From positions 1 to 44,516 of IMG/VR virus record IMGVR_UViG_3300044713_000162: a stretch of 44,516 nucleotides of DNA. One strand, 5' to 3'. Positions within the stretch are counted from its first letter, which is position 1. Each line of letters opens with the position of its first letter. This document shows positions 1-44,516 of this stretch, one piece after another. The DNA is from a virus. The notes beneath the pieces were generated by a model, which worked only from the letters and a program-made list of their open reading frames with translations, was not told where the DNA came from and made no database searches. A program made the position numbers and the translations under genes.

Positions 1-110
1 GGTCGCCATGCACGCGCAGATGCATCCATCGCGATCACACTCCGAACAGTTCCCCAGCAGACAGTTGACGCAGATGCGTGGGCCGACAATTGCCGCCGCC
101 GCTCTCTTCG
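1..110. repeat. Left copy of 110-bp terminal direct repeat
   Basis: Bases 1-110 are identical to 44407-44516. The reading frame of the gene on the minus strand at 231-1 continues in frame at 44406, so the two ends join. This indicates a circular assembly, either a circularly permuted genome or one with a short terminal repeat. The unique length is 44,406 bp. Confidence 0.97.
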
Positions 111-231
111 CGGGACGGGCGCGGCGTGATCGTTTGCGGCAATCGCAGCGCTCCACTCGGCGATTGCCGTAGGCGTCGATCATCACCAAGCGCCATCCGG
201 AGCCGTCGCACATCGGGCAGCTCTGAGTCAT
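1..231 (-). CDS. Cysteine-rich zinc-binding protein, 5' part (crosses the circle join)
   Basis: The gene starts at ATG 231, overlapping the stop of the J-domain gene as ATGA. It codes for 77 residues before the window edge and continues at 44406 for 13 more, giving a 90-residue protein ending at 44365. It opens with CPMCDGSGW, which has the CxxCxGxG pattern of DnaJ zinc fingers, followed by CDC and a second cluster of about eight cysteines. I infer a small zinc-binding protein. Because it lies directly after a J-domain gene, it may supply a detached DnaJ-like zinc module, but the match is only the motif. It is too short at either edge to be obvious without joining the ends. Confidence 0.8.
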   Translation of the reverse strand, partial: MTQSCPMCDGSGWRLVMIDAYGNRRVERCDCRKRSRRARPAKRAAAAIVGPRICVNCLLGNCSECDRDGCICACMAT

Positions 232-836
232 GAGGCCAGCTCCAATCGGGCGGCGTCGCGGGCCTGCACGATCTCCTCGAACTTGTTTCGGTCGCCGCCC
301 TTGTCGGGGTGATGAATTTGCACCAGCGAGCGGAAGCGCTCTTCGACCATTGGCCAAGTGGCGGCTGCCGTCGTCGATATGCCGAGAACCTGACGCCACG
401 GCCTCGACGCACTTTCAGGAAGGGCCGCGAATCCGAGGAAGGCGCGTTCAAGAATCATCGCGCCGCCATGCCGCTCAATGGCACGCATGGCTTCGAGTGT
501 GGCCGCCATCGCCGCGATGTTATCCGCGACGTGCTGATAGCGATCAATCGCCATGCACCGCATCCCGCTCTTTTTCGTCTGCCAGTACACCGCGACGCCG
601 GGATCGCTCGGCTCCTGGTCGCTGCGCGGCATTCCATCGAGACGAAGCGGAATATTCGTCGAGACGATGATGTCGTCGGAGTTGATGCCCATCAGCCGAA
701 ATTCGTTCAGCACGCGCAGAGTGGCGTCCCGCACCGAAATCCACTGATTCCCCGTTTTGAAGTGGCCGAACTTTCGCGACTGGGTGCGCTTCCAGCCGTC
801 CGGCCAACACAACGGAAATGATTTGCGCTCGCTCAT
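228..836 (-). CDS. Phage protein with C-terminal J domain
   Basis: This 202-residue protein ends in a J domain of about 60 residues, with the diagnostic HPD at residues 176-178 inside HHPDKGG, followed by a helix. J domains stimulate Hsp70 (DnaK) ATPase, so the protein probably recruits host DnaK, as lambda replication does with DnaJ. Residues 1-130 do not resemble DnaJ and carry no Gly/Phe linker or zinc repeats. They may bind a phage client. The start is ATG 836, overlapping the upstream stop as ATGA. The next gene carries a CxxCxGxG motif. The J domain is firm; the client and the process are inferred. Confidence 0.85.
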   Translation of the reverse strand: MSERKSFPLCWPDGWKRTQSRKFGHFKTGNQWISVRDATLRVLNEFRLMGINSDDIIVSTNIPLRLDGMPRSDQEPSDPGVAVYWQTKKSGMRCMAIDRYQHVADNIAAMAATLEAMRAIERHGGAMILERAFLGFAALPESASRPWRQVLGISTTAAATWPMVEERFRSLVQIHHPDKGGDRNKFEEIVQARDAARLELAS

Positions 837-979
837 AGCGGAGTCCGCTCCCGTCTGCCCTCGAAGTCGCGCCGCCGCGCTTCTGCGGTGTGGAACGATT
901 CGGAGTAGAGCCAGCGGGCAGCGCGCCAGATGGCTTTCAGAATTTTCACGCGGTCCTCCTTCCAGTTTGCGGTGGTCAT
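833..979 (-). CDS. Small basic protein (38-48 aa), unknown function
   Basis: The reading frame from ATG 979 overlaps the upstream stop as ATGA. A second in-frame start, GTG 949, has a strong GGAGG eight bases upstream, so the product is 48 or 38 residues. It is rich in Arg, Trp and Ala, with no recognisable domain. Its stop overlaps the J-domain start as ATGA. The sequence before GTG 949 (GGAGGACCGCGTGAAA) recurs before the next upstream gene at 1161, suggesting duplication of a translation-initiation segment. The gene fills the gap exactly between two overlapping neighbours. Confidence 0.65.
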   Translation of the reverse strand: MTTANWKEDRVKILKAIWRAARWLYSESFHTAEARRRDFEGRRERTPL

Positions 980-1161
980 CGAACTTCGCCTTTTAGAGAA
1001 ATCGCGCGGATGAGAAAGACGACACCGCTGAGATTGCCGTTGATTTTCTTCAGGCTTATATGGGCCTTTCGCACCGCTTCGTCGAACGATTGCGCGATCA
1101 CGTAAAAGTTTTCTCGCGTCAGTCCCTCATCCCCAACTGCCACTTCGTAGACGTATTTCAC
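976..1161 (-). CDS. Small conserved-looking protein, 61 aa
   Basis: The start is GTG 1161, preceded by CAGGAGGACCGC, a strong ribosome binding site. The protein is predicted as alpha/beta, with a pattern like small phage proteins that begin MKYVYEVxV and contain AQSFDEAVRKA. No function is known to me. A large inverted repeat lies just upstream (1176-1248). It is followed by an ATGA-coupled small gene. Confidence 0.7.
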   Translation of the reverse strand: MKYVYEVAVGDEGLTRENFYVIAQSFDEAVRKAHISLKKINGNLSGVVFLIRAISLKGEVR

Positions 1162-1175
1162 GCGGTCCTCCTGAT

Positions 1176-1248
1176 TTTCCGGGGCGGGCTTGTGGCAATC
1201 CTTCGCTGGATCCGATTTTCCCTTCTGCTCACTGCCCGCCCCCGGAAA
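1176..1248. other. Long inverted repeat (stem-loop) between two early genes
   Basis: The arms at 1176-1189 and 1234-1248 (TTTCCGGGGCGGGC and GCCCGCCCCCGGAAA) pair over 14 bp with a single bulged base, around a 44-base loop. In the leftward transcript this forms a very stable stem just before the ribosome binding site of the 61-residue gene. It is not followed by a T-run, so a processing or translation-control element is more likely than a terminator. The interval 1162-1293 could also hold a 41-codon frame (1158-1283), which I consider weak. Confidence 0.6.
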
Positions 1249-1293
1249 CTTGGCTCAACAAAAATCTGGCTTGCGAATGTCATCGCCTTCAAC

Positions 1294-1653
1294 TCACTTG
1301 TGGATGTAGCCGCACCCGTTGCACACGCTGTCGTTGCCGGGCACGCACGCGATGCCCGCATTGCACCAGCAGCCGCACACCGAAACTCCCGAACCCGGTG
1401 GACCGTAGATGCACTGACAGCCCGAAGGCGACGTGTCCTCGGGTCTGGGTTGCAGCTTCGACTGCGACACGAGCAGCAGTCCGGGCAGTGTGTCGCGCAA
1501 CTCGAAGCGAGCATGCCGCGCGAGCGTGGGCAGGGTCAGAGCAGGAAGCGCCACAGCCGGAACTGGAGCGGTTGCTGTCTGCGATTGCGCACTCGCGGGC
1601 AATGCCAGAAGCATCGTCAGCGCGAGCAGAGCGACAGAGAAAACGTTTTTCAC
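1294..1653 (-). CDS. Exported cysteine-rich protein, 119 aa
   Basis: The chosen start is GTG 1653, with GGGAGG eight bases upstream. A TTG six bases earlier is too close to that site. Residues 1-23 form a Sec signal peptide: a short basic start, a hydrophobic core and a cleavage site of the form ASA-QSQ. The mature C-terminal 45 residues carry eight cysteines in pairs (CQC, CGCWC, and later single ones), suggesting a disulphide-stabilised periplasmic domain. It sits beside a second exported cysteine-rich gene. Small exported early proteins in phages often block superinfection; that role here is inference. Confidence 0.8.
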   Translation of the reverse strand: MKNVFSVALLALTMLLALPASAQSQTATAPVPAVALPALTLPTLARHARFELRDTLPGLLLVSQSKLQPRPEDTSPSGCQCIYGPPGSGVSVCGCWCNAGIACVPGNDSVCNGCGYIHK

Positions 1654-1719
1654 GTTCAAAGCCTCCCGTTGTTTTGGTTGGCTTGCGAATTTGGATCGTC
1701 GAATTTTCCGTCATGCGGT

Positions 1720-1896
1720 TCACGGTTTCGCCGAGCAGTAGCAGATCATCGGGTTGCCATCGGTCCCGCCGATACACCAGTAGCTCTGGCCGGGAGGACA
1801 CTTCTGGTTGGGCGGCGGGTTCGGGATCGCGTCGGCCTCCAAGAATGTACAGGCCGCCAGGATCAGGAAGAGCGCGCACAGTTTGAGTCGGTTCAT
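1720..1896 (-). CDS. Small cysteine-rich lipoprotein, 58 aa
   Basis: The start is ATG 1896, preceded by AAGGAGGT. The N-terminus is a lipoprotein signal: MNRLKL, a hydrophobic run, then the lipobox LAAC with the lipidated cysteine at residue 16. The mature part is about 43 residues with four further cysteines, including CPPG and CYC. It is probably anchored in a membrane facing the periplasm or outside. The closest functional analogy is small phage lipoproteins that block receptors, such as T5 Llp, but there is no sequence similarity I can claim. It forms a pair with the exported protein at 1294-1653. Confidence 0.8.
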   Translation of the reverse strand: MNRLKLCALFLILAACTFLEADAIPNPPPNQKCPPGQSYWCIGGTDGNPMICYCSAKP

Positions 1897-1956
1897 GGTT
1901 TTGGTTGACCTCCTTTCCGGGGGAGCATTGCGAAACAAAACTTTTTTCTCTCGGCT

Positions 1957-2211
1957 TCACGTCTCCGAACTTTGCGCCGATGGGATGGGTCCCGGCCCAC
2001 CGACCATTTGCTCCTCGCGAGGCTGCTCAAGTTCAGACATATCGCCGAAGAGCTTAAGCAGTTCTCCGTAGCTCGTTTCCGTCGGCGGCGCGGTCGAGCA
2101 GTTCACAAAGTTCTCCGTGCGATTCGGACAGCGCAAGTGCTCCATCAGCGCATCGAGCACGGCCATTTGCTGCGAACACGTCAATCGGAAAACGATTTTG
2201 AATTCCGCCAA
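1957..2211 (-). CDS. Unknown protein, 84 aa
   Basis: The frame starts at TTG 2211 after AAGGTGGTGAGAG, a usable ribosome binding site. An internal ATG at 2166 lacks one. The protein has a mixed N-terminal half with two cysteines and an acidic, proline-rich tail. It overlaps the 3' half of the gene at 2054-2362 in another frame by 158 bases, so one of the two is probably shorter than drawn, or a frameshift joins them. No family is recognised. Confidence 0.5.
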   Translation of the reverse strand: MAEFKIVFRLTCSQQMAVLDALMEHLRCPNRTENFVNCSTAPPTETSYGELLKLFGDMSELEQPREEQMVGGPGPIPSAQSSET

Positions 2212-2362
2212 CTCTCACCACCTTTCGACAACGATTGCGGGCAGGGACCCCGCGTGCTTTCGCCCACGCCTCTGCCGCGTAGACGAAAAGAATTGAGGGG
2301 AGGAACCCGCAGAGCATCCCCACTTCGAACAAGAGCTTGGTGAAGAGCCAGAGGTCGGTCAT
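2054..2362 (-). CDS. Small membrane protein with N-terminal helix, 102 aa
   Basis: The start ATG 2362 overlaps the methyltransferase stop as ATGA. Residues 4-28 are hydrophobic and aromatic and predicted to span the membrane, followed by AEAWAKARG and a basic stretch. The downstream half overlaps the 84-residue frame at 1957-2211 and looks less protein-like, so the true product may end earlier or shift frame around 2210. Function is unknown. Confidence 0.5.
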   Translation of the reverse strand: MTDLWLFTKLLFEVGMLCGFLPSILFVYAAEAWAKARGVPARNRCRKVVRVGGIQNRFPIDVFAANGRARCADGALALSESHGELCELLDRAADGNELRRTA

Positions 2363-2988
2363 GCCGAAGCCTCGCACGTTGACGCCTGCAGGCGGCATGA
2401 CGACGCCGGCAGAGGATCCTCGCCAAAGGGAAGCGGGATCTCGCCAGCAAACCAGCGGTTGTACTTGATTCCCGGTCCCCGCAGATATCGAGTCAGCGGC
2501 GGCCGCTTCGGAGCTCGAGGCGTGAAAAACTGGAGACAGCGCACATGGCAGTTGTCACCGACGCGAACAAGGTAGGCCTTTTCGTGCCGCACTCCCCCGT
2601 AGGTGCTCGACCATTGCGTGTGGAACCAAATAATCCGCTCGCGGGCGATCCAGATGTATTGCCGGAACAGCGCGACCTTCATCTGCGCGTTGAAATGAAC
2701 GTAGGGCGGATCAAGAATCACCACGTCGAAGCTGTCACGACCGAACGGCGGAGCCCACGCATCGGCGATAACATCCGGGCGGACGATGCGATCGATATCC
2801 ATCCGAACCCCAAATCGGGCGCGGCCGCCAAAGGGATGCAGCACGCGCTTGCCGGCGCATTCGGCCCGGAGTAACTTCTCGACGTTCGGCGGAAAACTCC
2901 AGCGATTACTTCGTCCCTTGCCGGAATTCGCGCACCAGAGAACATCAACCGGAAATGAACGCACTGACGAGGTCCTCGGCATCTTCAC
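2359..2988 (-). CDS. Adenine-N6/cytosine-N4 DNA methyltransferase
   Basis: This 209-residue protein carries the catalytic motif DPPY at residues 93-96 (in VVILDPPYVHF), which defines amino-methyltransferases acting on adenine N6 or cytosine N4. The SAM-binding motif is probably HPFGGRARFG at 51-60, followed by the acidic MDID. The motif order is SAM site then DPPY. There is no cognate nuclease nearby, so it is an orphan enzyme, probably protecting phage DNA from host restriction or marking it for regulation. The start GTG 2988 overlaps the upstream stop as GTGA; an ATG lies two codons on. The specificity cannot be read from sequence. Confidence 0.88.
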   Translation of the reverse strand: MKMPRTSSVRSFPVDVLWCANSGKGRSNRWSFPPNVEKLLRAECAGKRVLHPFGGRARFGVRMDIDRIVRPDVIADAWAPPFGRDSFDVVILDPPYVHFNAQMKVALFRQYIWIARERIIWFHTQWSSTYGGVRHEKAYLVRVGDNCHVRCLQFFTPRAPKRPPLTRYLRGPGIKYNRWFAGEIPLPFGEDPLPASSCRLQASTCEASA

Positions 2989-3254
2989 GCCACCTCCCGC
3001 GAGAACCGCACCACGCGTTCATCCCCGCAATACGGACAGCACCCAAACAATCCGTTCCCCACCTGAAACTCCGCCACAAATCGCTGCGTCTTTCCGGTGC
3101 ACTTGCAGAAATCTTCGAACTCGATGGGAACCTGCAGTTCGGAAATCGGGAGGACGGCGGGAGCTGTCGCAGTAGTTTCCCCCTCACCGCCGTCCTCGCG
3201 GCCGACCGGGAACCGGGGGATCTCGGTCGGCAAAGTGAAGTCGAAGTCTGTCAT
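2985..3254 (-). CDS. Zinc-ribbon protein, 89 aa
   Basis: The start ATG 3254 overlaps the upstream stop as ATGA. The first 45 residues are low-complexity. The C-terminal half has CKC at about residues 50-52 and CCPYCG at 72-77, spaced as in a small zinc ribbon. Such modules bind nucleic acid or protein partners. It lies in a run of translationally coupled early genes just before the methyltransferase. No function can be assigned. Confidence 0.75.
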   Translation of the reverse strand: MTDFDFTLPTEIPRFPVGREDGGEGETTATAPAVLPISELQVPIEFEDFCKCTGKTQRFVAEFQVGNGLFGCCPYCGDERVVRFSREVA

Positions 3255-3457
3255 GCTCGCTCCGAACTTGTTTGAGTGGCGCGGTAGCGCACGATGTTGA
3301 ACTCGTCGCGGAATTTCTCGACCAGGCCCATCGCGCACAATTCGTCGAGCGTGCGGGCCACTTCGGCGCGCTGCATGCGGACCGCGAGCGTCTGCCGACA
3401 TTTCTGGGGAGCGGGTTGCGGTTTGGGGTATGATGCTAGCGACGTTGCAGTTGCCAT
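3251..3457 (-). CDS. Small winged-helix-like protein, 68 aa
   Basis: The start ATG 3457 is chosen because GGAGAAAACGGAA precedes it. The stretch from about residue 28 (RAEVARTLDELCAMGLVEKF) reads like the recognition part of a winged helix: a helix, a turn ending in GLVEK, then a strand containing NIVRYR. It may be a small DNA-binding regulator. It lies 78 bases downstream of the replication-protein candidate. Confidence 0.6.
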   Translation of the reverse strand: MATATSLASYPKPQPAPQKCRQTLAVRMQRAEVARTLDELCAMGLVEKFRDEFNIVRYRATQTSSERA

Positions 3458-3535
3458 TTCCGTTTTCTCCTTTGGCCAGGTTGAAAACACGTTTCAGGGT
3501 GCGGCGCGGATCATCACTCCGCGCCGTTTCACTTT

Positions 3536-4360
3536 CTAGGGACTCGCTTCCATCTGATAGCCCCAAAACTTCAGGGCCTCGATGACGGACTCTTCGGTGC
3601 GGTGCCACCGTTCGCAGACGGCGCTCAGTGCGGCGCGCCAGCTCAGTTTGGGCCGATAGCGCGGATCGCCAGGCTCCAGCTCTGTACCGTATTCGCTGTG
3701 AGTGCAGCCCTTCATAACGACGGCCATGTTGGCGACGAACTTCGCGCAGTCGCGTTTCGTCAGCTTCGGCTGGGGAGCGCGCTCGGTGCTGCGGTGCTCG
3801 GGCTTTTCCGCGGCGGGAGTGGCCCGCTGTGGAGCTGGCGCGGCGGGAGCTGGAGACTTCGGTGGGGGCGCGGTGGGTAGTGCGGGCTTGCGGATCGGCG
3901 TCACTTCGCCCGCGGATTCGGCGCGGTGGGCCTGCCGCCATTGCATCAGCAGCGAAATCGGCAGGCGGTGCGTGGTCACCCGGCGATAGAGCCCATTGTC
4001 GCTGTCGGTGCGCGGGCGAATCCAGATGTGGTGACAGTTGCCGCGGCGGTCGCGGTGCGCGATTTCAAGCAGGCCCAAATCTTCCGCGGCTCTGAGGTTG
4101 TAGCGCACGGTCGAATCGCTGCGGTAGTAGCAGGCCTTGCGGTAGTCACCCACGGCTTTGAACAGTTGCACATCGGCTCCGAAGGGGCGGCCGGCGGCGA
4201 TCCACATGCCGCGCAGGAAATGCCGGAAGCGTCGCGAGAGCAATTCCGCCGGGCAGGTTTCGAAGAAATTCTCGATCTCGGCGCGGGTGAAGAAATGGCG
4301 CTGATTTGCGCTTTGGGAATCGCCCGAATTGCGGTAAGCTGTCGCTGTTGACGCTGCCAT
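3536..4360 (-). CDS. Putative replication initiator/organiser with winged-helix domain
   Basis: The start ATG 4360 is preferred because GAGG precedes it, though closely (three bases); a GTG at 4396 has no ribosome site. Residues 20-125 look like a winged-helix DNA-binding domain, including a segment of the type STVRYNLRAAEDLGLLEI. A linker of about 60 residues rich in Ala and Pro follows, then a conserved C-terminal helical part ending in a Trp/Tyr-rich helix. This order, DNA-binding domain then linker then helicase-loader-like tail, is typical of phage replisome organisers (lambda O, DnaD-type). It lies 1 kb downstream of the iteron-like repeats. The function is inferred from architecture and position. 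Confidence 0.5.
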   Translation of the reverse strand: MAASTATAYRNSGDSQSANQRHFFTRAEIENFFETCPAELLSRRFRHFLRGMWIAAGRPFGADVQLFKAVGDYRKACYYRSDSTVRYNLRAAEDLGLLEIAHRDRRGNCHHIWIRPRTDSDNGLYRRVTTHRLPISLLMQWRQAHRAESAGEVTPIRKPALPTAPPPKSPAPAAPAPQRATPAAEKPEHRSTERAPQPKLTKRDCAKFVANMAVVMKGCTHSEYGTELEPGDPRYRPKLSWRAALSAVCERWHRTEESVIEALKFWGYQMEASP

Positions 4361-4416
4361 CGGCCTCAACTCTGTACTCAAGCGGCGCGAATTCACAGTT
4401 CGCGCCGTTCGCTTTT

Positions 4417-4923
4417 TCAGGCCGCCGGATCGCGGCGGCGGAGCTCGTCCAGCTTCACAGACCGGACAGGCTTACGAGGCGACGATGCGTCGCCCCAAAC
4501 TTTGTCGTGGAGTTTCCCGAGCTTGGCTTCGCGCGCGGCGAGAATGCGCGGCCAGACCTGGTCCGGATGACACTGCAACACCTGCCACGTCGCCGCCTCG
4601 TACGGCGTCGCGTAGCCATGCAGCGACCAGCTGGGGATGCCGTGCTGCGCCCAACGAGTTGCGATCCACGCGATGCGGAGATCATCGCGGAGCCAGGGAT
4701 CGGTTTCTTGCTTTTCCGCCGCTTCCAGGTGGAGCAGGACTCGCCCTGTCCAGCTCACGCCGTCTTGCCCAACTGCACTCACGCGCTCCTGGGGAAGCGC
4801 GTCGAAACTTATACGCTGTAAAACCTCAACCTGAAACGACCGAGGCCAAATTTTTACGGAAACCGGAAAAAGGGCGAGCGCGGCGGCCCAGAACACCGCG
4901 CGGGCCAGCAGGCAGTTTTTCAT
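4417..4923 (-). CDS. Membrane-anchored protein of unknown function, 168 aa
   Basis: The start ATG 4923 overlaps the zinc-ribbon gene's stop as ATGA. Residues 5-25 form a hydrophobic helix that could be a membrane anchor or an uncleaved signal. The rest is soluble, rich in Trp and His (for example DPWLRDDLRIAWIATRWA). No family is recognised. It lies between the zinc-ribbon protein and the replication candidate in the early leftward unit. Confidence 0.65.
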   Translation of the reverse strand: MKNCLLARAVFWAAALALFPVSVKIWPRSFQVEVLQRISFDALPQERVSAVGQDGVSWTGRVLLHLEAAEKQETDPWLRDDLRIAWIATRWAQHGIPSWSLHGYATPYEAATWQVLQCHPDQVWPRILAAREAKLGKLHDKVWGDASSPRKPVRSVKLDELRRRDPAA

Positions 4924-5237
4924 GCAGTCGCCGCCTGGGCTTGGGAGTCAGAAACCGCCGTGGAGGGCTTGCGCGCGGAGAGCGGCAAGGTCTGATAACA
5001 GGTACGGGGTAAACCTTCCGCCCCGACTTCATTGAGGTTCGGAGGGGCACCGTGCGGCGGCGGATGGGGCGGCCCGGCGTTCGGGTAGCGCTCCCGGTCC
5101 CACTTCATGGTGCGGCATTTTTGGTTGGGGCAGCGACGAGGGGGATTCTTGCGGCGCGGAATCCAGGCGGTCCCGCACATCTGGCACTCGTACCCTCTGC
5201 CTTCCTTCGTGACGATGACCTTCACGACTTCAGCCAT
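4920..5237 (-). CDS. Zinc-ribbon protein, first gene of the early leftward unit
   Basis: The start ATG 5237 gives MAEVVKVIVTKEGRGYEC. Cysteines are arranged CxxC at residues 18-21 (CQMC) and CPNQKC about 15 residues later, a small rubredoxin-like zinc ribbon. The C-terminal half is proline-rich and disordered. A putative promoter ends only about seven bases upstream of the ATG, so its message may be leaderless. As the first gene it could be a regulator, but this is inference. Confidence 0.7.
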   Translation of the reverse strand: MAEVVKVIVTKEGRGYECQMCGTAWIPRRKNPPRRCPNQKCRTMKWDRERYPNAGPPHPPPHGAPPNLNEVGAEGLPRTCYQTLPLSARKPSTAVSDSQAQAATA

Positions 5238-5244
5238 GCGAGCC

Positions 5245-5273
5245 AGTATCCATAGCGAATGACAATGCGTCAA
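5245..5273 (-). promoter_or_regulatory. Putative sigma-70-type promoter for the early leftward unit
   Basis: On the minus strand TTGACG (5273-5268) is followed after exactly 17 bases by GATACT (5250-5245). The -35 matches consensus at five of six positions and the -10 at four of six. Transcription would begin at about 5238, next to the ATG at 5237. Confidence 0.5.
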
Positions 5274-5282
5274 GGGAAATCT

Positions 5283-5319
5283 GTGAACCCTTGTGGAAAT
5301 GTTGCCCTTGCAGGTTCAC
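5283..5319. promoter_or_regulatory. Inverted repeat upstream of the early promoter
   Basis: GTGAACC (5283-5289) and GGTTCAC (5313-5319) form a perfect 7-bp inverted repeat with 23 bases between. The half-site centres are about 30 bp apart, close to three helical turns, which would suit looping or two bound dimers. It lies 10 bases upstream of the putative -35. Confidence 0.4.
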
Positions 5320-5355
5320 CCGCCCCGAAGTGTGTCAAATTTTACCCACCAGTTC

Positions 5356-5423
5356 TTGCCGAACGATGAAGACTGCCGAGCGGCAATTCCTGCCGAACGA
5401 CAGAACCTGTTGAACGGCAAAAA
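5356..5423 (+). repeat. Four tandem 17-bp iteron-like repeats (candidate origin)
   Basis: Four copies of a motif like CTGCCGAACG start at 5356, 5373, 5390 and 5407, each exactly 17 bases apart. The core is TGCCGAACGA, TGCCGAGCGG, TGCCGAACGA and TGTTGAACGG. An A-run (from about 5419) and a less GC-rich segment with AGTATCT twice follow, as a melting region might. This iteron plus AT-rich layout is typical of replication origins bound by phage or plasmid initiators. The repeats lie inside the genome's longest non-coding interval and near the replication candidate. They could instead be operators. Confidence 0.6.
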
Positions 5424-5545
5424 AAAGCTCTGAAGTATCTCAGTATCTAGAAGGAAAGAGCAGTTGAGGGTTTTAGGTTTTGAAAGACTAGAAGCTTCCC
5501 CCCTCACCCCCATCGCCGTCGGCGCTGCCTGAAAATCACGCGGAA

Positions 5546-5564
5546 GCGCGCAAACCCCGCGCGC
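5546..5564. other. GC hairpin in the non-coding interval
   Basis: GCGCGC (5546-5551) and GCGCGC (5559-5564) flank a 7-base loop. There is no T-run after it on either strand, so termination of the leftward unit ending at 5685 is possible but unproven. The remainder of 5424-5684 shows no gene. Confidence 0.35.
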
Positions 5565-5684
5565 GATCTCACCCCAAGGCTTTTATTTGGACGAGCAACC
5601 CCAACGGCTCGCCTGTCGAAGCGGCGAAGCACGCCAGGTTCCACTCGGAAAGGGAGACAGCGGGAGAACTGCAGGCGGGAAAAA

Positions 5685-5786
5685 CTACCAGCGCGGACCG
5701 ACGTTGTGGTTTGCCCATCGCGCCAACAGGATCACGAAGGCGACGCCGGCAACAACGCCGAGGGCGAAAATCAGTAGCGGGTGCAT
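5685..5786 (-). CDS. 33-aa single-pass membrane peptide
   Basis: The start ATG 5786 overlaps the upstream stop as TGATG. The product begins MHPLLIFALG and has one hydrophobic helix of about 20 residues, followed by a short tail with RWANHN. It is the last gene of the three-gene unit with the Acb2-like protein. Its role is unknown; small membrane peptides next to anti-defence genes can modulate host membranes, but that is speculation. Confidence 0.65.
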   Translation of the reverse strand: MHPLLIFALGVVAGVAFVILLARWANHNVGPRW

Positions 5787-6103
5787 CAGTCGAGATTCTT
5801 GGTCGAGAACTTCCAGGGCCGGGCCGCGGCGTGCGCCCAGACTTTCCCTTCCCCGCCATTCGCCGCTTCGGCGGCGGCTTCGGCGAGTTGCGCGGTCACG
5901 AGCAGATGTTTGCCTTCTTCCGAGATGCGGACGGCGCGGGTGTAGTCGGAGATCCGCTTGGCGGTTTTCAGTTTGAAGATTTTTCCCGCCAGCTCCGCGG
6001 CCGCGTGATCGGCCTTGGCGTACAGGGCCGCCGCCTTTTCCTGGAGACGTTCGATCCGCTGGTGGGCGCGGAGGATGGCGGCTTCGCGTTTGGTGAGGGG
6101 CAT
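5786..6103 (-). CDS. Helical protein of unknown function, 105 aa
   Basis: The start ATG 6103 lies six bases after the upstream gene's stop. Residues 1-80 are predicted almost wholly helical and Ala/Lys/Glu-rich, with coiled-coil character (RIERLQEKAAALYAKADHAA). The tail is Gly and Trp containing. It sits between the sponge candidate and the membrane peptide, tightly coupled to both. No family is recognised. Confidence 0.7.
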   Translation of the reverse strand: MPLTKREAAILRAHQRIERLQEKAAALYAKADHAAAELAGKIFKLKTAKRISDYTRAVRISEEGKHLLVTAQLAEAAAEAANGGEGKVWAHAAARPWKFSTKNLD

Positions 6104-6109
6104 CAGGTT

Positions 6110-6463
6110 TTACAGCGAGAGTCCGTCGAGGGCGACCGCGGCGTTCGCCAGCATGCGCGCCAGGCGGATGTAGTTGATCGCGACCGTGCGATCCATTCCA
6201 GGCGGGCAGTTTTGCAGAATCACTTCGGCAAAATTCTTTCCGGCTTGGTTGATCGCTGCGAACTTCGCCAGCGTGGTCGGCGTGGGCGGGTGATAGTTAA
6301 AAAGCGCGTCGACGATCTGGGCCTCGGTCATCAGCGGCCGGTTGCAGCCCGCGCTCATCTGGTCGCAATGTTCACGTTCCCACATTGCACGCTTCTCGCG
6401 GGCTTCGCGAATTTCGCGCGGCTCAACTCCCTGCGTCTTTTCGACATCGGCTTCTGGGTACAT
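6110..6463 (-). CDS. Acb2/Tad1-family cyclic-nucleotide sponge (anti-CBASS/anti-Thoeris) candidate
   Basis: The start ATG 6463 gives 117 residues; a TTG at 6499 is possible. The C-terminal 65 residues match the pattern of the Acb2/Tad1 helical-hairpin family as I know it: F-x-YH-x-P at residues 55-60, then a helix with AGKNFAEVI around K76, a CPP turn, and a second helix reading ARMLANAAVAL at 102-112. Acb2 oligomers bind and sequester cyclic di- and trinucleotides that activate CBASS effectors; relatives bind Thoeris signals. An extra basic N-terminal extension of about 48 residues is present. The gene leads a short unit diverging from an operator-controlled gene. The family call rests on motif recall, not on an alignment. 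Confidence 0.72.
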   Translation of the reverse strand: MYPEADVEKTQGVEPREIREAREKRAMWEREHCDQMSAGCNRPLMTEAQIVDALFNYHPPTPTTLAKFAAINQAGKNFAEVILQNCPPGMDRTVAINYIRLARMLANAAVALDGLSL

Positions 6464-6525
6464 GCGGCCACTGTACTTTCGTGCGCTATTGTCGAGCAAG
6501 GTTCCCGAAGTAACCAGCTGTGCTA

Positions 6526-6567
6526 GAGTTTGTTAACAAACCCCAAGCGAGTTTGTTAACAAACCCC
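6526..6567. promoter_or_regulatory. Tandem palindromic operators
   Basis: The perfect 14-bp palindrome GTTTGTTAACAAAC occurs at 6528-6541 and 6551-6564, within a 19-base direct repeat (6526-6544 and 6549-6567). The centres are 23 bp apart, about two helical turns, so two dimers would bind the same DNA face. The sites lie 20-60 bases before the rightward gene at 6584 and in the divergent region of the leftward unit. A repressor would control one or both. Confidence 0.75.
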
Positions 6568-6583
6568 CAGGAGGGAACCAAAC

Positions 6584-6967
6584 ATGGGCCGTCCCCGTCC
6601 CGCGCAAGTCTGCTGCTCCTCGAAATGCCGCCGTGAAATTCAGCCCACCGAGAAGGGCATCGCCGTCACCCTGTTCGCGCAAACCCTGGGCATGGGCACG
6701 CGCAAAACGTCCAAGTCCGAACGGCTCTATCTCTGCCCCCAGTGCGCCTTCCGCGTGGCCAGCGACACCGAGCCCTCGAAAAACGCGCCGGTCGATCTGG
6801 CTTTCTTCCGCGTGCTGCTCGACATCGCGGGCCTCGATTCCGCCGTGACCGATGCGATGGTCGAGCAACTGCAGGAGCGCCGCCAGGCGATTCTCTATCC
6901 CACGGCCCAGCTCGGCGAGGGGGAAATCCTTCCGCCCCCGCCGCGGCGCTTGCGCGAAGCCAGCTAG
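6584..6967 (+). CDS. Lone rightward gene, zinc-binding protein, 127 aa
   Basis: The start ATG 6584 follows CAGGAGGGAACCAAAC, a strong ribosome site. The N-terminal half has CCSSKC (residues 10-15) and CPQC (about 51-54), a zinc-binding arrangement. The C-terminal half is helical, then proline-rich. Two identical operators lie immediately upstream, so this gene is tightly regulated and may be a regulator or an immunity factor. Its stop overlaps that of the converging gene by CTAG. No family is recognised. Confidence 0.75.
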   Translation: MGRPRPAQVCCSSKCRREIQPTEKGIAVTLFAQTLGMGTRKTSKSERLYLCPQCAFRVASDTEPSKNAPVDLAFFRVLLDIAGLDSAVTDAMVEQLQERRQAILYPTAQLGEGEILPPPPRRLREAS

Positions 6968-7284
6968 ACCAACTTCTTGATGTTGGCGATCTGCCCTTTC
7001 ACGTCGGCGATCAGCGTCTGGTCGAGGCCTGCGTTCAGCAGATTCTGTTCGGCCGCAGCGTCGCCCTTGTCGAGGATGTCGGCCACCGATTCGAGCAGGC
7101 TCACTCCGATGTTGATGTAGGTGGACGCTCCCGGAATCACGGCGTTGGCGACGGCTTCCACTTCAGGCGCGTCGGCCGCGACTTTTTCCACCGCGACATC
7201 CACGTCCGCGGCGGCTTTTGCGATGTCGGCTTTCAGCTTCTGGGCTTCGGCGACGGCTTTGGCGATGACACCTTTGAAACTCAT
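6964..7284 (-). CDS. Helical protein at the end of the late unit, 106 aa
   Basis: The start ATG 7284 overlaps the upstream stop as ATGA. It is an Ala/Val/Asp-rich helical protein with heptad-like spacing in residues 1-45 and a GASTYINIGVSLLESV segment in the middle. It lies directly after the lysis genes, so a lysis accessory or a small virion protein are both possible. No motif allows a choice. Its stop overlaps the rightward gene. Confidence 0.7.
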   Translation of the reverse strand: MSFKGVIAKAVAEAQKLKADIAKAAADVDVAVEKVAADAPEVEAVANAVIPGASTYINIGVSLLESVADILDKGDAAAEQNLLNAGLDQTLIADVKGQIANIKKLV

Positions 7285-7592
7285 TTGGTTTTCTCCTCAG
7301 TTTGAAATCGAGCCAGGTTGTCCGCGGCCAGCATGTCCTCTGGCACGGTGAGCGTTAAAAATCCTTTGGTCTGTAAATTCCGCAGCGAGAGATACACCGC
7401 GGTCGCGGCATCTTTCAGGGCTTGCCCTTCGCCCGTGATCAGCACCCACTTGGCCGAGCCCGAGCGCCACATGGCCGAGATCCACGCGGAATAGGCGGAG
7501 CTGACGAGCGCGTTGATGACTTCGCGTTCGAGTCCGGCGGTCTTCCCGCCCTCGAACATCGAAACCGGATCGGGGAAATCGACTAAGCCCAT
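7281..7592 (-). CDS. Unknown protein in the lysis region, 103 aa
   Basis: The start ATG 7592 lies two bases after the holin candidate's stop. The sequence is soluble, with a central helix rich in Ala, Ser and Trp (SSAYSAWISAMWRSG) and later TVPEDMLAADN. No family is recognised. Close packing between the holin candidate and the last gene suggests co-expression with lysis. Confidence 0.7.
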   Translation of the reverse strand: MGLVDFPDPVSMFEGGKTAGLEREVINALVSSAYSAWISAMWRSGSAKWVLITGEGQALKDAATAVYLSLRNLQTKGFLTLTVPEDMLAADNLARFQTEEKTK

Positions 7593-7594
7593 AG

Positions 7595-7837
7595 CTATAC
7601 CTGCGGCGGAGCGTTCAACTTGCCGAGGTTCGACGGAATTTCGAGCGCGATGACCGCGGTGATGCCGCCGTGCAATCCCGCCCAGAAATATCCCTTGAGA
7701 CAGACTTCGGTGAGACAACCATGCGCGTCGGCGAAGGCGTGCTTCACCGCCGCGACGAACGCTCCCCCGGCCAGCATGATTACGACTTGCACGGGATGGG
7801 GCAGGGAATTCCACCAGGCGCGAACTTTGGTGAGCAT
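7595..7837 (-). CDS. Putative holin, 80 aa
   Basis: The start ATG 7837 follows AAAGGATC. Two hydrophobic helices are visible, at residues about 17-35 (VQVVIMLAGGAFVAAVKHAF) and 48-66, joined by a short loop with two cysteines. Size, two spans and position next to the endolysin fit a class II holin, which forms membrane lesions that release endolysin at the end of infection. The identification rests on topology and neighbourhood only. Confidence 0.65.
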   Translation of the reverse strand: MLTKVRAWWNSLPHPVQVVIMLAGGAFVAAVKHAFADAHGCLTEVCLKGYFWAGLHGGITAVIALEIPSNLGKLNAPPQV

Positions 7838-7860
7838 GTGAGTTGATCCTTTCGGGAGGG

Positions 7861-8277
7861 TTACTGCCAGGTGCCGGTCTGAATCTGAATCGAAAGTCGT
7901 GTGGCCCGCGGCCCCACTTGCCGCGCCCAGAGCGAATCGAGCATCGCGCCCGCCGCCCCGGAGAAATTGCCCGCCTGCATCTTGGCGAGAAAATCGTGGA
8001 ACTCTAGAAGCCCCCCGATGCCCATGTTGAATGTCATGTTGAGCAGCGCCCCTTTTCTCACGTCGTCGAGGGTCGCGGTCCAGGGCAACTTCGCGGCGAG
8101 GTCGGCGGTCGCGTCGGCGATGTCGTTGGCGAGAAGCAGTTGCGCTTCCTGAAAGCTGATGCCCTTGTCCGAGAGATTGCGTCCCACGCCGATCGTGAGT
8201 TTCCCCACCGAGTCGGGGTAGGGCTTCAGGCGCAGCTCCTCGTCGCGCACGAGCTGGTCTTTTAAATTGGAGATCAT
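7861..8277 (-). CDS. Endolysin, T4-type lysozyme (GH24)
   Basis: This 138-residue protein carries the GH24 catalytic triad with exact T4 spacing: Glu13, Asp22 and Thr28 within DEELRLKPYPDSVGKLTIG, followed by GVGRNL. T4 lysozyme has Glu11, Asp20 and Thr26. It hydrolyses the MurNAc-GlcNAc bond of peptidoglycan. There is no signal peptide, so it needs the holin encoded just downstream. It is somewhat shorter than T4's 164 residues but keeps the downstream TFNMGIGGLLEF helix. No Shine-Dalgarno is obvious before ATG 8277. Confidence 0.93.
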   Translation of the reverse strand: MISNLKDQLVRDEELRLKPYPDSVGKLTIGVGRNLSDKGISFQEAQLLLANDIADATADLAAKLPWTATLDDVRKGALLNMTFNMGIGGLLEFHDFLAKMQAGNFSGAAGAMLDSLWARQVGPRATRLSIQIQTGTWQ

Positions 8278-8342
8278 GTTCTAAGAAACTCGGAAGCGAG
8301 CGTTCATAGCTTTGAGTTAAGGCAGGGAAGGGAAGCGGAAAT

Positions 8343-10037
8343 CTAGTACGTTACCCAGTTGGTGCCGTTGCACATGACCGGAGCCACTACCGCGCCGCCG
8401 CTCGCATAGGTTCCGAGAAACGTCGGCGTGGTCGCATCACTCACCACGGTGCGTCCGCCTTTCCGGGCGCTGTTGCAGGCCGGAATCGCAGTTCCCGCGG
8501 CGCTGTAAATCACGCTCGGAATCAGCACCCCGGAGTAGTCCATACAGACCAGCAGGGTTCCCGGCGTGGTTCCCGTGGCCGTTCCGTCGTGCCAGGTCTG
8601 TTGGCAGTTGGTCCCGGTCAGATTGGTGGCCGTCAGTTGCGGATCGACGGACAAAGCCGTGGTGGGTCCGCTGGTCGTGCCCGTGATGGTGGGATTGATG
8701 TTCACGCCGATAAAACTCGTGCTGCCGGCGGTGGGATCAAATTCCGTGCCCACCCAGACGCCAATATTTTTCGAGGAGCCGGAAGCGGGCTGAAACAGCT
8801 CTTTCCCGTAGCCTCCGATCGTGCCGCTTAAATTGATTCCCCCGAGCACGATCCCGTAGTTGGGTCCGGTCGTGTTGGTGCGCGTGACCTGGCCGCCGAT
8901 ATCCACGTCCGCCGCGCCCCCGGTTCCGGCATTCCCCAGCAGTCCCGTGCTCGTCGCCGCCGCTTGCGCGAAGAAATTGTAGCCTTGGCTGTTGGTGACC
9001 CCGTCGCTCGGTTGCACTCCGATCTGCCCTGCGATATTCGCGAAGCCGTTGTTGATGTTGGCAAATGCGAGTTGCGGTGCCCCTTGCGCGGAGGAATTCA
9101 CCGAGGCGAAGAAGATCGAGCCGCCCGCGTTGGCCGGGTTGTTCCCGGTGAGGGAAAAGAACAGGCTGGGATTGTTGTTTCCGATGTTTCCCTTCGAGAA
9201 AATGTCCCACTGCATCTGCTGCGAAATGGTGCCGGTCCAGCTGTTGGCGGTAAATTCCAGAGCCGGCGTCGTGTTGACCGACGTCGCAGTGGCCGTCGCG
9301 GAGTTGAGGAATTGCAACACGCCCAGCGGCGCGGAGCCGGCCACTTGCTTCAGGGTGAGAGTGCTTTGCGCCGACGAAGCGGTGACCCCGCTCTCGGCCA
9401 CGCTGGCCTGATTGGCATGGTTGCTGGGATCGTCGAAGGTGATCGAGGTCGCCGTGTTGGTGATGAGGGAAACCGGCACGCCGTTCAGCCAGGTGCAGGT
9501 CGTAAAACCGGCGAAGGTCACGATGGCCCCCACGCCCAGCGGTCCCGCTTGATTGGTGGGGAACACCGTCATGCCCGTTCCCGTGAGAGTGACCACTCCG
9601 GAAGTTTCCGCGCAATGGGAAACCAGTCCCGCCGCCATCGTGGTCGAAGTGCCGGGAATATCCTGCAGCGTCCAGCCGTCCGTCGCCGAAGCCAGCGTCG
9701 GTCCCCACCAGGTGCCGTTCCATCCCGCGTAGGGCGAGGATTGCGGCGTCGAGGAAGTCGCGGGCGTCGAGTTGGTCAAGTTGAAGTTGCTGCTGCCCCC
9801 GCTCCCTCCGCTGGCCAGAACCCAGCTTCCGCCCGGAGTGGGGCAGGTGTAGATGTTCCCGTTCGAACTGTTCATGTAAATCACGTTCGTTCCGGGACAG
9901 GTGCCCGAGGGCGCACCCACACCAACTTGCATGCTGATGGGATAGTTCGACGGGCCGGGCGCGCCCTGCGCGAAGACCAGCGCACTCGCAAACAACAGCA
10001 GAGCAGGCAGAAGAGAGAGAAAGTTTTTGATTTTCAT
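8343..10037 (-). CDS. Fibre-like protein with Sec signal peptide, 564 aa
   Basis: The start ATG 10037 overlaps the upstream stop as ATGA. Residues 1-24 form a clear signal peptide (MKIKNF, a Leu/Ala core, then VFAQ). The mature protein is Gly/Thr/Ser/Asn-rich beta sequence, with no catalytic motif, ending near a repeat-like ATTPTFLGTYASGG region typical of fibre or host-recognition proteins. It lies at the distal end of the late unit, where phages keep tail fibres. A Sec signal on a virion protein is unusual, because virions assemble in the cytoplasm. It may be exported instead, or the signal may be retained. The fibre role is inferred. Confidence 0.7.
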   Translation of the reverse strand: MKIKNFLSLLPALLLFASALVFAQGAPGPSNYPISMQVGVGAPSGTCPGTNVIYMNSSNGNIYTCPTPGGSWVLASGGSGGSSNFNLTNSTPATSSTPQSSPYAGWNGTWWGPTLASATDGWTLQDIPGTSTTMAAGLVSHCAETSGVVTLTGTGMTVFPTNQAGPLGVGAIVTFAGFTTCTWLNGVPVSLITNTATSITFDDPSNHANQASVAESGVTASSAQSTLTLKQVAGSAPLGVLQFLNSATATATSVNTTPALEFTANSWTGTISQQMQWDIFSKGNIGNNNPSLFFSLTGNNPANAGGSIFFASVNSSAQGAPQLAFANINNGFANIAGQIGVQPSDGVTNSQGYNFFAQAAATSTGLLGNAGTGGAADVDIGGQVTRTNTTGPNYGIVLGGINLSGTIGGYGKELFQPASGSSKNIGVWVGTEFDPTAGSTSFIGVNINPTITGTTSGPTTALSVDPQLTATNLTGTNCQQTWHDGTATGTTPGTLLVCMDYSGVLIPSVIYSAAGTAIPACNSARKGGRTVVSDATTPTFLGTYASGGAVVAPVMCNGTNWVTY

Positions 10038-11311
10038 TTGGGACCGATCGCGAACCAGGTGTAGGGGGCTCCATCGGAGCTGTTGACGGTGACGCTTGTA
10101 TTCGTGATGCTGCCGGAGTAGTTGGTCGTTCCGATTCCCCCGGTGGTGAAGAGCACGACCGGCGTCCCGCTGAAGGCAGGGCTGAAGGTGATCGTGCCCG
10201 AGCCGGTGCCGGTGCCGAACTCGATGCGCAGCCCGGAGGACGGGGCAGTGATTGGTCCAGTGCCCGTTCCGGCATCGACGCAATTCCCGTTCGCATCCGT
10301 CGTCACCCCATCGCCAGAGGTGAACGATCCGGTGCAGGCGAAGAAATTCGCGCCCGTCGAGCCCTGCACGCCCGTTAAAGTCTGCGAGCCGCCGACTTTG
10401 TAGGAGAGCGCATCGAACGGTCCGGCAAACGCGGAATCATCGCCCAGGCGAAGTTGCAGGCCGGTCGAAACCGGCTTCAGCATGGGGAACGAGGAAGTGA
10501 ATCCCCCGAACCACAATTTCGCGGTCGCTCCGGTCAGCGCGAAGCCGCCGGCAAAACTGGCCGTGCCCACGTCGGAGGAGTTGACGCCCAGGCCTTCGTT
10601 GGCGTTGTTGGCGAAGTTGCGCCAGAAAATCGAATCGGAGTTTGCCAGGGCGACGGCGCCGGCGGTGGCGGGATTGCTTGCAGTCGAGAGGAACTGCGCC
10701 GCGGAACTCGTGGCGGTGGCGGCCACATTCGCCGCGCTGATGTTCGCCGTCGAAACGATGTTTCCGGTGGAGAAGTTGGCGCAGGTGTTGGGTACGCCTC
10801 CAAAGGAGCCGGCATCGTTCGCTTCCAGTTCGCAGTTGGAGCCGCCCGGCGAACCGACGGCCACCGTGGTGACGAACGGCCCCATCGAAATTCCATTCAC
10901 GGTGAGCGTGTAGGCATAGGTGCCGGAGGGCGTGTAGACGCCCAGGTTGCCGAAATTGTCGCCCGTCGCCTGGCAGGTGTTTGAATCCTGCAGCACGATC
11001 TGCGCGTTGGTCGGGCATGGCGAGACCGAAGTCAGAGAAGGGTACGTGTTGGCAAAATTGGTGCACGGGATCGCGTTCGCAGGGTAGTTGCACCATTGCA
11101 GGCTCACACCCGGCAGAGCCACCAGGAAAGGCAGCCCGGAGCCGGAAGTGGTCACCGCCCCGGCCGAGCCCGGCGCTCCTAAATCCCAGCGCGTGTTCTG
11201 GGCGTGGGCGACCCCACTTAGGTAACAGACCGTAACCAACACCAAAGTGAGCCAGGCGATCGGGCTTCGGTGGTCTGGCGGACGGAGCTGGGGTGAGAGA
11301 AGATTAGTCAT
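10034..11311 (-). CDS. Fibre-like protein with Sec signal peptide, 425 aa
   Basis: The start ATG 11311 gives MTNLLSPQL, a long n-region, a hydrophobic core and a cleavage site of the form VAHA-QNT at about residue 38. A TTG at 11344 would add 11 residues. The mature part is Gly/Ser/Thr/Asn-rich beta sequence with cysteines spaced through residues 70-110, and ends GAPYTWFAIGPK. It is coupled by ATGA to the second fibre-like gene and resembles it in composition. The likely role is host recognition or a secreted adhesin; the sequence alone cannot decide. Confidence 0.7.
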   Translation of the reverse strand: MTNLLSPQLRPPDHRSPIAWLTLVLVTVCYLSGVAHAQNTRWDLGAPGSAGAVTTSGSGLPFLVALPGVSLQWCNYPANAIPCTNFANTYPSLTSVSPCPTNAQIVLQDSNTCQATGDNFGNLGVYTPSGTYAYTLTVNGISMGPFVTTVAVGSPGGSNCELEANDAGSFGGVPNTCANFSTGNIVSTANISAANVAATATSSAAQFLSTASNPATAGAVALANSDSIFWRNFANNANEGLGVNSSDVGTASFAGGFALTGATAKLWFGGFTSSFPMLKPVSTGLQLRLGDDSAFAGPFDALSYKVGGSQTLTGVQGSTGANFFACTGSFTSGDGVTTDANGNCVDAGTGTGPITAPSSGLRIEFGTGTGSGTITFSPAFSGTPVVLFTTGGIGTTNYSGSITNTSVTVNSSDGAPYTWFAIGPK

Positions 11312-11519
11312 GATCAAACCAACCGCGCGGTGTCCGTTTTGCAATGAGGCGAAGAGTCATTTCACCGACCTCGATATCTGCTGCATTTGCGACGACTGCG
11401 TACTTGCCGGCAAAGCCAAATTTCTCGGCATCACCAAGCCCGATTCTCCCGGCGTCACTCCGGTTGGGGGAGAGATCGCGCGCCTCGCGCGGCTCGCGCC
11501 TGGGCCAAACTTCGCGTAA
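11310..11519 (+). CDS. Small rightward zinc-finger protein, 69 aa
   Basis: ATG 11310 lies within the palindrome TCATGA shared with the divergent fibre gene start (11311). The N-terminus has CPFC and then CCICDDC, a four-cysteine zinc cluster resembling the ClpX N-terminal zinc-binding domain. The last 65 bases overlap the 3' end of the leftward ejection-protein gene in antisense. The cysteine pattern supports a real gene, but there is no strong ribosome site. Confidence 0.5.
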   Translation: MIKPTARCPFCNEAKSHFTDLDICCICDDCVLAGKAKFLGITKPDSPGVTPVGGEIARLARLAPGPNFA

Positions 11520-13314
11520 GAAGATCAGTCAGGTCTTCGTTCTCGCCGGGAACCTGCGGCGCGCCTTGCTCCTGGATGCTTGCCGCGTGCTCTCTCAGGC
11601 GGTTTAAGAGCGGATCGGCGGTTCCTGCCGGTGCTGCTGTGGCTGGCGCGGCTGTCGGCGGTGCCTCTGAAGGCTCGGCCGCGATCGGCCGGGCTGTTAC
11701 TTCACCAGGCCGCGCAATCCGAGTGACGGCGCTCTCGGGAACTTCACCGTGAAACTTGAACCAGTTCGGGCCATTGGGACCGGGCCGGGCGGAAAATCCC
11801 GGCGCTTGGCTCAGATCAGTCGAGATCAACTCCTGCGGCTGGCCTTCGATGTCCTCTCGGCCCGGCATCATGCTCTCGGCTTCGGCTTGTGAGGCCGTAG
11901 CTTGTGCATGGCCCGCAGGACGATAAGGAATTCCTTCCTCGCCAATTGAGCGAGAGCGATAAACGCGGGCTTGAGCGGTTTGGCTGGGCGAAGGGATATC
12001 CTGCGCGGGTTTCGCTTTCGCGGGGCCGGTGTACTCGTCCAATCCGCCGGCGAAGGGTTTGTTCTCTGATGTGGCGTCGAGCGGTTTCGCGATGCGGGGC
12101 TTCGGTTCGTCGAGCCCGCCGGCGAACGGTTTGTTTTCGGTGGTGGCGTCGAGTTCTTTCGGCAGCTCGCGCGGGATTGCCTCTGGCGTGGCTTTCGGCG
12201 TGGCGATCCGCCCGAGAGCGGTGCTCGGTTCGACAGCCGGTTGCCCGCCAGTTTGCAATCCGCGCGCCTGCGTGACTTCCGCCGGCAACTTCGGCGCGGT
12301 GGCTTCCCAGTTCTTTTTCACCTTGCCGAGCGCGCGCACGCCAGGAATATCTTCGGCGACATCCGCGGCCGTTTTTCCCGCGGTGCGTGCGATCCGGTTG
12401 ACGGCCGCGCCTGGGGTCCTCGCAGCTTCTGCGCCGGCTCCGATCGCTCTGCCTGCGCCTTCGGTCGCGGCCGCAGTGAGCGCCTGGCCGGCCAGATCGC
12501 CGGAAGTGTCTTGCAAGGCTTTCCCGTAATGACTGAGCGGATCGGGCGAGGCGTTGATGTCGTGAATTGCTGCGGGAATTTGTGTTGCATCTTTGGCGGT
12601 CTGTCCAATCCCTCGCAGTGTGCGATACGCTGGCAGCGCGAGACGAGCCCGCGGGTCAGTGCCGACGATCGCTTCTTCATCCGCTCCGTGTGTGCGGGGA
12701 TCGAGCGTTTCGCCGATGCCGCGGACGGCGCTGCGAATCCCGCGCCCGACCGATTGCACTCCACTCAACGTCGGGTTGTACCAGGGACCACTGAGCGGAA
12801 TCTCTTTGTCGAGAAAGCCGGGCTCTTCTTTTTTCTCGGCCGTGTCGGTCTTCGGCGCGTACTTCGCCCAGGGGCCTGGCTCGGCGGAACCTTGGCCCGC
12901 GGCCGGCGCTGCGGCTGGAGCCTTCGCGTATTTCTCCCACGGCATGGCGGGTGCGGCGGCGCTCATCTTGGCTCCAACTTCGCGGCCCATTTCCGGCTGA
13001 ATCTCTGCGGGCAGCGGATTCGACACATCCATCTGCGGCGTGCCTGACCAGTTCTCACGGTTGAAGCTGACGCCTTGCGGCAGTCGCGTGATCGGGATGG
13101 TTGATTCAGAATCATCGTGCGGACGAATGTGTGTTGGGTTGGGGAGAACTCTTCCGCCGAAATCAGCGGGCGCGGTTTCGCTCGGTTCCGCCAGGCCGCC
13201 GGCTTCAAGCTGCGAGGGCGAGAGCTGCGAATATTCTTCGTCGGTGAGCGGGCGACTGCGCTGCTCGGCAGGAAGTTTCTGATACTGGTCCCAGGGAATG
13301 GTGCGAGCACTCAC
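11455..13314 (-). CDS. Putative internal/DNA-ejection protein, 619 aa
   Basis: The start GTG 13314 overlaps the upstream stop as GTGA. The protein is Ala/Pro/Glu-rich and mostly disordered. It has repeated PW-x-x-Y motifs (IPWDQYQKLP near the start, then MPWEKYAKAP and GPWAKYAPK), a pattern I associate with podoviral ejection proteins. A helical Ala/Gly-rich segment (about 240-330) could insert in membranes. Two near-identical segments reading LDATxENKPFAGGLDE lie about 22 residues apart. It follows the nozzle-like gene and two other internal-protein candidates. The assignment rests on composition, motif and position. Confidence 0.55.
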   Translation of the reverse strand: MSARTIPWDQYQKLPAEQRSRPLTDEEYSQLSPSQLEAGGLAEPSETAPADFGGRVLPNPTHIRPHDDSESTIPITRLPQGVSFNRENWSGTPQMDVSNPLPAEIQPEMGREVGAKMSAAAPAMPWEKYAKAPAAAPAAGQGSAEPGPWAKYAPKTDTAEKKEEPGFLDKEIPLSGPWYNPTLSGVQSVGRGIRSAVRGIGETLDPRTHGADEEAIVGTDPRARLALPAYRTLRGIGQTAKDATQIPAAIHDINASPDPLSHYGKALQDTSGDLAGQALTAAATEGAGRAIGAGAEAARTPGAAVNRIARTAGKTAADVAEDIPGVRALGKVKKNWEATAPKLPAEVTQARGLQTGGQPAVEPSTALGRIATPKATPEAIPRELPKELDATTENKPFAGGLDEPKPRIAKPLDATSENKPFAGGLDEYTGPAKAKPAQDIPSPSQTAQARVYRSRSIGEEGIPYRPAGHAQATASQAEAESMMPGREDIEGQPQELISTDLSQAPGFSARPGPNGPNWFKFHGEVPESAVTRIARPGEVTARPIAAEPSEAPPTAAPATAAPAGTADPLLNRLREHAASIQEQGAPQVPGENEDLTDLLTRSLAQARAARGARSLPQPE

Positions 13315-14672
13315 TGCGCTTTGTCCGGAACCTTTTCCCAGTTCTTTTGATCCGCCGGGTTGCCGCCCTTGAATTTGTAGCCGCCTTCGACCGTGCCGGC
13401 TTTGGGCGCTGCTGGCTGATTCCCGCCGCCGGGCGGAGCTTGATCGACTTGCGTGAGCGAGTGATGTGCGTCGGTCACGATCTTGCGGTGCTCTTTGGGA
13501 TCGTCGGAATCGAGAAGTTTCTGTCGCGCGTCGTCGAGCGCCTGCTGCTTTTGTTGCAGCTTCGCGTTGACCGCTTCCGTCAGGTCCCGAATCTGCTTGC
13601 GCTGATCAGGCGTGATCGAGTTGGCTTTCGCGGGGTCGAGGCTCCACTGGTTGATCGAGGCTTCGAGCGATTGCCACTTCGAGCGGCCGCCGACGACGCG
13701 GGAAATTTCCGCTTCGTTCATGCGTAATCCAGATCCCGCACCGCCCGCCATGATGGTGAGCAGTTCCGGGGCGATCGTGGCATCGGCTTGCGGGGAGTTC
13801 TGCGCCAACGATTCGCGCAGACGACTCATCCGCGCCTCAGCATCTTCGATCGGCTTCGCTAGAGTGTCGAGTTTGTTGTTGTTGTAGGTGTAGCTGCGGT
13901 CGGCGCGCGCGTCGGTCGCTCCTGCTTTCTCCGGTCGAGTCGTTGCCAGCGTATAAGCCTTCACCGCGTCGGCGATGCTGGCCCCTTTGTTTTTCTTTTG
14001 ATAGTCGTCGATGAATTGCTGCTCGGGAGTGTCCGGCTTCGTCGGTTTCACATCCTGCCCCGTCTGCTTCATCGCCTGGTAGGCTTCGAGATAGGTGAAG
14101 GGTTTTTGCGTCTCGGGATTCAGCCGCGGCTGGCCGTTCTCGCCGGTCATCAGATCGTGGATCGTGGTCTCTTCCGGCGTGAGCCCGGTTTTCGCCTTGT
14201 CCAGCTCGGCTTGCTTCCTCTCGTCCTCCGCCTGTTTCTCGTAAGCCGTCGAGGCCGTCTCGTAGCGCTGCTGCGCTTCCCGTTTCGGCGCTTCATAGAA
14301 CTGGTCCATCAGTTTCTCGCCGACTTGCGGGTTTTTATACGACGCCGCGCCGATCGCGATCGGAGAGAGAATCTTTTCCCACAGCGGCATCTCCTCCGGC
14401 TGGAAGTCTCCGGGCTTCGGGCGCAGTCCGCGCGGGCCGGGCTGCGCATCGGGGCCAGCAATGCGCGGCGTGACGTGCGAGGCGAGAGCTTTCGATTCGA
14501 GATCTTCCGTCGAGCCCGCGGCCGGAGGTGCGGCCGCTGCAGGCGTGGCAGTGGGAGTGGGCGCGGGTAAGGCACGCACAGCGGCCGAGGGAACCGCATC
14601 GGCCATGCTGGGCCGCGCGATGCCCATGCGCATCTGATCTTCGTCGTCGAGCATGCTGGGATCGAGAGTCAT
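13311..14672 (-). CDS. Putative internal virion protein with coiled coils, 453 aa
   Basis: The start ATG 14672 overlaps the PAPS-reductase-like stop as ATGA. An Ala/Pro-rich N-terminus of about 60 residues is followed by LWEKILSPIAIGAASY, then long helical segments rich in Gln, Lys and Glu with coiled-coil character, and a Gly/Pro-rich tail. This composition and its place among the genes after the nozzle suggest a protein packed in the head or ejected with the DNA. No enzymatic motif is seen. Confidence 0.5.
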   Translation of the reverse strand: MTLDPSMLDDEDQMRMGIARPSMADAVPSAAVRALPAPTPTATPAAAAPPAAGSTEDLESKALASHVTPRIAGPDAQPGPRGLRPKPGDFQPEEMPLWEKILSPIAIGAASYKNPQVGEKLMDQFYEAPKREAQQRYETASTAYEKQAEDERKQAELDKAKTGLTPEETTIHDLMTGENGQPRLNPETQKPFTYLEAYQAMKQTGQDVKPTKPDTPEQQFIDDYQKKNKGASIADAVKAYTLATTRPEKAGATDARADRSYTYNNNKLDTLAKPIEDAEARMSRLRESLAQNSPQADATIAPELLTIMAGGAGSGLRMNEAEISRVVGGRSKWQSLEASINQWSLDPAKANSITPDQRKQIRDLTEAVNAKLQQKQQALDDARQKLLDSDDPKEHRKIVTDAHHSLTQVDQAPPGGGNQPAAPKAGTVEGGYKFKGGNPADQKNWEKVPDKAQ

Positions 14673-15499
14673 GAGAGGGCCGGTTCGGCGGTTTCGCAAT
14701 CAGCGGATTCGATGTAGTCCGGCAATTCCGGCTTTGCGAAGCGAATGGTCGCGCTGATATTGGGAATCATGGCCTGCGCCTTCGGGCAGAAGACGGTCTC
14801 GGCTTCATCGCGATCGAGGCAGCGGGTGCAGGCGTGATAGTGGTCGTTGTTGAACGTGAGATCGGCGAATTCGCGGAAACTGTCGTCCTGGTTGTAGCGC
14901 CGCGAGTTGAACGGCACATCGAATTCCAGGGTGTAGCGCCACACATCGGCGTCGGTGAAATGCCGCAAGGGGAAAGCGTAGTCGCAGGATCCGGCGTTCT
15001 CGCGGACATCGACCTTCAGCGGGATCGCGCCCAGGCAAGCGTCGACGTCCGACGATTTGTGGCCCACGAATCCTACGTCCCAGGGAAAATTGAAGGTCCC
15101 CGTCGGCCGCTGATAAAGGTCTTTGAAGCCGCACAAAAAAGGTTTGCCGTCTTCCGGCGCGACCACTCCATTCGGCAGGTAGAGCCAGCCCGCGCCCACC
15201 TGGTAGCAGTTGGCGATTTCGATGCGACCGTTTTTCTTGGTGACCACGGTCTGCATCGGAGGGTAGTCGTACACCTCGTAGTCGCCTTCCTCGATCATGC
15301 GCGTCGCGAAGGCAAACTTTGACGGCGAGAACGGCTCGCGGTGAAACAGCAGCGGGAACTTCAGCCCCATCCGCTTCAAAATGTCGAGGATCACCATCGA
15401 GTCTTTGCCGAAACTGGCGAGCACCACGGGGTGGCGGTATTCGCGCACCACGCGGTCGATCAACTCCTCCGCTCCGGCGATTTTCTCCGTGAAGTTCAT
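14669..15499 (-). CDS. PAPS reductase-like PP-loop protein
   Basis: The start ATG 15499 overlaps the upstream stop as TAATG. This 276-residue protein has the PP-loop ASFGKDSMVILDIL at about residues 27-40, the SxGKDS signature of the CysH/DndC adenine-nucleotide alpha-hydrolase superfamily. Later features are HFTDADVWRYT, also typical of CysH-like enzymes, and a C-terminal CTRCLD plus a further Cys that could bind zinc or iron-sulphur. The family uses PAPS or activates sulphate or a nucleotide. No dnd genes are nearby, so DNA phosphorothioation is not supported. Phage members are common, but their role is unclear. Its place among virion genes is odd. Confidence 0.85.
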   Translation of the reverse strand: MNFTEKIAGAEELIDRVVREYRHPVVLASFGKDSMVILDILKRMGLKFPLLFHREPFSPSKFAFATRMIEEGDYEVYDYPPMQTVVTKKNGRIEIANCYQVGAGWLYLPNGVVAPEDGKPFLCGFKDLYQRPTGTFNFPWDVGFVGHKSSDVDACLGAIPLKVDVRENAGSCDYAFPLRHFTDADVWRYTLEFDVPFNSRRYNQDDSFREFADLTFNNDHYHACTRCLDRDEAETVFCPKAQAMIPNISATIRFAKPELPDYIESADCETAEPALS

Positions 15500-16110
15500 T
15501 AGAGAGCCATCAGCGCCGCAGAGCCGATCGTCCCGGCCGCGCCGATTGCGGCGTTGCTGCCCCCGCCTTTGCCCATGCGGTCGTTGATCGCCTGGTCGGA
15601 CGAGTTCAGGAAGCCGAGCGAGCTGCTGAGATCTTGCCCGTAGAGGCTTTGCAGCTGCTGCAGGGCCTGCTGGCGCTGCTGCTGCTGCAGTTGAGCTTGT
15701 TGCGTCTGGGTCGCGAGCGCATTTTGCGAGAGTTGCTTCTGGGCGGTGCGCGAGCCCGAGCCGATCGCGCCCTGGAAACCGCCGGCATTGCGCGTCCGAG
15801 CCGCCTGGAGATTGGCCTGGCCGGTGATGCCCGCGGTCGATCCGCCGAGCGACTGCTGGCTCGCCGTGTTCATGTAGGCGAGCTGCTGCGGGGTGTAGCC
15901 CTCCGGGTTGATGGCTTCGGATTCGAGCTGTGGGGTGAGGAAGCTGCTCAAGCCCCCGCTCTGGTTCTCCAGATTGGCCGACTCGCCCTGGGCCGCGCCC
16001 GCGTTGTTGAGCAGGATCTTCTTGTTGGTCGAGCCTGAAGATCCACCAATTCCCCAACCCAGGCCGGGGACCGTCGAAGCCGCTAATACCGGGTTTGCGC
16101 CTTTGCCCAT
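15499..16110 (-). CDS. Putative internal virion protein, 203 aa
   Basis: The start is ATG 16110. The N-terminus is Gly/Ser-rich, followed by a Gln-rich helical region (about residues 125-155, QQAQLQQQQRQQALQQLQ) and a Gly/Ala-rich hydrophobic C-terminus of about 20 residues that could insert in a membrane. This resembles the small ejection proteins of podoviruses. It lies immediately after the nozzle-like gene and overlaps the PP-loop gene. Confidence 0.55.
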   Translation of the reverse strand: MGKGANPVLAASTVPGLGWGIGGSSGSTNKKILLNNAGAAQGESANLENQSGGLSSFLTPQLESEAINPEGYTPQQLAYMNTASQQSLGGSTAGITGQANLQAARTRNAGGFQGAIGSGSRTAQKQLSQNALATQTQQAQLQQQQRQQALQQLQSLYGQDLSSSLGFLNSSDQAINDRMGKGGGSNAAIGAAGTIGSAALMAL

Positions 16111-16122
16111 AAGAAAAACTTT

Positions 16123-19100
16123 CTAGAGCGCCATCTGCCGCCGCGGCGCGATCGGGTCGACCATCAATCCGGGGACCAGCTTCTGCAGGCGGAATTGCAC
16201 ATCGGTTTCTCCCGGCAGCGGCGCGACCTGCACCATGAAAAAAATCCGCTCGCCGTGCACGCCCGCCGTCCACATCAGGTCGTAGGGCTGCGCCGTGCCT
16301 TCGTCGACGTCGGCGGAGAGCTGGCGGAAGGAACTCGGGGGCAGGGGATTGTTGAGCGAGTCGACCAGCGGCGTGAAATAAATCAGGCCCACGCCGGTCG
16401 CGTACATGGTCAGGCGCTTCAAAAGCTTGCGCCCGGTGCCGAGCTGCAGCTGCTGCTCCTGGTCGTGGTTCACGAAGCCGTAGGTGATGTAGTAGAGCCC
16501 GTCGGAATTCGCGCCACCGATCGCGCCGTAATCGTCGTCCGTCAATTTCGCGGGATCGAGGAAATAGAAATTCCCGAAGGTGCCGCCCAGGCAGAATTCG
16601 GCCTCATTGTTCGGCCGCATCAGGATCTCGCCCGTATTCATCGCCAGATTCCAGCGCGTCCACTTGCGCGTGAGATCGCTCGATTTCATGATGCCGGTCA
16701 GGGTGATGTGCAGGGGCGGGGCTCCGGAGATCTGCACCGCGGTGTCGAGTTCGCGGTAGTCCATCACCAGAATCAGGTTCGGGGTGACCGCCGCGCCGAT
16801 CGGAATGCCGACGTAGATACGCCGGTTGTGGGGATCGTTTTTCGTCCACACGGTTTGCTGCGCCGCCTGGTTGATCTGGTCCCACCAGGTCTGATATTCC
16901 TGCGAGATTTTCCAGTGATCGCCGCCCGCGAAAAGATAGAGCCCTTTGGGATCGGCGGACACGTCCCAGTCCTCCGCCGCGTCGCCCGAGCCGAACTGGC
17001 CGGGATCTCCGCCGCGCAGACTCATCGCGCCGACCGAGCGCGTAATCTGGTTCACCGTCCAGTCGTCGGGCTCGTTGTCGTTGGAGCTGAACTCGTGCAC
17101 CCCGGACGCGGTTTTCAAAATGGAATTGTTGCGCTGCAGCGAGAAGCAGCGGATGGGGCCGGGATCGTCCTCCGGTCCGAGATTTCCGGTGGTGAGCGCG
17201 AAGGCTTCCGGGTTTTCGACGTAACTCCAGCGCGAAAGATTGTCGCGGAAGGGATCTTCGACAAAAATGATTTCGTTTTCGCCCAGAGTCACGGTAGCGG
17301 CGTTCGAGAGGTTGATCACGTAGAGCGAGAGCAGGAGATCCGGCGGAATCGTGCTCGGGGTTTCGAGCGTGAACGCCACCAGCGAGGTGAATCCGCCGGC
17401 GGTGCCGAGCGAGTTGATGGGGATGGTCGCGGTTGAAGAAAATCCCGTCGAGACGCTCGAGAGCGAGAGCACGATGTCGCCGGGAAGATTCAGGGCGCTG
17501 GCTTTCGCCCACAGGCGGAACTGGTAGCTCGTGTTCGGCGAAATAATCGGATCGCCGAAGCTGTCGAGGTCGGCCGGCTGCGACAGCAAGCCTTTTTTGT
17601 TCCCGCTGCCGTCCCCGGTGATCTGCCAGGTCCAGCCATCCGCCCAGGGACCGCCCGCGACCAGGAGTCCGCCCAAGTTGCCTGCTGCATCCCAGCCCGA
17701 AGGGGCGTTGCTCCCCACTCCAGTAAGGGAGCCTCCGCAGAATCCCAGATTTAAGAAATTTTCGATCTTGTTGTAGTCGCCCCAGCAGGCGAGGCGCGAT
17801 TCGTAGGCAAAGAATCCCAGCACCGGGCCGAGTACCGCCTGGTCGAACAGATCGTTTCCGATTTGATCAATGGGGACGGCCGCGAACAGCGTGTTGTCGG
17901 GCACGTCGAAGGTGAACGAAGTCGAAGTGTTGTCGGGAACGATGGTCGATTGCACCACCACCGGCGCCGCCAGCAGGCCGGAAGGGTTTGGCAGGTTCAC
18001 GCTGGCCGGGATGATGAAAAAATTGTCGCCGCCGGCGCCGGTGAAGCCGAGCACGCGCGCGACCACGTTCGCGGGACCGAGCGGAAGATTGGTCGCCGTC
18101 CACTTGCTGTTGCCCACGCTGATAAATTGGCCGGCGGGCGAGGGTTTCGAGAGGAAGCCCTGGCGCGTGAGCCACATCACCACCACCTGGTGCACGCCGA
18201 CCGAACTCTGTCCGCCCGGATTCAGGGTTCCGCCCGTGGCGTTCCCGGTGTCAGTGATCAGTTGCGGCGAGCTCGCCACCGAGAACAGGAAATTCTCGTC
18301 GTCGATCACGTCAATCACTTGCCAGTTCACCGGATTCAGAATCGAGGCCGTGTAAGCAACGCCGGACTGGTTGGCGGTGAGCCCGGTCGACACCACCAGG
18401 CTGGTCGGGGAAGTCACGCCGGTGACTGTGGTCTCGACGCCGTTGACCGTGATGGTCTGACCGTTCAGTCCGGCAGTGAAAAGACTGCCCGAAACCCAAC
18501 TCACGATGAAGCCGGTGGAGTCGGTGTCGACATCGCCCGCAAAACTCACAGCCGGCGCGGCGTTGTTCGGATTGAAGCCGCCGGAAGTGGGGGAGGCTCC
18601 CTTGATGACGCAGAAATCGCCGTTGGTCAGCCCGTGCGGCGCCGACGTGGTGCACAGCGCGGCCGGGAGATTGACGAATCCGCCCGATCCGGGAGAAAGG
18701 CCGGTGGTTTCATTGAAGTAGGTGATCGAGAGTCCGTCGGCCGCCACCGCGATGACGTTGAAAATTCCGTTGTAGCCGGCGGGCGCGCCGAACACGATGA
18801 AGAGCTGGCCGGGGATGATGGGCTGCGTGCTGGAGGCGCCAAAGGTGAGCGTGCAGATGTTTCCCGCCTGGCTCGCTCCGGTGATGGCGTTCAAATAGCC
18901 GGTGTCGTTGGTGTCAAGTCCGGTGGTGGCGATCGCGACCGCGCTCTGCGCATCAGCAACGGCGGGCGGAGCTCCAGGCCCGTCCATGGTCACGCGATCG
19001 AGGAAGGTTCCGTCGTATTGCAGCGGAATGCCTTGCCCATGCAGCAGATCAGAGAAGGCGATGTACTCGCGGCCGAAGGCGGAGACCGATTGCGCGTAGA

Positions 19101-19434
19101 GGCCGGGCGTGACTTCGAACAGGCTCGACGAAGTTCCCGGCGAAGTCGAAACCGGCTCCACGTAGAGCGTCCCGGTCGAATCGAGAAAGAGCGTGAGCAC
19201 CTGATCGTTCGGCTGGATGTAGCTTTTGGTGTAGAGAATCGGATGCCCGGTCGGGGAGAGCAAAACGCCGTGCAGGCCCCAGCGCGAAAACACTTCGCCG
19301 GGCAGGAACATCACTTCCCGGTTGTCGGGCGAGACGCCTTCCGGGCAATCCGGCGGCGCGAGTTCGGAGTCAGTGCCCCCGAACAGCATCAGGGGCACGT
19401 CGACGACGGGAAGCTCTGGGGCGGCGGTAGCCAT
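16123..19434 (-). CDS. Large tail nozzle-like structural protein, 1103 aa
   Basis: The start ATG 19434 is used; GTG 19437 is in frame. The product is a beta-rich protein with repeated short strands and Gly/Asp turns. The C-terminal 450 residues contain WxY/DWxxxxxTRSVGA blocks and FAGGDHWKIS, which look like propeller blades of tail-nozzle proteins (P22 gp10 or T7 gp12 type). It is larger than those (about 470 and 790 residues), and the N-terminal half has Ig-like character. It lies downstream of the connector-like gene, the order usual for podovirus tails. A U-rich leader without Shine-Dalgarno precedes it. The exact role is inferred. Confidence 0.6.
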   Translation of the reverse strand: MATAAPELPVVDVPLMLFGGTDSELAPPDCPEGVSPDNREVMFLPGEVFSRWGLHGVLLSPTGHPILYTKSYIQPNDQVLTLFLDSTGTLYVEPVSTSPGTSSSLFEVTPGLYAQSVSAFGREYIAFSDLLHGQGIPLQYDGTFLDRVTMDGPGAPPAVADAQSAVAIATTGLDTNDTGYLNAITGASQAGNICTLTFGASSTQPIIPGQLFIVFGAPAGYNGIFNVIAVAADGLSITYFNETTGLSPGSGGFVNLPAALCTTSAPHGLTNGDFCVIKGASPTSGGFNPNNAAPAVSFAGDVDTDSTGFIVSWVSGSLFTAGLNGQTITVNGVETTVTGVTSPTSLVVSTGLTANQSGVAYTASILNPVNWQVIDVIDDENFLFSVASSPQLITDTGNATGGTLNPGGQSSVGVHQVVVMWLTRQGFLSKPSPAGQFISVGNSKWTATNLPLGPANVVARVLGFTGAGGDNFFIIPASVNLPNPSGLLAAPVVVQSTIVPDNTSTSFTFDVPDNTLFAAVPIDQIGNDLFDQAVLGPVLGFFAYESRLACWGDYNKIENFLNLGFCGGSLTGVGSNAPSGWDAAGNLGGLLVAGGPWADGWTWQITGDGSGNKKGLLSQPADLDSFGDPIISPNTSYQFRLWAKASALNLPGDIVLSLSSVSTGFSSTATIPINSLGTAGGFTSLVAFTLETPSTIPPDLLLSLYVINLSNAATVTLGENEIIFVEDPFRDNLSRWSYVENPEAFALTTGNLGPEDDPGPIRCFSLQRNNSILKTASGVHEFSSNDNEPDDWTVNQITRSVGAMSLRGGDPGQFGSGDAAEDWDVSADPKGLYLFAGGDHWKISQEYQTWWDQINQAAQQTVWTKNDPHNRRIYVGIPIGAAVTPNLILVMDYRELDTAVQISGAPPLHITLTGIMKSSDLTRKWTRWNLAMNTGEILMRPNNEAEFCLGGTFGNFYFLDPAKLTDDDYGAIGGANSDGLYYITYGFVNHDQEQQLQLGTGRKLLKRLTMYATGVGLIYFTPLVDSLNNPLPPSSFRQLSADVDEGTAQPYDLMWTAGVHGERIFFMVQVAPLPGETDVQFRLQKLVPGLMVDPIAPRRQMAL

Positions 19435-19437
19435 CAC

Positions 19438-19471
19438 GAAAAAGAGAAAAAGAAAAAAGAGAAAAAGAAAA
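19438..19471 (+). other. 34-base homopurine tract before the nozzle-like gene
   Basis: Bases 19438-19471 are all A or G on the plus strand, with A-runs separated by single Gs. The leftward transcript therefore has a 34-base C/U tract with no purine Shine-Dalgarno, ending just before GTGATG. It lies between the stop of the FN3-like gene (19472) and the start of the 1103-residue protein. Confidence 0.85.
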
Positions 19472-19915
19472 CTAGAAGGTCACGGGAGTGGGGCTCGTCT
19501 GGGTTCCGAAGTAGACGTAGCTCGAAGGCTCCGAAGTCGAGAAGCGCGAAGCGGCGCGGAAGTAGAGCGTCTGGCCTTTCAGATATTGCCCGTAGCTTTT
19601 CGAGATGCCGTTGTCGACCTGCACGAACGAGCCGGGCACAAAGTTTTTCGTGGTCGAATATTCGATCAGGTAGTTCGTGCCGGCGGGCGCGTTCTCATGG
19701 GTGATGCCGAGCGTGGCGTGGCCGTTGTTGTTGGTGACACTGAGCGCGGTCGGCGCGGAAGGCGCGGAAGCTTTGCCGGTGACCGAGGCGTTGGTCTGCA
19801 GGGCGATCGCCTGGGTCTTCGACATGATGTCGTCGAGCGCACGCCCCAGCAACGGGTCTTTGTTGTGGACGTGCGCCCGGTTTTTGTAATCCGCGCCTGG
19901 CTGGGAGAGCGCCAT
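19472..19915 (-). CDS. Virion protein with fibronectin-III-like domain, 147 aa
   Basis: The start ATG 19915 overlaps the upstream stop as TAATG. Residues about 50-140 look like a fibronectin type III fold: PSAPTALSVTNNN, ATLGITHENAPAGTNYLIEYST and YFRAASRFSTSEPSSYVYFG in the expected strand order. Such domains decorate phage capsids and tails and bind surface carbohydrate. The N-terminal 50 residues probably attach it to the virion. It lies between head and tail genes. Confidence 0.65.
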   Translation of the reverse strand: MALSQPGADYKNRAHVHNKDPLLGRALDDIMSKTQAIALQTNASVTGKASAPSAPTALSVTNNNGHATLGITHENAPAGTNYLIEYSTTKNFVPGSFVQVDNGISKSYGQYLKGQTLYFRAASRFSTSEPSSYVYFGTQTSPTPVTF

Positions 19916-20346
19916 TACATTTTCGGGAAGGTGACCTTGCCCGAGATCGTGTCAGCGGTGACACCGGCCGGGAGTGCGCCCGCGGACAATTCCGTGAGCG
20001 CGGTCTGCGCCGCGGCCCCGGTGAGCACCTGCACTTTTCCGTTCGAAGCGCTCGACGGGTTCCCTGGGACAAAGTGATAGCCGTAGACGTTCGCCTGGCC
20101 GGGGGTGCGCGAAGATTTGAGGTGCACCGGGGTGAGCGGCGCGGCCGCGGTGGGCAAGCTCGCGCCCGGCGCAGCCGCCAGCAGAGCGAACAGTTGCGTG
20201 AAGTCGATCGGGATTCCGCCCGCGGCGTACACGCCGGCCGCGATCAGGGTAAACCAGATCGTGATCGTGTCCTGATCTTCGGTGACCATCGGCATCCCGG
20301 TGACGGAAGAGGTTTGCACTGCGTAGGTGAATGAAGCGTTTGCCAT
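19915..20346 (-). CDS. Structural protein, probable decoration protein, 143 aa
   Basis: The start ATG 20346 follows AAGGAGAACGCTTT. The protein starts with short beta strands (ASFTYAVQTSSV, DTITIWFTLIAAGVYAAGG), then an Ala/Pro-rich part and a Gly/Val-rich C-terminus. It has no catalytic residues. Position after the connector and before the FN3 protein suggests a head decoration or tail-attachment role, on weak evidence. Confidence 0.55.
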   Translation of the reverse strand: MANASFTYAVQTSSVTGMPMVTEDQDTITIWFTLIAAGVYAAGGIPIDFTQLFALLAAAPGASLPTAAAPLTPVHLKSSRTPGQANVYGYHFVPGNPSSASNGKVQVLTGAAAQTALTELSAGALPAGVTADTISGKVTFPKM

Positions 20347-20386
20347 AAAGCGTTCTCCTTCAGAACTCGTGACTTAGTAACTGCAG

Positions 20387-21424
20387 TTAGTAACTGCCCC
20401 CGCCGCGGCGGAAGCCGCCCGACTGATAGACCGCGCGCCGGCGCACGTTGGCGTACTGCAACATTTTCCCTTGCCGGTTGGTCAGAATTTCGTTCACCGC
20501 GACGTCGCCCGCGGCCATGAACTCGGCTGCTTTCTGGGTCGCCCCGCGCGGCCCGACGAAAATGCCCGCGGCGTAGTAGGCCAGCGCATCCGAGCAGCGC
20601 ATGATGGGGATCGGTGTCGTCGCGAACGATACGGAGACCGCGATGTCAGGCAAGAACGCGCGGTAGCTCACCCGCACATCGAGGGGCAGGATTGCGCCGT
20701 TGAAATAGATCGCATCTTCGCGCCAGTCGTAAATCCCGTTCCACGAGCCCTTAACCCGCGCGGGCAATCGTCCGACGGTGAGACTCATGGGCCGGAACCC
20801 CAGCGGATTCACAACGCCGACTCCGACCGACTGCCGCTCCCAGAGTTCGTTCGGGGTCATGAAGTCGGGCGGAAGCACCGGGCAGAAGTTCGTCGCGGGC
20901 GGAGGATTGGCGGGCGTCCACAAATTCTTCCCGTCGAAAAAGCTCGTCCAGTTGATGTACTGCTGCACCGCGGGATCGAGGGAGCCGGCCACGGGCAGGG
21001 AATAGAGCACGGCTTCGCTTCTCGTCCGCGAATGCGACGACTGATCGAGTTTGCGTTGCAGCTTGCGCCACGCGAGATTCACCGTGGGCAAAACGTAGGC
21101 CTGGGAATCGGAGAAGATGTCGCCCGTGGGCAGCAGCGCCGAGTAACCGACACCCGCCTGCACACCCGCGGTTGCGACCAGGAGCAGCGTCGTCGCCGAC
21201 GTCACCAGCGCGACCACGTAGGGCACGCCGTTGATCAGCATCGGCTGCCCGTTCAACAGGTAAGTGAATTTGTTGCCGCTCACCCAGGTGACCGCGAGGG
21301 CGTTCGTATTGACGACGCCCGCGACGTTCGGGTTGATGCCCTGCACATAGTCGCCCAGAAAAGTGCGGGTCTGGGCGGTGACGGTGGCCAGGGTATCGTA
21401 AGGGGCTTGGGGAGGAAGGGGCAC
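20387..21424 (-). CDS. Connector/adaptor-like protein, 345 aa
   Basis: GTG 21424 is the most plausible start because the rightward gene begins at 21442. A GTG at 21496 would add 24 residues, and neither has a good ribosome site. The N-terminal part is beta-rich and the C-terminal half helical, ending in an Arg/Gly-rich tail (AVYQSGGFRRGGGSY). Position between the capsid gene and the nozzle-like gene is that of the gatekeeper or adaptor ring under the portal in podoviruses. The sequence match is not decisive. Confidence 0.5.
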   Translation of the reverse strand: MPLPPQAPYDTLATVTAQTRTFLGDYVQGINPNVAGVVNTNALAVTWVSGNKFTYLLNGQPMLINGVPYVVALVTSATTLLLVATAGVQAGVGYSALLPTGDIFSDSQAYVLPTVNLAWRKLQRKLDQSSHSRTRSEAVLYSLPVAGSLDPAVQQYINWTSFFDGKNLWTPANPPPATNFCPVLPPDFMTPNELWERQSVGVGVVNPLGFRPMSLTVGRLPARVKGSWNGIYDWREDAIYFNGAILPLDVRVSYRAFLPDIAVSVSFATTPIPIMRCSDALAYYAAGIFVGPRGATQKAAEFMAAGDVAVNEILTNRQGKMLQYANVRRRAVYQSGGFRRGGGSY

Positions 21425-21441
21425 GAGGTTAGAATGCGGGG

Positions 21442-21651
21442 ATGGACGACATGGAGCTTTACAACGAAAAAGGAATGGATGCAGTGATCGAGGCACGAAG
21501 CGAGCGCGGGAAGCGGCTCGCGAAACGTTTCGCCGATATTCCGAAAGGCTTATCGTTCCCGGAATTCTTGATGCAGTCTGACGTCGCTGATCTCGATCTC
21601 GACTTCATCACAGCGCACCAAATGTTTGAGGCTTACGAAAAGGGCGAATGA
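21442..21651 (+). CDS. Small helical acidic protein in rightward cassette, 69 aa
   Basis: ATG 21442 starts a 69-residue acidic and helical protein, with LAKRFADIPKGLSFPEFLMQSDVADLDLDF. Its stop overlaps the next rightward start as ATGA. It lies in a two-gene rightward cassette between leftward head genes, 17 bases from the connector start. No family is recognised. Clean coupling to the next gene and protein-like composition argue against a shadow. Confidence 0.6.
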   Translation: MDDMELYNEKGMDAVIEARSERGKRLAKRFADIPKGLSFPEFLMQSDVADLDLDFITAHQMFEAYEKGE

Positions 21652-21923
21652 ACCGCCGCAACTTCCTCTCGACTCTGATCGGCGGCGTGGCCACAGCAGC
21701 GGCGGTGCGCACGTTCCCGTTCCGGGTGTTCAGCTTTCCGAGTGAAATTGTGAAACCCCGCAGCGTGGGCGATTGGCTCAACCTGGAACGCGCCCCTTAT
21801 GCAGGAAAGCTCTACACTCCGCATCTCAGCGATGGAGTGCCGATCACCCCGGAAATGGTGCGCCGGGCGATCGAGCAGATGCGCAGGGCAATGAGCATCT
21901 ACCCCTACAACTGCATCTCTTAA
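21648..21923 (+). CDS. Small protein with Tat-type signal, 91 aa
   Basis: The start ATG 21648 overlaps the previous stop as ATGA. The N-terminus MNRRNFLSTLIGG has the twin-arginine motif (N-R-R-N-F-L) followed by a hydrophobic core, as in Tat signal peptides. The mature part is about 60 residues: FRVFSFPSEI, then GDWLNLERAPY and PITPEMVRRAIEQMRRAMSIY. No cofactor-binding motif is seen. It converges with the leftward gene and the two stops share TTAA. Export of a head-region protein is unexpected; the motif may be coincidental in a virion protein. Confidence 0.6.
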   Translation: MNRRNFLSTLIGGVATAAAVRTFPFRVFSFPSEIVKPRSVGDWLNLERAPYAGKLYTPHLSDGVPITPEMVRRAIEQMRRAMSIYPYNCIS

Positions 21924-22618
21924 CCCTTCGCTTTGATCTCCAGCGCTTCCTTCGAGTCCTGCCGCTGCCCGCAGTGCTTGCACAGCAACGCGCCCTCGAT
22001 GATCGACTCTTTGCAGAACAAACATTTCCCCATGGTGTGATCGGAGACGCCAAACAACGGAGCCTGGCCGAGCAGTTCCGCGGCTTCGTTGTAGAGTTCG
22101 GGATCGCGCGAGGTGACCGGGAACACGTGCCCGCGGGATTTCAGCGCGGAGCCCGAGTCGTAGATCAGGCGCAGCATCGAGTGCAGCTTTTTGCGCGCGT
22201 CGGCCAGTTCTTTCTTGGTGGGCTCTTCGTTCTCGGTGACGAACACGCCCCACCAGGTCAAATCTTCGGCGTCGAGGGAGAGTCCGCCGCGGCCTTCGTG
22301 AATGATGGCTTTGGCTTTCTCTAAGCCGTCTTCCTGGTTCCACGCCATGTTGCCCGCGCCGTCGGCCAGATCGTAGGGCTCCATTTCGATGTTGCGCATG
22401 ATCAGGGGCTTCGAGTAATCCTCGCCCTTGGGGCAGGCTTCGAGGTAGCGGACGCCGCGGTTCGACGGCGGGAATTCATGGCGGCGCGGGCCGACGTTGA
22501 AGATGAAGACGCGGGGGAATTTGCGCGGGTCCTGCTCGCGCAAACTTTTGGGGACGGGGGGAATCTGGCGGCGGTTGACTTCGCGCGCATCGTAGTTGCC
22601 TGAGACGGGAACCAGCAT
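21920..22618 (-). CDS. Structural-region protein with C-terminal zinc ribbon, 232 aa
   Basis: The start ATG 22618 follows GAAGGAGATTCCC. A mixed N-terminal 190 residues contains many prolines and Trp (AEDLTWWGVFVTENEEP) and a helix KKLHSMLRLIY. The C-terminus has CLFC followed 12 residues later by CKHC, a zinc ribbon. It lies two small genes and one larger gene downstream of the capsid gene. No family is recognised. Confidence 0.65.
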   Translation of the reverse strand: MLVPVSGNYDAREVNRRQIPPVPKSLREQDPRKFPRVFIFNVGPRRHEFPPSNRGVRYLEACPKGEDYSKPLIMRNIEMEPYDLADGAGNMAWNQEDGLEKAKAIIHEGRGGLSLDAEDLTWWGVFVTENEEPTKKELADARKKLHSMLRLIYDSGSALKSRGHVFPVTSRDPELYNEAAELLGQAPLFGVSDHTMGKCLFCKESIIEGALLCKHCGQRQDSKEALEIKAKG

Positions 22619-22656
22619 GGGAATCTCCTTCGTTTCGCTTTTCTGAAACTCAAAAA

Positions 22657-23262
22657 CTAAAGTTGTTTGAATTCTCCGGCGCGGGTCGCGAGGCGCGCGC
22701 GCAATTCCGGGGAGAGCGTGGACAGGTCGCCCAGGATCACGTCATCGGAGCGGCGTTTGCCGGGATTTCCAGAGACGGCGTTTTCTCCGAACGGGCCGGT
22801 GACTTCGTCGTAAACGTCGGAGAACTTCTGCTTCCAAATCTTTTTGCGCTTCTCTTCCTGCTGGTCGCGCCAGCGTTTCTTCTCCCACTCCGACAGCGCT
22901 TTGCCTTTCTCGACGACGGTGATCAGCAGCTTCAGCGTGTCGCGGCCGTAATCGTTCATCGAGATGTAGAGGCCTTCGACCTGGATGATCTGCGAGAGCC
23001 AGTATTCGCCGCCACTCGGCCGCGGCCCCATCGACTCTTCATCCCAGGGGCCGAATTTATCGTGGGGTACAAACACTTCGAGAATCCAACGCGGATCGAC
23101 ATCGTCATAGCGCTGGCACACCTGGCCGTAGCGAATCTCTTCGCGATCCGGCCCCCAGATCACGCGGTAGCGCTGCTTGTTCGCCAGAGTGTCGAAGCCG
23201 AACTCGCGGCAGACTTTATCGACCCACTTCGGCGGCATTCGTTTTTGCCAGGCTTCTCTCAT
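22657..23262 (-). CDS. Unknown head-region protein, 201 aa
   Basis: The start is ATG 23262; the ribosome site is weak. The N-terminal half is beta-rich with aromatic residues (YRVIWGPDREEIRYGQ, WILEVFVPHDKF). The middle is highly charged, with WEKKRWRDQQEEKRKKIWKQ, and the C-terminus is helical (TLSPELRARLATRAGEF). It may be a minor head protein. No motif points to an enzyme. Confidence 0.6.
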   Translation of the reverse strand: MREAWQKRMPPKWVDKVCREFGFDTLANKQRYRVIWGPDREEIRYGQVCQRYDDVDPRWILEVFVPHDKFGPWDEESMGPRPSGGEYWLSQIIQVEGLYISMNDYGRDTLKLLITVVEKGKALSEWEKKRWRDQQEEKRKKIWKQKFSDVYDEVTGPFGENAVSGNPGKRRSDDVILGDLSTLSPELRARLATRAGEFKQL

Positions 23263-23279
23263 GGTTCAAAACTCAAACT

Positions 23280-23456
23280 CTAGGCACTCGCCACTTTCGG
23301 CGCGATCGGAATGTCGACAGGGAAAAACGAACTGTCGGCGCACACGATGAAAAACGTTTCATCCTCGGGAGCGCGGTGATAGCGTGCCCCGAGTACGACG
23401 ACCACAGGGTCACCCTGCAGACACAGCCCGCACGTGATTGATGGAATATCCGGCAT
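23280..23456 (-). CDS. Small protein with CxxC, 58 aa
   Basis: ATG 23456 follows TGGAGATCAG, a good ribosome site. The product starts MPDIPSITCGLCLQGDPVVV and is beta-rich, with YHRAPEDETFFIVCAD later. Three cysteines might bind zinc. The frame overlaps the upstream gene's 3' end by 47 bases, more than is usual here. The strong ribosome site and composition favour a real gene. Confidence 0.6.
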   Translation of the reverse strand: MPDIPSITCGLCLQGDPVVVVLGARYHRAPEDETFFIVCADSSFFPVDIPIAPKVASA

Positions 23457-23604
23457 CTGATCTCCACGGCCACGTGGCGGAATGCACCGACAAACAATGC
23501 TTCCGCCACGCGTCCGCGTCCACTTCGTTCACGAAATCGATCACCGCCGAGACGCGGGCGAAATCGAGATCGCGTTGCTGCTGTTTGGTGAGCTTCTGCT
23601 TCAT
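23410..23604 (-). CDS. Small protein after the capsid gene, 64 aa
   Basis: ATG 23604 lies six bases after the capsid gene's stop. The N-terminal half is helical and charged (KQKLTKQQQRDLDFARVSAVIDFVNEVDADAW). The C-terminal part overlaps the 58-residue gene by 47 bases. Unknown function; it probably belongs to the head operon. Confidence 0.55.
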   Translation of the reverse strand: MKQKLTKQQQRDLDFARVSAVIDFVNEVDADAWRKHCLSVHSATWPWRSDAGYSINHVRAVSAG

Positions 23605-23610
23605 CCCGCC

Positions 23611-24891
23611 TTAGTAGCTCGCCGGGATGCCAGCATTCGGCCAGTACACACCTGCTCTTGGGTTATCAACAAAAAAATTGAACCCGCCCCAGATGTAGGT
23701 GACCGTGGCCGCCGACAATCCACCGCTCGCGCCGTAGATCGGCCACAAGGTTTGCCCGCCGAAATCGAGCGGACCGATCGGTTTGATCTCGCCGCGGCCC
23801 CAGTGCTTGAGCACCAGGCCGTCGAGGCGTCCGCGCTTGGCGTGGATCGAGACCAGCTTCTCCATGCCGCCGATGGTTTCGGCCGAGTCGCGTTGCAGCA
23901 TGTCGACGGCGTTGCCGCCTTTCAACTGATTCGCGACCACGATTTGCGGAGTGAGCGACAGGTTCTGCCAGGCCGCGTCCTGGTCGGTGTTGCAGTGCAC
24001 CAGGAACTCTTTCACGTTGGGGTTGTCGATGCCCAAGGCCGACTTCATCGCGTTCTTGCCGCGCTGGATGGCCGCGGGAGTGACCGCGAAGCCAGCCAGG
24101 TTCACCTGGGGCGTGATCAGGCGTCCGGGATAGGCCGGGCGCCCCAGGTTCAGCCAGGTGCCGGTGTTGCCGGGGTTGTTCTGGTGATACTGCAGGGAGA
24201 ACAGCGAGGTCGACGCCACGCCGGGAGCTCCGGCAATGATGCAGAGATCGCCGGCGACGGTGCCCGCGGGAACCGGCCCGGTGAGATAGACCGTCTGCGT
24301 CGACGTGGTTGCGTCGTTCGACAGGACGGTGACCGTGCCGTCGGGGTTATAACCGGCGCGCGCGGGTTGGCCCAGCGCCGAGAAGATGTTGAAGCTCATC
24401 TGGTCCTGGAACTGGTTGGCGTTCCCGACGACGAGCTGGTTGGCTCCCGTCGAGACCACGGTGTCGATGGTGCCCGATCCGGTCGAATCGGAGTTGAGCA
24501 GCGACTCCAGAAACACCTTGAAGCGCTGCGTCATCTTTTCGAGGTTCCGCTTGGCTGCGGGCTCGACCGCTTTTTCCTTGTTGTCGGTCGCGATCTCGGC
24601 GTACTTGGTGAACTCGGTCGCGGCCGAGAAAAACACCGGGGAGAGTTGCCAGTAGGTCGAGACGATGGCTTTGCCGCGTCCGAAGTCGCCGCCGTCCGGA
24701 TCCACCTGCGAAGGCGAAGTGCCGGAGTAAACGTCGAGGATGCCGCGCATGGCGCGGGAAGACTGCACTTCGACGTTGCGTTTCTCGATCTTGTCGAACA
24801 GGGTCGAGTCGCCCTGCATCAGCTCCTCGATGCGGGGCAGAAGTTTTTCGTACTGATAGGCGATGTATTGCGCGTTGGTTCCTTGTGGCAT
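23611..24891 (-). CDS. Major capsid protein
   Basis: The start ATG 24891 follows GACCCGGAGCTTACGACC. This 426-residue protein comes right after scaffold and portal, the usual order. The N-terminal helical region (MPQGTNAQYIAYQYEKLLPRI, DKIEKRNV) and later blocks such as TPAAIQRGKNAMKSALG and a C-terminal WGGFNFFVDNPRAG fit an HK97-fold capsid protein of the podoviral type. About 415 copies would be expected for a T=7 head; that is family knowledge. A 250-base non-coding leader with stable hairpins precedes it. Confidence 0.85.
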   Translation of the reverse strand: MPQGTNAQYIAYQYEKLLPRIEELMQGDSTLFDKIEKRNVEVQSSRAMRGILDVYSGTSPSQVDPDGGDFGRGKAIVSTYWQLSPVFFSAATEFTKYAEIATDNKEKAVEPAAKRNLEKMTQRFKVFLESLLNSDSTGSGTIDTVVSTGANQLVVGNANQFQDQMSFNIFSALGQPARAGYNPDGTVTVLSNDATTSTQTVYLTGPVPAGTVAGDLCIIAGAPGVASTSLFSLQYHQNNPGNTGTWLNLGRPAYPGRLITPQVNLAGFAVTPAAIQRGKNAMKSALGIDNPNVKEFLVHCNTDQDAAWQNLSLTPQIVVANQLKGGNAVDMLQRDSAETIGGMEKLVSIHAKRGRLDGLVLKHWGRGEIKPIGPLDFGGQTLWPIYGASGGLSAATVTYIWGGFNFFVDNPRAGVYWPNAGIPASY

Positions 24892-24894
24892 GGT

Positions 24895-25138
24895 CGTAAG
24901 CTCCGGGTCGATCGAGCTTCGAGACCGCCGGCTTCGCCCTCAGAAGGGCCAGCTCCCGGTTGTGCTGAGTTCGGGGTTGTCGAGCGATGAAGGAATTCGC
25001 CGTCTCCTTCGGGGCGGGCCGGACACCTTCCGGCGGGGCTTCGTGGCGCTCTCCCTAGTTTTTCCCGGTTGAGTTCTCAACGGCGGGCAGGGTGTCTAAT
25101 CCCTGACGGAGAGCGGAAGCGGAACTTTGCGGGTTAGA
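24895..25138 (-). other. Structured non-coding leader of the capsid gene
   Basis: The interval between scaffold and capsid genes has no credible frame, unlike every other junction of the unit, where genes overlap or nearly touch. In the leftward transcript several stems are visible: GCTGGC with GCCGGC enclosing GCCCT-TCTG-AGGGC (about 24940-24965), GAAGGA with TCCTTC (about 24990-25010), and GACACC with GGTGTC over about 60 bases. This could be a regulatory RNA, a processing site that raises capsid mRNA, or a weak terminator-promoter region. Confidence 0.5.
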
Positions 25139-25141
25139 AAA

Positions 25142-26539
25142 TTACGGCCGCTTCACCTGGATCAGTTTTCCGGTTTTCAGGCGGTAAATCCCGTTCCACT
25201 TGTCGGTGAGCGGATCGGAGTAGTTGATGTCCTTCGCTGGCGGGAGCGCATTCACTAAGACCGGCGTCTCTTTGCCGAAGCTGCGGCGTTCTCCGTTGCC
25301 GTTGCCCGCGCCCTTGTCGCCTTTGTCGTTGTCGGCCGCGTTGCCGCGCCGAGCGCCTGCTTTCGGAGCGCCGAACCAGTCCGCGAAGATCGTCGCCGCC
25401 ACGCCGGGTTTGTCGTCCGTGCCTTTGATGGCCTCGTCATGGCGCTTGTTCAGCATGCGAATGCATTTCTTGGTGTCGCCGGAATGCAGCGCTTCCGAGT
25501 AGCGGTCGAGCCACTTCTCGTCGGCCAGAATTTCCTGCTCCATCTCTTTGCGAACGTCTTTCAAAAAGCGCCCGTAGCGGTTGGGTTGTGTTTTCTGTAG
25601 CTTTGCCAGATCGAACTGGGCAGCCTTCGCGGCCGCGGCGACTGAGCTCTCGATCGAGCGCGTCAAATAGGGCGCGGCTTCGACGTTGATGGTCTTGTTG
25701 CGGATGGTGGCTTTTTCCTCGCTGAGTTTCGTCTTCTCGGCCGCCAGCGGATCGCCCTGCTTCTCGGGAACTTTCTTCGCGAATTCGTGGCGCGAGTTGT
25801 AGTACTTCGCGAGCTGCTGCGCGAGGGCTTTCGCCTCCGGGTTGTCTTTGATCGAGGCCAGCAGCGAGTAAATCTTTTCGACCGGCAGATTCTGCAGATC
25901 GTTCACGATCACCTTCGCCATCAGGTGGTCGTAGTGCTCGGGGTGATGTTCGGAGACGTAGCCGAGCGCGTTGGTGAAATGCTTCAGCGAGAGATCGGGA
26001 TCTTCCTTGAAGGAATTCTCGATCCACTTCGGGTCTCCGGAGTTGAAGGCTTCGGCATCGGCGTTGTAGATTTCGAGATCGCCCTGCAGCTTCTCGATCC
26101 CGTCGACGCCGCCAAACTCTTCGATCTGTTTGGCGAGGCCGATCGCTTCCTTCACTCCGCCGGGGAAGACTTTGGCAAGCGCGCGCTGGTTGAAGTAGTC
26201 GGCGCGGAGGTTCTTGTCTTTCTCGAAGAGCTCTTTGTACTTGGCCGGGACTTTGCGCCCGTCGGCGAGTGGGACTTGCGCGTTCGGATCGGTGCCGTCG
26301 CCTTCGCCCTGCCCTTCAGCGCCCAGATCGGCATCGTCACCAGCGCCAGCGTCGCCGCCGCCATCGCCACCATCGCCACCGTCGCCGGAAGATCCATCCC
26401 CGCCGCCGCCAGCATCCCCAGCTCCGCCATCGCCACCGCCTCCATCGCCCGCAGTCGCGAGCGCACTCGCGCCATCGGCGAAGAAAAATGTTCCCGCAAA
26501 GAGAAATCGTAACAGCCAGAATTTAAGCAGGTGTCGCAT
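25142..26539 (-). CDS. Putative capsid scaffolding protein with signal-like N-terminus, 465 aa
   Basis: ATG 26539 is chosen because CTGGAGGACTTCCCA precedes it. The first 25 residues are strongly hydrophobic with basic residues (MRHLLKFWLLRFLFAGTFFF, then ADGASALA), like a Sec signal. A Gly/Asp-rich segment of about 50 residues follows, then an acidic, helical Lys/Glu-rich protein of about 380 residues. Such composition and its position between portal and capsid are typical of scaffolds. Scaffolds normally act in the cytoplasm, so the hydrophobic start is odd; it may tether assembly to the membrane, or the start may lie later. It overlaps the portal gene by 17 bases. Confidence 0.68.
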   Translation of the reverse strand: MRHLLKFWLLRFLFAGTFFFADGASALATAGDGGGGDGGAGDAGGGGDGSSGDGGDGGDGGGDAGAGDDADLGAEGQGEGDGTDPNAQVPLADGRKVPAKYKELFEKDKNLRADYFNQRALAKVFPGGVKEAIGLAKQIEEFGGVDGIEKLQGDLEIYNADAEAFNSGDPKWIENSFKEDPDLSLKHFTNALGYVSEHHPEHYDHLMAKVIVNDLQNLPVEKIYSLLASIKDNPEAKALAQQLAKYYNSRHEFAKKVPEKQGDPLAAEKTKLSEEKATIRNKTINVEAAPYLTRSIESSVAAAAKAAQFDLAKLQKTQPNRYGRFLKDVRKEMEQEILADEKWLDRYSEALHSGDTKKCIRMLNKRHDEAIKGTDDKPGVAATIFADWFGAPKAGARRGNAADNDKGDKGAGNGNGERRSFGKETPVLVNALPPAKDINYSDPLTDKWNGIYRLKTGKLIQVKRP

Positions 26540-28898
26540 TGGGAAGTCCTCCAGGTGCTGGGGTCGCAAGATCGGGTAAGGCGGCAGCTCCGGCCGGCGG
26601 AGCTCCACCGCCAGGAGCGCCGGGGCCACCGGGTTTCGGCATCGGCATGGGCGGCGGGGGCGGCCCTTCAATCGGGGGCGGGAACATGAAGCCTTTGGCC
26701 TTGCCCGCCTTCACGTGTTCCATCATGTGCAGTTTCAAATCAAGCCAAATCAAAGCGCCCTGGCGGCCGTCGCCCAGGTCTTTCGTGCGTTTGATCTTCT
26801 GGCCTTCCGGCGAGTTCAGGATGCGCGAACATTCCAGAGCTTCGTTCACGTGATCTTCGGAATCGTCGACCGGGATCGAGGATTTCTGAATCGGGGGCTG
26901 CTTGGGCAGCGGCGGCATCTCCTGCGGTTGTTTCCCGAGCGCGGCGGCTGCGGTTGCGAGTTGCTGCTGGCGCTGCTGCTCGCGCTGGTCAGTTGCGTCC
27001 TGGTCGATTTCCGGGCCTTCGCCTTCCTGCATCTCGGCCCACTCTTGAATCTGTTTCTGGCGGGGATCGCGGCCGGGGATGTCGAACTCGTCGAGGCCGA
27101 TGGCTTCAAACTGCAGCTCTTGATTGGTGGGCAGCTGCAGGGCCGCGGCCAGGGGCGGATTCTGCGGCGCCGCGGCCATCAGGCCTTTGATGGTCGTTGA
27201 CTTGGCCTGCCAGGACTCAGGGAATCCCTGCGCCGGGATGGGCGAGCACACAAATCCTCCGCGCAGAATCAGCGGATCGATTTCGATGGCTTCCTCGCGC
27301 CGGTTGGAGTTCTCGACCAACGCTGCGAATTTCTCATCGCGCTTGGCGGCGATCTTGGCGGCCTGCTCATGGATCTTCGCCGAGAAATTCTGGAAGGGCA
27401 CCCAGACGATGGTCAGCACGCCGAGCGACTGCTGCAGCGCCTGGCCGTAGGCCTTCGCCGTCTTCTGGTCTTCCATGTTGGCCCCGAACATGGCGGGCTG
27501 GTTCAAGGTGACGAGCTGGGTCAGCGGTCCCTGCAGGTTCTGGATCCATTCCGTCAGCACCATCGGCGCTTCGACGCCGGGCTCGGGGAAGAAACTGTTT
27601 TCGAGAGGCTCTCCCTCGGCCTTTTTCTTGAAACGGATCTGGCCGTACTGCGCCAGCTGGCTCATGATGGCCTGGGCTTCGGTCTCGTCCATGTCGGCCC
27701 ACAGCGAGGGCACGCAATATTTCAGCAGCTCGGCTGTGAGGTTCATGGCATCGTTGAATTCCATCTGCACCGGCACGTGCGGATCGCCGAGAGAGTTGCG
27801 GGCCTGGCCTTCGCCGGGTTCGGCGTGCATGACGGTGACGTGCTCGTCGAGCGCGCAGGCCTCGGCGCCGCAGAAGGTTTCGCCGATAAAGGTCAGCTTG
27901 CAGCCCTTGGGGAAAATTCCGTCTTTCTCGACTTCATTGCCGTCTTCGTCTTCGCCCTGGCCGCCCACAAAGAACAGGCGCGCTTCGTCTTCGCATTCCC
28001 AGAAGGCCGCGGGGCGCAACCACCACTCATCTTCGGTCGTGAGATACGCCAGGGAGTCCTGCGAGAGCTGGGTGATCGATTCCGCGGTCGAGATGCGAGC
28101 CATGCGCGCGATCTCATCGTTCGGCGTAGCCGACTTGCCGCCGGCGGTGATCTTGTCGGCGACCTGCTTGTGCTTCTGCTTCATCGAGACCACGTCGTGG
28201 TCTTTTGAAACTTTGCAGTAGGGCCACAGCTCCTCGCAGGTTTCGTAGATGGGAACTTTCGATTCGAGCACTCCGGCGTAGCGGGTTTTTTCGGTGTCGC
28301 CGCAGCCTTCGGTGATGGCGATCACGCGGCCGTCGTTCCACAGCAACCGTCCGATGGTGATCTGCGCGTCCTGGGCGGGGTTGTACTTGTCGTAGACTTT
28401 GAGATATTTCTCGGCTTCGCGCGCCGCCCGGATCGAGGCGGATTCCTTGGGCTTGTCCGGCTCCATGCGCACCGAGGGCGGATTCTGCGCGAACACGGCG
28501 GTGAAGATCTTGCCGTTCGGTTTGTAGATGTTGAAATCTTGCGCCGACGTTCCTTGCTCGTCGTTCAGGTTCTCCGCGGTGTTGACCGCGCCGCCCTGCT
28601 GCCCCACCTGGAAGCAGCAGCTATCGTTGTTCCACCAGACGTGTTGCAGCCCGATCCAGAAATAGCGTTTCAGGGTGCAGCGCAGAATCTCGATCTGCCG
28701 TCCCCACTGATCGCGCAGGTTGAACTTGTTGCACAGCGCGCGCAGCTGCTCGACGCGCTTTTCGGGAAGGTCGAGAAACTTCGGCCCGTATTGCTCTTCG
28801 GGCGTCTGGGTTTCTTCCGCGGAGTCGTCTTCGTCCTGCGCGTCCGCGTCGGCGGGCAGGGAAGCGGTTTCTTCGGGAGTGTCGAGTAGATCAGGCAT
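26523..28898 (-). CDS. Portal protein (P22-like)
   Basis: This 791-residue protein is similar in size and plan to the P22 gp1 portal (725 residues). It forms the dodecameric ring through which DNA is packaged and ejected. An acidic N-terminus of about 40 residues is followed by helical and mixed domains (KRYFWIGLQHVWWNNDSCCF, NPPSVRMEPDKPK), a central helical stem region, and a Gln-rich, Pro/Gly-rich tail beyond residue 650. The tail (PPPIEGPPPPPMPMPKPGG) is disordered and may form the P22-like barrel or interact with ejection proteins. It precedes scaffold and capsid genes. Confidence 0.85.
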   Translation of the reverse strand: MPDLLDTPEETASLPADADAQDEDDSAEETQTPEEQYGPKFLDLPEKRVEQLRALCNKFNLRDQWGRQIEILRCTLKRYFWIGLQHVWWNNDSCCFQVGQQGGAVNTAENLNDEQGTSAQDFNIYKPNGKIFTAVFAQNPPSVRMEPDKPKESASIRAAREAEKYLKVYDKYNPAQDAQITIGRLLWNDGRVIAITEGCGDTEKTRYAGVLESKVPIYETCEELWPYCKVSKDHDVVSMKQKHKQVADKITAGGKSATPNDEIARMARISTAESITQLSQDSLAYLTTEDEWWLRPAAFWECEDEARLFFVGGQGEDEDGNEVEKDGIFPKGCKLTFIGETFCGAEACALDEHVTVMHAEPGEGQARNSLGDPHVPVQMEFNDAMNLTAELLKYCVPSLWADMDETEAQAIMSQLAQYGQIRFKKKAEGEPLENSFFPEPGVEAPMVLTEWIQNLQGPLTQLVTLNQPAMFGANMEDQKTAKAYGQALQQSLGVLTIVWVPFQNFSAKIHEQAAKIAAKRDEKFAALVENSNRREEAIEIDPLILRGGFVCSPIPAQGFPESWQAKSTTIKGLMAAAPQNPPLAAALQLPTNQELQFEAIGLDEFDIPGRDPRQKQIQEWAEMQEGEGPEIDQDATDQREQQRQQQLATAAAALGKQPQEMPPLPKQPPIQKSSIPVDDSEDHVNEALECSRILNSPEGQKIKRTKDLGDGRQGALIWLDLKLHMMEHVKAGKAKGFMFPPPIEGPPPPPMPMPKPGGPGAPGGGAPPAGAAALPDLATPAPGGLPNATPA

Positions 28899-29205
28899 TT
28901 AGAAGAGCTTCTGCGGCAGCTTTTTCGTCATCATTCGCGATGCGGCAATCGAGGATGCTGTAGTCGTAAAACCAGAACGCGGCGTGCTTCCATCCGCGCT
29001 CATGTTCGAAAATTCGGAAGGGTTCAGCGTGGCGAGGCAGGCCAAGATCGCCATGCAGACTCTCGGGCATCTCGCCCTCACCCTTTTTCACTAGATAGCC
29101 GATGCGTCGCGAGACTAAGCCGCCCGACGCTCCGTACACCGAGAAAGAATCCATCTCGCCGATGAAAACGCGATAGACCCCGTCTGCTAAAGGTTCGAGT
29201 CTCAT
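28891..29205 (-). CDS. Unknown protein before the portal, 104 aa
   Basis: The start ATG 29205 overlaps the upstream stop as ATGA, and its end overlaps the portal start by eight bases. The first 70 residues are beta-rich (RVFIGEMDSFSVYGASGGLV). The middle has aromatic clusters (GWKHAAFWFYDYS) and the tail is helical. No family is recognised. Confidence 0.65.
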   Translation of the reverse strand: MRLEPLADGVYRVFIGEMDSFSVYGASGGLVSRRIGYLVKKGEGEMPESLHGDLGLPRHAEPFRIFEHERGWKHAAFWFYDYSILDCRIANDDEKAAAEALLNA

Positions 29206-29426
29206 TCCGGGTCCGGATCTTGCGGCGCGTCCGGCGTGTAACAGCTCACCGTCACCGAATCGGCGTCGGAGGTTTCAAAGAACCAGCGGCCCGAGTCGCA
29301 GGTGTGCGGGGCGTACAGCGTCTGCCGTTCTTCCGAGAGATGGTTTTGATTCGCCGCAGACGTGCGTCCGTCGGGCACCAGGCAGATCAGGAACCACAGC
29401 GCGAAAACTGCGAGCAGGAATCTCAC
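29202..29426 (-). CDS. Small exported protein, 74 aa
   Basis: The start GTG 29426 overlaps the upstream stop as GTGA. Residues 1-24 form a hydrophobic signal (MRFLLAVFALWFLICLV) with a possible cleavage around TSA-ANQ. The mature part is about 50 residues with two cysteines (HTCDSG and VSCYTP), which could form a disulphide in the periplasm. It may be a spanin-like or envelope factor, but no family match supports this. Confidence 0.65.
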   Translation of the reverse strand: MRFLLAVFALWFLICLVPDGRTSAANQNHLSEERQTLYAPHTCDSGRWFFETSDADSVTVSCYTPDAPQDPDPE

Positions 29427-29602
29427 CGGTGCAGATCCCCGCCTTTCATAAATCGCTTGCCCAGAATTCCCCGCGCCCGCACGTGCGGATTCGAGGAGTG
29501 CGACTCTTTCTCCGCTTCCTGCCGCTTCGAAACGCCGCGAGCGGCCGCTGCGCGAGTCAACGCGCCCGGATGTTTGATTGCTTTCTTGATGAAGTTAGCC
29601 AT
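29423..29602 (-). CDS. Small basic protein, 59 aa
   Basis: ATG 29602 starts MANFIKKAIKHPGALTRAAA, and the stop overlaps the next start as GTGA. It overlaps the upstream gene by eight bases. The opening matches a widespread type of tiny phage protein of the form FIKKAIKHPGALxxxA, which I know only as hypothetical. It is very basic and may bind nucleic acid or the head. Confidence 0.75.
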   Translation of the reverse strand: MANFIKKAIKHPGALTRAAAARGVSKRQEAEKESHSSNPHVRARGILGKRFMKGGDLHR

Positions 29603-29822
29603 AGAGCTCGCTCAGTCCTTTCCGCGCCAGGTCGTGGGCTTTGGCGAGGAATCTTTTACACCAGGCTCCCGCCGCGATCGGCGAGCGCACACCTTCGCAG
29701 CGGGGGGGGCTGGCGTCGATGAAATGCCGGCAGCGTGAGCAGCGATCATTTCCGTGCGTCGACTGCGCTTCGTAATCGACCGACGCATGCGATCGCTTCT
29801 CGTTCTCGGGAAGTTCAGCCAC
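29595..29822 (-). CDS. Small cysteine-containing protein, 75 aa
   Basis: ATG 29822 overlaps the upstream gene by eight bases. The pattern CSRCRHF followed by ASPPRCEGV and GAWCKRF occurs in small phage proteins that bind a metal or iron-sulphur cluster through four cysteines. Function is unknown. A short helical C-terminus follows. Confidence 0.7.
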   Translation of the reverse strand: MAELPENEKRSHASVDYEAQSTHGNDRCSRCRHFIDASPPRCEGVRSPIAAGAWCKRFLAKAHDLARKGLSELYG

Positions 29823-30015
29823 CGGCCTCGTTTGAAGATCTTTCTGACGCGGGCTCTTCGCCGTGTGTGCGCGGCGGAGTGGGGTCGGCAGCCTGGAGAG
29901 CTGCCGCCCGCGCCAGAGCTTGTTCGCGAACTCTGCGGCCGTGGGCCTGACCTTGTTTGACCGCCCAGCCGCGCAGTTCTTTCAACAGTCGCGCATGTTC
30001 TTTGGTGAAGGCCAT
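29815..30015 (-). CDS. Small basic helical protein, 66 aa
   Basis: ATG 30015 follows TGAG two bases after the upstream small frame. The N-terminal 45 residues form a basic amphipathic helix (AFTKEHARLLKELRGWAVKQGQ), then a disordered Pro/Glu tail. No family is recognised. Confidence 0.6.
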   Translation of the reverse strand: MAFTKEHARLLKELRGWAVKQGQAHGRRVREQALARAAALQAADPTPPRTHGEEPASERSSNEAGG

Positions 30016-30016
30016 C

Positions 30017-30193
30017 TCACGCGGCCACAGCGGCGTGGCGATAGGTTTTCTGCGGACATGACAGCTTCAACTTCCGCAGTCGCTCGCCTTGGAGTTTCGG
30101 ACAACCGAGGGGAGCTCGACTGCCCATCGCTCGCCAGGTTGACGCCCTGCGAACGATGCGACGAATTCTGGGTTCCGGTTTCGGCTCCATCAT
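30017..30193 (-). CDS. Small zinc-motif candidate, 58 aa
   Basis: This frame fills the interval between two accepted genes. Its start ATG 30193 overlaps the upstream stop (AATGATG) and its stop lies just before the next ATG. It encodes a very basic protein with two cysteines (PLGCPKLQGERLRKLKLSCPQ), a possible half of a zinc site. Tight packing argues for a real gene, but composition alone is weak. Confidence 0.5.
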   Translation of the reverse strand: MMEPKPEPRIRRIVRRASTWRAMGSRAPLGCPKLQGERLRKLKLSCPQKTYRHAAVAA

Positions 30194-30357
30194 TTCCCTC
30201 GTTTTCGCATCGGCAGATTCTTTTCGCTGGTGGCCGCGAAGTCGTGCAGCTGCTGGTGCGTCATCCTGAGCACGCCGCGGTTTTTGGCGCTCACTTTCTC
30301 AGGATGTTTCTCCGCCAGCGCCATCAATCGACGACTTTTGATCGACAGCGCCGGCAT
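30190..30357 (-). CDS. Small phage protein of the LHDFAAT type, 55 aa
   Basis: ATG 30357 is used, though a TTG at 30381 is possible. The sequence IKSRRLMALAEKHPEKV and then MTHQQLHDFAATSEKNLPMRK resembles a common class of small basic phage proteins with a short helix and a conserved K/R-rich tail (KNLP), which I know only as hypothetical. It lies just after a fibre-like gene. Confidence 0.65.
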   Translation of the reverse strand: MPALSIKSRRLMALAEKHPEKVSAKNRGVLRMTHQQLHDFAATSEKNLPMRKRGK

Positions 30358-30384
30358 GAGTGGGGGCAGGGCCAGTTCCAACCG

Positions 30385-32109
30385 CTAGTTCAACACTTCG
30401 ACGGTCAGGTTCATCAGCTGCGGTGAAACGTCGGTGCCCGTGGTGTGTAGTTGCACCACGTGCAGACGCGAGGTGAAGCCCGCGCCGCCCGCCAGGTTGA
30501 GCGAAGCGGTGGTCGCGGTGAAGGTGTCGCCGCCCACGAAGATCGCCGCCGGCGTCGCCGAGAGGTACTGCTCCCAGAACGAATAGCCGCCTTCGATCGA
30601 TCCCGACGTGACAGTCGTGCCCGCCGCGGTGGTGAAGCCTTGCCAGCAGAAATTGCCGGTGTAGGCTGCAGCCGTGTTCGGTCCGACGGTCGCTGAAAGG
30701 TTCGCGATGTTGACGGGAACACCGGCAGCGTTTGAGCCGGCACCATCCCACCACAATTGGATCTTCTCCACAGTCGCCGACGCTCCGGTCAGCTGCTCTT
30801 TGCCGCAGACCCGGATTTCCTTGCTGACATAGTTCAGGAAGCCAGCAGGGACGGCGAGAGTTCCGATCACGCAGGGCACGGCGGTCGCGACGGTGGCGGG
30901 GCAGGCCGTGAAGGGCTGGCTCGATCCGACGATGCCGTTTAAGCCAACATGTGCTCCAGGCACGTAGGCATAGACGGTGTGCCCGTTCGAGTTGCCGACG
31001 TAATCGGAGGTTGTCGAGATGGTGCCGAGCTGCAGCGCGAGCGGGGAAGTGTTGACGGTGAGCGCCGAGACAATCGCGTTCGATCCGGTCTGCCCGTAGG
31101 CCGTGTTCGCCACAGCGCAGGCCGGGGTGACGGTCTCAAACGTGGTCAGGGTGCAGACCGAACTCGTCAACGGCACCTGGTAGGCGAAAGAGTAAGAACC
31201 GGAAGCCAGCGAGATGTAAACCGTGTAGCCAATCGCGCCGGCCGAAGCGACGGGAGCCGCGATGCCGATCTGATTGGTTGAGCCAGTCCCCGCCGTCAGT
31301 GAACTGAAGTCGAGCGAGCAGGGGCCTTCGTTGCCCATGATGTCGACGTAGGAAACGCAGGCGTGATAGGTCGAAGTGCCGGTGTAGGTGCCGCCGGTGG
31401 TGTTGGCGCCGTTCAGGCCGAAGCCAACCGTGGTGGCGGTCAGCGTGGCCGGCACAGCGAGAAACGTGTCATTCGCCGGAGCGGGTCCCCAGTAGCCATT
31501 GCCGTAAGGGCCATCGCGTTCGATGGTGACGGTCGGAAACACGATCAGCCCATTCAGCAGCGCGGCCACACTGGCGTAGCAGTTGGTGCAGCTCAGGTTC
31601 ACGCCGCCTTCCCAGGCTTTGTCCGAGACGACGATGCCGCCGCCCGCCAAGTAAGCGTCGTAGATCGCTTCCGCCATGCCCGCGGTTCCGGAGACGACAG
31701 GTTCGCCGAAGCCATGGGTGTTCGAGAAGCTGCCGGTCACCTGGCACTGGCCGTTGCCGGTCGAAGAGTTGTAGTAGCAATTCGAGACCGCGGTCGGCAG
31801 CAGATATTCCTGGTTCGACGGGCCGCCCACGATGATCGGGGTGAAGATGTTGTAGGGCAGGATCTGGCGGCCGTCGGGCAACTTGATCGAGGCGATCTGC
31901 AAGGTGATGGTGGCGGTGCCGGTCGCCGAGTTGCCGTTGACGACGTAGTTGTTCGTCGAAGGATAGTTGTAGTTGGACGCGACGAAGCGCCCAGCGACGC
32001 GGCTTTGGTTCGAGCCGCCGGAAGGCGCGTACTGCGCGGATGACGGCACACCCGTTGCTACAACGAGAAGGGCTGCCGCAAGGAAAGCGAGTGTGCGGAT
32101 GGTTTTCAT
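30385..32109 (-). CDS. Fibre-like protein with Sec signal peptide, 574 aa
   Basis: ATG 32109 follows AAAGGAGCACTACCTCTC. Residues 1-26 are a textbook signal: MKTIRTLAFLAAALLVVATG then a site of the form SSAQ-YAP. The mature protein is beta-rich, Gly/Thr/Ser/Asn-heavy, with Tyr and Cys spread through it (YNYPSTNNYVVNG, CSLDFSS), much like the fibre-like pair at 8343-11311. It has no catalytic motif. It is far from those genes, near portal and terminase. It may be a capsid or tail fibre, or an exported receptor-binding protein. Confidence 0.7.
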   Translation of the reverse strand: MKTIRTLAFLAAALLVVATGVPSSAQYAPSGGSNQSRVAGRFVASNYNYPSTNNYVVNGNSATGTATITLQIASIKLPDGRQILPYNIFTPIIVGGPSNQEYLLPTAVSNCYYNSSTGNGQCQVTGSFSNTHGFGEPVVSGTAGMAEAIYDAYLAGGGIVVSDKAWEGGVNLSCTNCYASVAALLNGLIVFPTVTIERDGPYGNGYWGPAPANDTFLAVPATLTATTVGFGLNGANTTGGTYTGTSTYHACVSYVDIMGNEGPCSLDFSSLTAGTGSTNQIGIAAPVASAGAIGYTVYISLASGSYSFAYQVPLTSSVCTLTTFETVTPACAVANTAYGQTGSNAIVSALTVNTSPLALQLGTISTTSDYVGNSNGHTVYAYVPGAHVGLNGIVGSSQPFTACPATVATAVPCVIGTLAVPAGFLNYVSKEIRVCGKEQLTGASATVEKIQLWWDGAGSNAAGVPVNIANLSATVGPNTAAAYTGNFCWQGFTTAAGTTVTSGSIEGGYSFWEQYLSATPAAIFVGGDTFTATTASLNLAGGAGFTSRLHVVQLHTTGTDVSPQLMNLTVEVLN

Positions 32110-32186
32110 GAGAGGTAGTGCTCCTTTGGTAGGCGATTCGGAAATTTGTGAACTCGTGATGGGTGAAGCGGGAAGCGAAAAGTCTT

Positions 32187-32588
32187 CTAGCTGTTGTCGT
32201 ACATGCTGGCGAGATCTTCCGGCTCGTCGCCGTCGGGCTCGTCGTGGCTCATCTGGCCGTCGTCTTCGGCGTCGTCGTCTTTCTCGCCGTGCATCGCGTC
32301 CATGTGGTCTTTGGCGTCGTCGTAACTGGCGTGCTCGCCCGGTTCTTTGCGGCCGTCCGGGTGCGTGTGCATGGAGGTGTAGGAGCCGTCTTCCATCGGC
32401 CCGTGCATTTCGTGGTGGTGCATACCGTCGCCCTGATCCTTGCCCTGATCGTCCGAGCCGTTGTGATCTTCGCCGGGCTCTTCCTGGTCGGAGGGGCGGC
32501 TCATCCCGTCGGCGGATTTCGACTCGCCGGGCTTTTCCATTCCGCGCCGCCGCGCTTCCATGGCGGTCATGCCTTTGTGCTGAAACAT
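32187..32588 (-). CDS. Acidic His/Met-rich protein, 133 aa
   Basis: ATG 32588 starts an unusual sequence: after 20 basic residues it is almost all Asp, Glu, Gly, Ser, His and Met, including GMHHHEMHG and DAMHGEKDDD. It is probably disordered and could bind divalent or transition metals. A scaffold accessory role is also conceivable. It lies between the structural gene at 32595 and the fibre-like gene. No family is recognised. Confidence 0.65.
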   Translation of the reverse strand: MFQHKGMTAMEARRRGMEKPGESKSADGMSRPSDQEEPGEDHNGSDDQGKDQGDGMHHHEMHGPMEDGSYTSMHTHPDGRKEPGEHASYDDAKDHMDAMHGEKDDDAEDDGQMSHDEPDGDEPEDLASMYDNS

Positions 32589-32594
32589 GGGGTG

Positions 32595-33029
32595 TTACTC
32601 CTTTGGTTCGGGGTTCAAGCCGTCGATTTCACCGTCAAGATCACTGTCGTCAGGCTGCGGAAATTCGCGCCACTCGCCCGCGCCTCTGCGATTCACGATC
32701 TCGGCTCGCGCCACGGCCGAGAGCGCCTGGTGTGCGGGGTCTTTCGGAATCGCCTGCAGCTTGTGCTGCTCCAGGTACGCCGCAGAGAATTCGTGCGATT
32801 CGTGCACCACGGAGTGAATCATCACCGACTCCGGGATGTAGCCGATGGGCTGCACTTTGGGCTTGCCGTTCACCATGGGCTCGTCGGGAATGAAAGAGAG
32901 ATGCAGCGTGGGTTCGCCGTCCGCGCCGAGATGCGATTCTTCGGTCGGGACCACCTGGTGCACCAGGGCGTTGAAAGTTTTGCCGCCCAGCACGAGCAGA
33001 ACTACGTCACCGCGTTTCACGTCACTCAT
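32595..33029 (-). CDS. Unknown protein with beta-rich N-terminus, 144 aa
   Basis: ATG 33029 follows TTGAGGAGAAAACTTTT, a good ribosome site. Residues 1-50 read MSDVKRGDVVLLVLGGKTFNALVHQVV, an SH3-like barrel in appearance. The remainder is mixed, with an acidic tail. It is likely a small virion or assembly protein. No family is recognised. Confidence 0.65.
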   Translation of the reverse strand: MSDVKRGDVVLLVLGGKTFNALVHQVVPTEESHLGADGEPTLHLSFIPDEPMVNGKPKVQPIGYIPESVMIHSVVHESHEFSAAYLEQHKLQAIPKDPAHQALSAVARAEIVNRRGAGEWREFPQPDDSDLDGEIDGLNPEPKE

Positions 33030-33042
33030 AAAAGTTTTCTCC

Positions 33043-33357
33043 TCAAAGTCCCGCGATGCCTCGATCGCGTTCTTTCTGTTGCGAATTGTGTTGGCGCTCG
33101 ATCGCGGCCTTCTGCCGCCGCCAGCTCCCGGCGGAGCGCGGCATGGATGCGACTGTCGGCGGTTTGCGTTCCGGTTGGGGCGTGCGTTGGATGTGAATCA
33201 TGTCGCGCAGAAACGTGCCAGCTTTCGCGGGGAAGGTTTCCACGGGCGGCTTCACCATTGGCCGCTGCTTTCGATCGGCCCAATGAATCACGATCACCAT
33301 CATGGCGAACATGCCGAAACAGCAGCCGATCACGAATGCCAGGAAGGGACTCACCAT
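33043..33357 (-). CDS. Membrane-anchored protein, 104 aa
   Basis: ATG 33357 overlaps the upstream stop by seven bases (ATGGTGA). Residues 2-26 form a single hydrophobic span (VSPFLAFVIGCCFGMFAMMVIV). The rest, about 78 residues, is very basic and Gln/Arg-rich, presumably cytoplasmic. It could be a lysis accessory or a membrane tether. The small genes at 33351-33661 are tightly coupled to it. Confidence 0.65.
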   Translation of the reverse strand: MVSPFLAFVIGCCFGMFAMMVIVIHWADRKQRPMVKPPVETFPAKAGTFLRDMIHIQRTPQPERKPPTVASMPRSAGSWRRQKAAIERQHNSQQKERDRGIAGL

Positions 33358-33554
33358 CGCCCACGTCCTCGCGGAAAGCGGAAGCTCTTCACCTTGGGAT
33401 TCTTTTGCTCGAAAAACTTCTGCGCGAGAAACAATCGGTTGTGCATGCGTTCGAGGTCCGCGTCGGTCATGACTTCGAAGCCGGCCTTCTCCGCTTCGGC
33501 CTGGTTCTCGTCGGGAATCGAGCAGAGCGTTCCGTCCGGGGCCATCATCCTCAT
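33351..33554 (-). CDS. Small basic protein, 67 aa
   Basis: ATG 33554 overlaps the upstream stop as ATGA, which decides between it and GTG 33563. The product starts MRMMAPDGTLCSIPDEN and then forms helices rich in Lys and Arg (FFEQKNPKVKSFRFPRG). It resembles small phage proteins with a DGTxxxIPDEN beginning and an EKAGFEV helix. Function is unknown. Confidence 0.65.
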   Translation of the reverse strand: MRMMAPDGTLCSIPDENQAEAEKAGFEVMTDADLERMHNRLFLAQKFFEQKNPKVKSFRFPRGRGRW

Positions 33555-33661
33555 AACGGCCACAACTCACGCCAACGGTAGCGATGACAGCCGTTGCCGG
33601 GAATCCAGCGCCAGTACATGCGCCATGCCCAGGCCTGCACTGCATTCTTGAACTTCCTCAT
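33551..33661 (-). CDS. Tiny Trp-rich protein, 36 aa
   Basis: ATG 33661 overlaps the terminase stop as ATGA and its own stop overlaps the next ATG. The 36 residues contain six tryptophans (AWAWRMYWRWIP), with basic residues. Double ATGA coupling in a dense operon supports it. Its role is unknown; a membrane-active peptide is possible. Confidence 0.6.
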   Translation of the reverse strand: MRKFKNAVQAWAWRMYWRWIPGNGCHRYRWRELWPL

Positions 33662-35250
33662 GAGTAGGCCTTCCCGCCGAGCTTCTCGATCAGCGACTTC
33701 ACCGTCACCACTTCGCCTTCCGCCGGCTTCGGCATCTCGCCCGCGAAATCCTTCCGCACGCTCTGCAACCGCTCGTGCAGTTTCACCTCGCGGCTTTTCA
33801 CTGACGCGCCCAGCATGAACTGCAAACCGTAGCGGGCGGAGTCCGCGGGATCGTCGCCGATCTGGTTCTCGCTGAAGTTCACGCTCAACACGTCTTCGGT
33901 GTTATTGGGATCGCGGACCAGCGAGGGAATGCACTCGACCAGGTGCGGGCAATCTTCGCCGACGATCTGCCACAGGTCCGCGTCGAGCAACTGGGCCATC
34001 AAGCGCCATCCCGAGATGCGCGAGCCAGGTGAAGATTCCGCCGGGTGCGGCTTCGGCATTTCTTTCGGCATGGCTTCGGAAATCATCTGCCCGATCGAGC
34101 GCCGCTTGCCAGGATCGCGCGGGGAGAGTTTGCCGAAGTCCCAGGAGTAGGGGAAGGCGTCGAACTTGTGGCCCGCGGAAAGCTGGCCGATCTTTTTGCC
34201 CAACTCTTCTTCGCCGACGCCGCGGCCCCAGTGCTCGCGGTAGGTGATCACGCGATTGTGTTCGTCGATCACGTGCCAGTGCACCGCACCGGGATGGTCG
34301 AAGCCCCAGTCCCCGGAGAGCCAGCGTTTATGCCAGGGCTTGATGCGGGCTTCGGCCTCCGCTCTGGAAATCACATGGCGCGCCGGACTCCATTGTTTAA
34401 AATACTGCCCTTCAAACGTGTCCCACTTGCCGTAGAGCCAGGCTTCGCGCAGCTCCTTGTCGGTCAGCGCGAGCAAATCTTGCCCGTAGTAGGTGCGGGT
34501 GAGAAAGTACTCGCGGCGCTGCTCTTCCGGCCAGGAATAGAACACGCATTCCTGACACGGGCACGAATCATCACCGGGCTGATGCACGCCGTGGCCGATG
34601 CCGTCGCGCGTGAGTTCGGCGCGCGCCCACTCGATGTTGTCCCAGCTGAAGGCCTGCAGGAACGCCCAGTTGAATTGCTTCTCTTCCGGCTTCAGAATCC
34701 CGTCGATGAAGACGCGCTTCAGGTACGGAAGTCCCTTGGGCGGCAAACCGCTGGGCGAGCGGCCGGGCATGAAGCTGTAAACCTGCGTGGGCACGATGTC
34801 GGGATTGCTTGTACAACGTAACGATCCGCTCATGCGCTCCAGTTCGTCCTGCGAGAACTCCTGGGCTTCGTCGGCGAAGATGTCGGCGTATTCCGAAGAG
34901 CAGAAATCGGCGACGTCCTTCGACGTCGGGGCGGAGCCGAAGTAAAGCGTCGAGCCCACTTCCGGGAACACCAGTTTCTTTTTCTGCTCGTTGTAGTTGC
35001 GCCGCAGCTCGGGCATTTCCTGGAACAGCTTCTGCAGGTGCGACTGCTCCAGTTCTTTCTGGGAGCGCCGCAAGATCAATCCGGTCGTCATGGGAAATTC
35101 GAGCCGCCGCGCGATCATGATGCGGCGCACGCCGCCCGATTTCGAGCCGCCGCGCGAACCGCCAAAGCCGATCCGGCGGCAGCGGGGATCATTCCACAGG
35201 GCCGCGAGCAAGCTTTGCTTTGGTTGCAGCCTGATCTTGAGGGCGTCCAA
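33658..35250 (-). CDS. terL: Terminase large subunit
   Basis: This 530-residue protein is the packaging ATPase and nuclease. The P-loop is GFGGSRGGSKSGG at residues about 28-40, an imperfect Walker A. Walker B is YADIFADEAQ at about 123-132. The nuclease domain begins with GDWGFDHPGAVHW near residue 315, with further acidic residues near NTEDVLSVNF. An insertion with CPCQEC (about 231-236) may bind zinc. The start TTG 35250 has no clear ribosome site and overlaps the small subunit by 62 bases, so translation may be coupled or the real start may be later, but it must precede the P-loop. Portal and capsid genes lie downstream. Confidence 0.88.
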   Translation of the reverse strand: MDALKIRLQPKQSLLAALWNDPRCRRIGFGGSRGGSKSGGVRRIMIARRLEFPMTTGLILRRSQKELEQSHLQKLFQEMPELRRNYNEQKKKLVFPEVGSTLYFGSAPTSKDVADFCSSEYADIFADEAQEFSQDELERMSGSLRCTSNPDIVPTQVYSFMPGRSPSGLPPKGLPYLKRVFIDGILKPEEKQFNWAFLQAFSWDNIEWARAELTRDGIGHGVHQPGDDSCPCQECVFYSWPEEQRREYFLTRTYYGQDLLALTDKELREAWLYGKWDTFEGQYFKQWSPARHVISRAEAEARIKPWHKRWLSGDWGFDHPGAVHWHVIDEHNRVITYREHWGRGVGEEELGKKIGQLSAGHKFDAFPYSWDFGKLSPRDPGKRRSIGQMISEAMPKEMPKPHPAESSPGSRISGWRLMAQLLDADLWQIVGEDCPHLVECIPSLVRDPNNTEDVLSVNFSENQIGDDPADSARYGLQFMLGASVKSREVKLHERLQSVRKDFAGEMPKPAEGEVVTVKSLIEKLGGKAYS

Positions 35251-35629
35251 TGTGGTCGATGATCACGCGCAACGGTGTCTCTGGGTTAAACGCAGTATCG
35301 ATGCGTTGCGGCGCGGTGCCGTCTCTGCGGTTGGTCAGCCGTTCGAGGTGCGCGCCGATCTGCGCGCATTCGCCCTTGCCGATCTTTTCCCGCAGCGCCG
35401 CGATGATCTGCACTTCGTCTTTCGGATTCTTTTGGATCTGCTCGAGCGCCGCCTTCATCTCGTCCCAGTGCAACAGCATCAGCCAGTAGAACTCTTCGTC
35501 GATGCGCCCGAGCACCTGGGTCGCGATGCCCTTCGTGGCGGGATTGGCTTCGATCTTCTGCTTCGGTGGCCGTCCGACGCGTTTGCCGGAAGCTTTGATT
35601 TGCGCGCTGCGATCTCCTCCGCGGGGCAT
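35189..35629 (-). CDS. terS: Putative terminase small subunit
   Basis: This 146-residue protein overlaps the terL gene by 62 bases, the usual neighbour position. The N-terminus has GKRVGRPPK, an AT-hook-like DNA-binding motif, followed by helices (IDEEFYWLMLLHWDEMKAALEQI, VQIIAALREKIGKGE). Small terminases are DNA-binding, helical and of this size. Sequence similarity within the family is low, so the call rests on position, size and DNA-binding features. Confidence 0.6.
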   Translation of the reverse strand: MPRGGDRSAQIKASGKRVGRPPKQKIEANPATKGIATQVLGRIDEEFYWLMLLHWDEMKAALEQIQKNPKDEVQIIAALREKIGKGECAQIGAHLERLTNRRDGTAPQRIDTAFNPETPLRVIIDHIGRPQDQAATKAKLARGPVE

Positions 35630-35636
35630 TCAACAC

Positions 35637-36074
35637 TTACGCTCCAAAGGTCTCGGCCAGGTTCAGACGGTAGACCTTGAACTTCAGCTCGGATTCGGGG
35701 CCGTCGATGCGCACGAAATTCCGGCGCTCGGCGAAACGGCAGGTGGATTCTTCGCGGCAAAGAAAATACAGCTCACCGGCGTCGCGCCGATAGGCTTCCA
35801 CGATGGCTTGCTCCGTCATCCGCGTCATGGCGTGCGCTCGATCGGTTTCGCTGAGGTCCGGCGCGAAGCATAAGTTTTCGAGCATCAGCGGCTGCTGCAC
35901 GGGGAGATAGGCGCGTGCGCCTTTGCCTGGACTCCAGGCCGACAGCACAAACGTGGACTGATGGCGGAAGATGTCGAGATCGAGCAGATCGCCGTCGGGC
36001 GTGCTGCGCGCGAATCGCAGCAACCGCTCGTACTCTTCGCGGGAACTCTCGCGCACGATGAAGGGATGGTCCAT
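35637..36074 (-). CDS. Unknown protein, possible GNAT-like fold, 145 aa
   Basis: ATG 36074 starts a mixed alpha/beta protein. The order of helix (REEYERLLRFAR), strands, helix (MTRMTEQAIVEAYRR) and final strands (GELYFLCREE, NFVRID) resembles an acetyltransferase fold, and GNAT-like genes do occur beside terminases. No clear acetyl-CoA motif (Q/RxxGxG/A) is present, so it may be a degenerate or structural relative. Confidence 0.5.
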   Translation of the reverse strand: MDHPFIVRESSREEYERLLRFARSTPDGDLLDLDIFRHQSTFVLSAWSPGKGARAYLPVQQPLMLENLCFAPDLSETDRAHAMTRMTEQAIVEAYRRDAGELYFLCREESTCRFAERRNFVRIDGPESELKFKVYRLNLAETFGA

Positions 36075-36086
36075 AGAACAAAATTT

Positions 36087-36518
36087 TTATGCGGCTCGCG
36101 TGATCCGTGCCGTGATCTTGATGCCGGCATTCGAGGGTGCGGTCTTGCAGAACAGGGCCACGGCCTGGCCGGCGACCGGAATCAGGTCCGTGGTCCAGCG
36201 CGTCCCCGGTCCATTCGGGCCATTGGTGATGTTGGCGAATGTGAGATCGCCCGCGGCGGGCACCTGGACGTAATCCTGGGGGCCGGCCACATCGTTGTCG
36301 GCCTCGAGTACGTAGAACTCGCCGGCACCCGGTGCGGCGGAGGCGTCGATCACCACGCGAATCCCTTTCTGGCCGGCCACCGGTCCCAAAGGAAGTCCGA
36401 GCTGCTGCGAGAACTCGCCGGCCTGGACAGCTTCGTTGTTCCAGACCAGGTAGGTGTTCAGCGGCGCTCCGATGGCCAGGAACGGGGGAGGGTACTGGGC
36501 GTTGTAAAGGGGCGACAT
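36087..36518 (-). CDS. Structural protein, possible decoration or fibre base, 143 aa
   Basis: ATG 36518 follows GAGGCCGAAACC. The protein is beta-rich (PLNTYLVWNNEAVQAGEF, GEFYVLEADNDVAGPQDYVQV) and ends in strands, with no enzymatic motif. Its style resembles head-fibre or decoration proteins of phages. It lies between the recombinase gene and the terminase module. Confidence 0.55.
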   Translation of the reverse strand: MSPLYNAQYPPPFLAIGAPLNTYLVWNNEAVQAGEFSQQLGLPLGPVAGQKGIRVVIDASAAPGAGEFYVLEADNDVAGPQDYVQVPAAGDLTFANITNGPNGPGTRWTTDLIPVAGQAVALFCKTAPSNAGIKITARITRAA

Positions 36519-36554
36519 GGTTTCGGCCTCGGAAAAGCAAAGAAAGCAGAGAAA

Positions 36555-37085
36555 TCAAACTTTAAGAGCACGCCCCACAGCCGCGGAAGCTTCGGCGTCG
36601 GAAACTTTCAGGTAGGCTCCGGTCGAGGCCATCGATTTGTGGCCCAGGTACTGCCGGACATTTTCAATTCCCGCGGAATGAATGGCTTGCATGCCGATCG
36701 TGTGTTTCAGGATGTGCGGGTGGCGCTTGCGTTCGGGGATGCCCGCGGCCTTCGCGTAGCCCTGCACCAGGCGCCAGAAGTGCTGCCGGCAGACCGGGAA
36801 CACTCTTTGCTTTCCCGGCATGGAAGCGACGAAAGCAGACAGCGCGGCACGCTCGTTTAAGAGCGGATTCGGGTCCTCGACCAGGGGCTGCACGGTGCGC
36901 AAACTGCCCTTCAGTCGAGCCACGGCCAGATGCCCGTCGACGATGGCATCCCGTTGCATTCGCGTGATTTCTGAGGCGCGCAGACCGTGGGAGTAGGCCA
37001 CCAGGATCATCAGGAAGTCGCGCTCGCGTTCGGCGCGGGCTGCGGCCAGAAGTGCAAGTAATTCGCGTTTGCTTAGGGCTTCCAA
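36555..37085 (-). CDS. Compact tyrosine recombinase/integrase
   Basis: This 176-residue protein is the catalytic domain of a tyrosine recombinase. Visible residues are Arg36 (HGLRASE), Lys59, the H-x-x-K of HILKHT at 124-127, His149 (YLGHKS) and the nucleophile Tyr158 (TGAYLK). The usual HxxR arginine is replaced by lysine. The N-terminal core-binding domain of about 100 residues is missing, and TTG 37085 lacks a ribosome site, with an in-frame stop 33 bases upstream. So it is either a short-type recombinase or a 5'-truncated remnant. It could act in integration or dimer resolution. A candidate att site is not identified. Confidence 0.82.
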   Translation of the reverse strand: MEALSKRELLALLAAARAERERDFLMILVAYSHGLRASEITRMQRDAIVDGHLAVARLKGSLRTVQPLVEDPNPLLNERAALSAFVASMPGKQRVFPVCRQHFWRLVQGYAKAAGIPERKRHPHILKHTIGMQAIHSAGIENVRQYLGHKSMASTGAYLKVSDAEASAAVGRALKV

Positions 37086-37138
37086 AACCAGAGAAAAGCA
37101 AAAAATGCGACAGAACTACAAATTGTCTCTTCGCGGCA

Positions 37139-37540
37139 TCAGTTCACCCCGAGCCAACGCAGCGCGATGGGCGCGAACAGCATCCCGATCTCCCAGGCCA
37201 CGGCGACGCCGGCGGAAACCAGAGCGGCGATCAGGTAGCCGACCCACTTGCTGCGGAGGTATTTCTTCAGGGCAACGATCAACTCGTCGCGTTCTTTGAG
37301 CTTGCCGTGGAGCTCGTCGAGCTGGCGGTCCCGGTCCCGCACCGCCGCGTCCAGAATCCGCTTCTCTTTCCAGAGTTCGTTCAGCGAGCGCAGCAGTTCT
37401 TCGTTGTCGGCGCGGCCGCGTTGCTTCGAATATTGTTTGGCTCGATCGGGAGCGTTGAGGGTGCCGATCGCCTGGGCGAAGCGGATCTCGGGGTTCACGA
37501 CTACTGGGTTAACGTCGGCTTTGGAATCGTTCTCGCTCAT
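37139..37540 (-). CDS. Coiled-coil protein with C-terminal membrane helix, 133 aa
   Basis: ATG 37540 starts a protein whose middle (residues 45-95) is a predicted coiled coil (LLRSLNELWKEKRILDAAVR, KLKERDELIVALKKYL), followed by a hydrophobic span (VGYLIAALVSAGVAVAWEIG) and a short tail. Such topology suits a membrane-tethered protein, for example in lysis timing or superinfection control. It overlaps the upstream gene by 32 bases. Confidence 0.6.
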   Translation of the reverse strand: MSENDSKADVNPVVVNPEIRFAQAIGTLNAPDRAKQYSKQRGRADNEELLRSLNELWKEKRILDAAVRDRDRQLDELHGKLKERDELIVALKKYLRSKWVGYLIAALVSAGVAVAWEIGMLFAPIALRWLGVN

Positions 37541-37718
37541 TGGGAAACAGCACGTAGCCGTCGAAAATCACCAAAGCCAACAGGATCTCCATCTCCGGTT
37601 TCATCGTCAGACCAGGCGGGCAGGAATCCCGGATCGATTGGAGATTGCGCCGCGCCCGTGGGCTTTCCGGGTTGGGTGCGCCCGTGAGTTCGTCGAGGAG
37701 TGCGCGGATCAGGCTCAC
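37509..37718 (-). CDS. Small protein with hydrophobic helix, 69 aa
   Basis: GTG 37718 gives a sequence reading as protein (MSLIRALLDELTGAP, then MEILLALVIFDGYVLFPNE). A competing frame from ATG 37722 ends with an ATGA overlap at 37537 but is low-complexity and Pro/Arg-rich. I prefer this frame, though the overlap with the next gene (32 bases) is larger than usual. No ribosome site is obvious. Confidence 0.45.
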   Translation of the reverse strand: MSLIRALLDELTGAPNPESPRARRNLQSIRDSCPPGLTMKPEMEILLALVIFDGYVLFPNERERFQSRR

Positions 37719-37725
37719 GCATGGG

Positions 37726-38100
37726 CTAAAGCTGTTGCACCAGTTCGACGGCGCGACCGAAGTAGGCTATGGCGCGGGCGCTCACCAGCAGACGGATGCG
37801 TGCGTCTCGCTTGGCTTGATTCTTTTCGGGATCGTCGAAGTGCGTGAGTTCGACTTCGAGCGGGGGCAGGGGACAGCGGCGGGGGCGGGCTAGTTTTTCG
37901 ATGGCTTCGGGGGCGGCGGTGATCAGCCGTTCTCCGGAGTAGAGGATGGCGCGACAGAGAATTCCTTGGGCGTGATCGTCCGGATTCACCCAGTCGGCGC
38001 GGCCTGCCGCCACTTCCTCGGCGGCGTAGCTCACACTTTTGCGCTGGATGGGACGATCAACGCGCGGGTTCGACCCGCGGCTGAACACACTGACTCTCAT
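37726..38100 (-). CDS. Unknown protein, 124 aa
   Basis: ATG 38100 starts a basic protein with a Ser/Arg/Gly-rich N-terminus (VFSRGSNPRVDRP), then a helical region (SYAAEEVAAGRADWV) and a C-terminal helix (IRLLVSARAIAYFGRAVELV). No family is recognised. It is the first clear gene below the 373-base stretch at 38101-38473. Confidence 0.55.
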   Translation of the reverse strand: MRVSVFSRGSNPRVDRPIQRKSVSYAAEEVAAGRADWVNPDDHAQGILCRAILYSGERLITAAPEAIEKLARPRRCPLPPLEVELTHFDDPEKNQAKRDARIRLLVSARAIAYFGRAVELVQQL

Positions 38101-38473
38101 GGATTGGGTTACCGCATTTGGCAGCGCTCTATGGGCGGCGCGCGGCGCTAGAACTTCAGATCGGGCTTCCGGGAGGAAGCCTAACAGACGCAGCCACTCT
38201 AATCGAGGGGGAGCCGAAGGTCGAAGTTACCAAAGTACAGTGACCCTTCGTAAGTCGAAGCTCGGGTCCAAACCTGATATGCCGAAATCAGCCGCCATGC
38301 GAACGTCATCGAAACGGTTATGCGAGTCGTCCTCTCACCCTACGCGCACGAGCTCAACGGTCCCGGCACCGCGTGCGCCGAAGACTGTCCCGCCTGCCGG
38401 TGGGTAGAGGAAAATCTGCCCAAAAAGCGCTCAAGAATTGGCAGGAAATTGCCCAAGTCCAGCCGGGTGTTAG
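38101..38473. other. Largely non-coding stretch with hairpins
   Basis: No convincing gene is present; a weak rightward frame of 65 codons starts at 38320. A perfect 7-bp stem with a GGGA (GNRA) tetraloop lies at 38164-38181 (GGCTTCC-GGGA-GGAAGCC). A second hairpin, CTTCG-TAAGT-CGAAG, lies near 38246-38260. No T-run follows either. It may hold a promoter, structured RNA or an attachment site. Confidence 0.45.
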
Positions 38474-38716
38474 TTACTTCGGTTTCCGAGGAGCTAACGG
38501 TGGGGCATCCGGCTTGACCCGTTTTAGGGCCGAAACGATCGGGCGCGACGCCGCACTCATTCCCTTGAATGTCTCCAGAAAACGCTCGGCTGCTGCTGTG
38601 GAAATGGATACGTCCGGCTCGTACTTCCGACGCCGTTTCCTGCCCGGTCGCAGCACGCGGCCCGCGCTCAGAATAGGGAAGGGGAAGACAGCTTTCGGGT
38701 TGACCGGCACCTGCAT
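38474..38716 (-). CDS. Basic protein of unknown function, 80 aa
   Basis: ATG 38716 starts MQVPVNPKAVFPFP; the protein is rich in Arg, Lys and Pro (LRPGRKRRRKYEP), with a helix SISTAAAERFLETFKGM. It could bind nucleic acid. The gene ends just above the hairpin region. Evidence is limited to composition and orientation. Confidence 0.5.
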   Translation of the reverse strand: MQVPVNPKAVFPFPILSAGRVLRPGRKRRRKYEPDVSISTAAAERFLETFKGMSAASRPIVSALKRVKPDAPPLAPRKPK

Positions 38717-38736
38717 ACAGGCACCAGTTTACATTT

Positions 38737-38853
38737 TCAGTGCTTTTTCCAGCGCAACCGCCGCGAGCTGCGGAAGTCCCTCACCATGAGATAGACCTGG
38801 TAGGCCACGAATGCGCCCATGGGCAGGGCGGAGAGTTTCAGGAAGAGGGTCAC
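38737..38853 (-). CDS. Tiny membrane-like peptide, 38 aa
   Basis: GTG 38853 overlaps the upstream stop as GTGA. The product begins MTLFLKLSALPMGAFVAYQVYL, one hydrophobic stretch, then a basic tail (RDFRSSRRLRWKKH). Overlap and topology support a real small membrane peptide. Its role is unknown; it is co-transcribed with the control-region protein. Confidence 0.5.
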   Translation of the reverse strand: MTLFLKLSALPMGAFVAYQVYLMVRDFRSSRRLRWKKH

Positions 38854-39017
38854 CGGGAGGCCTTGGCTTTCTTCTTAGGTCGATCAGCCCAGCGTGCGGC
38901 GGCGGCATTCCGAGCCCGTTCCTTGCGCTCTTCGGGGCTCATCGTCTTCAAACGAGCTTTTCCGCCTTTCCTGCCCACCTTGGCGAAGTATTCTCGAATT
39001 TCTGCCGAAGTTGCCAT
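38850..39017 (-). CDS. Small basic control-region protein, 55 aa
   Basis: ATG 39017 follows AAGGTGCTGGGT. The sequence MATSAEIREYFAKVGRKGGKARLKTM then SPEERKERARNAAAARW is a helical basic protein containing GRKGGKA, similar to small proteins common in soil bacteria and phages. It is divergently transcribed from the rightward unit, with a palindromic operator 10 bases upstream of its start. A DNA-binding autoregulator is a reasonable guess. Confidence 0.65.
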   Translation of the reverse strand: MATSAEIREYFAKVGRKGGKARLKTMSPEERKERARNAAAARWADRPKKKAKASR

Positions 39018-39026
39018 ACCCAGCAC

Positions 39027-39077
39027 CTTAGCAGATGCTAAGCGGGCAGGCAACAATTATCTTGACATGCTAAGCGG
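39027..39077. promoter_or_regulatory. Palindromic operator and second half-site
   Basis: CTTAGCA-GA-TGCTAAG at 39027-39042 is a perfect 7-bp inverted repeat with a 2-base centre. The 11-base segment ATGCTAAGCGG occurs at 39035-39045 and again at 39067-39077, overlapping the rightward promoter spacer. A third CTAAGC lies at 39120-39125. A repressor bound here would block the rightward promoter and possibly autoregulate the leftward gene. Confidence 0.65.
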
Positions 39078-39090
39078 CCTTGAATAGAAT
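39062..39090 (+). promoter_or_regulatory. Strong sigma-70-like promoter for the rightward early unit
   Basis: TTGACA (39062-39067) is a perfect -35. A 17-base spacer is followed by TAGAAT (39085-39090), five of six matches to the -10. It lies about 80 bases before ATG 39169, and an operator half-site overlaps the -35 and spacer, so it should be repressible. Confidence 0.8.
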
Positions 39091-39168
39091 TGTTCTTGTA
39101 GACGGCCCGACCGGATGTTCTAAGCATCCAGCCGAGCCTAACCACACGAACCTATATCGGAGGCTCAC

Positions 39169-39402
39169 ATGGCTGCCCAGCATCTTACCGCTCTCGCTTC
39201 CCCGGAATTTCCACAGGTCCTCGACGTCTGCTTTTCCCGGCTACAAGATCAGGTCGCGCGGGTGATGGCCCAGAGCTATCTCTCGGAGTGCGACTTCGAA
39301 GATCAGTACGGAGACTGCCGCCAGCGGGCCACCGTGCATCACCTGGAATCGGAAAAAGAGTATTGTGCGGATCACTTCCGGAAGGTGGTGCAACGTGGCT
39401 GA
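39169..39402 (+). CDS. First gene of rightward early unit, 77 aa
   Basis: ATG 39169 follows CGGAGGCTCAC. The protein begins MAAQHLTALASPEFP and has a helical first half (LDVCFSRLQDQVARVMAQSYL). The second half carries Cys residues at SECDF, GDCRQ and KEYCADHF plus HH, which could bind zinc. No family is recognised. It follows the promoter directly and overlaps the next gene by eight bases. Confidence 0.7.
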   Translation: MAAQHLTALASPEFPQVLDVCFSRLQDQVARVMAQSYLSECDFEDQYGDCRQRATVHHLESEKEYCADHFRKVVQRG

Positions 39403-39700
39403 TTTCACTCGCGGTCCGTGGAAGGTCGCCCACTCTGGTTACGCCAATTCTCCCTTCGTCATCTTCGCCGGGGATCGAGCGCCGAATTTCCGCACGCGCT
39501 TTCCGCTCTCCGGTGTCAACGCCATCGCTGAGATTTTTCACGATGAGAGCCCTGCCCATGAAGAGCAGGCCGCCAACGCTTCTCTAATCGCCGCCGCGCC
39601 GGAACTCTTCGACGCGCTTGAACGTTTGCTTGAGAGCGACGGGATCAGCAACCGCGAATTCGCCCGCAACGCCCTTGCGAAAGCGAAGGTGACCCGGTGA
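39395..39700 (+). CDS. Conserved phage protein, 101 aa
   Basis: GTG 39395 follows GGAAGGTGGTGCAAC. The pattern GPWKVAHSGY early and QAANASLIAAAPELFDALERLL near the C-terminus is shared by many small phage proteins of unknown role in early regions. It overlaps the next start as GTGA. Confidence 0.75.
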   Translation: MADFTRGPWKVAHSGYANSPFVIFAGDRAPNFRTRFPLSGVNAIAEIFHDESPAHEEQAANASLIAAAPELFDALERLLESDGISNREFARNALAKAKVTR

Positions 39701-39927
39701 CCCACGCCGACCTCGCCGAATTCGAAACCCTCTTGCAGCGCCGCGAGCTGGCCGCCGTCACCTGCGTCACGGCCATCCAGTTCGTGCTGCTGATGTTTGA
39801 AGCGCAGGACTTTGAACCCGCACGAAAGTATTTGCAGGACGCGCTCGATCAGCACAAGGCGGCCGACGTCGCCATCGCGGCATTTCACGCTCGACATTTC
39901 AAAAAGGAGCAATCGCATGCAGCCTAG
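39697..39927 (+). CDS. Unknown helical protein, 76 aa
   Basis: GTG 39697 overlaps the previous stop as GTGA. The protein is helical (ADLAEFETLLQRRELAAV, AIQFVLLMFEAQDFEPARKYL) and resembles small early phage proteins. Its end overlaps the next start by 11 bases; that start has its own ribosome site AAAAAGGAGC inside this gene. Confidence 0.65.
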   Translation: MTHADLAEFETLLQRRELAAVTCVTAIQFVLLMFEAQDFEPARKYLQDALDQHKAADVAIAAFHARHFKKEQSHAA

Positions 39928-40711
39928 CAACGGACAGTTCCACGAAGACACACAGCCCGGTGTAGTTCTGATCCCGGCGCCCGCGCTCGAGCACGCACTC
40001 GCTCTGCAACGCACTCCGCAGATCGTGATCGACGAGGCTCGCAAAGCCGCCGCGGCACTGAATGCGATCATCGAAGCCAAACCGAACAAACTGGTCCTGA
40101 ACGATAAGACCTACCTCTGGTACGAAGATTGGCAAATGCTCGGCCGGTTTTATGGCGTCACCGCGGGTTCGGCGGACCAGGTGCCAACGAAGTTTGTGGA
40201 GTACGGCGAAGCCCGCGGCTTTGAAGCGACCGCGGAAGCGCGCCTGGTCAGCACGAATCAGGTAATCAGCCGCGCCGACGCCATGTGTCTCGACGACGAA
40301 TGGAAGTGGGAAGGGAAGCCGCTCTTCCAGTTGAAATCCATGGCGCAGACTCGAGCATGCGCGAAAGCTCTCAGAAATGTTCTCGCCTGGGTTGTCGTCC
40401 TGGCCGGCTATTGCCCAACGCCGGCGGAAGAGATTGAGGCCGATCGGCCGTCCACGTCGACGACGCCGGCGCCGGCACCTGCTCAATCAATTCCCGCACC
40501 GCCCACTGCCGCGAAGCCGATCGCAACGCCGCGGCGTGCAGGACTGATCTCTGAGGCGCAGATCGGCCGGCTGTATGCCATCGGCCGCGATCGCGGAATC
40601 TCGAAGGCCGACGTTAACGCCTGGCTGGGGCAGTGTGGATTCGCCAGCGCGAAGGAAATCCCCAAGGCGCGCTACGAGGCTCTGTGCAATGCGCTGATGG
40701 GGGTGCAGTGA
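39917..40711 (+). CDS. Putative single-strand annealing/recombination protein, 264 aa
   Basis: ATG 39917 follows AAAAAGGAGCAATCGC. The central domain (about residues 60-150) ends with QLKSMAQTRACAKALRNVLAWVVVLAGY, a motif with the SMAQTRAxxKALR pattern I associate with annealing proteins of the ERF/RecT/Sak type. A Pro/Ala linker follows, then a C-terminal helical domain (LISEAQIGRLYAIGRDRGIS, IPKARYEALCNAL) found at the end of phage recombination proteins. It sits directly before a PD-(D/E)XK nuclease, the normal partner. The exact family is not certain. Confidence 0.5.
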   Translation: MQPSNGQFHEDTQPGVVLIPAPALEHALALQRTPQIVIDEARKAAAALNAIIEAKPNKLVLNDKTYLWYEDWQMLGRFYGVTAGSADQVPTKFVEYGEARGFEATAEARLVSTNQVISRADAMCLDDEWKWEGKPLFQLKSMAQTRACAKALRNVLAWVVVLAGYCPTPAEEIEADRPSTSTTPAPAPAQSIPAPPTAAKPIATPRRAGLISEAQIGRLYAIGRDRGISKADVNAWLGQCGFASAKEIPKARYEALCNALMGVQ

Positions 40712-41313
40712 TGGCGACCGCGACATTCACCGCTGAGGGGCACGTCTACACTCACGACGGCAAAGTCGTGCCCAGTGTGACGCAAGTGATCACGCTCGGC
40801 GGCGTCGACGAGCTGGCTGGCGTCCCGCGGCGCGTGCTGCAACGTCCAGGCGAAATCGGAACCGCGGTGCACCTGGCGACCCGGTATCTCGACGAAGGCG
40901 ACCTCGAGGTCGACTCACTCGATCCCGCGATCGTCGGCTTTGTGCTCAGTTGGGAACGCTTCAAGAAAGAGCACGACTTCACGCCCGTGGTGATCGAGCG
41001 TCGCGGCATCAGCGTCGATCCTGGGAGTGGGCTGGTCTTCGGGTTCTGCCTCGATCGCATCGGCATGCTGGGCGATCGCGAAGCTCTGCTCGATCTGAAA
41101 ACCGGGTCCGAGGCGCTGGCGAGCTGGGGCGTGCAAACCGCCGGCTATGCTGAGGCCTCGGAATTCGACGGACCGCGCATGAGTGTCCACCTGTTCGAGG
41201 ACGGCACCTGTGGCGAGCCGATCCCGCATGAAGAGGCCGACGATTTTGCGCAGTGGCATCGCGCGCTCGAGACGGCATACTGGCGCCTGGCACACGGAGC
41301 GAAGATCAGATGA
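40711..41313 (+). CDS. PD-(D/E)XK nuclease (RecB/exonuclease type)
   Basis: ATG 40711 overlaps the previous stop as TGATG. This 200-residue protein has the order of RecB-like nuclease motifs: GTAVHLATRYLDEG (His motif, about residues 51-64), GFCLDRIG (Asp, about 111-118), LLDLKTG (the D-x-K of the active site, about 127-133) and then Q-TAGYAEA (QxxxY). It is shorter than full lambda-type exonucleases. It probably degrades one strand of double-stranded ends and loads the annealing protein. The two genes form a recombination cassette. Confidence 0.85.
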   Translation: MATATFTAEGHVYTHDGKVVPSVTQVITLGGVDELAGVPRRVLQRPGEIGTAVHLATRYLDEGDLEVDSLDPAIVGFVLSWERFKKEHDFTPVVIERRGISVDPGSGLVFGFCLDRIGMLGDREALLDLKTGSEALASWGVQTAGYAEASEFDGPRMSVHLFEDGTCGEPIPHEEADDFAQWHRALETAYWRLAHGAKIR

Positions 41314-41558
41314 CCTACCTCACTATTTTCACCAACCAGAAAGCGATTCGCGATATCACCGAGCAGCAAGAGCGCAAATTTGCATCCGGCGCGACGGGCT
41401 GGGAAACCGTCAAAGTCGGCACTGAGGAAGTCACTTTTAACATTGCGATCGACTCGGAGCAAATCGCCCAGATGGCGCGGATCGCCGCGCGCAACAAGAG
41501 CCAGCGCTGCAAAGATGGCGCTGTCCTGGTCGAGGTCGTGACGCGAAAACGTCTTTAA
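41310..41558 (+). CDS. Unknown protein after the nuclease, 82 aa
   Basis: ATG 41310 overlaps the nuclease stop as ATGA. A soluble protein with beta strands (EEVTFNIAIDSE) and a helix (AQMARIAARNKSQRCKDG), ending in basic residues. No family is recognised. The interval 41559-41656 to the next gene has no gene. Confidence 0.65.
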   Translation: MTYLTIFTNQKAIRDITEQQERKFASGATGWETVKVGTEEVTFNIAIDSEQIAQMARIAARNKSQRCKDGAVLVEVVTRKRL

Positions 41559-41656
41559 CCACCTTCTCGGCCCACCAGCCAGGGCTTGCGACGCCGAGAA
41601 TACCAACCGGGGGGTCTGACGGGTGGGACGGACCTCTCAAAGAATTGGAGCGCGAC

Positions 41657-41968
41657 ATGAACCTAGGCGATCTCTGCATCTGCGGTCACACGCTCGAAGT
41701 CCACTTTGGCCATGAATGTTCGATTGTCGCCGGAAGCCGTCCCTGGATTCGGCGCGACTGCCAGTGCAAACAATTCGTGGTCTGCGATCTCGGCGTTCCT
41801 GTGTTTCAAGCGCTGAAGGCCAGCTATCAGGAGATGGTCGGTCTGAAAGCCTATCTCGAAACGTGCAACACCGATGTCATCGTGGATAATCTTCCGTCGC
41901 TCATCGAGAGTCTGGGCCGGAAGTGCACCCTCGTTGCAGACTTACTCCGCGAAGCCGACAAGCAATGA
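41657..41968 (+). CDS. Cysteine/histidine-rich zinc-binding protein, 103 aa
   Basis: ATG 41657 follows GGAGCGCGAC. The N-terminal half carries CICGHTLEVHFGHEC, then CQCKQFVVCD, enough Cys and His for a zinc site. The C-terminal half is a helix (YQEMVGLKAYLETC, LPSLIESLGRKC). The stop overlaps the HNH gene as ATGA. Confidence 0.7.
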   Translation: MNLGDLCICGHTLEVHFGHECSIVAGSRPWIRRDCQCKQFVVCDLGVPVFQALKASYQEMVGLKAYLETCNTDVIVDNLPSLIESLGRKCTLVADLLREADKQ

Positions 41969-42309
41969 TCCGCCGCCGCCCCATCCCCAAATTCAAGCTG
42001 CACCCGCCCGTCTCCCAGCACTACGAACTCATCCTGGAGGGAGCCGTGAGGCGATACCGGGATGGGAGGGAAGTGTGCCAGGACTCCCCGGCGGGCTGGC
42101 GGGAATACAAACGCAGAGTTGGGGTGATGGTCCAGCGCCAGAACCATCGTTGCTGCCTCTGTGGCAGGCGCTTATCGCTCGCACAGGCCACTTTTGAGCA
42201 TCAGCGGCGCAGAGGGATGGGAGCAGCGTGGAGAGACGACCGGATCACGAAGGACGGTCAGGATTGGAACGGGGCGGCGCACTGGGTGTGCAACGGGGAG
42301 AAGGGCTAG
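41965..42309 (+). CDS. HNH-type endonuclease-like protein, 114 aa
   Basis: ATG 41965 overlaps the upstream stop as ATGA. The C-terminal half has CCLCGRRLS, then ATFEHQRRRGMGAAWRDD and NGAAHWVCNGEKG. The pair CxxC, the E-H of FEHQ and the N...HWVCN match the beta-beta-alpha-metal HNH nuclease layout. It could be a recombination nuclease or a packaging cofactor; those usually lie near terminase, which this does not. The leading 50 residues are basic. It converges with the leftward unit. Confidence 0.75.
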   Translation: MIRRRPIPKFKLHPPVSQHYELILEGAVRRYRDGREVCQDSPAGWREYKRRVGVMVQRQNHRCCLCGRRLSLAQATFEHQRRRGMGAAWRDDRITKDGQDWNGAAHWVCNGEKG

Positions 42310-42533
42310 AAGAGCTTCGGGAGTTTTCCCTGCCGCGTGCCATCGAGATACCAGAACTTTCCATCTTCGGTGTAGCCAGCCTCGTCGAGCGCCTTATCGC
42401 AGGCATCCCAAAGCGGCTGATGGGTTTCGCAGACGGGCCGCGCTGGAACCTCACCTTCGGCGCAATCACCGTCGCACTCGACCAGCGTCGTGCACTCATA
42501 GACGGCGCATTTGTGAAGGTGAATCTCACCCAC
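42306..42533 (-). CDS. Zinc-binding small protein, 75 aa
   Basis: GTG 42533 overlaps the upstream gene by eight bases. It has HLHKCAVYECTTLVECDGDC, then RPVCETHQPLW and a helical C-terminus. Six cysteines and several histidines suggest one or two zinc sites. The stop shares CTAG with the rightward HNH gene. Confidence 0.7.
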   Translation of the reverse strand: MGEIHLHKCAVYECTTLVECDGDCAEGEVPARPVCETHQPLWDACDKALDEAGYTEDGKFWYLDGTRQGKLPKLF

Positions 42534-42738
42534 CGCTTTTTTCTCCCACCTGGTACGGCGTGTAGTTAGGGTTCCCCTGGTTGAGGCGGTTCAGAAGTTC
42601 GTAGCACTCGCGATACGATCTGGAGTCGCCATTGGAATTCATCGCGCCCGCCGCATACCCTATGGTGATCAGCAAGCTCTGCCAATTTTCCCGGCTCAGG
42701 GTGAGCACCACCTGGCCGTCCTTCTCGGAGTAGCCCAT
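42526..42738 (-). CDS. Unknown small protein, 70 aa
   Basis: ATG 42738 follows GACGAAAGGCGTAGAAACA. The protein reads MGYSEKDGQVVLTLSRENWQ, with a helix (SLLITIGYAAGAMNSNGDS) and tail YRECYELLNRLNQGNPNY. It is well formed but not recognised. The interval 42739-42805 upstream has no gene. Confidence 0.7.
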   Translation of the reverse strand: MGYSEKDGQVVLTLSRENWQSLLITIGYAAGAMNSNGDSRSYRECYELLNRLNQGNPNYTPYQVGEKSGG

Positions 42739-42805
42739 TGTTTCTACGCCTTTCGTCTGCGAACTTTGTCCCGGTGGGATGGGGCCCTACCCGCGATCTG
42801 TTTGC

Positions 42806-43000
42806 TCATGGGAAGCGCGTGCAAATCGTTCTCACCATCGGCTTCGTCCGCAAGCAGCGCAGATCGACCGAGCGCGACAAGTGAAACCAGCGCATCCGCC
42901 GGCTCATCGCGGCCTTGAATCCGCGACGCTGCCAGATGCGTTTTCTCGACTCCGACATTTTACGGAGAGACTTCGCGGAGTGATGCGAGCCCGTTTTCAC
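42806..43000 (-). CDS. Basic protein, 64 aa
   Basis: GTG 43000 overlaps the upstream stop as GTGA and follows GGAGGGAGAA. The product is strongly basic (SAKSLRKMSESRKRIWQRRGFK) and helical, with several Arg/Ser clusters. It may bind nucleic acid. No motif is decisive. Confidence 0.5.
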   Translation of the reverse strand: MKTGSHHSAKSLRKMSESRKRIWQRRGFKAAMSRRMRWFHLSRSVDLRCLRTKPMVRTICTRFP

Positions 43001-43182
43001 TTCTCCCTCCAAATCTGTTCCCGCGCCTTCTGCACTTCCGCGCCCTGCTTCACCCAGGATTCAGCTTCCGCTCTCCGTCCACGATCGTAACCCTGCTTCC
43101 AGACGATGAGGAAGATGTCGCGCAGCAGGAGAGTGGTGACGATGCCGGCGGCGATGCCGCACACGATGAGGAAAGGGATCAC
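42997..43182 (-). CDS. Membrane-anchored small protein, 61 aa
   Basis: GTG 43182 overlaps the upstream stop as GTGA. Residues 2-28 are one hydrophobic span (IPFLIVCGIAAGIVTTLLL), then a charged helix (RGRRAEAESWVKQGAEVQKA). It is a single-pass membrane protein of unknown role. Confidence 0.65.
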   Translation of the reverse strand: MIPFLIVCGIAAGIVTTLLLRDIFLIVWKQGYDRGRRAEAESWVKQGAEVQKAREQIWREK

Positions 43183-43421
43183 TGGGGCGGGCGCTCCGTA
43201 ATTTGAATGTCTTTGATGCCGCTATCTTGTTTGATCGACTCCATCAGGAAAAACAAAATACAAAGGGCCTCCGCTGGGCCTTGCGTAATCTCTACCAGCA
43301 GGCTCATGATCTGCGCCGCCTTGTGCGCGAGCAGATCGGCGTTGGCTTCGACAATCGCGCGCGAAGTTCCAGTCCCGAGCGACTTATCTGAGATTTTCTT
43401 GCCGAGAATATTTTCGCTCAT
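43179..43421 (-). CDS. Unknown helical protein, 80 aa
   Basis: ATG 43421 overlaps the upstream stop as ATGA. Helical segments (RAIVEANADLLAHKAAQIMS, AEALCILFFLMESI) suggest a small helical bundle with one hydrophobic helix. No family is recognised. Confidence 0.65.
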   Translation of the reverse strand: MSENILGKKISDKSLGTGTSRAIVEANADLLAHKAAQIMSLLVEITQGPAEALCILFFLMESIKQDSGIKDIQITERPPQ

Positions 43422-43642
43422 GCCGCCCTCCGTATCGAATCCGCCTTCATCTCGGTCAGACAGCGCAGCAACACGTTCGCGGCCTGCACGTCATCGGAGG
43501 AGCGATGCCGCGAGCGCAAATACCAGATGGCGTGCCGCACCAGGCGCAGCGCAACCAGGCGCGTCGGCGGGGAAATCTGGCTCACTTCGTGTAACCAGTT
43601 CTCTTCCCAGCGCAAAAGGCTTTCCAGTTCTTGCGTGTTCAT
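43418..43642 (-). CDS. Unknown helical protein, 74 aa
   Basis: ATG 43642 follows AAGGAGGATGC. The protein begins MNTQELESLLRWEENWLHEV and continues in helices with SPPTRLVALRLVRHAIWYL. It may be a small protein-binding helical bundle. It is coupled by ATGA to both neighbours. Confidence 0.65.
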   Translation of the reverse strand: MNTQELESLLRWEENWLHEVSQISPPTRLVALRLVRHAIWYLRSRHRSSDDVQAANVLLRCLTEMKADSIRRAA

Positions 43643-43764
43643 GCATCCTCCTTGGGCAGATCGAACGCGAAGTTGATGATCTCCTCGCCTTTCCGCAGAT
43701 TGCCTTCGCTGATGGCGCGGAATCCCAGCTCGCAGAGAAAGAGAAACAAGAAAGTTTGCTTCAT
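43639..43764 (-). CDS. Tiny protein, 41 aa
   Basis: ATG 43764 follows AAGGTGACGC, and the stop overlaps the next ATG. The sequence begins MKQTFLFLFLCELGFRAISE and continues with a charged helix. The N-terminal hydrophobic run is short. Coupling at both ends supports it. Confidence 0.55.
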   Translation of the reverse strand: MKQTFLFLFLCELGFRAISEGNLRKGEEIINFAFDLPKEDA

Positions 43765-43767
43765 GCG

Positions 43768-43986
43768 TCACCTTCGCTTCACAGGGACAGTTAGTGGGGA
43801 CACCGCCATTTCTGCCAGCGCGTCGCCCAGTTCGTGGAAAAATTCTTTCCAGTCGGAGCTGTCGAGCAGGCGGGCATCGCTTGCCAAGCGCAATTCTCCG
43901 GCATGGGCGGCGAGATACATGAAGATCAGGCGCAGCCGTTCGAGATCGACGGGCGCGAGGTTGGCGACGATTTCTTGGGCCTTCAT
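43768..43986 (-). CDS. Unknown helical protein, 72 aa
   Basis: ATG 43986 overlaps the upstream stop as ATGA. A helical protein beginning MKAQEIVANLAPVDLERLRL, with a later helix EFFHELGDALAEMAV. It resembles small phage early-region helical proteins. No function is assigned. Confidence 0.65.
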   Translation of the reverse strand: MKAQEIVANLAPVDLERLRLIFMYLAAHAGELRLASDARLLDSSDWKEFFHELGDALAEMAVSPLTVPVKRR

Positions 43987-44159
43987 CTCTCCTCCAATCG
44001 GAACGGGGTCAGAATCAGACACTTCGGACACTCGGCCACGATCCACTCGGAATGCGCCGAGGGATAGGTTTCCACGCGGGCCGAGGGGGGCAGCATTTCG
44101 CCACAGCCGGGGCAGCGGGCCGCGATGGAGTAGTCGGCGAGAGTGGGGGTGGGGATCAT
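43983..44159 (-). CDS. Zinc-ribbon protein, 58 aa
   Basis: ATG 44159 overlaps the upstream stop as ATGA. CPGCGEMLPP at residues 16-25 and CPKC at 44-47 form a classic four-cysteine zinc ribbon. Function is unknown; it is one of several such genes in this unit. Confidence 0.75.
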   Translation of the reverse strand: MIPTPTLADYSIAARCPGCGEMLPPSARVETYPSAHSEWIVAECPKCLILTPFRLEER

Positions 44160-44368
44160 GTGGCGTCGTGAAACAGCGAAGATTGTTTCGGCCCGAGTTT
44201 CCGGCGCAGCTCGTCGAGATCGACCACATCCTTTTCCGCGTCGTACTTCTCGATGCATCCGAGACACGGACCTTTCCGCCCTTGGTCGATCCGGTGCGGG
44301 GTGAACTTCTTGCACTTGCCGCACCAGAAGGGGGCTTCGACGGTGTTGCGGGTGAAGTGCTGGGTCAT
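44156..44368 (-). CDS. Zinc-ribbon protein, 70 aa
   Basis: ATG 44368 overlaps the stop of the gene that crosses the circle join. CGKCKKFTPH at residues 16-25 and CLGC at 35-38 make a zinc ribbon. A helix follows (DLDELRRKLG). Possibly DNA or protein binding. Confidence 0.75.
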   Translation of the reverse strand: MTQHFTRNTVEAPFWCGKCKKFTPHRIDQGRKGPCLGCIEKYDAEKDVVDLDELRRKLGPKQSSLFHDAT

Positions 44369-44516
44369 GGGAACAGTCTCCCGGTTTCACGATTGGCAGA
44401 ATTCACGGTCGCCATGCACGCGCAGATGCATCCATCGCGATCACACTCCGAACAGTTCCCCAGCAGACAGTTGACGCAGATGCGTGGGCCGACAATTGCC
44501 GCCGCCGCTCTCTTCG
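44365..44516 (-). CDS. 3' part of the cysteine-rich gene (second copy of its middle)
   Basis: This is the continuation of the gene at 1-231. Positions 44516-44407 repeat bases 110-1, then 13 further codons (GTG AAT ... CCA) and the stop TGA at 44367-44365. The C-terminal 13 residues read VNSANRETGRLFP. Count this with the left-edge entry as one gene. Confidence 0.85.
   Translation of the reverse strand, partial: KRAAAAIVGPRICVNCLLGNCSECDRDGCICACMATVNSANRETGRLFP
44407..44516. repeat. Right copy of 110-bp terminal direct repeat
   Basis: This is identical to bases 1-110 of the window. Remove one copy to obtain the circular unit. Confidence 0.97.

Follow-up and report, generated by a model that had tools for sequence, protein, structure and literature searches.

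A phased array of dyad iterons as a probable initiator-binding site in the replication origin of a phage

The window, which is the whole 44,516-bp virus record analyzed here (61% G+C, with a terminal direct repeat of 110 bp), contains four phased 17-bp repeats upstream of a leftward replication operon, and comparison with related loci suggests that positions 5357 to 5424 are very probably the initiator-binding part of the replication origin of this phage, whose host is a soil bacterium. The protein encoded at 3536 to 4360 is the candidate initiator and is predicted, with good though lesser confidence, to bind the array. An earlier note, made from the sequence alone, had proposed an iteron origin at this site with the same candidate initiator. 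That reading is favored by the comparative evidence: position and layout are conserved among relatives while the repeat units change, the array is lost where a Rep_1 protein takes over the initiator locus, the relative L062 has similar iterons, and DnaA domain I is found on two proteins equivalent to the candidate initiator.

The array and its surroundings in the window

The features of the region are listed in Table 1. The sequence at 5357 to 5424 bears out the earlier statement that four units occur at exactly 17-bp spacing, and the A-run said to follow them is present. The units are, in order, TGCCGAACG, TGCCGAGCG, TGCCGAACG, and TGTTGAACG, so the further claim that a single motif recurs four times holds for the spacing and only in part for the sequence: TGCCGAACG is exact in two of the four units, with one mismatch in another and two in the last. 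When the consensus of four units of 9 bases was scored at periods of 10 to 30, the array was the top-scoring four-unit periodic site of the window (33 of 36). The maximum score in 100 first-order Markov genomes was 31, and in simulations of the local 453-bp interval the score of the array was reached in 0 of 300. The iteron array is confirmed as real and beyond chance. Every unit also shows imperfect dyad symmetry (TGCCGnnCGGCA), a feature absent from the earlier note, and in unit 2 (TGCCGAGCGGCA) the inverted repeat is broken only at the center. The dyad form suggests that the units are dimer sites, putatively for the initiator.

Table 1. Features of the candidate origin region and of the leftward gene run in the window
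Feature	Positions	Strand	Description or basis
DnaJ-like protein	228–836	-	Downstream in the same leftward gene run; PF00226, phrog_9210
Candidate initiator	3536–4360	-	Predicted N-terminal DNA-binding (HTH) region, Pro/Ala-rich linker, C-terminal domain
p4417, conserved protein	4417–4923	-	Relatives' loci
Small cysteine-rich, zinc-ribbon-like protein	4920–5237	-	First operon gene; ORF, start at 5237
Sigma-70-like promoter	5245–5273	-	TTGACG-17-GATACT, read from the sequence; directed into the replication operon, with the array behind it
Iteron array	5357–5424	+	Four 17-bp units, starts at 5357, 5374, 5391, and 5408
A+T-rich flank, proposed unwinding element	5425–5484		62% A+T versus 39% for the genome
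Conserved block GATCGCGCGC	5559–5568	-	Between H2 and the A+T-rich side
Block H2 TTGGGGTTGCTCGTCCAAA	5586–5604	-	Conserved, adjoins H1
Stem-loop H1	5608–5629	-	Conserved stem, TTCGCC/GGCGAG in the window; loop variable

The intergenic interval that holds the array, described in the earlier note as the longest without genes, spans 5238 to 5684 (447 bp) and is bounded by the gene at 4920 to 5237 and by a possible 33-aa ORF; longer apparent gaps elsewhere in the window were given by a simple gene caller, which missed small genes. The A+T-rich flank lies on the side of the array away from the promoter, and just 0.17% of the genome's 60-mers are equally A+T-rich. In the further elements that bear arrays, the same side is the A+T-richer one in 13 of 14, with one tie. 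Stem-loop H1 was found in 15 of 18 regions, with its varying pair being C-G in 7 and T-A in 8 and with no mismatches, and 4 of these 15 contigs (L013, L024, L026, and L037) also match our search pattern, which covers part of the loop. TTTTCCACA occurs close to arrays in 10 of the 18 regions and could represent DnaA boxes; it is absent upstream of host dnaA in the one dnaA fragment examined.

PHROG scans agree with the earlier statement that the phage encodes no polymerase or helicase, with none of 40 scanned ORFs matching such a family. Cumulative GC skew, which had been suggested as a check, does not place an origin at the array. Its minimum is at 3122, and it is uninformative here because the curve is nearly flat from 1 to 8 kb and almost all genes are on one strand.

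Several other features of the window were recorded. The leftward gene at 6110 to 6499 encodes an Acb2/Tad1 hairpin-domain protein (PF24729, 2e-9, above the cut-off), a possible CBASS/Thoeris counter-defense protein, and relatives of this type lie near the origin region in L054, L055, L057, L060, L080, L088, L089, and L093. Two perfect 14-bp palindromes, GTTTGTTAACAAAC, at 6528 to 6541 and 6551 to 6564 (23 bp start to start), lie just upstream of a rightward zinc-ribbon-like gene (6584 to 6967) and are a probable operator. A short phage integrase (36555 to 37085, leftward; PF00589, 176 aa), in which an N-terminal arm-binding domain is not evident, indicates that the phage is probably temperate. 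A separate rightward early module at 39169 to 42309 encodes proteins that we read as RecT-like and RecE-like, neither with a Pfam match; the RecE-like protein has a relative in L019 and the RecT-like protein has one in L093. Genes with long coding repeats of short period occur in L019 (8900 to 9090) and L093 (6750 to 7559) and give (AVRS)n-like or (ADLAYR)n-like proteins.

Relatives of the array and of the candidate initiator

Relatives were gathered by searches with the DnaJ-like protein (phrog_9210, 3e-46; PF00226, E 8e-4, below the cut-off) and then with p4417, which gave 40 loci. A search with a DNA pattern based on the block adjoining the array recovered the L013 contig once more, together with two additional viral contigs. 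In genome contigs, the same pattern gave 25 matches, of which only L037, on a contig of an Acidobacteriaceae MAG, has the layout; the other 24 were judged by eye to be chance. Alignment search of genome contigs with the DnaJ-like protein gave no matches, single-sequence searches with the proteins of 3536 to 4360 and 4920 to 5237 found no relatives, and an exact-pattern search of viral contigs with the window's own iterons gave three matches, all of them unrelated tandem repeats. The contig of a near relative, G001 (TerL 90%), ends before the origin.

The window shares a collinear intergenic region with L013, L024, L026, and L037, in the order H1, H2, GATCGCGCG, A+T-rich side, array, and promoter side. 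The arrays of these four relatives have a period of 16 or 17 and score above every simulation, and their unit sequences differ (TGTCGCATGCGACA-like, TGCGGCnGGCCGCA, TGTCGCnGyGACA, and CTACnnGTAG). Related phages keep the layout, mostly with a covarying stem-loop upstream of the array, an A+T-rich flank, and the promoter side downstream, and each has a repeat sequence of its own that is apparently matched to its own initiator.

L081 (4030 to 4400) and L093 (3975 to 4220) keep H1, and T-rich (TTTCTGCTG) or TG-rich (TTTTGTGGTGGT) repeats replace the dyad array; no HTH-type initiator was seen in either, and they are perhaps a third replicon type. A TATTATGTTAA-like element, absent from the window, is conserved after the first small replication-operon gene in five relatives (L010, 6842; L014, 7642; L024, 5481; L026, 2271; and L037, 6325). 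We take this element to resemble one arm of E. coli dif, and the phage-like stretch of L037 seems to end near it.

Thirty-six of the 40 p4417 loci have enough upstream DNA for analysis (L058, L059, L070, and L082, with short upstream sequence, were dropped). An array was called significant if its score was reached by no more than 3 of 300 simulations. By this measure, 15 of the 36 loci have a significant periodic array, 11 of the 16 with an HTH-type initiator and 4 of the 20 others (Fisher p 0.004 for any period), with the types being assigned from ORFs and family matches after the arrays had been seen, not blind. All 11 arrays at HTH-type loci have a period of 16 to 17, and none of the 20 other loci has an array at these periods, the 4 arrays there having other periods (p 7e-6 when only periods 16 and 17 are counted). 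No array passing the scan was found in the remaining 5 HTH-type relatives; in a narrower scan, L055 (three units of 18 bp) and L072 (three units of 17 bp) pass and L071 fails. Same-contig pairs are L024/L054, L026/L056, L013/L069, L012/L083, and L010/L092, and L074 and L076 have one shared array region. The initiator position of L014, L088, and L089 is occupied by the rolling-circle protein Rep_1 (PF01446), and there is no 16- to 17-bp array at these loci. The window's 3536 to 4360 protein has no Rep_1 match.

In L054, L055, L056, L060, L061, L062, L063, L064, and L069, a single ORF is read through both p4417 and the HTH initiator, which ties p4417 to replication. The protein of 4920 to 5237 has relatives in L012, L014, L066, L068, and L072. 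Our reading of an HTH in the candidate initiator is based on relatives with weak HTH matches. The window's protein itself has no replication family match in Pfam or PHROG at E values up to 1 and no PDB match, the best for the N-terminal alignment A6 being DnaA 2wp0 (E 0.14). Profile matches of the C-terminal domain in PDB (AMPK stretches and two others, E 0.01 to 0.8) were taken as chance. AlphaFold models made without an alignment are poor, with a pLDDT of 41 for the window's initiator and 38 for a second initiator.

The one close full-length relative of the window's initiator is that of L062 (43%, E 1e-51). The L062 array, TGTCGCTCAACAGATTC and further units, resembles the window's iterons, and the flank GGGTAAAATTTGACACAC beside the iterons is the same in both. 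The C-terminal domain recurs in L057 (64%), L063 (53%), L071 (53%), L066 (40%), and others, next to N-terminal domains that belong to a different family (the N-terminal score of the window against L057 is 0.04). L064, which matches the window's initiator over its length (37%), chiefly through the C-terminal part, has different iterons. L024 and L026 present the reverse case, with N-terminal parts that are alike and C-terminal parts that differ. In L072 (1.5e-9) and L080 (5.5e-7), the C-terminal part of the equivalent protein is DnaA_N, which is DnaA domain I, both matches being above the cut-off; E. coli DnaA domain I binds DnaB (excerpts of PMC6127211). As judged from these alignments, the candidate initiator is a modular two-part protein with exchangeable C-terminal domains.

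Iteron similarity tracks N-terminal similarity across 15 elements (rho 0.27, p 0.017) but does not track C-terminal similarity (rho 0.11, p 0.19); L037, which has no initiator, is outside these tests, and L055, L071, and L072 are included despite failing the main scan. Within family B (8 loci, including L071, which has no array passing the scan), overall N-terminal similarity is not predictive of the iterons (rho 0.19, p 0.18), and among 8-residue windows of the N-terminal alignment the highest correlation falls on the predicted recognition helix (rho 0.69, scan-wide permutation p 0.045). When L071 is left out, the peak is still on the helix, with a scan-wide p of 0.17 and a p of 0.0095 for the helix window as fixed from the scan of all 8 loci. 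An earlier comparison of helix classes in family B used a class chosen after the data had been seen. The link between iterons and recognition helix in family B is suggestive.

Alternative functions and a proposed mechanism

The dyads near the promoter look operator-like, and a DNA-binding protein is encoded in the operon that they would regulate. It is nevertheless unlikely that the array is an operator only, through which the 3536 to 4360 protein or another regulator represses or activates the leftward operon from the promoter at 5245 to 5273, with the origin elsewhere. The array stands clear of the −35 box, ~83 bp upstream of it, the conserved A+T-rich flank and the stem-loop block lie on the far side of the array, the array is absent where Rep_1 replaces the protein, and the equivalent proteins of two relatives contain DnaA domain I. 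Autoregulation may operate alongside the origin role.

Centromeres, too, can consist of short phased repeats that precede an operon, and in this respect the array resembles a centromere for partition or some other site of protein assembly of the ParB/ParR type. However, the scanned proteins include no member of a ParA/ParM/ParB-like family, and the repeats track the N-terminal domain of the candidate initiator, which in two relatives ends in DnaA domain I, so that we consider such a site, in place of an origin, highly improbable. Slighter still is the chance that the array acts as RNA, whether as a structured leader, an antisense RNA, or a terminator. Both strands of 5345 to 5430 give stronger folds than shuffled sequences do (z −3.3 and −2.9), but dyads must fold in this way, the array region has no Rfam match, and the fold of the L013 array is unremarkable (z −1.3). 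In addition, the period is conserved while the sequence changes, which fits a phased protein array.

If the array is the initiator-binding part of an origin, analogy with lambda (PMC5043065, PMC7466680) suggests how it might work. Dimers of the 3536 to 4360 protein would bind the four dyad iterons through the N-terminal HTH domain, and the adjoining A+T-rich side, at about 5425 to 5490, would melt, helped by negative supercoils behind the 5245 to 5273 promoter, which fires away from the array. Recruitment of the host's replicative helicase would fall to the C-terminal domain, acting by itself or via a partner.

A broader proposal, which we regard as evenly balanced, is that the window and its relatives represent a modular class of Acidobacteriota phage replicons in which origin and initiator evolve as exchangeable cassettes. 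A conserved frame of stem-loop and A+T-rich DNA would hold a fixed lattice of four 16- to 17-bp dyads, and the dyads would be rewritten together with a few recognition-helix residues (CRRTVQRR, CRSTVQRR, and CRSTARWR go with different dyads). The C-terminal part that recruits the helicase would be exchanged on its own, in some cases for DnaA domain I, and in others a rolling-circle Rep would take the place of the entire protein. If true, origin choice in this class would follow a natural code of protein-DNA specificity. With limited search terms, we found in the open-access literature no description of such a replicon class and no characterized replication origin for Acidobacteriota phages. 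Acidobacteriota are abundant soil bacteria, and a complete origin and its initiator, together with a dozen or so pairs that have diverged in nature, could provide plasmid tools for them, as well as a data set on the coevolution of initiator and origin specificity.

Comparison with known replicons

The iteron plasmids RK2, P1, F, and pSC101 have initiator-binding repeats beside an A+T-rich region (excerpts of PMC5043065), as does the window. In contrast to their direct repeats without a dyad, the window's units are dyads, and no plasmid Rep family was found in its initiator by Pfam or PHROG. The pri-rep-ori region of PICIs is similar in belonging to a phage-related element and in having iterons and an A+T-rich region, but there the origin is 3′ of rep and two iteron sets flank the A+T-rich region (as described in part of PMC6092414), whereas the window has one set, upstream of the operon. 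The likeness to bacterial DnaA and oriC lies in the DnaA domain I that forms the C-terminal part of the L072 and L080 initiators. Unlike DnaA, these proteins have no reported AAA+ or DnaA DNA-binding domain, their domains follow another order, and their sites are phage specific.

In lambda O, the N-terminal part binds DNA and the C-terminal part is on the helicase side, and the same division is predicted for the window's protein. The lambda origin and the candidate origin of the window both have four phased inverted-repeat iterons adjoining an A+T-rich stretch, with a promoter nearby, and lambda uses the host replisome, as the window's phage probably does (sections of PMC5043065 and PMC7466680). 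The lambda origin is inside the O gene and has 19-bp repeats, whereas the window's array is about 1 kb upstream of the initiator gene, has 16- to 17-bp units among its relatives, and is accompanied by a conserved stem-loop block; its initiator, unlike lambda O, matches no known family. No lambda P-like protein was recognized in the window, and possible partner proteins, identified by position in L024/L054, L060, L061, L069, and L073, have no replication family match where scanned. By analogy the window's candidate origin would work like that of lambda, but it is not a member of the lambda family: its array does not lie within the initiator gene, and its proteins show no sequence relationship to those of lambda.

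Follow-up and report, generated by a model that had tools for sequence, protein, structure and literature searches.

Virion proteins of tailed phages are held to assemble in the cytoplasm, so a Sec signal peptide on a tail fibre is unexpected. Two adjacent fibre-like genes of a soil phage, here called gene 1 and gene 2, raise the question of whether their products leave the cytoplasm and, if so, where they end up. The first-pass annotation, which had the coordinates of both genes exactly right, offered two options: either the exported proteins act free outside the cell, or lysis is followed by their attachment to virions. Comparison with relatives supports the export common to both options, and attachment to virions at lysis appears to be the likeliest destination.

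The window, i.e., the whole stretch of 44,516 nucleotides that was analysed (IMGVR_UViG_3300044713_000162), opens with 110 bases (1–110, plus strand) that recur as an exact copy at 44407–44516. This direct terminal repeat implies that the window is a complete phage genome. Contamination by host DNA was considered and rejected. In a sibling phage (IMGVR_UViG_3300050821_005345), the capsid protein is 94%, the large terminase subunit (TerL) 90% and the portal-like protein 82% identical. The late genes lie on the minus strand, and their order resembles that of podophages: TerL (33658–35250, matching phrog_979), a gene termed sp3, a portal-like protein (26523–28898), a scaffold-like protein, a major capsid-like protein (23611–24891), a 369-aa protein, a conserved 1104-aa tail protein (16123–19437), proteins of 462 and 619 aa, gene 1, gene 2, a phage lysozyme (7861–8277) and a small holin-like membrane ORF (7595–7837). 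Because the phage is far from described families, several assignments were made from order, size and conservation only; the portal-like protein is named from order and size and the holin-like ORF from its sequence. Given this order, gene 1 and gene 2 occupy the place of podophage tail fibres. The 619-aa protein (11455–13314), 5′ of gene 1 at the position of an internal virion protein, has homologs in three related contigs (L012, L096, and L097). The 1104-aa protein sits where T7 carries gp12 and is 83% identical in the sibling; it is no variable fibre. Family searches of the genes of this complete genome found no candidate fibre or receptor-binding protein without a signal.

Several other features of the genome stand apart from this question. 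A gene within the virion structural module (14669–16273, minus strand) resembles PAPS reductase in its C-terminal half, an unusual place for a sulfur-metabolism gene, and is 79% identical in the sibling (L003:13935–14739). A 69-aa ORF with zinc-ribbon-like CPFC and CCICDDC motifs (11310–11519, plus strand) lies head to head with gene 1. The scaffold-like protein (25142–26539, minus strand) has a very hydrophobic N-terminal segment, MRHLLKFWLLRFLFAGTFFFADGASA, mostly conserved in the sibling, and is perhaps membrane-tethered. At 1291–1653 on the minus strand, a small protein is encoded that looks exported (MKNVFSVALLALTMLLALPASAQ) and whose tail is rich in cysteine (CQCIYG..CGCWC..CNGCGY).

Signal peptides were called by inspection by eye together with a home-made rule that asks for a positively charged n-region, a hydrophobic core and a small residue at each of −3 and −1. 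Gene 1 (10034–11311, minus strand, 425 aa) begins with MTNLLSPQLRPPDHRSPIAWLTLVLVTVCYLSGVAHA, predicted to be cleaved after VAHA and before QNTRW, which gives a signal of residues 1–37 (11201–11311). Gene 2 (8343–10037, minus strand, 564 aa) begins with MKIKNFLSLLPALLLFASALVFA, with predicted cleavage after VFA and before QGAPG (residues 1–23, 9969–10037). In a residue-shuffle test the signal score was reached in 1 of 5000 shuffles for gene 1 and in 0 of 5000 for gene 2, and the holin-like ORF alone passed among the other late genes tested; the Sec-type signals first read from the two sequences are thus upheld, and a chance hydrophobic stretch was rejected as their source. A downstream start that removes the signal, which the first-pass annotation had named as one case against its own reading, was looked for. 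No start codon just 3′ of the signal is accompanied by a Shine–Dalgarno-like sequence, and the two genes overlap as ATGA, which fixes the ATG of gene 2; a start-site artefact was rejected on these grounds. The two genes had been described as a pair, and both indeed carry signals, but the pair is incomplete. The missing member is sp3 (30385–32109, minus strand), located between TerL and portal, which encodes a third signal-bearing fibre-like protein of 574 aa. Its signal (residues 1–26, 32032–32109), as clear as the other two, is identical at 23 of 27 positions in the sibling, the whole protein at 54.5%. The signal-bearing proteins of this phage are thus its variable, surface-type ones.

Relatives of gene 1 and gene 2 were reached through profile-like queries, after direct searches had given none: these returned C-terminal fragments only from 50,697 phage records, no confirmed relative from viral and bacterial contigs and, for gene 2, nothing from plasmids, and neither protein matched a significant family in Pfam, PHROGs, or the sequences of the PDB. 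A match of gene 1 to Manatee Spring phage (MW202444; E 0.9) is non-significant on its own and serves as an illustration of a signal-bearing fibre. Directly behind its signal, gene 1 carries a conserved domain (10841–11200, minus strand) shared with seven other viral proteins; four cysteines are invariant among the eight proteins compared. The seven contigs (L094–L100) each have a signal by rule or by eye, and the C-terminal parts of their proteins differ, the one in L100 being a pectate-lyase tailspike (PF12708). At the C-terminal tip of gene 1, which ends in YTWFAIG, residues 373–409 (10085–10195, minus strand) faintly resemble the H-type lectin domain PF09458, below the cut-off (E 0.18; 12.4 bits against a Pfam cut-off of 24 bits). 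The beta domains named in the first-pass annotation are putative; for gene 1, AlphaFold yields no usable structure (pLDDT 36).

Gene 2 ends in a well-modelled C-terminal module (8346–8501, minus strand; pLDDT 92–97) containing Cys521 and Cys556. Comparison with PDB structures gave no match, and in BFVD the only matches are phage proteins; judged from the model, the module is probably an undescribed fibre-tip fold. These last ~50 residues recur in Burkholderia phage Bm1 (E 2e-3), in a 1001-aa protein that itself has an N-terminal signal, MKKLVSALLLFAASVGVLA, followed by Q. A module scan recovered 80 viral contigs and nine bacterial ones, the latter from Acetobacteraceae, Acidobacteriota, Rhizobium, Bradyrhizobium, Paraburkholderia, and Burkholderiales. 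Roughly half the viral module proteins and 8/9 of those on bacterial contigs have a signal peptide, the remainder looking cytosolic. Among other genes of at least 200 aa in the same viral loci, 12 of 346 scored as signal-bearing, most of which look like additional fibre-type neighbours. In the 50,697 phage records, the signal-type module is found in Bm1 only, so that signal-bearing fibres are nearly invisible in cultured phages.

A homolog of gene 2 (L012:6342–8282) is 61% identical from residue 89 onward, yet the first 88 residues of the two proteins are unrelated and both retain a signal. That unrelated N-termini have each kept a signal indicates that export is selected; the same replacement speaks against the N-terminus of gene 2 being a conserved virion anchor. 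The cysteines of the C-terminal module follow the signal as well. The first, in a PVxCNG motif, is nearly universal. The second, in LPxC, occurs in every signal-bearing protein of the non-redundant set (38/38), whereas a single one of the 22 complete proteins that lack a signal has it (Fisher 2.8e-15); with signals called by eye counted as absent, the figures are 33/33 versus 6/27 (p 3.7e-11), both p-values being inflated by relatedness. On the tree, the signal changes at least five times, only two of these changes lying on supported branches, with the cysteine concordant in every independent pair; close relatives in L014, L018, L045, and L108 lack both the signal and the second cysteine. The sole exception to the cysteine rule is a stand-alone 97-aa ORF (L067:7809–8099) that consists of the module alone, with both cysteines and no signal; it follows a short signal-bearing ORF in another frame, an arrangement that possibly reflects a frameshift. 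Even numbers of cysteines occur in the mature part of 35 of 40 signal-bearing proteins, but in only 11 of 22 where the signal is absent; in the window, the numbers are 8 (gene 1), 8 (gene 2), and 12 (sp3). Such a pattern is the mark that would be expected of folding in an oxidising compartment.

A second, unrelated module shows the same coupling of signal and cysteine pairs. In relatives of the window phage, signal-bearing genes form tandem arrays of two to four, located between the internal virion genes and the lysis genes; L012, L097, L099, and L100 have arrays of three or four, and those of L012 and L097 lie directly 3′ of the homolog of the 619-aa protein. The genes that surround the signal-bearing ones are head, tail, and lysis genes. 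Small signal-bearing proteins are also encoded a short distance 3′ of fibre genes in L094 (11435–11986, 184 aa) and L097 (7946–8440, 165 aa). In the first protein of an array, the domain right after the cleavage site is 46.8% identical to the start of the tail spike of Xanthomonas phage PBR31 and related to the tailspikes of Shewanella phage X14 and Pseudoalteromonas phage H6/1. In each of the eight known phages that were inspected, this domain begins near residue 3, is preceded by no signal and lacks two added cysteines that are present in all four soil-phage copies (L012, L097, L099, and L100). The tailspike genes of PBR31 and H6/1 follow an internal or ejection protein, the same place as the arrays. 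By this comparison, the array members are homologous to genuine tailspikes and have acquired a signal and cysteines. Gene 1 and gene 2 share the tailspike position between an internal virion protein and the lysis genes and, having signals, depart from the signal-free, cytosolic PBR31 type. The profile of the tailspike N-domain gives a non-significant E of 0.094 with gene 1, and the N-terminus of gene 2 is not related to it.

The likely host emerges from bacterial genomes. Integrated in an Acidobacteriota genome (G293) is a distant relative with homologs of TerL, portal, scaffold, capsid protein, 369-aa protein, and 1104-aa protein in conserved order, continuing into signal-bearing proteins of 1214 and 251 aa, a holin-like gene and the host chromosome. 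In a second Acidobacteriota genome (G301), the gene 1 domain is part of a stand-alone protein that has a signal and in whose vicinity no phage genes were seen. Together they suggest that the window phage probably infects a diderm acidobacterium, on the thin basis of one match per 396 genomes. Such a chromosomal Acidobacteriota protein (L123:15302–18679, 1126 aa) joins a signal, the gene 1 domain and a beta-helix-like body, with no phage genes seen nearby; by analogy it is a possible bacterial adhesin. Bacteria may thus use the same parts as these phage proteins.

These observations can be accommodated in one scheme, in which gene 1, gene 2, and sp3 are tail-fibre- or tailspike-type proteins on the Sec route. 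The fibres would be made late, from an operon shared with internal virion proteins and lysis genes. Their signal peptides would direct them across the inner membrane of the diderm host, probably an acidobacterium, and would be removed at AxA/Q, whereupon disulfides and trimers would form in the oxidising periplasm. Holin, lysozyme, and rupture of the outer membrane would then free the fibres along with the virions, and a conserved domain directly behind the signal would dock them on the released particles as receptor-binding fibres. The parts of the scheme differ in strength. Export, signal cleavage and oxidation are strongly indicated and very probably take place jointly in some form, since in two modules unrelated to each other the signal is accompanied by cysteine pairs, and since it is kept while the following 88 residues are replaced. 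Trimerisation is plausible; docking at lysis might follow. Virion attachment is preferred because of the fibre position, the tailspike N-domains in array relatives and the lack of another fibre in the complete genome, and the chain as a whole, docking included, is given not far short of even chances. Rather more tentatively, it may be proposed that widespread soil tailed phages build their virion fibres through the host Sec system, with periplasmic folding and disulfides and fitting only at lysis, so that assembly is split between two compartments.

Several points count against attachment. Gene 2 inverts the pattern usual for fibres, keeping its C-terminal part while its N-terminal part is replaced. 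Bm1 possesses a full set of ordinary, signal-free tail-fibre genes, far from which its signal-bearing protein is encoded, and this protein is probably not the main fibre there. Sp3, between TerL and portal, has an odd location for a fibre, the gene 1 domain shows no significant relation to the tailspike N-domain and also occurs in a stand-alone chromosomal protein, and the association of cysteines with signals has few independent origins. The first three fit better with a different fate, in which exported free fibres or spikes never enter the virion and instead mask or degrade the polymer that serves as receptor, both on infected cells and on the debris of lysis, leaving progeny untrapped and blocking superinfection. 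Bm1, a virulent phage (PMC12003559), would then carry such a protein beside its complete ordinary fibre set, the pectate-lyase or GDSL-like hydrolase domains of several relatives would act on the polymer, and multi-gene arrays could cover several polymers. However, the exported genes hold the sole tail-fibre position seen in the window, L097, L099, and L100, the complete window offers no other receptor-binding candidate, and the array members retain a tailspike N-terminal domain that a free enzyme would not need. Free spikes are rather unlikely, and virion and free roles could coexist in different phages.

That the proteins are instead lysogen-expressed adhesins, i.e., surface or secreted fibres altering attachment or biofilm formation of the lysogen, seems improbable. 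The mosaic adhesive trimer (MAT) proteins of Bdellovibrio follow the same plan of signal, conserved ~120–130-aa domain and variable fibre tip (PMC10769870), the window encodes a tyrosine-recombinase domain, and a stand-alone chromosomal copy exists in an Acidobacteriota genome. In many of the phages, however, the genes are part of the late operon for structural proteins and lysis, a virulent lifestyle is reported for Bm1 (PMC12003559), and no outer-membrane anchor was seen. Still less is to be said for an uncleaved membrane anchor or an incidental hydrophobic stretch that leaves the proteins inside or tethered: cleavage is a prediction and the n-region of gene 1 is long with a weak net positive charge, but AxA/Q is found in nearly all members, and the cysteine pattern of the mature parts argues for export. 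A misassigned start, with the true proteins beginning signal-free downstream, is hardly credible in spite of the missing clear Shine–Dalgarno sequence of gene 1, as the signal recurs in dozens of relatives with differing next residues.

If Sec-routed fibres do join virions, the cytoplasmic-assembly view of tailed phages fails for a common soil group, and receptor-binding proteins gain disulfide chemistry. If they act free instead, phages export spikes of their own during infection that block or cut the receptor. Metagenome annotation may, moreover, take such phage fibres for secreted proteins of the host. No report of tailed-phage fibres with Sec signals was found in the literature searched, a coverage that excluded most subscription papers and bioRxiv. 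Filamentous phages make the virion proteins pIII and pVIII with signal peptides, but their virions are non-lytic and membrane-assembled and unrelated to tailed-phage fibres. The podophage tailspikes of PBR31 (ORF34), X14, and H6/1 share with the array members of the relatives a homologous N-terminal domain (up to 46.8%), the gene position and similar beta-helix bodies; they differ in being signal-free and lacking the added cysteines, and their N-domain has no significant alignment with gene 1 or gene 2. Lom of phage lambda is a signal-bearing protein encoded between tail-fibre genes, but it is an outer-membrane beta-barrel made in lysogens and no fibre (PMC12309495), whereas the window proteins (425–574 aa) are Gly/Ser/Thr-rich with fibre modules and match no barrel family. 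WceF of Pantoea stewartii resembles them as an exported protein of tailspike fold, but is a bacterial exopolysaccharide enzyme with a Tat signal (PMC7949094). The nearest published plan is that of the Bdellovibrio MAT superfamily, with a signal, a conserved ~130-aa beta domain and variable phage-fibre tips in several paralogs, to which the L123 protein may also conform; the likeness is one of plan. MAT proteins belong to a predatory bacterium, which displays them on its surface (PMC10769870), while the proteins described here come from phage late operons and, for the window, from a complete phage genome. Set beside these systems, the sequences suggest that fibres of this group mature outside the cytoplasm, unlike the tail fibres of phages studied so far.

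Follow-up and report, generated by a model that had tools for sequence, protein, structure and literature searches.

A putatively exported, disulfide-bonded adhesin-like protein family encoded among the head genes of uncultured phages

Tailed-phage virions are, by the textbook, built wholly in the cytoplasm. Why, then, would a gene set among phage head genes encode a protein with a signal for export? The question is raised by a gene in a virus record of 44,516 bases, which was analysed at its whole length and is called the window here. A sequence-only reading had proposed an ORF of 574 residues with a Sec signal at 30385-32109, lying between the portal and terminase genes. Both proposals were borne out: the ORF has one good start behind an AGGAG sequence and a predicted SSA/Q cleavage site (the slash marks the cut), and its flanks are recognizable as portal and terminase. 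The gene product is called P0001 below. The features around it are as follows.

23611-24891, minus strand: major head protein (MCP), from a PHROG head protein match (E 0.0014) and position
25142-26539, minus strand: probable scaffold with a hydrophobic N-terminus, from position and a low-complexity acidic N-terminal part
26523-28898, minus strand: portal protein (portal profile match, E 0.005)
30385-32109, minus strand: signal-bearing adhesin-like protein P0001, 574 aa
32035-32109, minus strand: Sec signal peptide of P0001, residues 1-25, predicted cleavage SSA/Q
32121-32125, minus strand: Shine-Dalgarno (SD) sequence AGGAG; an AGGAG-type site precedes the start in nearly all relatives
33658-35250, minus strand: terminase large subunit, TerL (PF04466, PHROG terminase)

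Directly upstream of the P0001 gene lies a 133-aa ORF with many Asp, His and Met residues (32187-32588, minus strand; GMHHHEMHGPMEDG).

Signal peptides were judged with our own scoring of the n-, h- and c-regions and of the true start. By this scoring P0001 has a predicted cleavable N-terminal signal with all three regions. Its N-terminus reads MKTIRTLAFLAAALLVVATGVPSSA, followed by QYAPSGG after a predicted A-x-A/Q-type site; the charge of the n-region is +2 and the best hydrophobic 10-mer has a mean Kyte-Doolittle value of 2.98. AGGAG is found 11 nt before the start codon, whereas no SD precedes any other start-like codon within the first 80 (GTG at 21, TTG at 70 and 77). A downstream start, which the sequence-only reading had raised as an objection to itself, is therefore unlikely. 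Signals as good as this one appeared in about 5 of 100,000 shuffles (0.005%) of P0001's own composition, and the same strict test was passed by no terminase, portal, scaffold, MCP or tail ORF of related contigs. The shuffles, these control ORFs and the single SD-bearing start rule out a hydrophobic start that arose by chance.

Scans of a viral contig collection yielded 43 loci encoding relatives of P0001, and further ones were reached by MCP and terminase searches. The family was found here solely in uncultured viral contigs: a search of 84,980 bacterial and archaeal genomes gave none, and tblastn against cultured phages gave no match for P0001, for its relatives L043, L048 and L073, for the portal or for the MCP. 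P0001 matched nothing in Pfam or NCBIfam and nothing in PHROG below E 0.1, and a PDB search with the family profile gave no credible match; two short relatives matched phrog_15388, a family of unknown function. Nearly all relatives share the order terminase, P0001 gene, portal, scaffold, MCP, with L017, where the P0001-type gene follows the MCP, as an exception. Many phages with related MCP and head genes do not carry the P0001 gene, which is therefore regarded as accessory. A phage integrase family recombinase encoded at 36555-37085 (minus strand; PF00589) suggests a temperate life style, although no provirus with the P0001 family or with the terminase was found in bacterial or archaeal genome contigs. 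Two MCP alignments gave no usable host pattern.

Long members of the family have about 520-600 aa, and short forms of about 270-300 aa share the N-terminal domain and have a different C-terminal part. In P0001, three domains were delimited.

31510-31998, minus strand: conserved N-terminal domain, about residues 38-200, common to long, short and signal-less forms
31075-31467, minus strand: middle beta domain, about residues 215-345, with the YVDIMGNEGPCS motif and the cysteine pairs C251-C264 and C319-C331
30388-30939, minus strand: C-terminal beta-sandwich, about residues 391-574, with weak resemblance to TNF-like/jelly-roll lectins and the pair C435-C488

P0001 diverges faster than the neighbouring genes. 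Between the window and its nearest relative, L011, identity is 94% for the MCP, 89% for TerL and 55% for P0001. Most blocks of the P0001 alignment with L011 have 68-84% identity before residue 150 and 28-72% after it, and L012 and L013 show other mosaics of identity blocks against P0001. Outside the signal, dN/dS of P0001 against L011 is about 0.28-0.33, a value that rules out averaged diversifying selection. A conserved N-terminal part, with a putative role in attachment, is combined with an exchangeable C-terminal part: the C-terminal half is swapped, or replaced in the short forms. Such divergence is typical of adhesins with exchangeable tips.

The cysteines of the family bear more directly on export. 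Exported bacterial proteins favour an even number of cysteines, a preference taken to guard against mispaired disulfides (PMC7678975). In all 45 distinct signal-bearing members, the window protein with its 12 included, the number of cysteines in the mature part is even (2, 4, 6, 8, 10 or 12). Ten of the 45 precursors have an odd number, which becomes even only with the predicted signal removed. On the tree the cysteine count changes at least 17 times, every time between even numbers, and cysteine columns co-vary pairwise (r=1.0 for 251-264, 319-331, 391-424 and 435-488; r=0.9 for 469-489). Controls on the family-carrying contigs had no such parity: even counts were seen in 12 of 32 terminases, 26 of 46 portals and 19 of 32 MCPs, and the other non-signal ORFs of at least 200 aa were divided into 132 even and 150 odd. 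Three members whose contigs were fetched via the terminase and not via P0001, after the pattern was seen (L129, L126 and L137), were even too, and the result was unchanged without L008 and L028, whose C-termini are missing because the contig ends there. From even mature parity, paired columns and controls without parity, we conclude that Sec export, cleavage and disulfide bonding of the P0001 family are probably real; the predicted pairing makes sense only after signal cleavage. The sequence-only reading had seen deliberate export in place of a chance hydrophobic start, and this claim is well supported by a signal and a parity conserved throughout the 45 members and by the even counts (8 and 8) of the two other large signal-bearing proteins of the window.

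The same counts make it highly improbable that the hydrophobic N-terminus stays on the protein as an uncleaved virion or membrane anchor and that disulfides form only after lysis. Tail proteins of phage Milano have an extensive disulfide network (PMC10811340), with their export-free synthesis as an assumption, and the scaffolds of some relatives also have hydrophobic N-termini; both would suit such an anchor. However, the ten odd precursors become even only without the signal, the A-x-A/Q-type site is kept in nearly all relatives, the signal-less forms described below have no replacement anchor, and the scaffolds are nearly free of cysteine (0.06 per 100 aa). Milano resembles what we propose for P0001 in having disulfides in phage structural proteins, but these are contractile-tail proteins, and a signal peptide is not mentioned in PMC10811340.

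The probable scaffold of the window starts with MRHLLKFWLLRFLFAGTFFFADG behind a good SD. A hydrophobic N-terminus is present in a minority of its relatives, and the remainder begin with an acidic stretch. Perhaps the hydrophobic form reflects head assembly at the membrane, or export of a scaffold-like protein.

The signal of P0001 is not always kept. Homologues lacking it had been named in advance as evidence against export, and seven usable ones were found, though they have lost most of their cysteines too: L043, L136 and L142 have 2, L085, L143 and L144 have 1, and L124 has 0. All other usable members carry the signal. Cysteines per 100 aa amount to 0.40 in the signal-less members against 1.75 in the signal-bearing ones. 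The signal-less ORFs, two of which are short (168 and 176 aa), begin at the position of the mature N-terminus and are mostly preceded by a ribosome-binding site. In the tree of the N-terminal domain they nest among signal-bearing members, and well supported branches force at least two switches, so that the joint change of signal and cysteines amounts to two independent comparisons only. We read signal and cysteines as one trait, which would be oxidative folding in the periplasm.

Wherever both flanks are present, the signal-less genes keep the slot between terminase and portal. Because these members persist in the same slot, the job of the family seems not to be tied to a periplasmic location. 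Signal-bearing and signal-less forms could both act at an extracellular site that lysis opens to them, and we suggest a site reachable from cytoplasm and periplasm alike, that is, the released virion or the lysate.

This persistence weighs on the main rival explanation, in which P0001 is an exported effector of the envelope or cell surface that might exclude superinfecting phages, mask receptors or protect the producer cell, and would at no stage enter the virion. Phage proteins of this kind are known, since T4 Spackle gp61.3 is exported and cleaved and works in the periplasm (PMC7650644) and Lom is an outer-membrane protein (PMC12309495), and the P0001 gene is accessory to the head module. 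However, seven relatives whose lack of a signal would bar them from the periplasm until lysis still have the N-terminal domain and occupy the slot, the C-terminal half of P0001 is swapped like a fibre tip, and the gene is embedded in head genes; we consider the effector unlikely. Spackle is like P0001 in being a phage protein with a signal, but it is a lysozyme inhibitor of 97 aa, and homology to P0001 is not expected.

P0001 is not the only signal-bearing protein of this phage. The sequence-only reading had counted three such genes, and the other two were found as follows.

8343-10037, minus strand: third signal-bearing protein, 564 aa, 8 mature cysteines; its start overlaps the stop of the preceding gene
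10037-11311, minus strand: second signal-bearing protein, 425 aa, 37-aa signal, 8 mature cysteines; weak C-terminal H-type lectin match

The count of three holds, and a fourth small gene at 29202-29426 and the hydrophobic N-terminus of the scaffold (26539) come in addition. The small gene, on the minus strand between the portal and P0001 genes, is a 74-aa ORF with a GTG start and a weak SD, and encodes a signal-like N-terminus followed by exactly two cysteines. Common ancestry of P0001 with the pair at 8343-11311 was not detected by sequence, as BLASTP gave E 0.26 or worse and the family HMM gave no detection. The pair had no relatives in the viral contig collection; among cultured phages the 425-aa protein had no match and the 564-aa protein a single 8% match, in a Burkholderia phage. 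Of the beta-rich style which P0001 was said to share with the pair, the predominance of strands stood in the prediction for P0001, which comes from a poor AlphaFold model made from 9 sequences (pLDDT 54); the sharing found no counterpart in sequence similarity.

On related contigs, other signal-bearing proteins of at least 200 aa had even cysteine counts in 44 cases and odd counts in 16, by crude gene calls. A signal-bearing protein of L086 has a pectate-lyase tailspike domain (PF12708, E 4e-13), and L008 has a signal-bearing beta-helix protein. As the pair is even, the others lean even and such domains occur in L086 and L008, this phage group seems to export adhesin-type proteins habitually. 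Very large proteins of 1150-1590 aa were seen in L060, L063, L086, L096, L111 and other MCP relatives that have no P0001 gene; their signals end in A or G directly before QGSRKDDIVF, and they have 16-32 cysteines, mostly an even number.

What kind of protein P0001 is can be approached by its likeness to known ones. Residues 383-574 of the low-confidence model are weakly alike in predicted structure to the TNF-like lectins BC2L-C-N and PLTL, with Z of about 7.3-7.7, but sequence identity is about 9%, and a Z of about 7.7 is below the level that the fold-comparison tool calls meaningful and is common by chance. No close relative stood in the VIA-align list, which is not evidence for a new fold. 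Receptor-binding fibres and tailspikes of tailed phages are beta-rich, as P0001 is predicted to be, and like it long and modular, with swappable C-terminal parts and a late structural gene setting; the signal-bearing proteins of this phage group include the L086 one with its tailspike domain. P0001 differs from them by its paired cysteines, and its sequence matched none of the known families of fibres, spikes or lectins. The description of P0001 as fibre-like draws on the weak model and on domain mosaicism, and found no echo in known fibre sequences. To our knowledge, no characterised tailed-phage fibre has a cleaved Sec signal, and no report of one was found in open-licence papers.

The same export evidence and the weak lectin-like fold of the model would also suit a free secreted lectin or adhesin, which is released by lysis, binds host debris, polysaccharide or surfaces, and is never on the particle. 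We hold this to be quite doubtful, as the gene has long stayed between terminase and portal, which suggests that its product is made together with the head.

The likeliest role of P0001 is that of a mosaic, lectin-like adhesin that is folded in the periplasm and joins or accompanies the virion at lysis. To the reading as an exported, cleaved and periplasm-folded adhesin that joins the virion or acts beside it at lysis, we give a probability of roughly 55%. P0001 would be made with a cleavable Sec signal and exported, and the signal would be removed; the protein would then fold under the oxidising conditions of the periplasm and form as many as six disulfides. Cell lysis would let it reach the outside, where it would most likely join the virion, or work next to it, as a fibre or decoration that binds the host or a surface. 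The steps up to the disulfides draw on the sequence statistics given above; we infer that the disulfides form in the periplasm, that the C-terminal beta domain has a ligand and that the protein attaches to particles at lysis.

Particles of tailed phages are put together in the cytoplasm, so a subunit that has been exported can meet them only at a late stage. P22 tailspikes are able to bind finished heads in vitro, and late attachment would thus be possible for short-tailed phages. More tentatively, assembly in this group of uncultured tailed phages may use two compartments, with fibre-like proteins that are exported by Sec, disulfide-bonded in the periplasm and mounted once lysis mixes the compartments.

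An exported, disulfide-bonded adhesin family in the head module would break the cytoplasm-only rule, or else bring to light exported phage effectors of a new class. The contrast between signal-bearing, cysteine-rich and signal-less, cysteine-poor members opens the question to testing in expression strains of E. coli, with no need for the native host. Counting cysteines once the signal is removed, to see whether their number is even, is also an inexpensive general test of real export for phage proteins from metagenomes.
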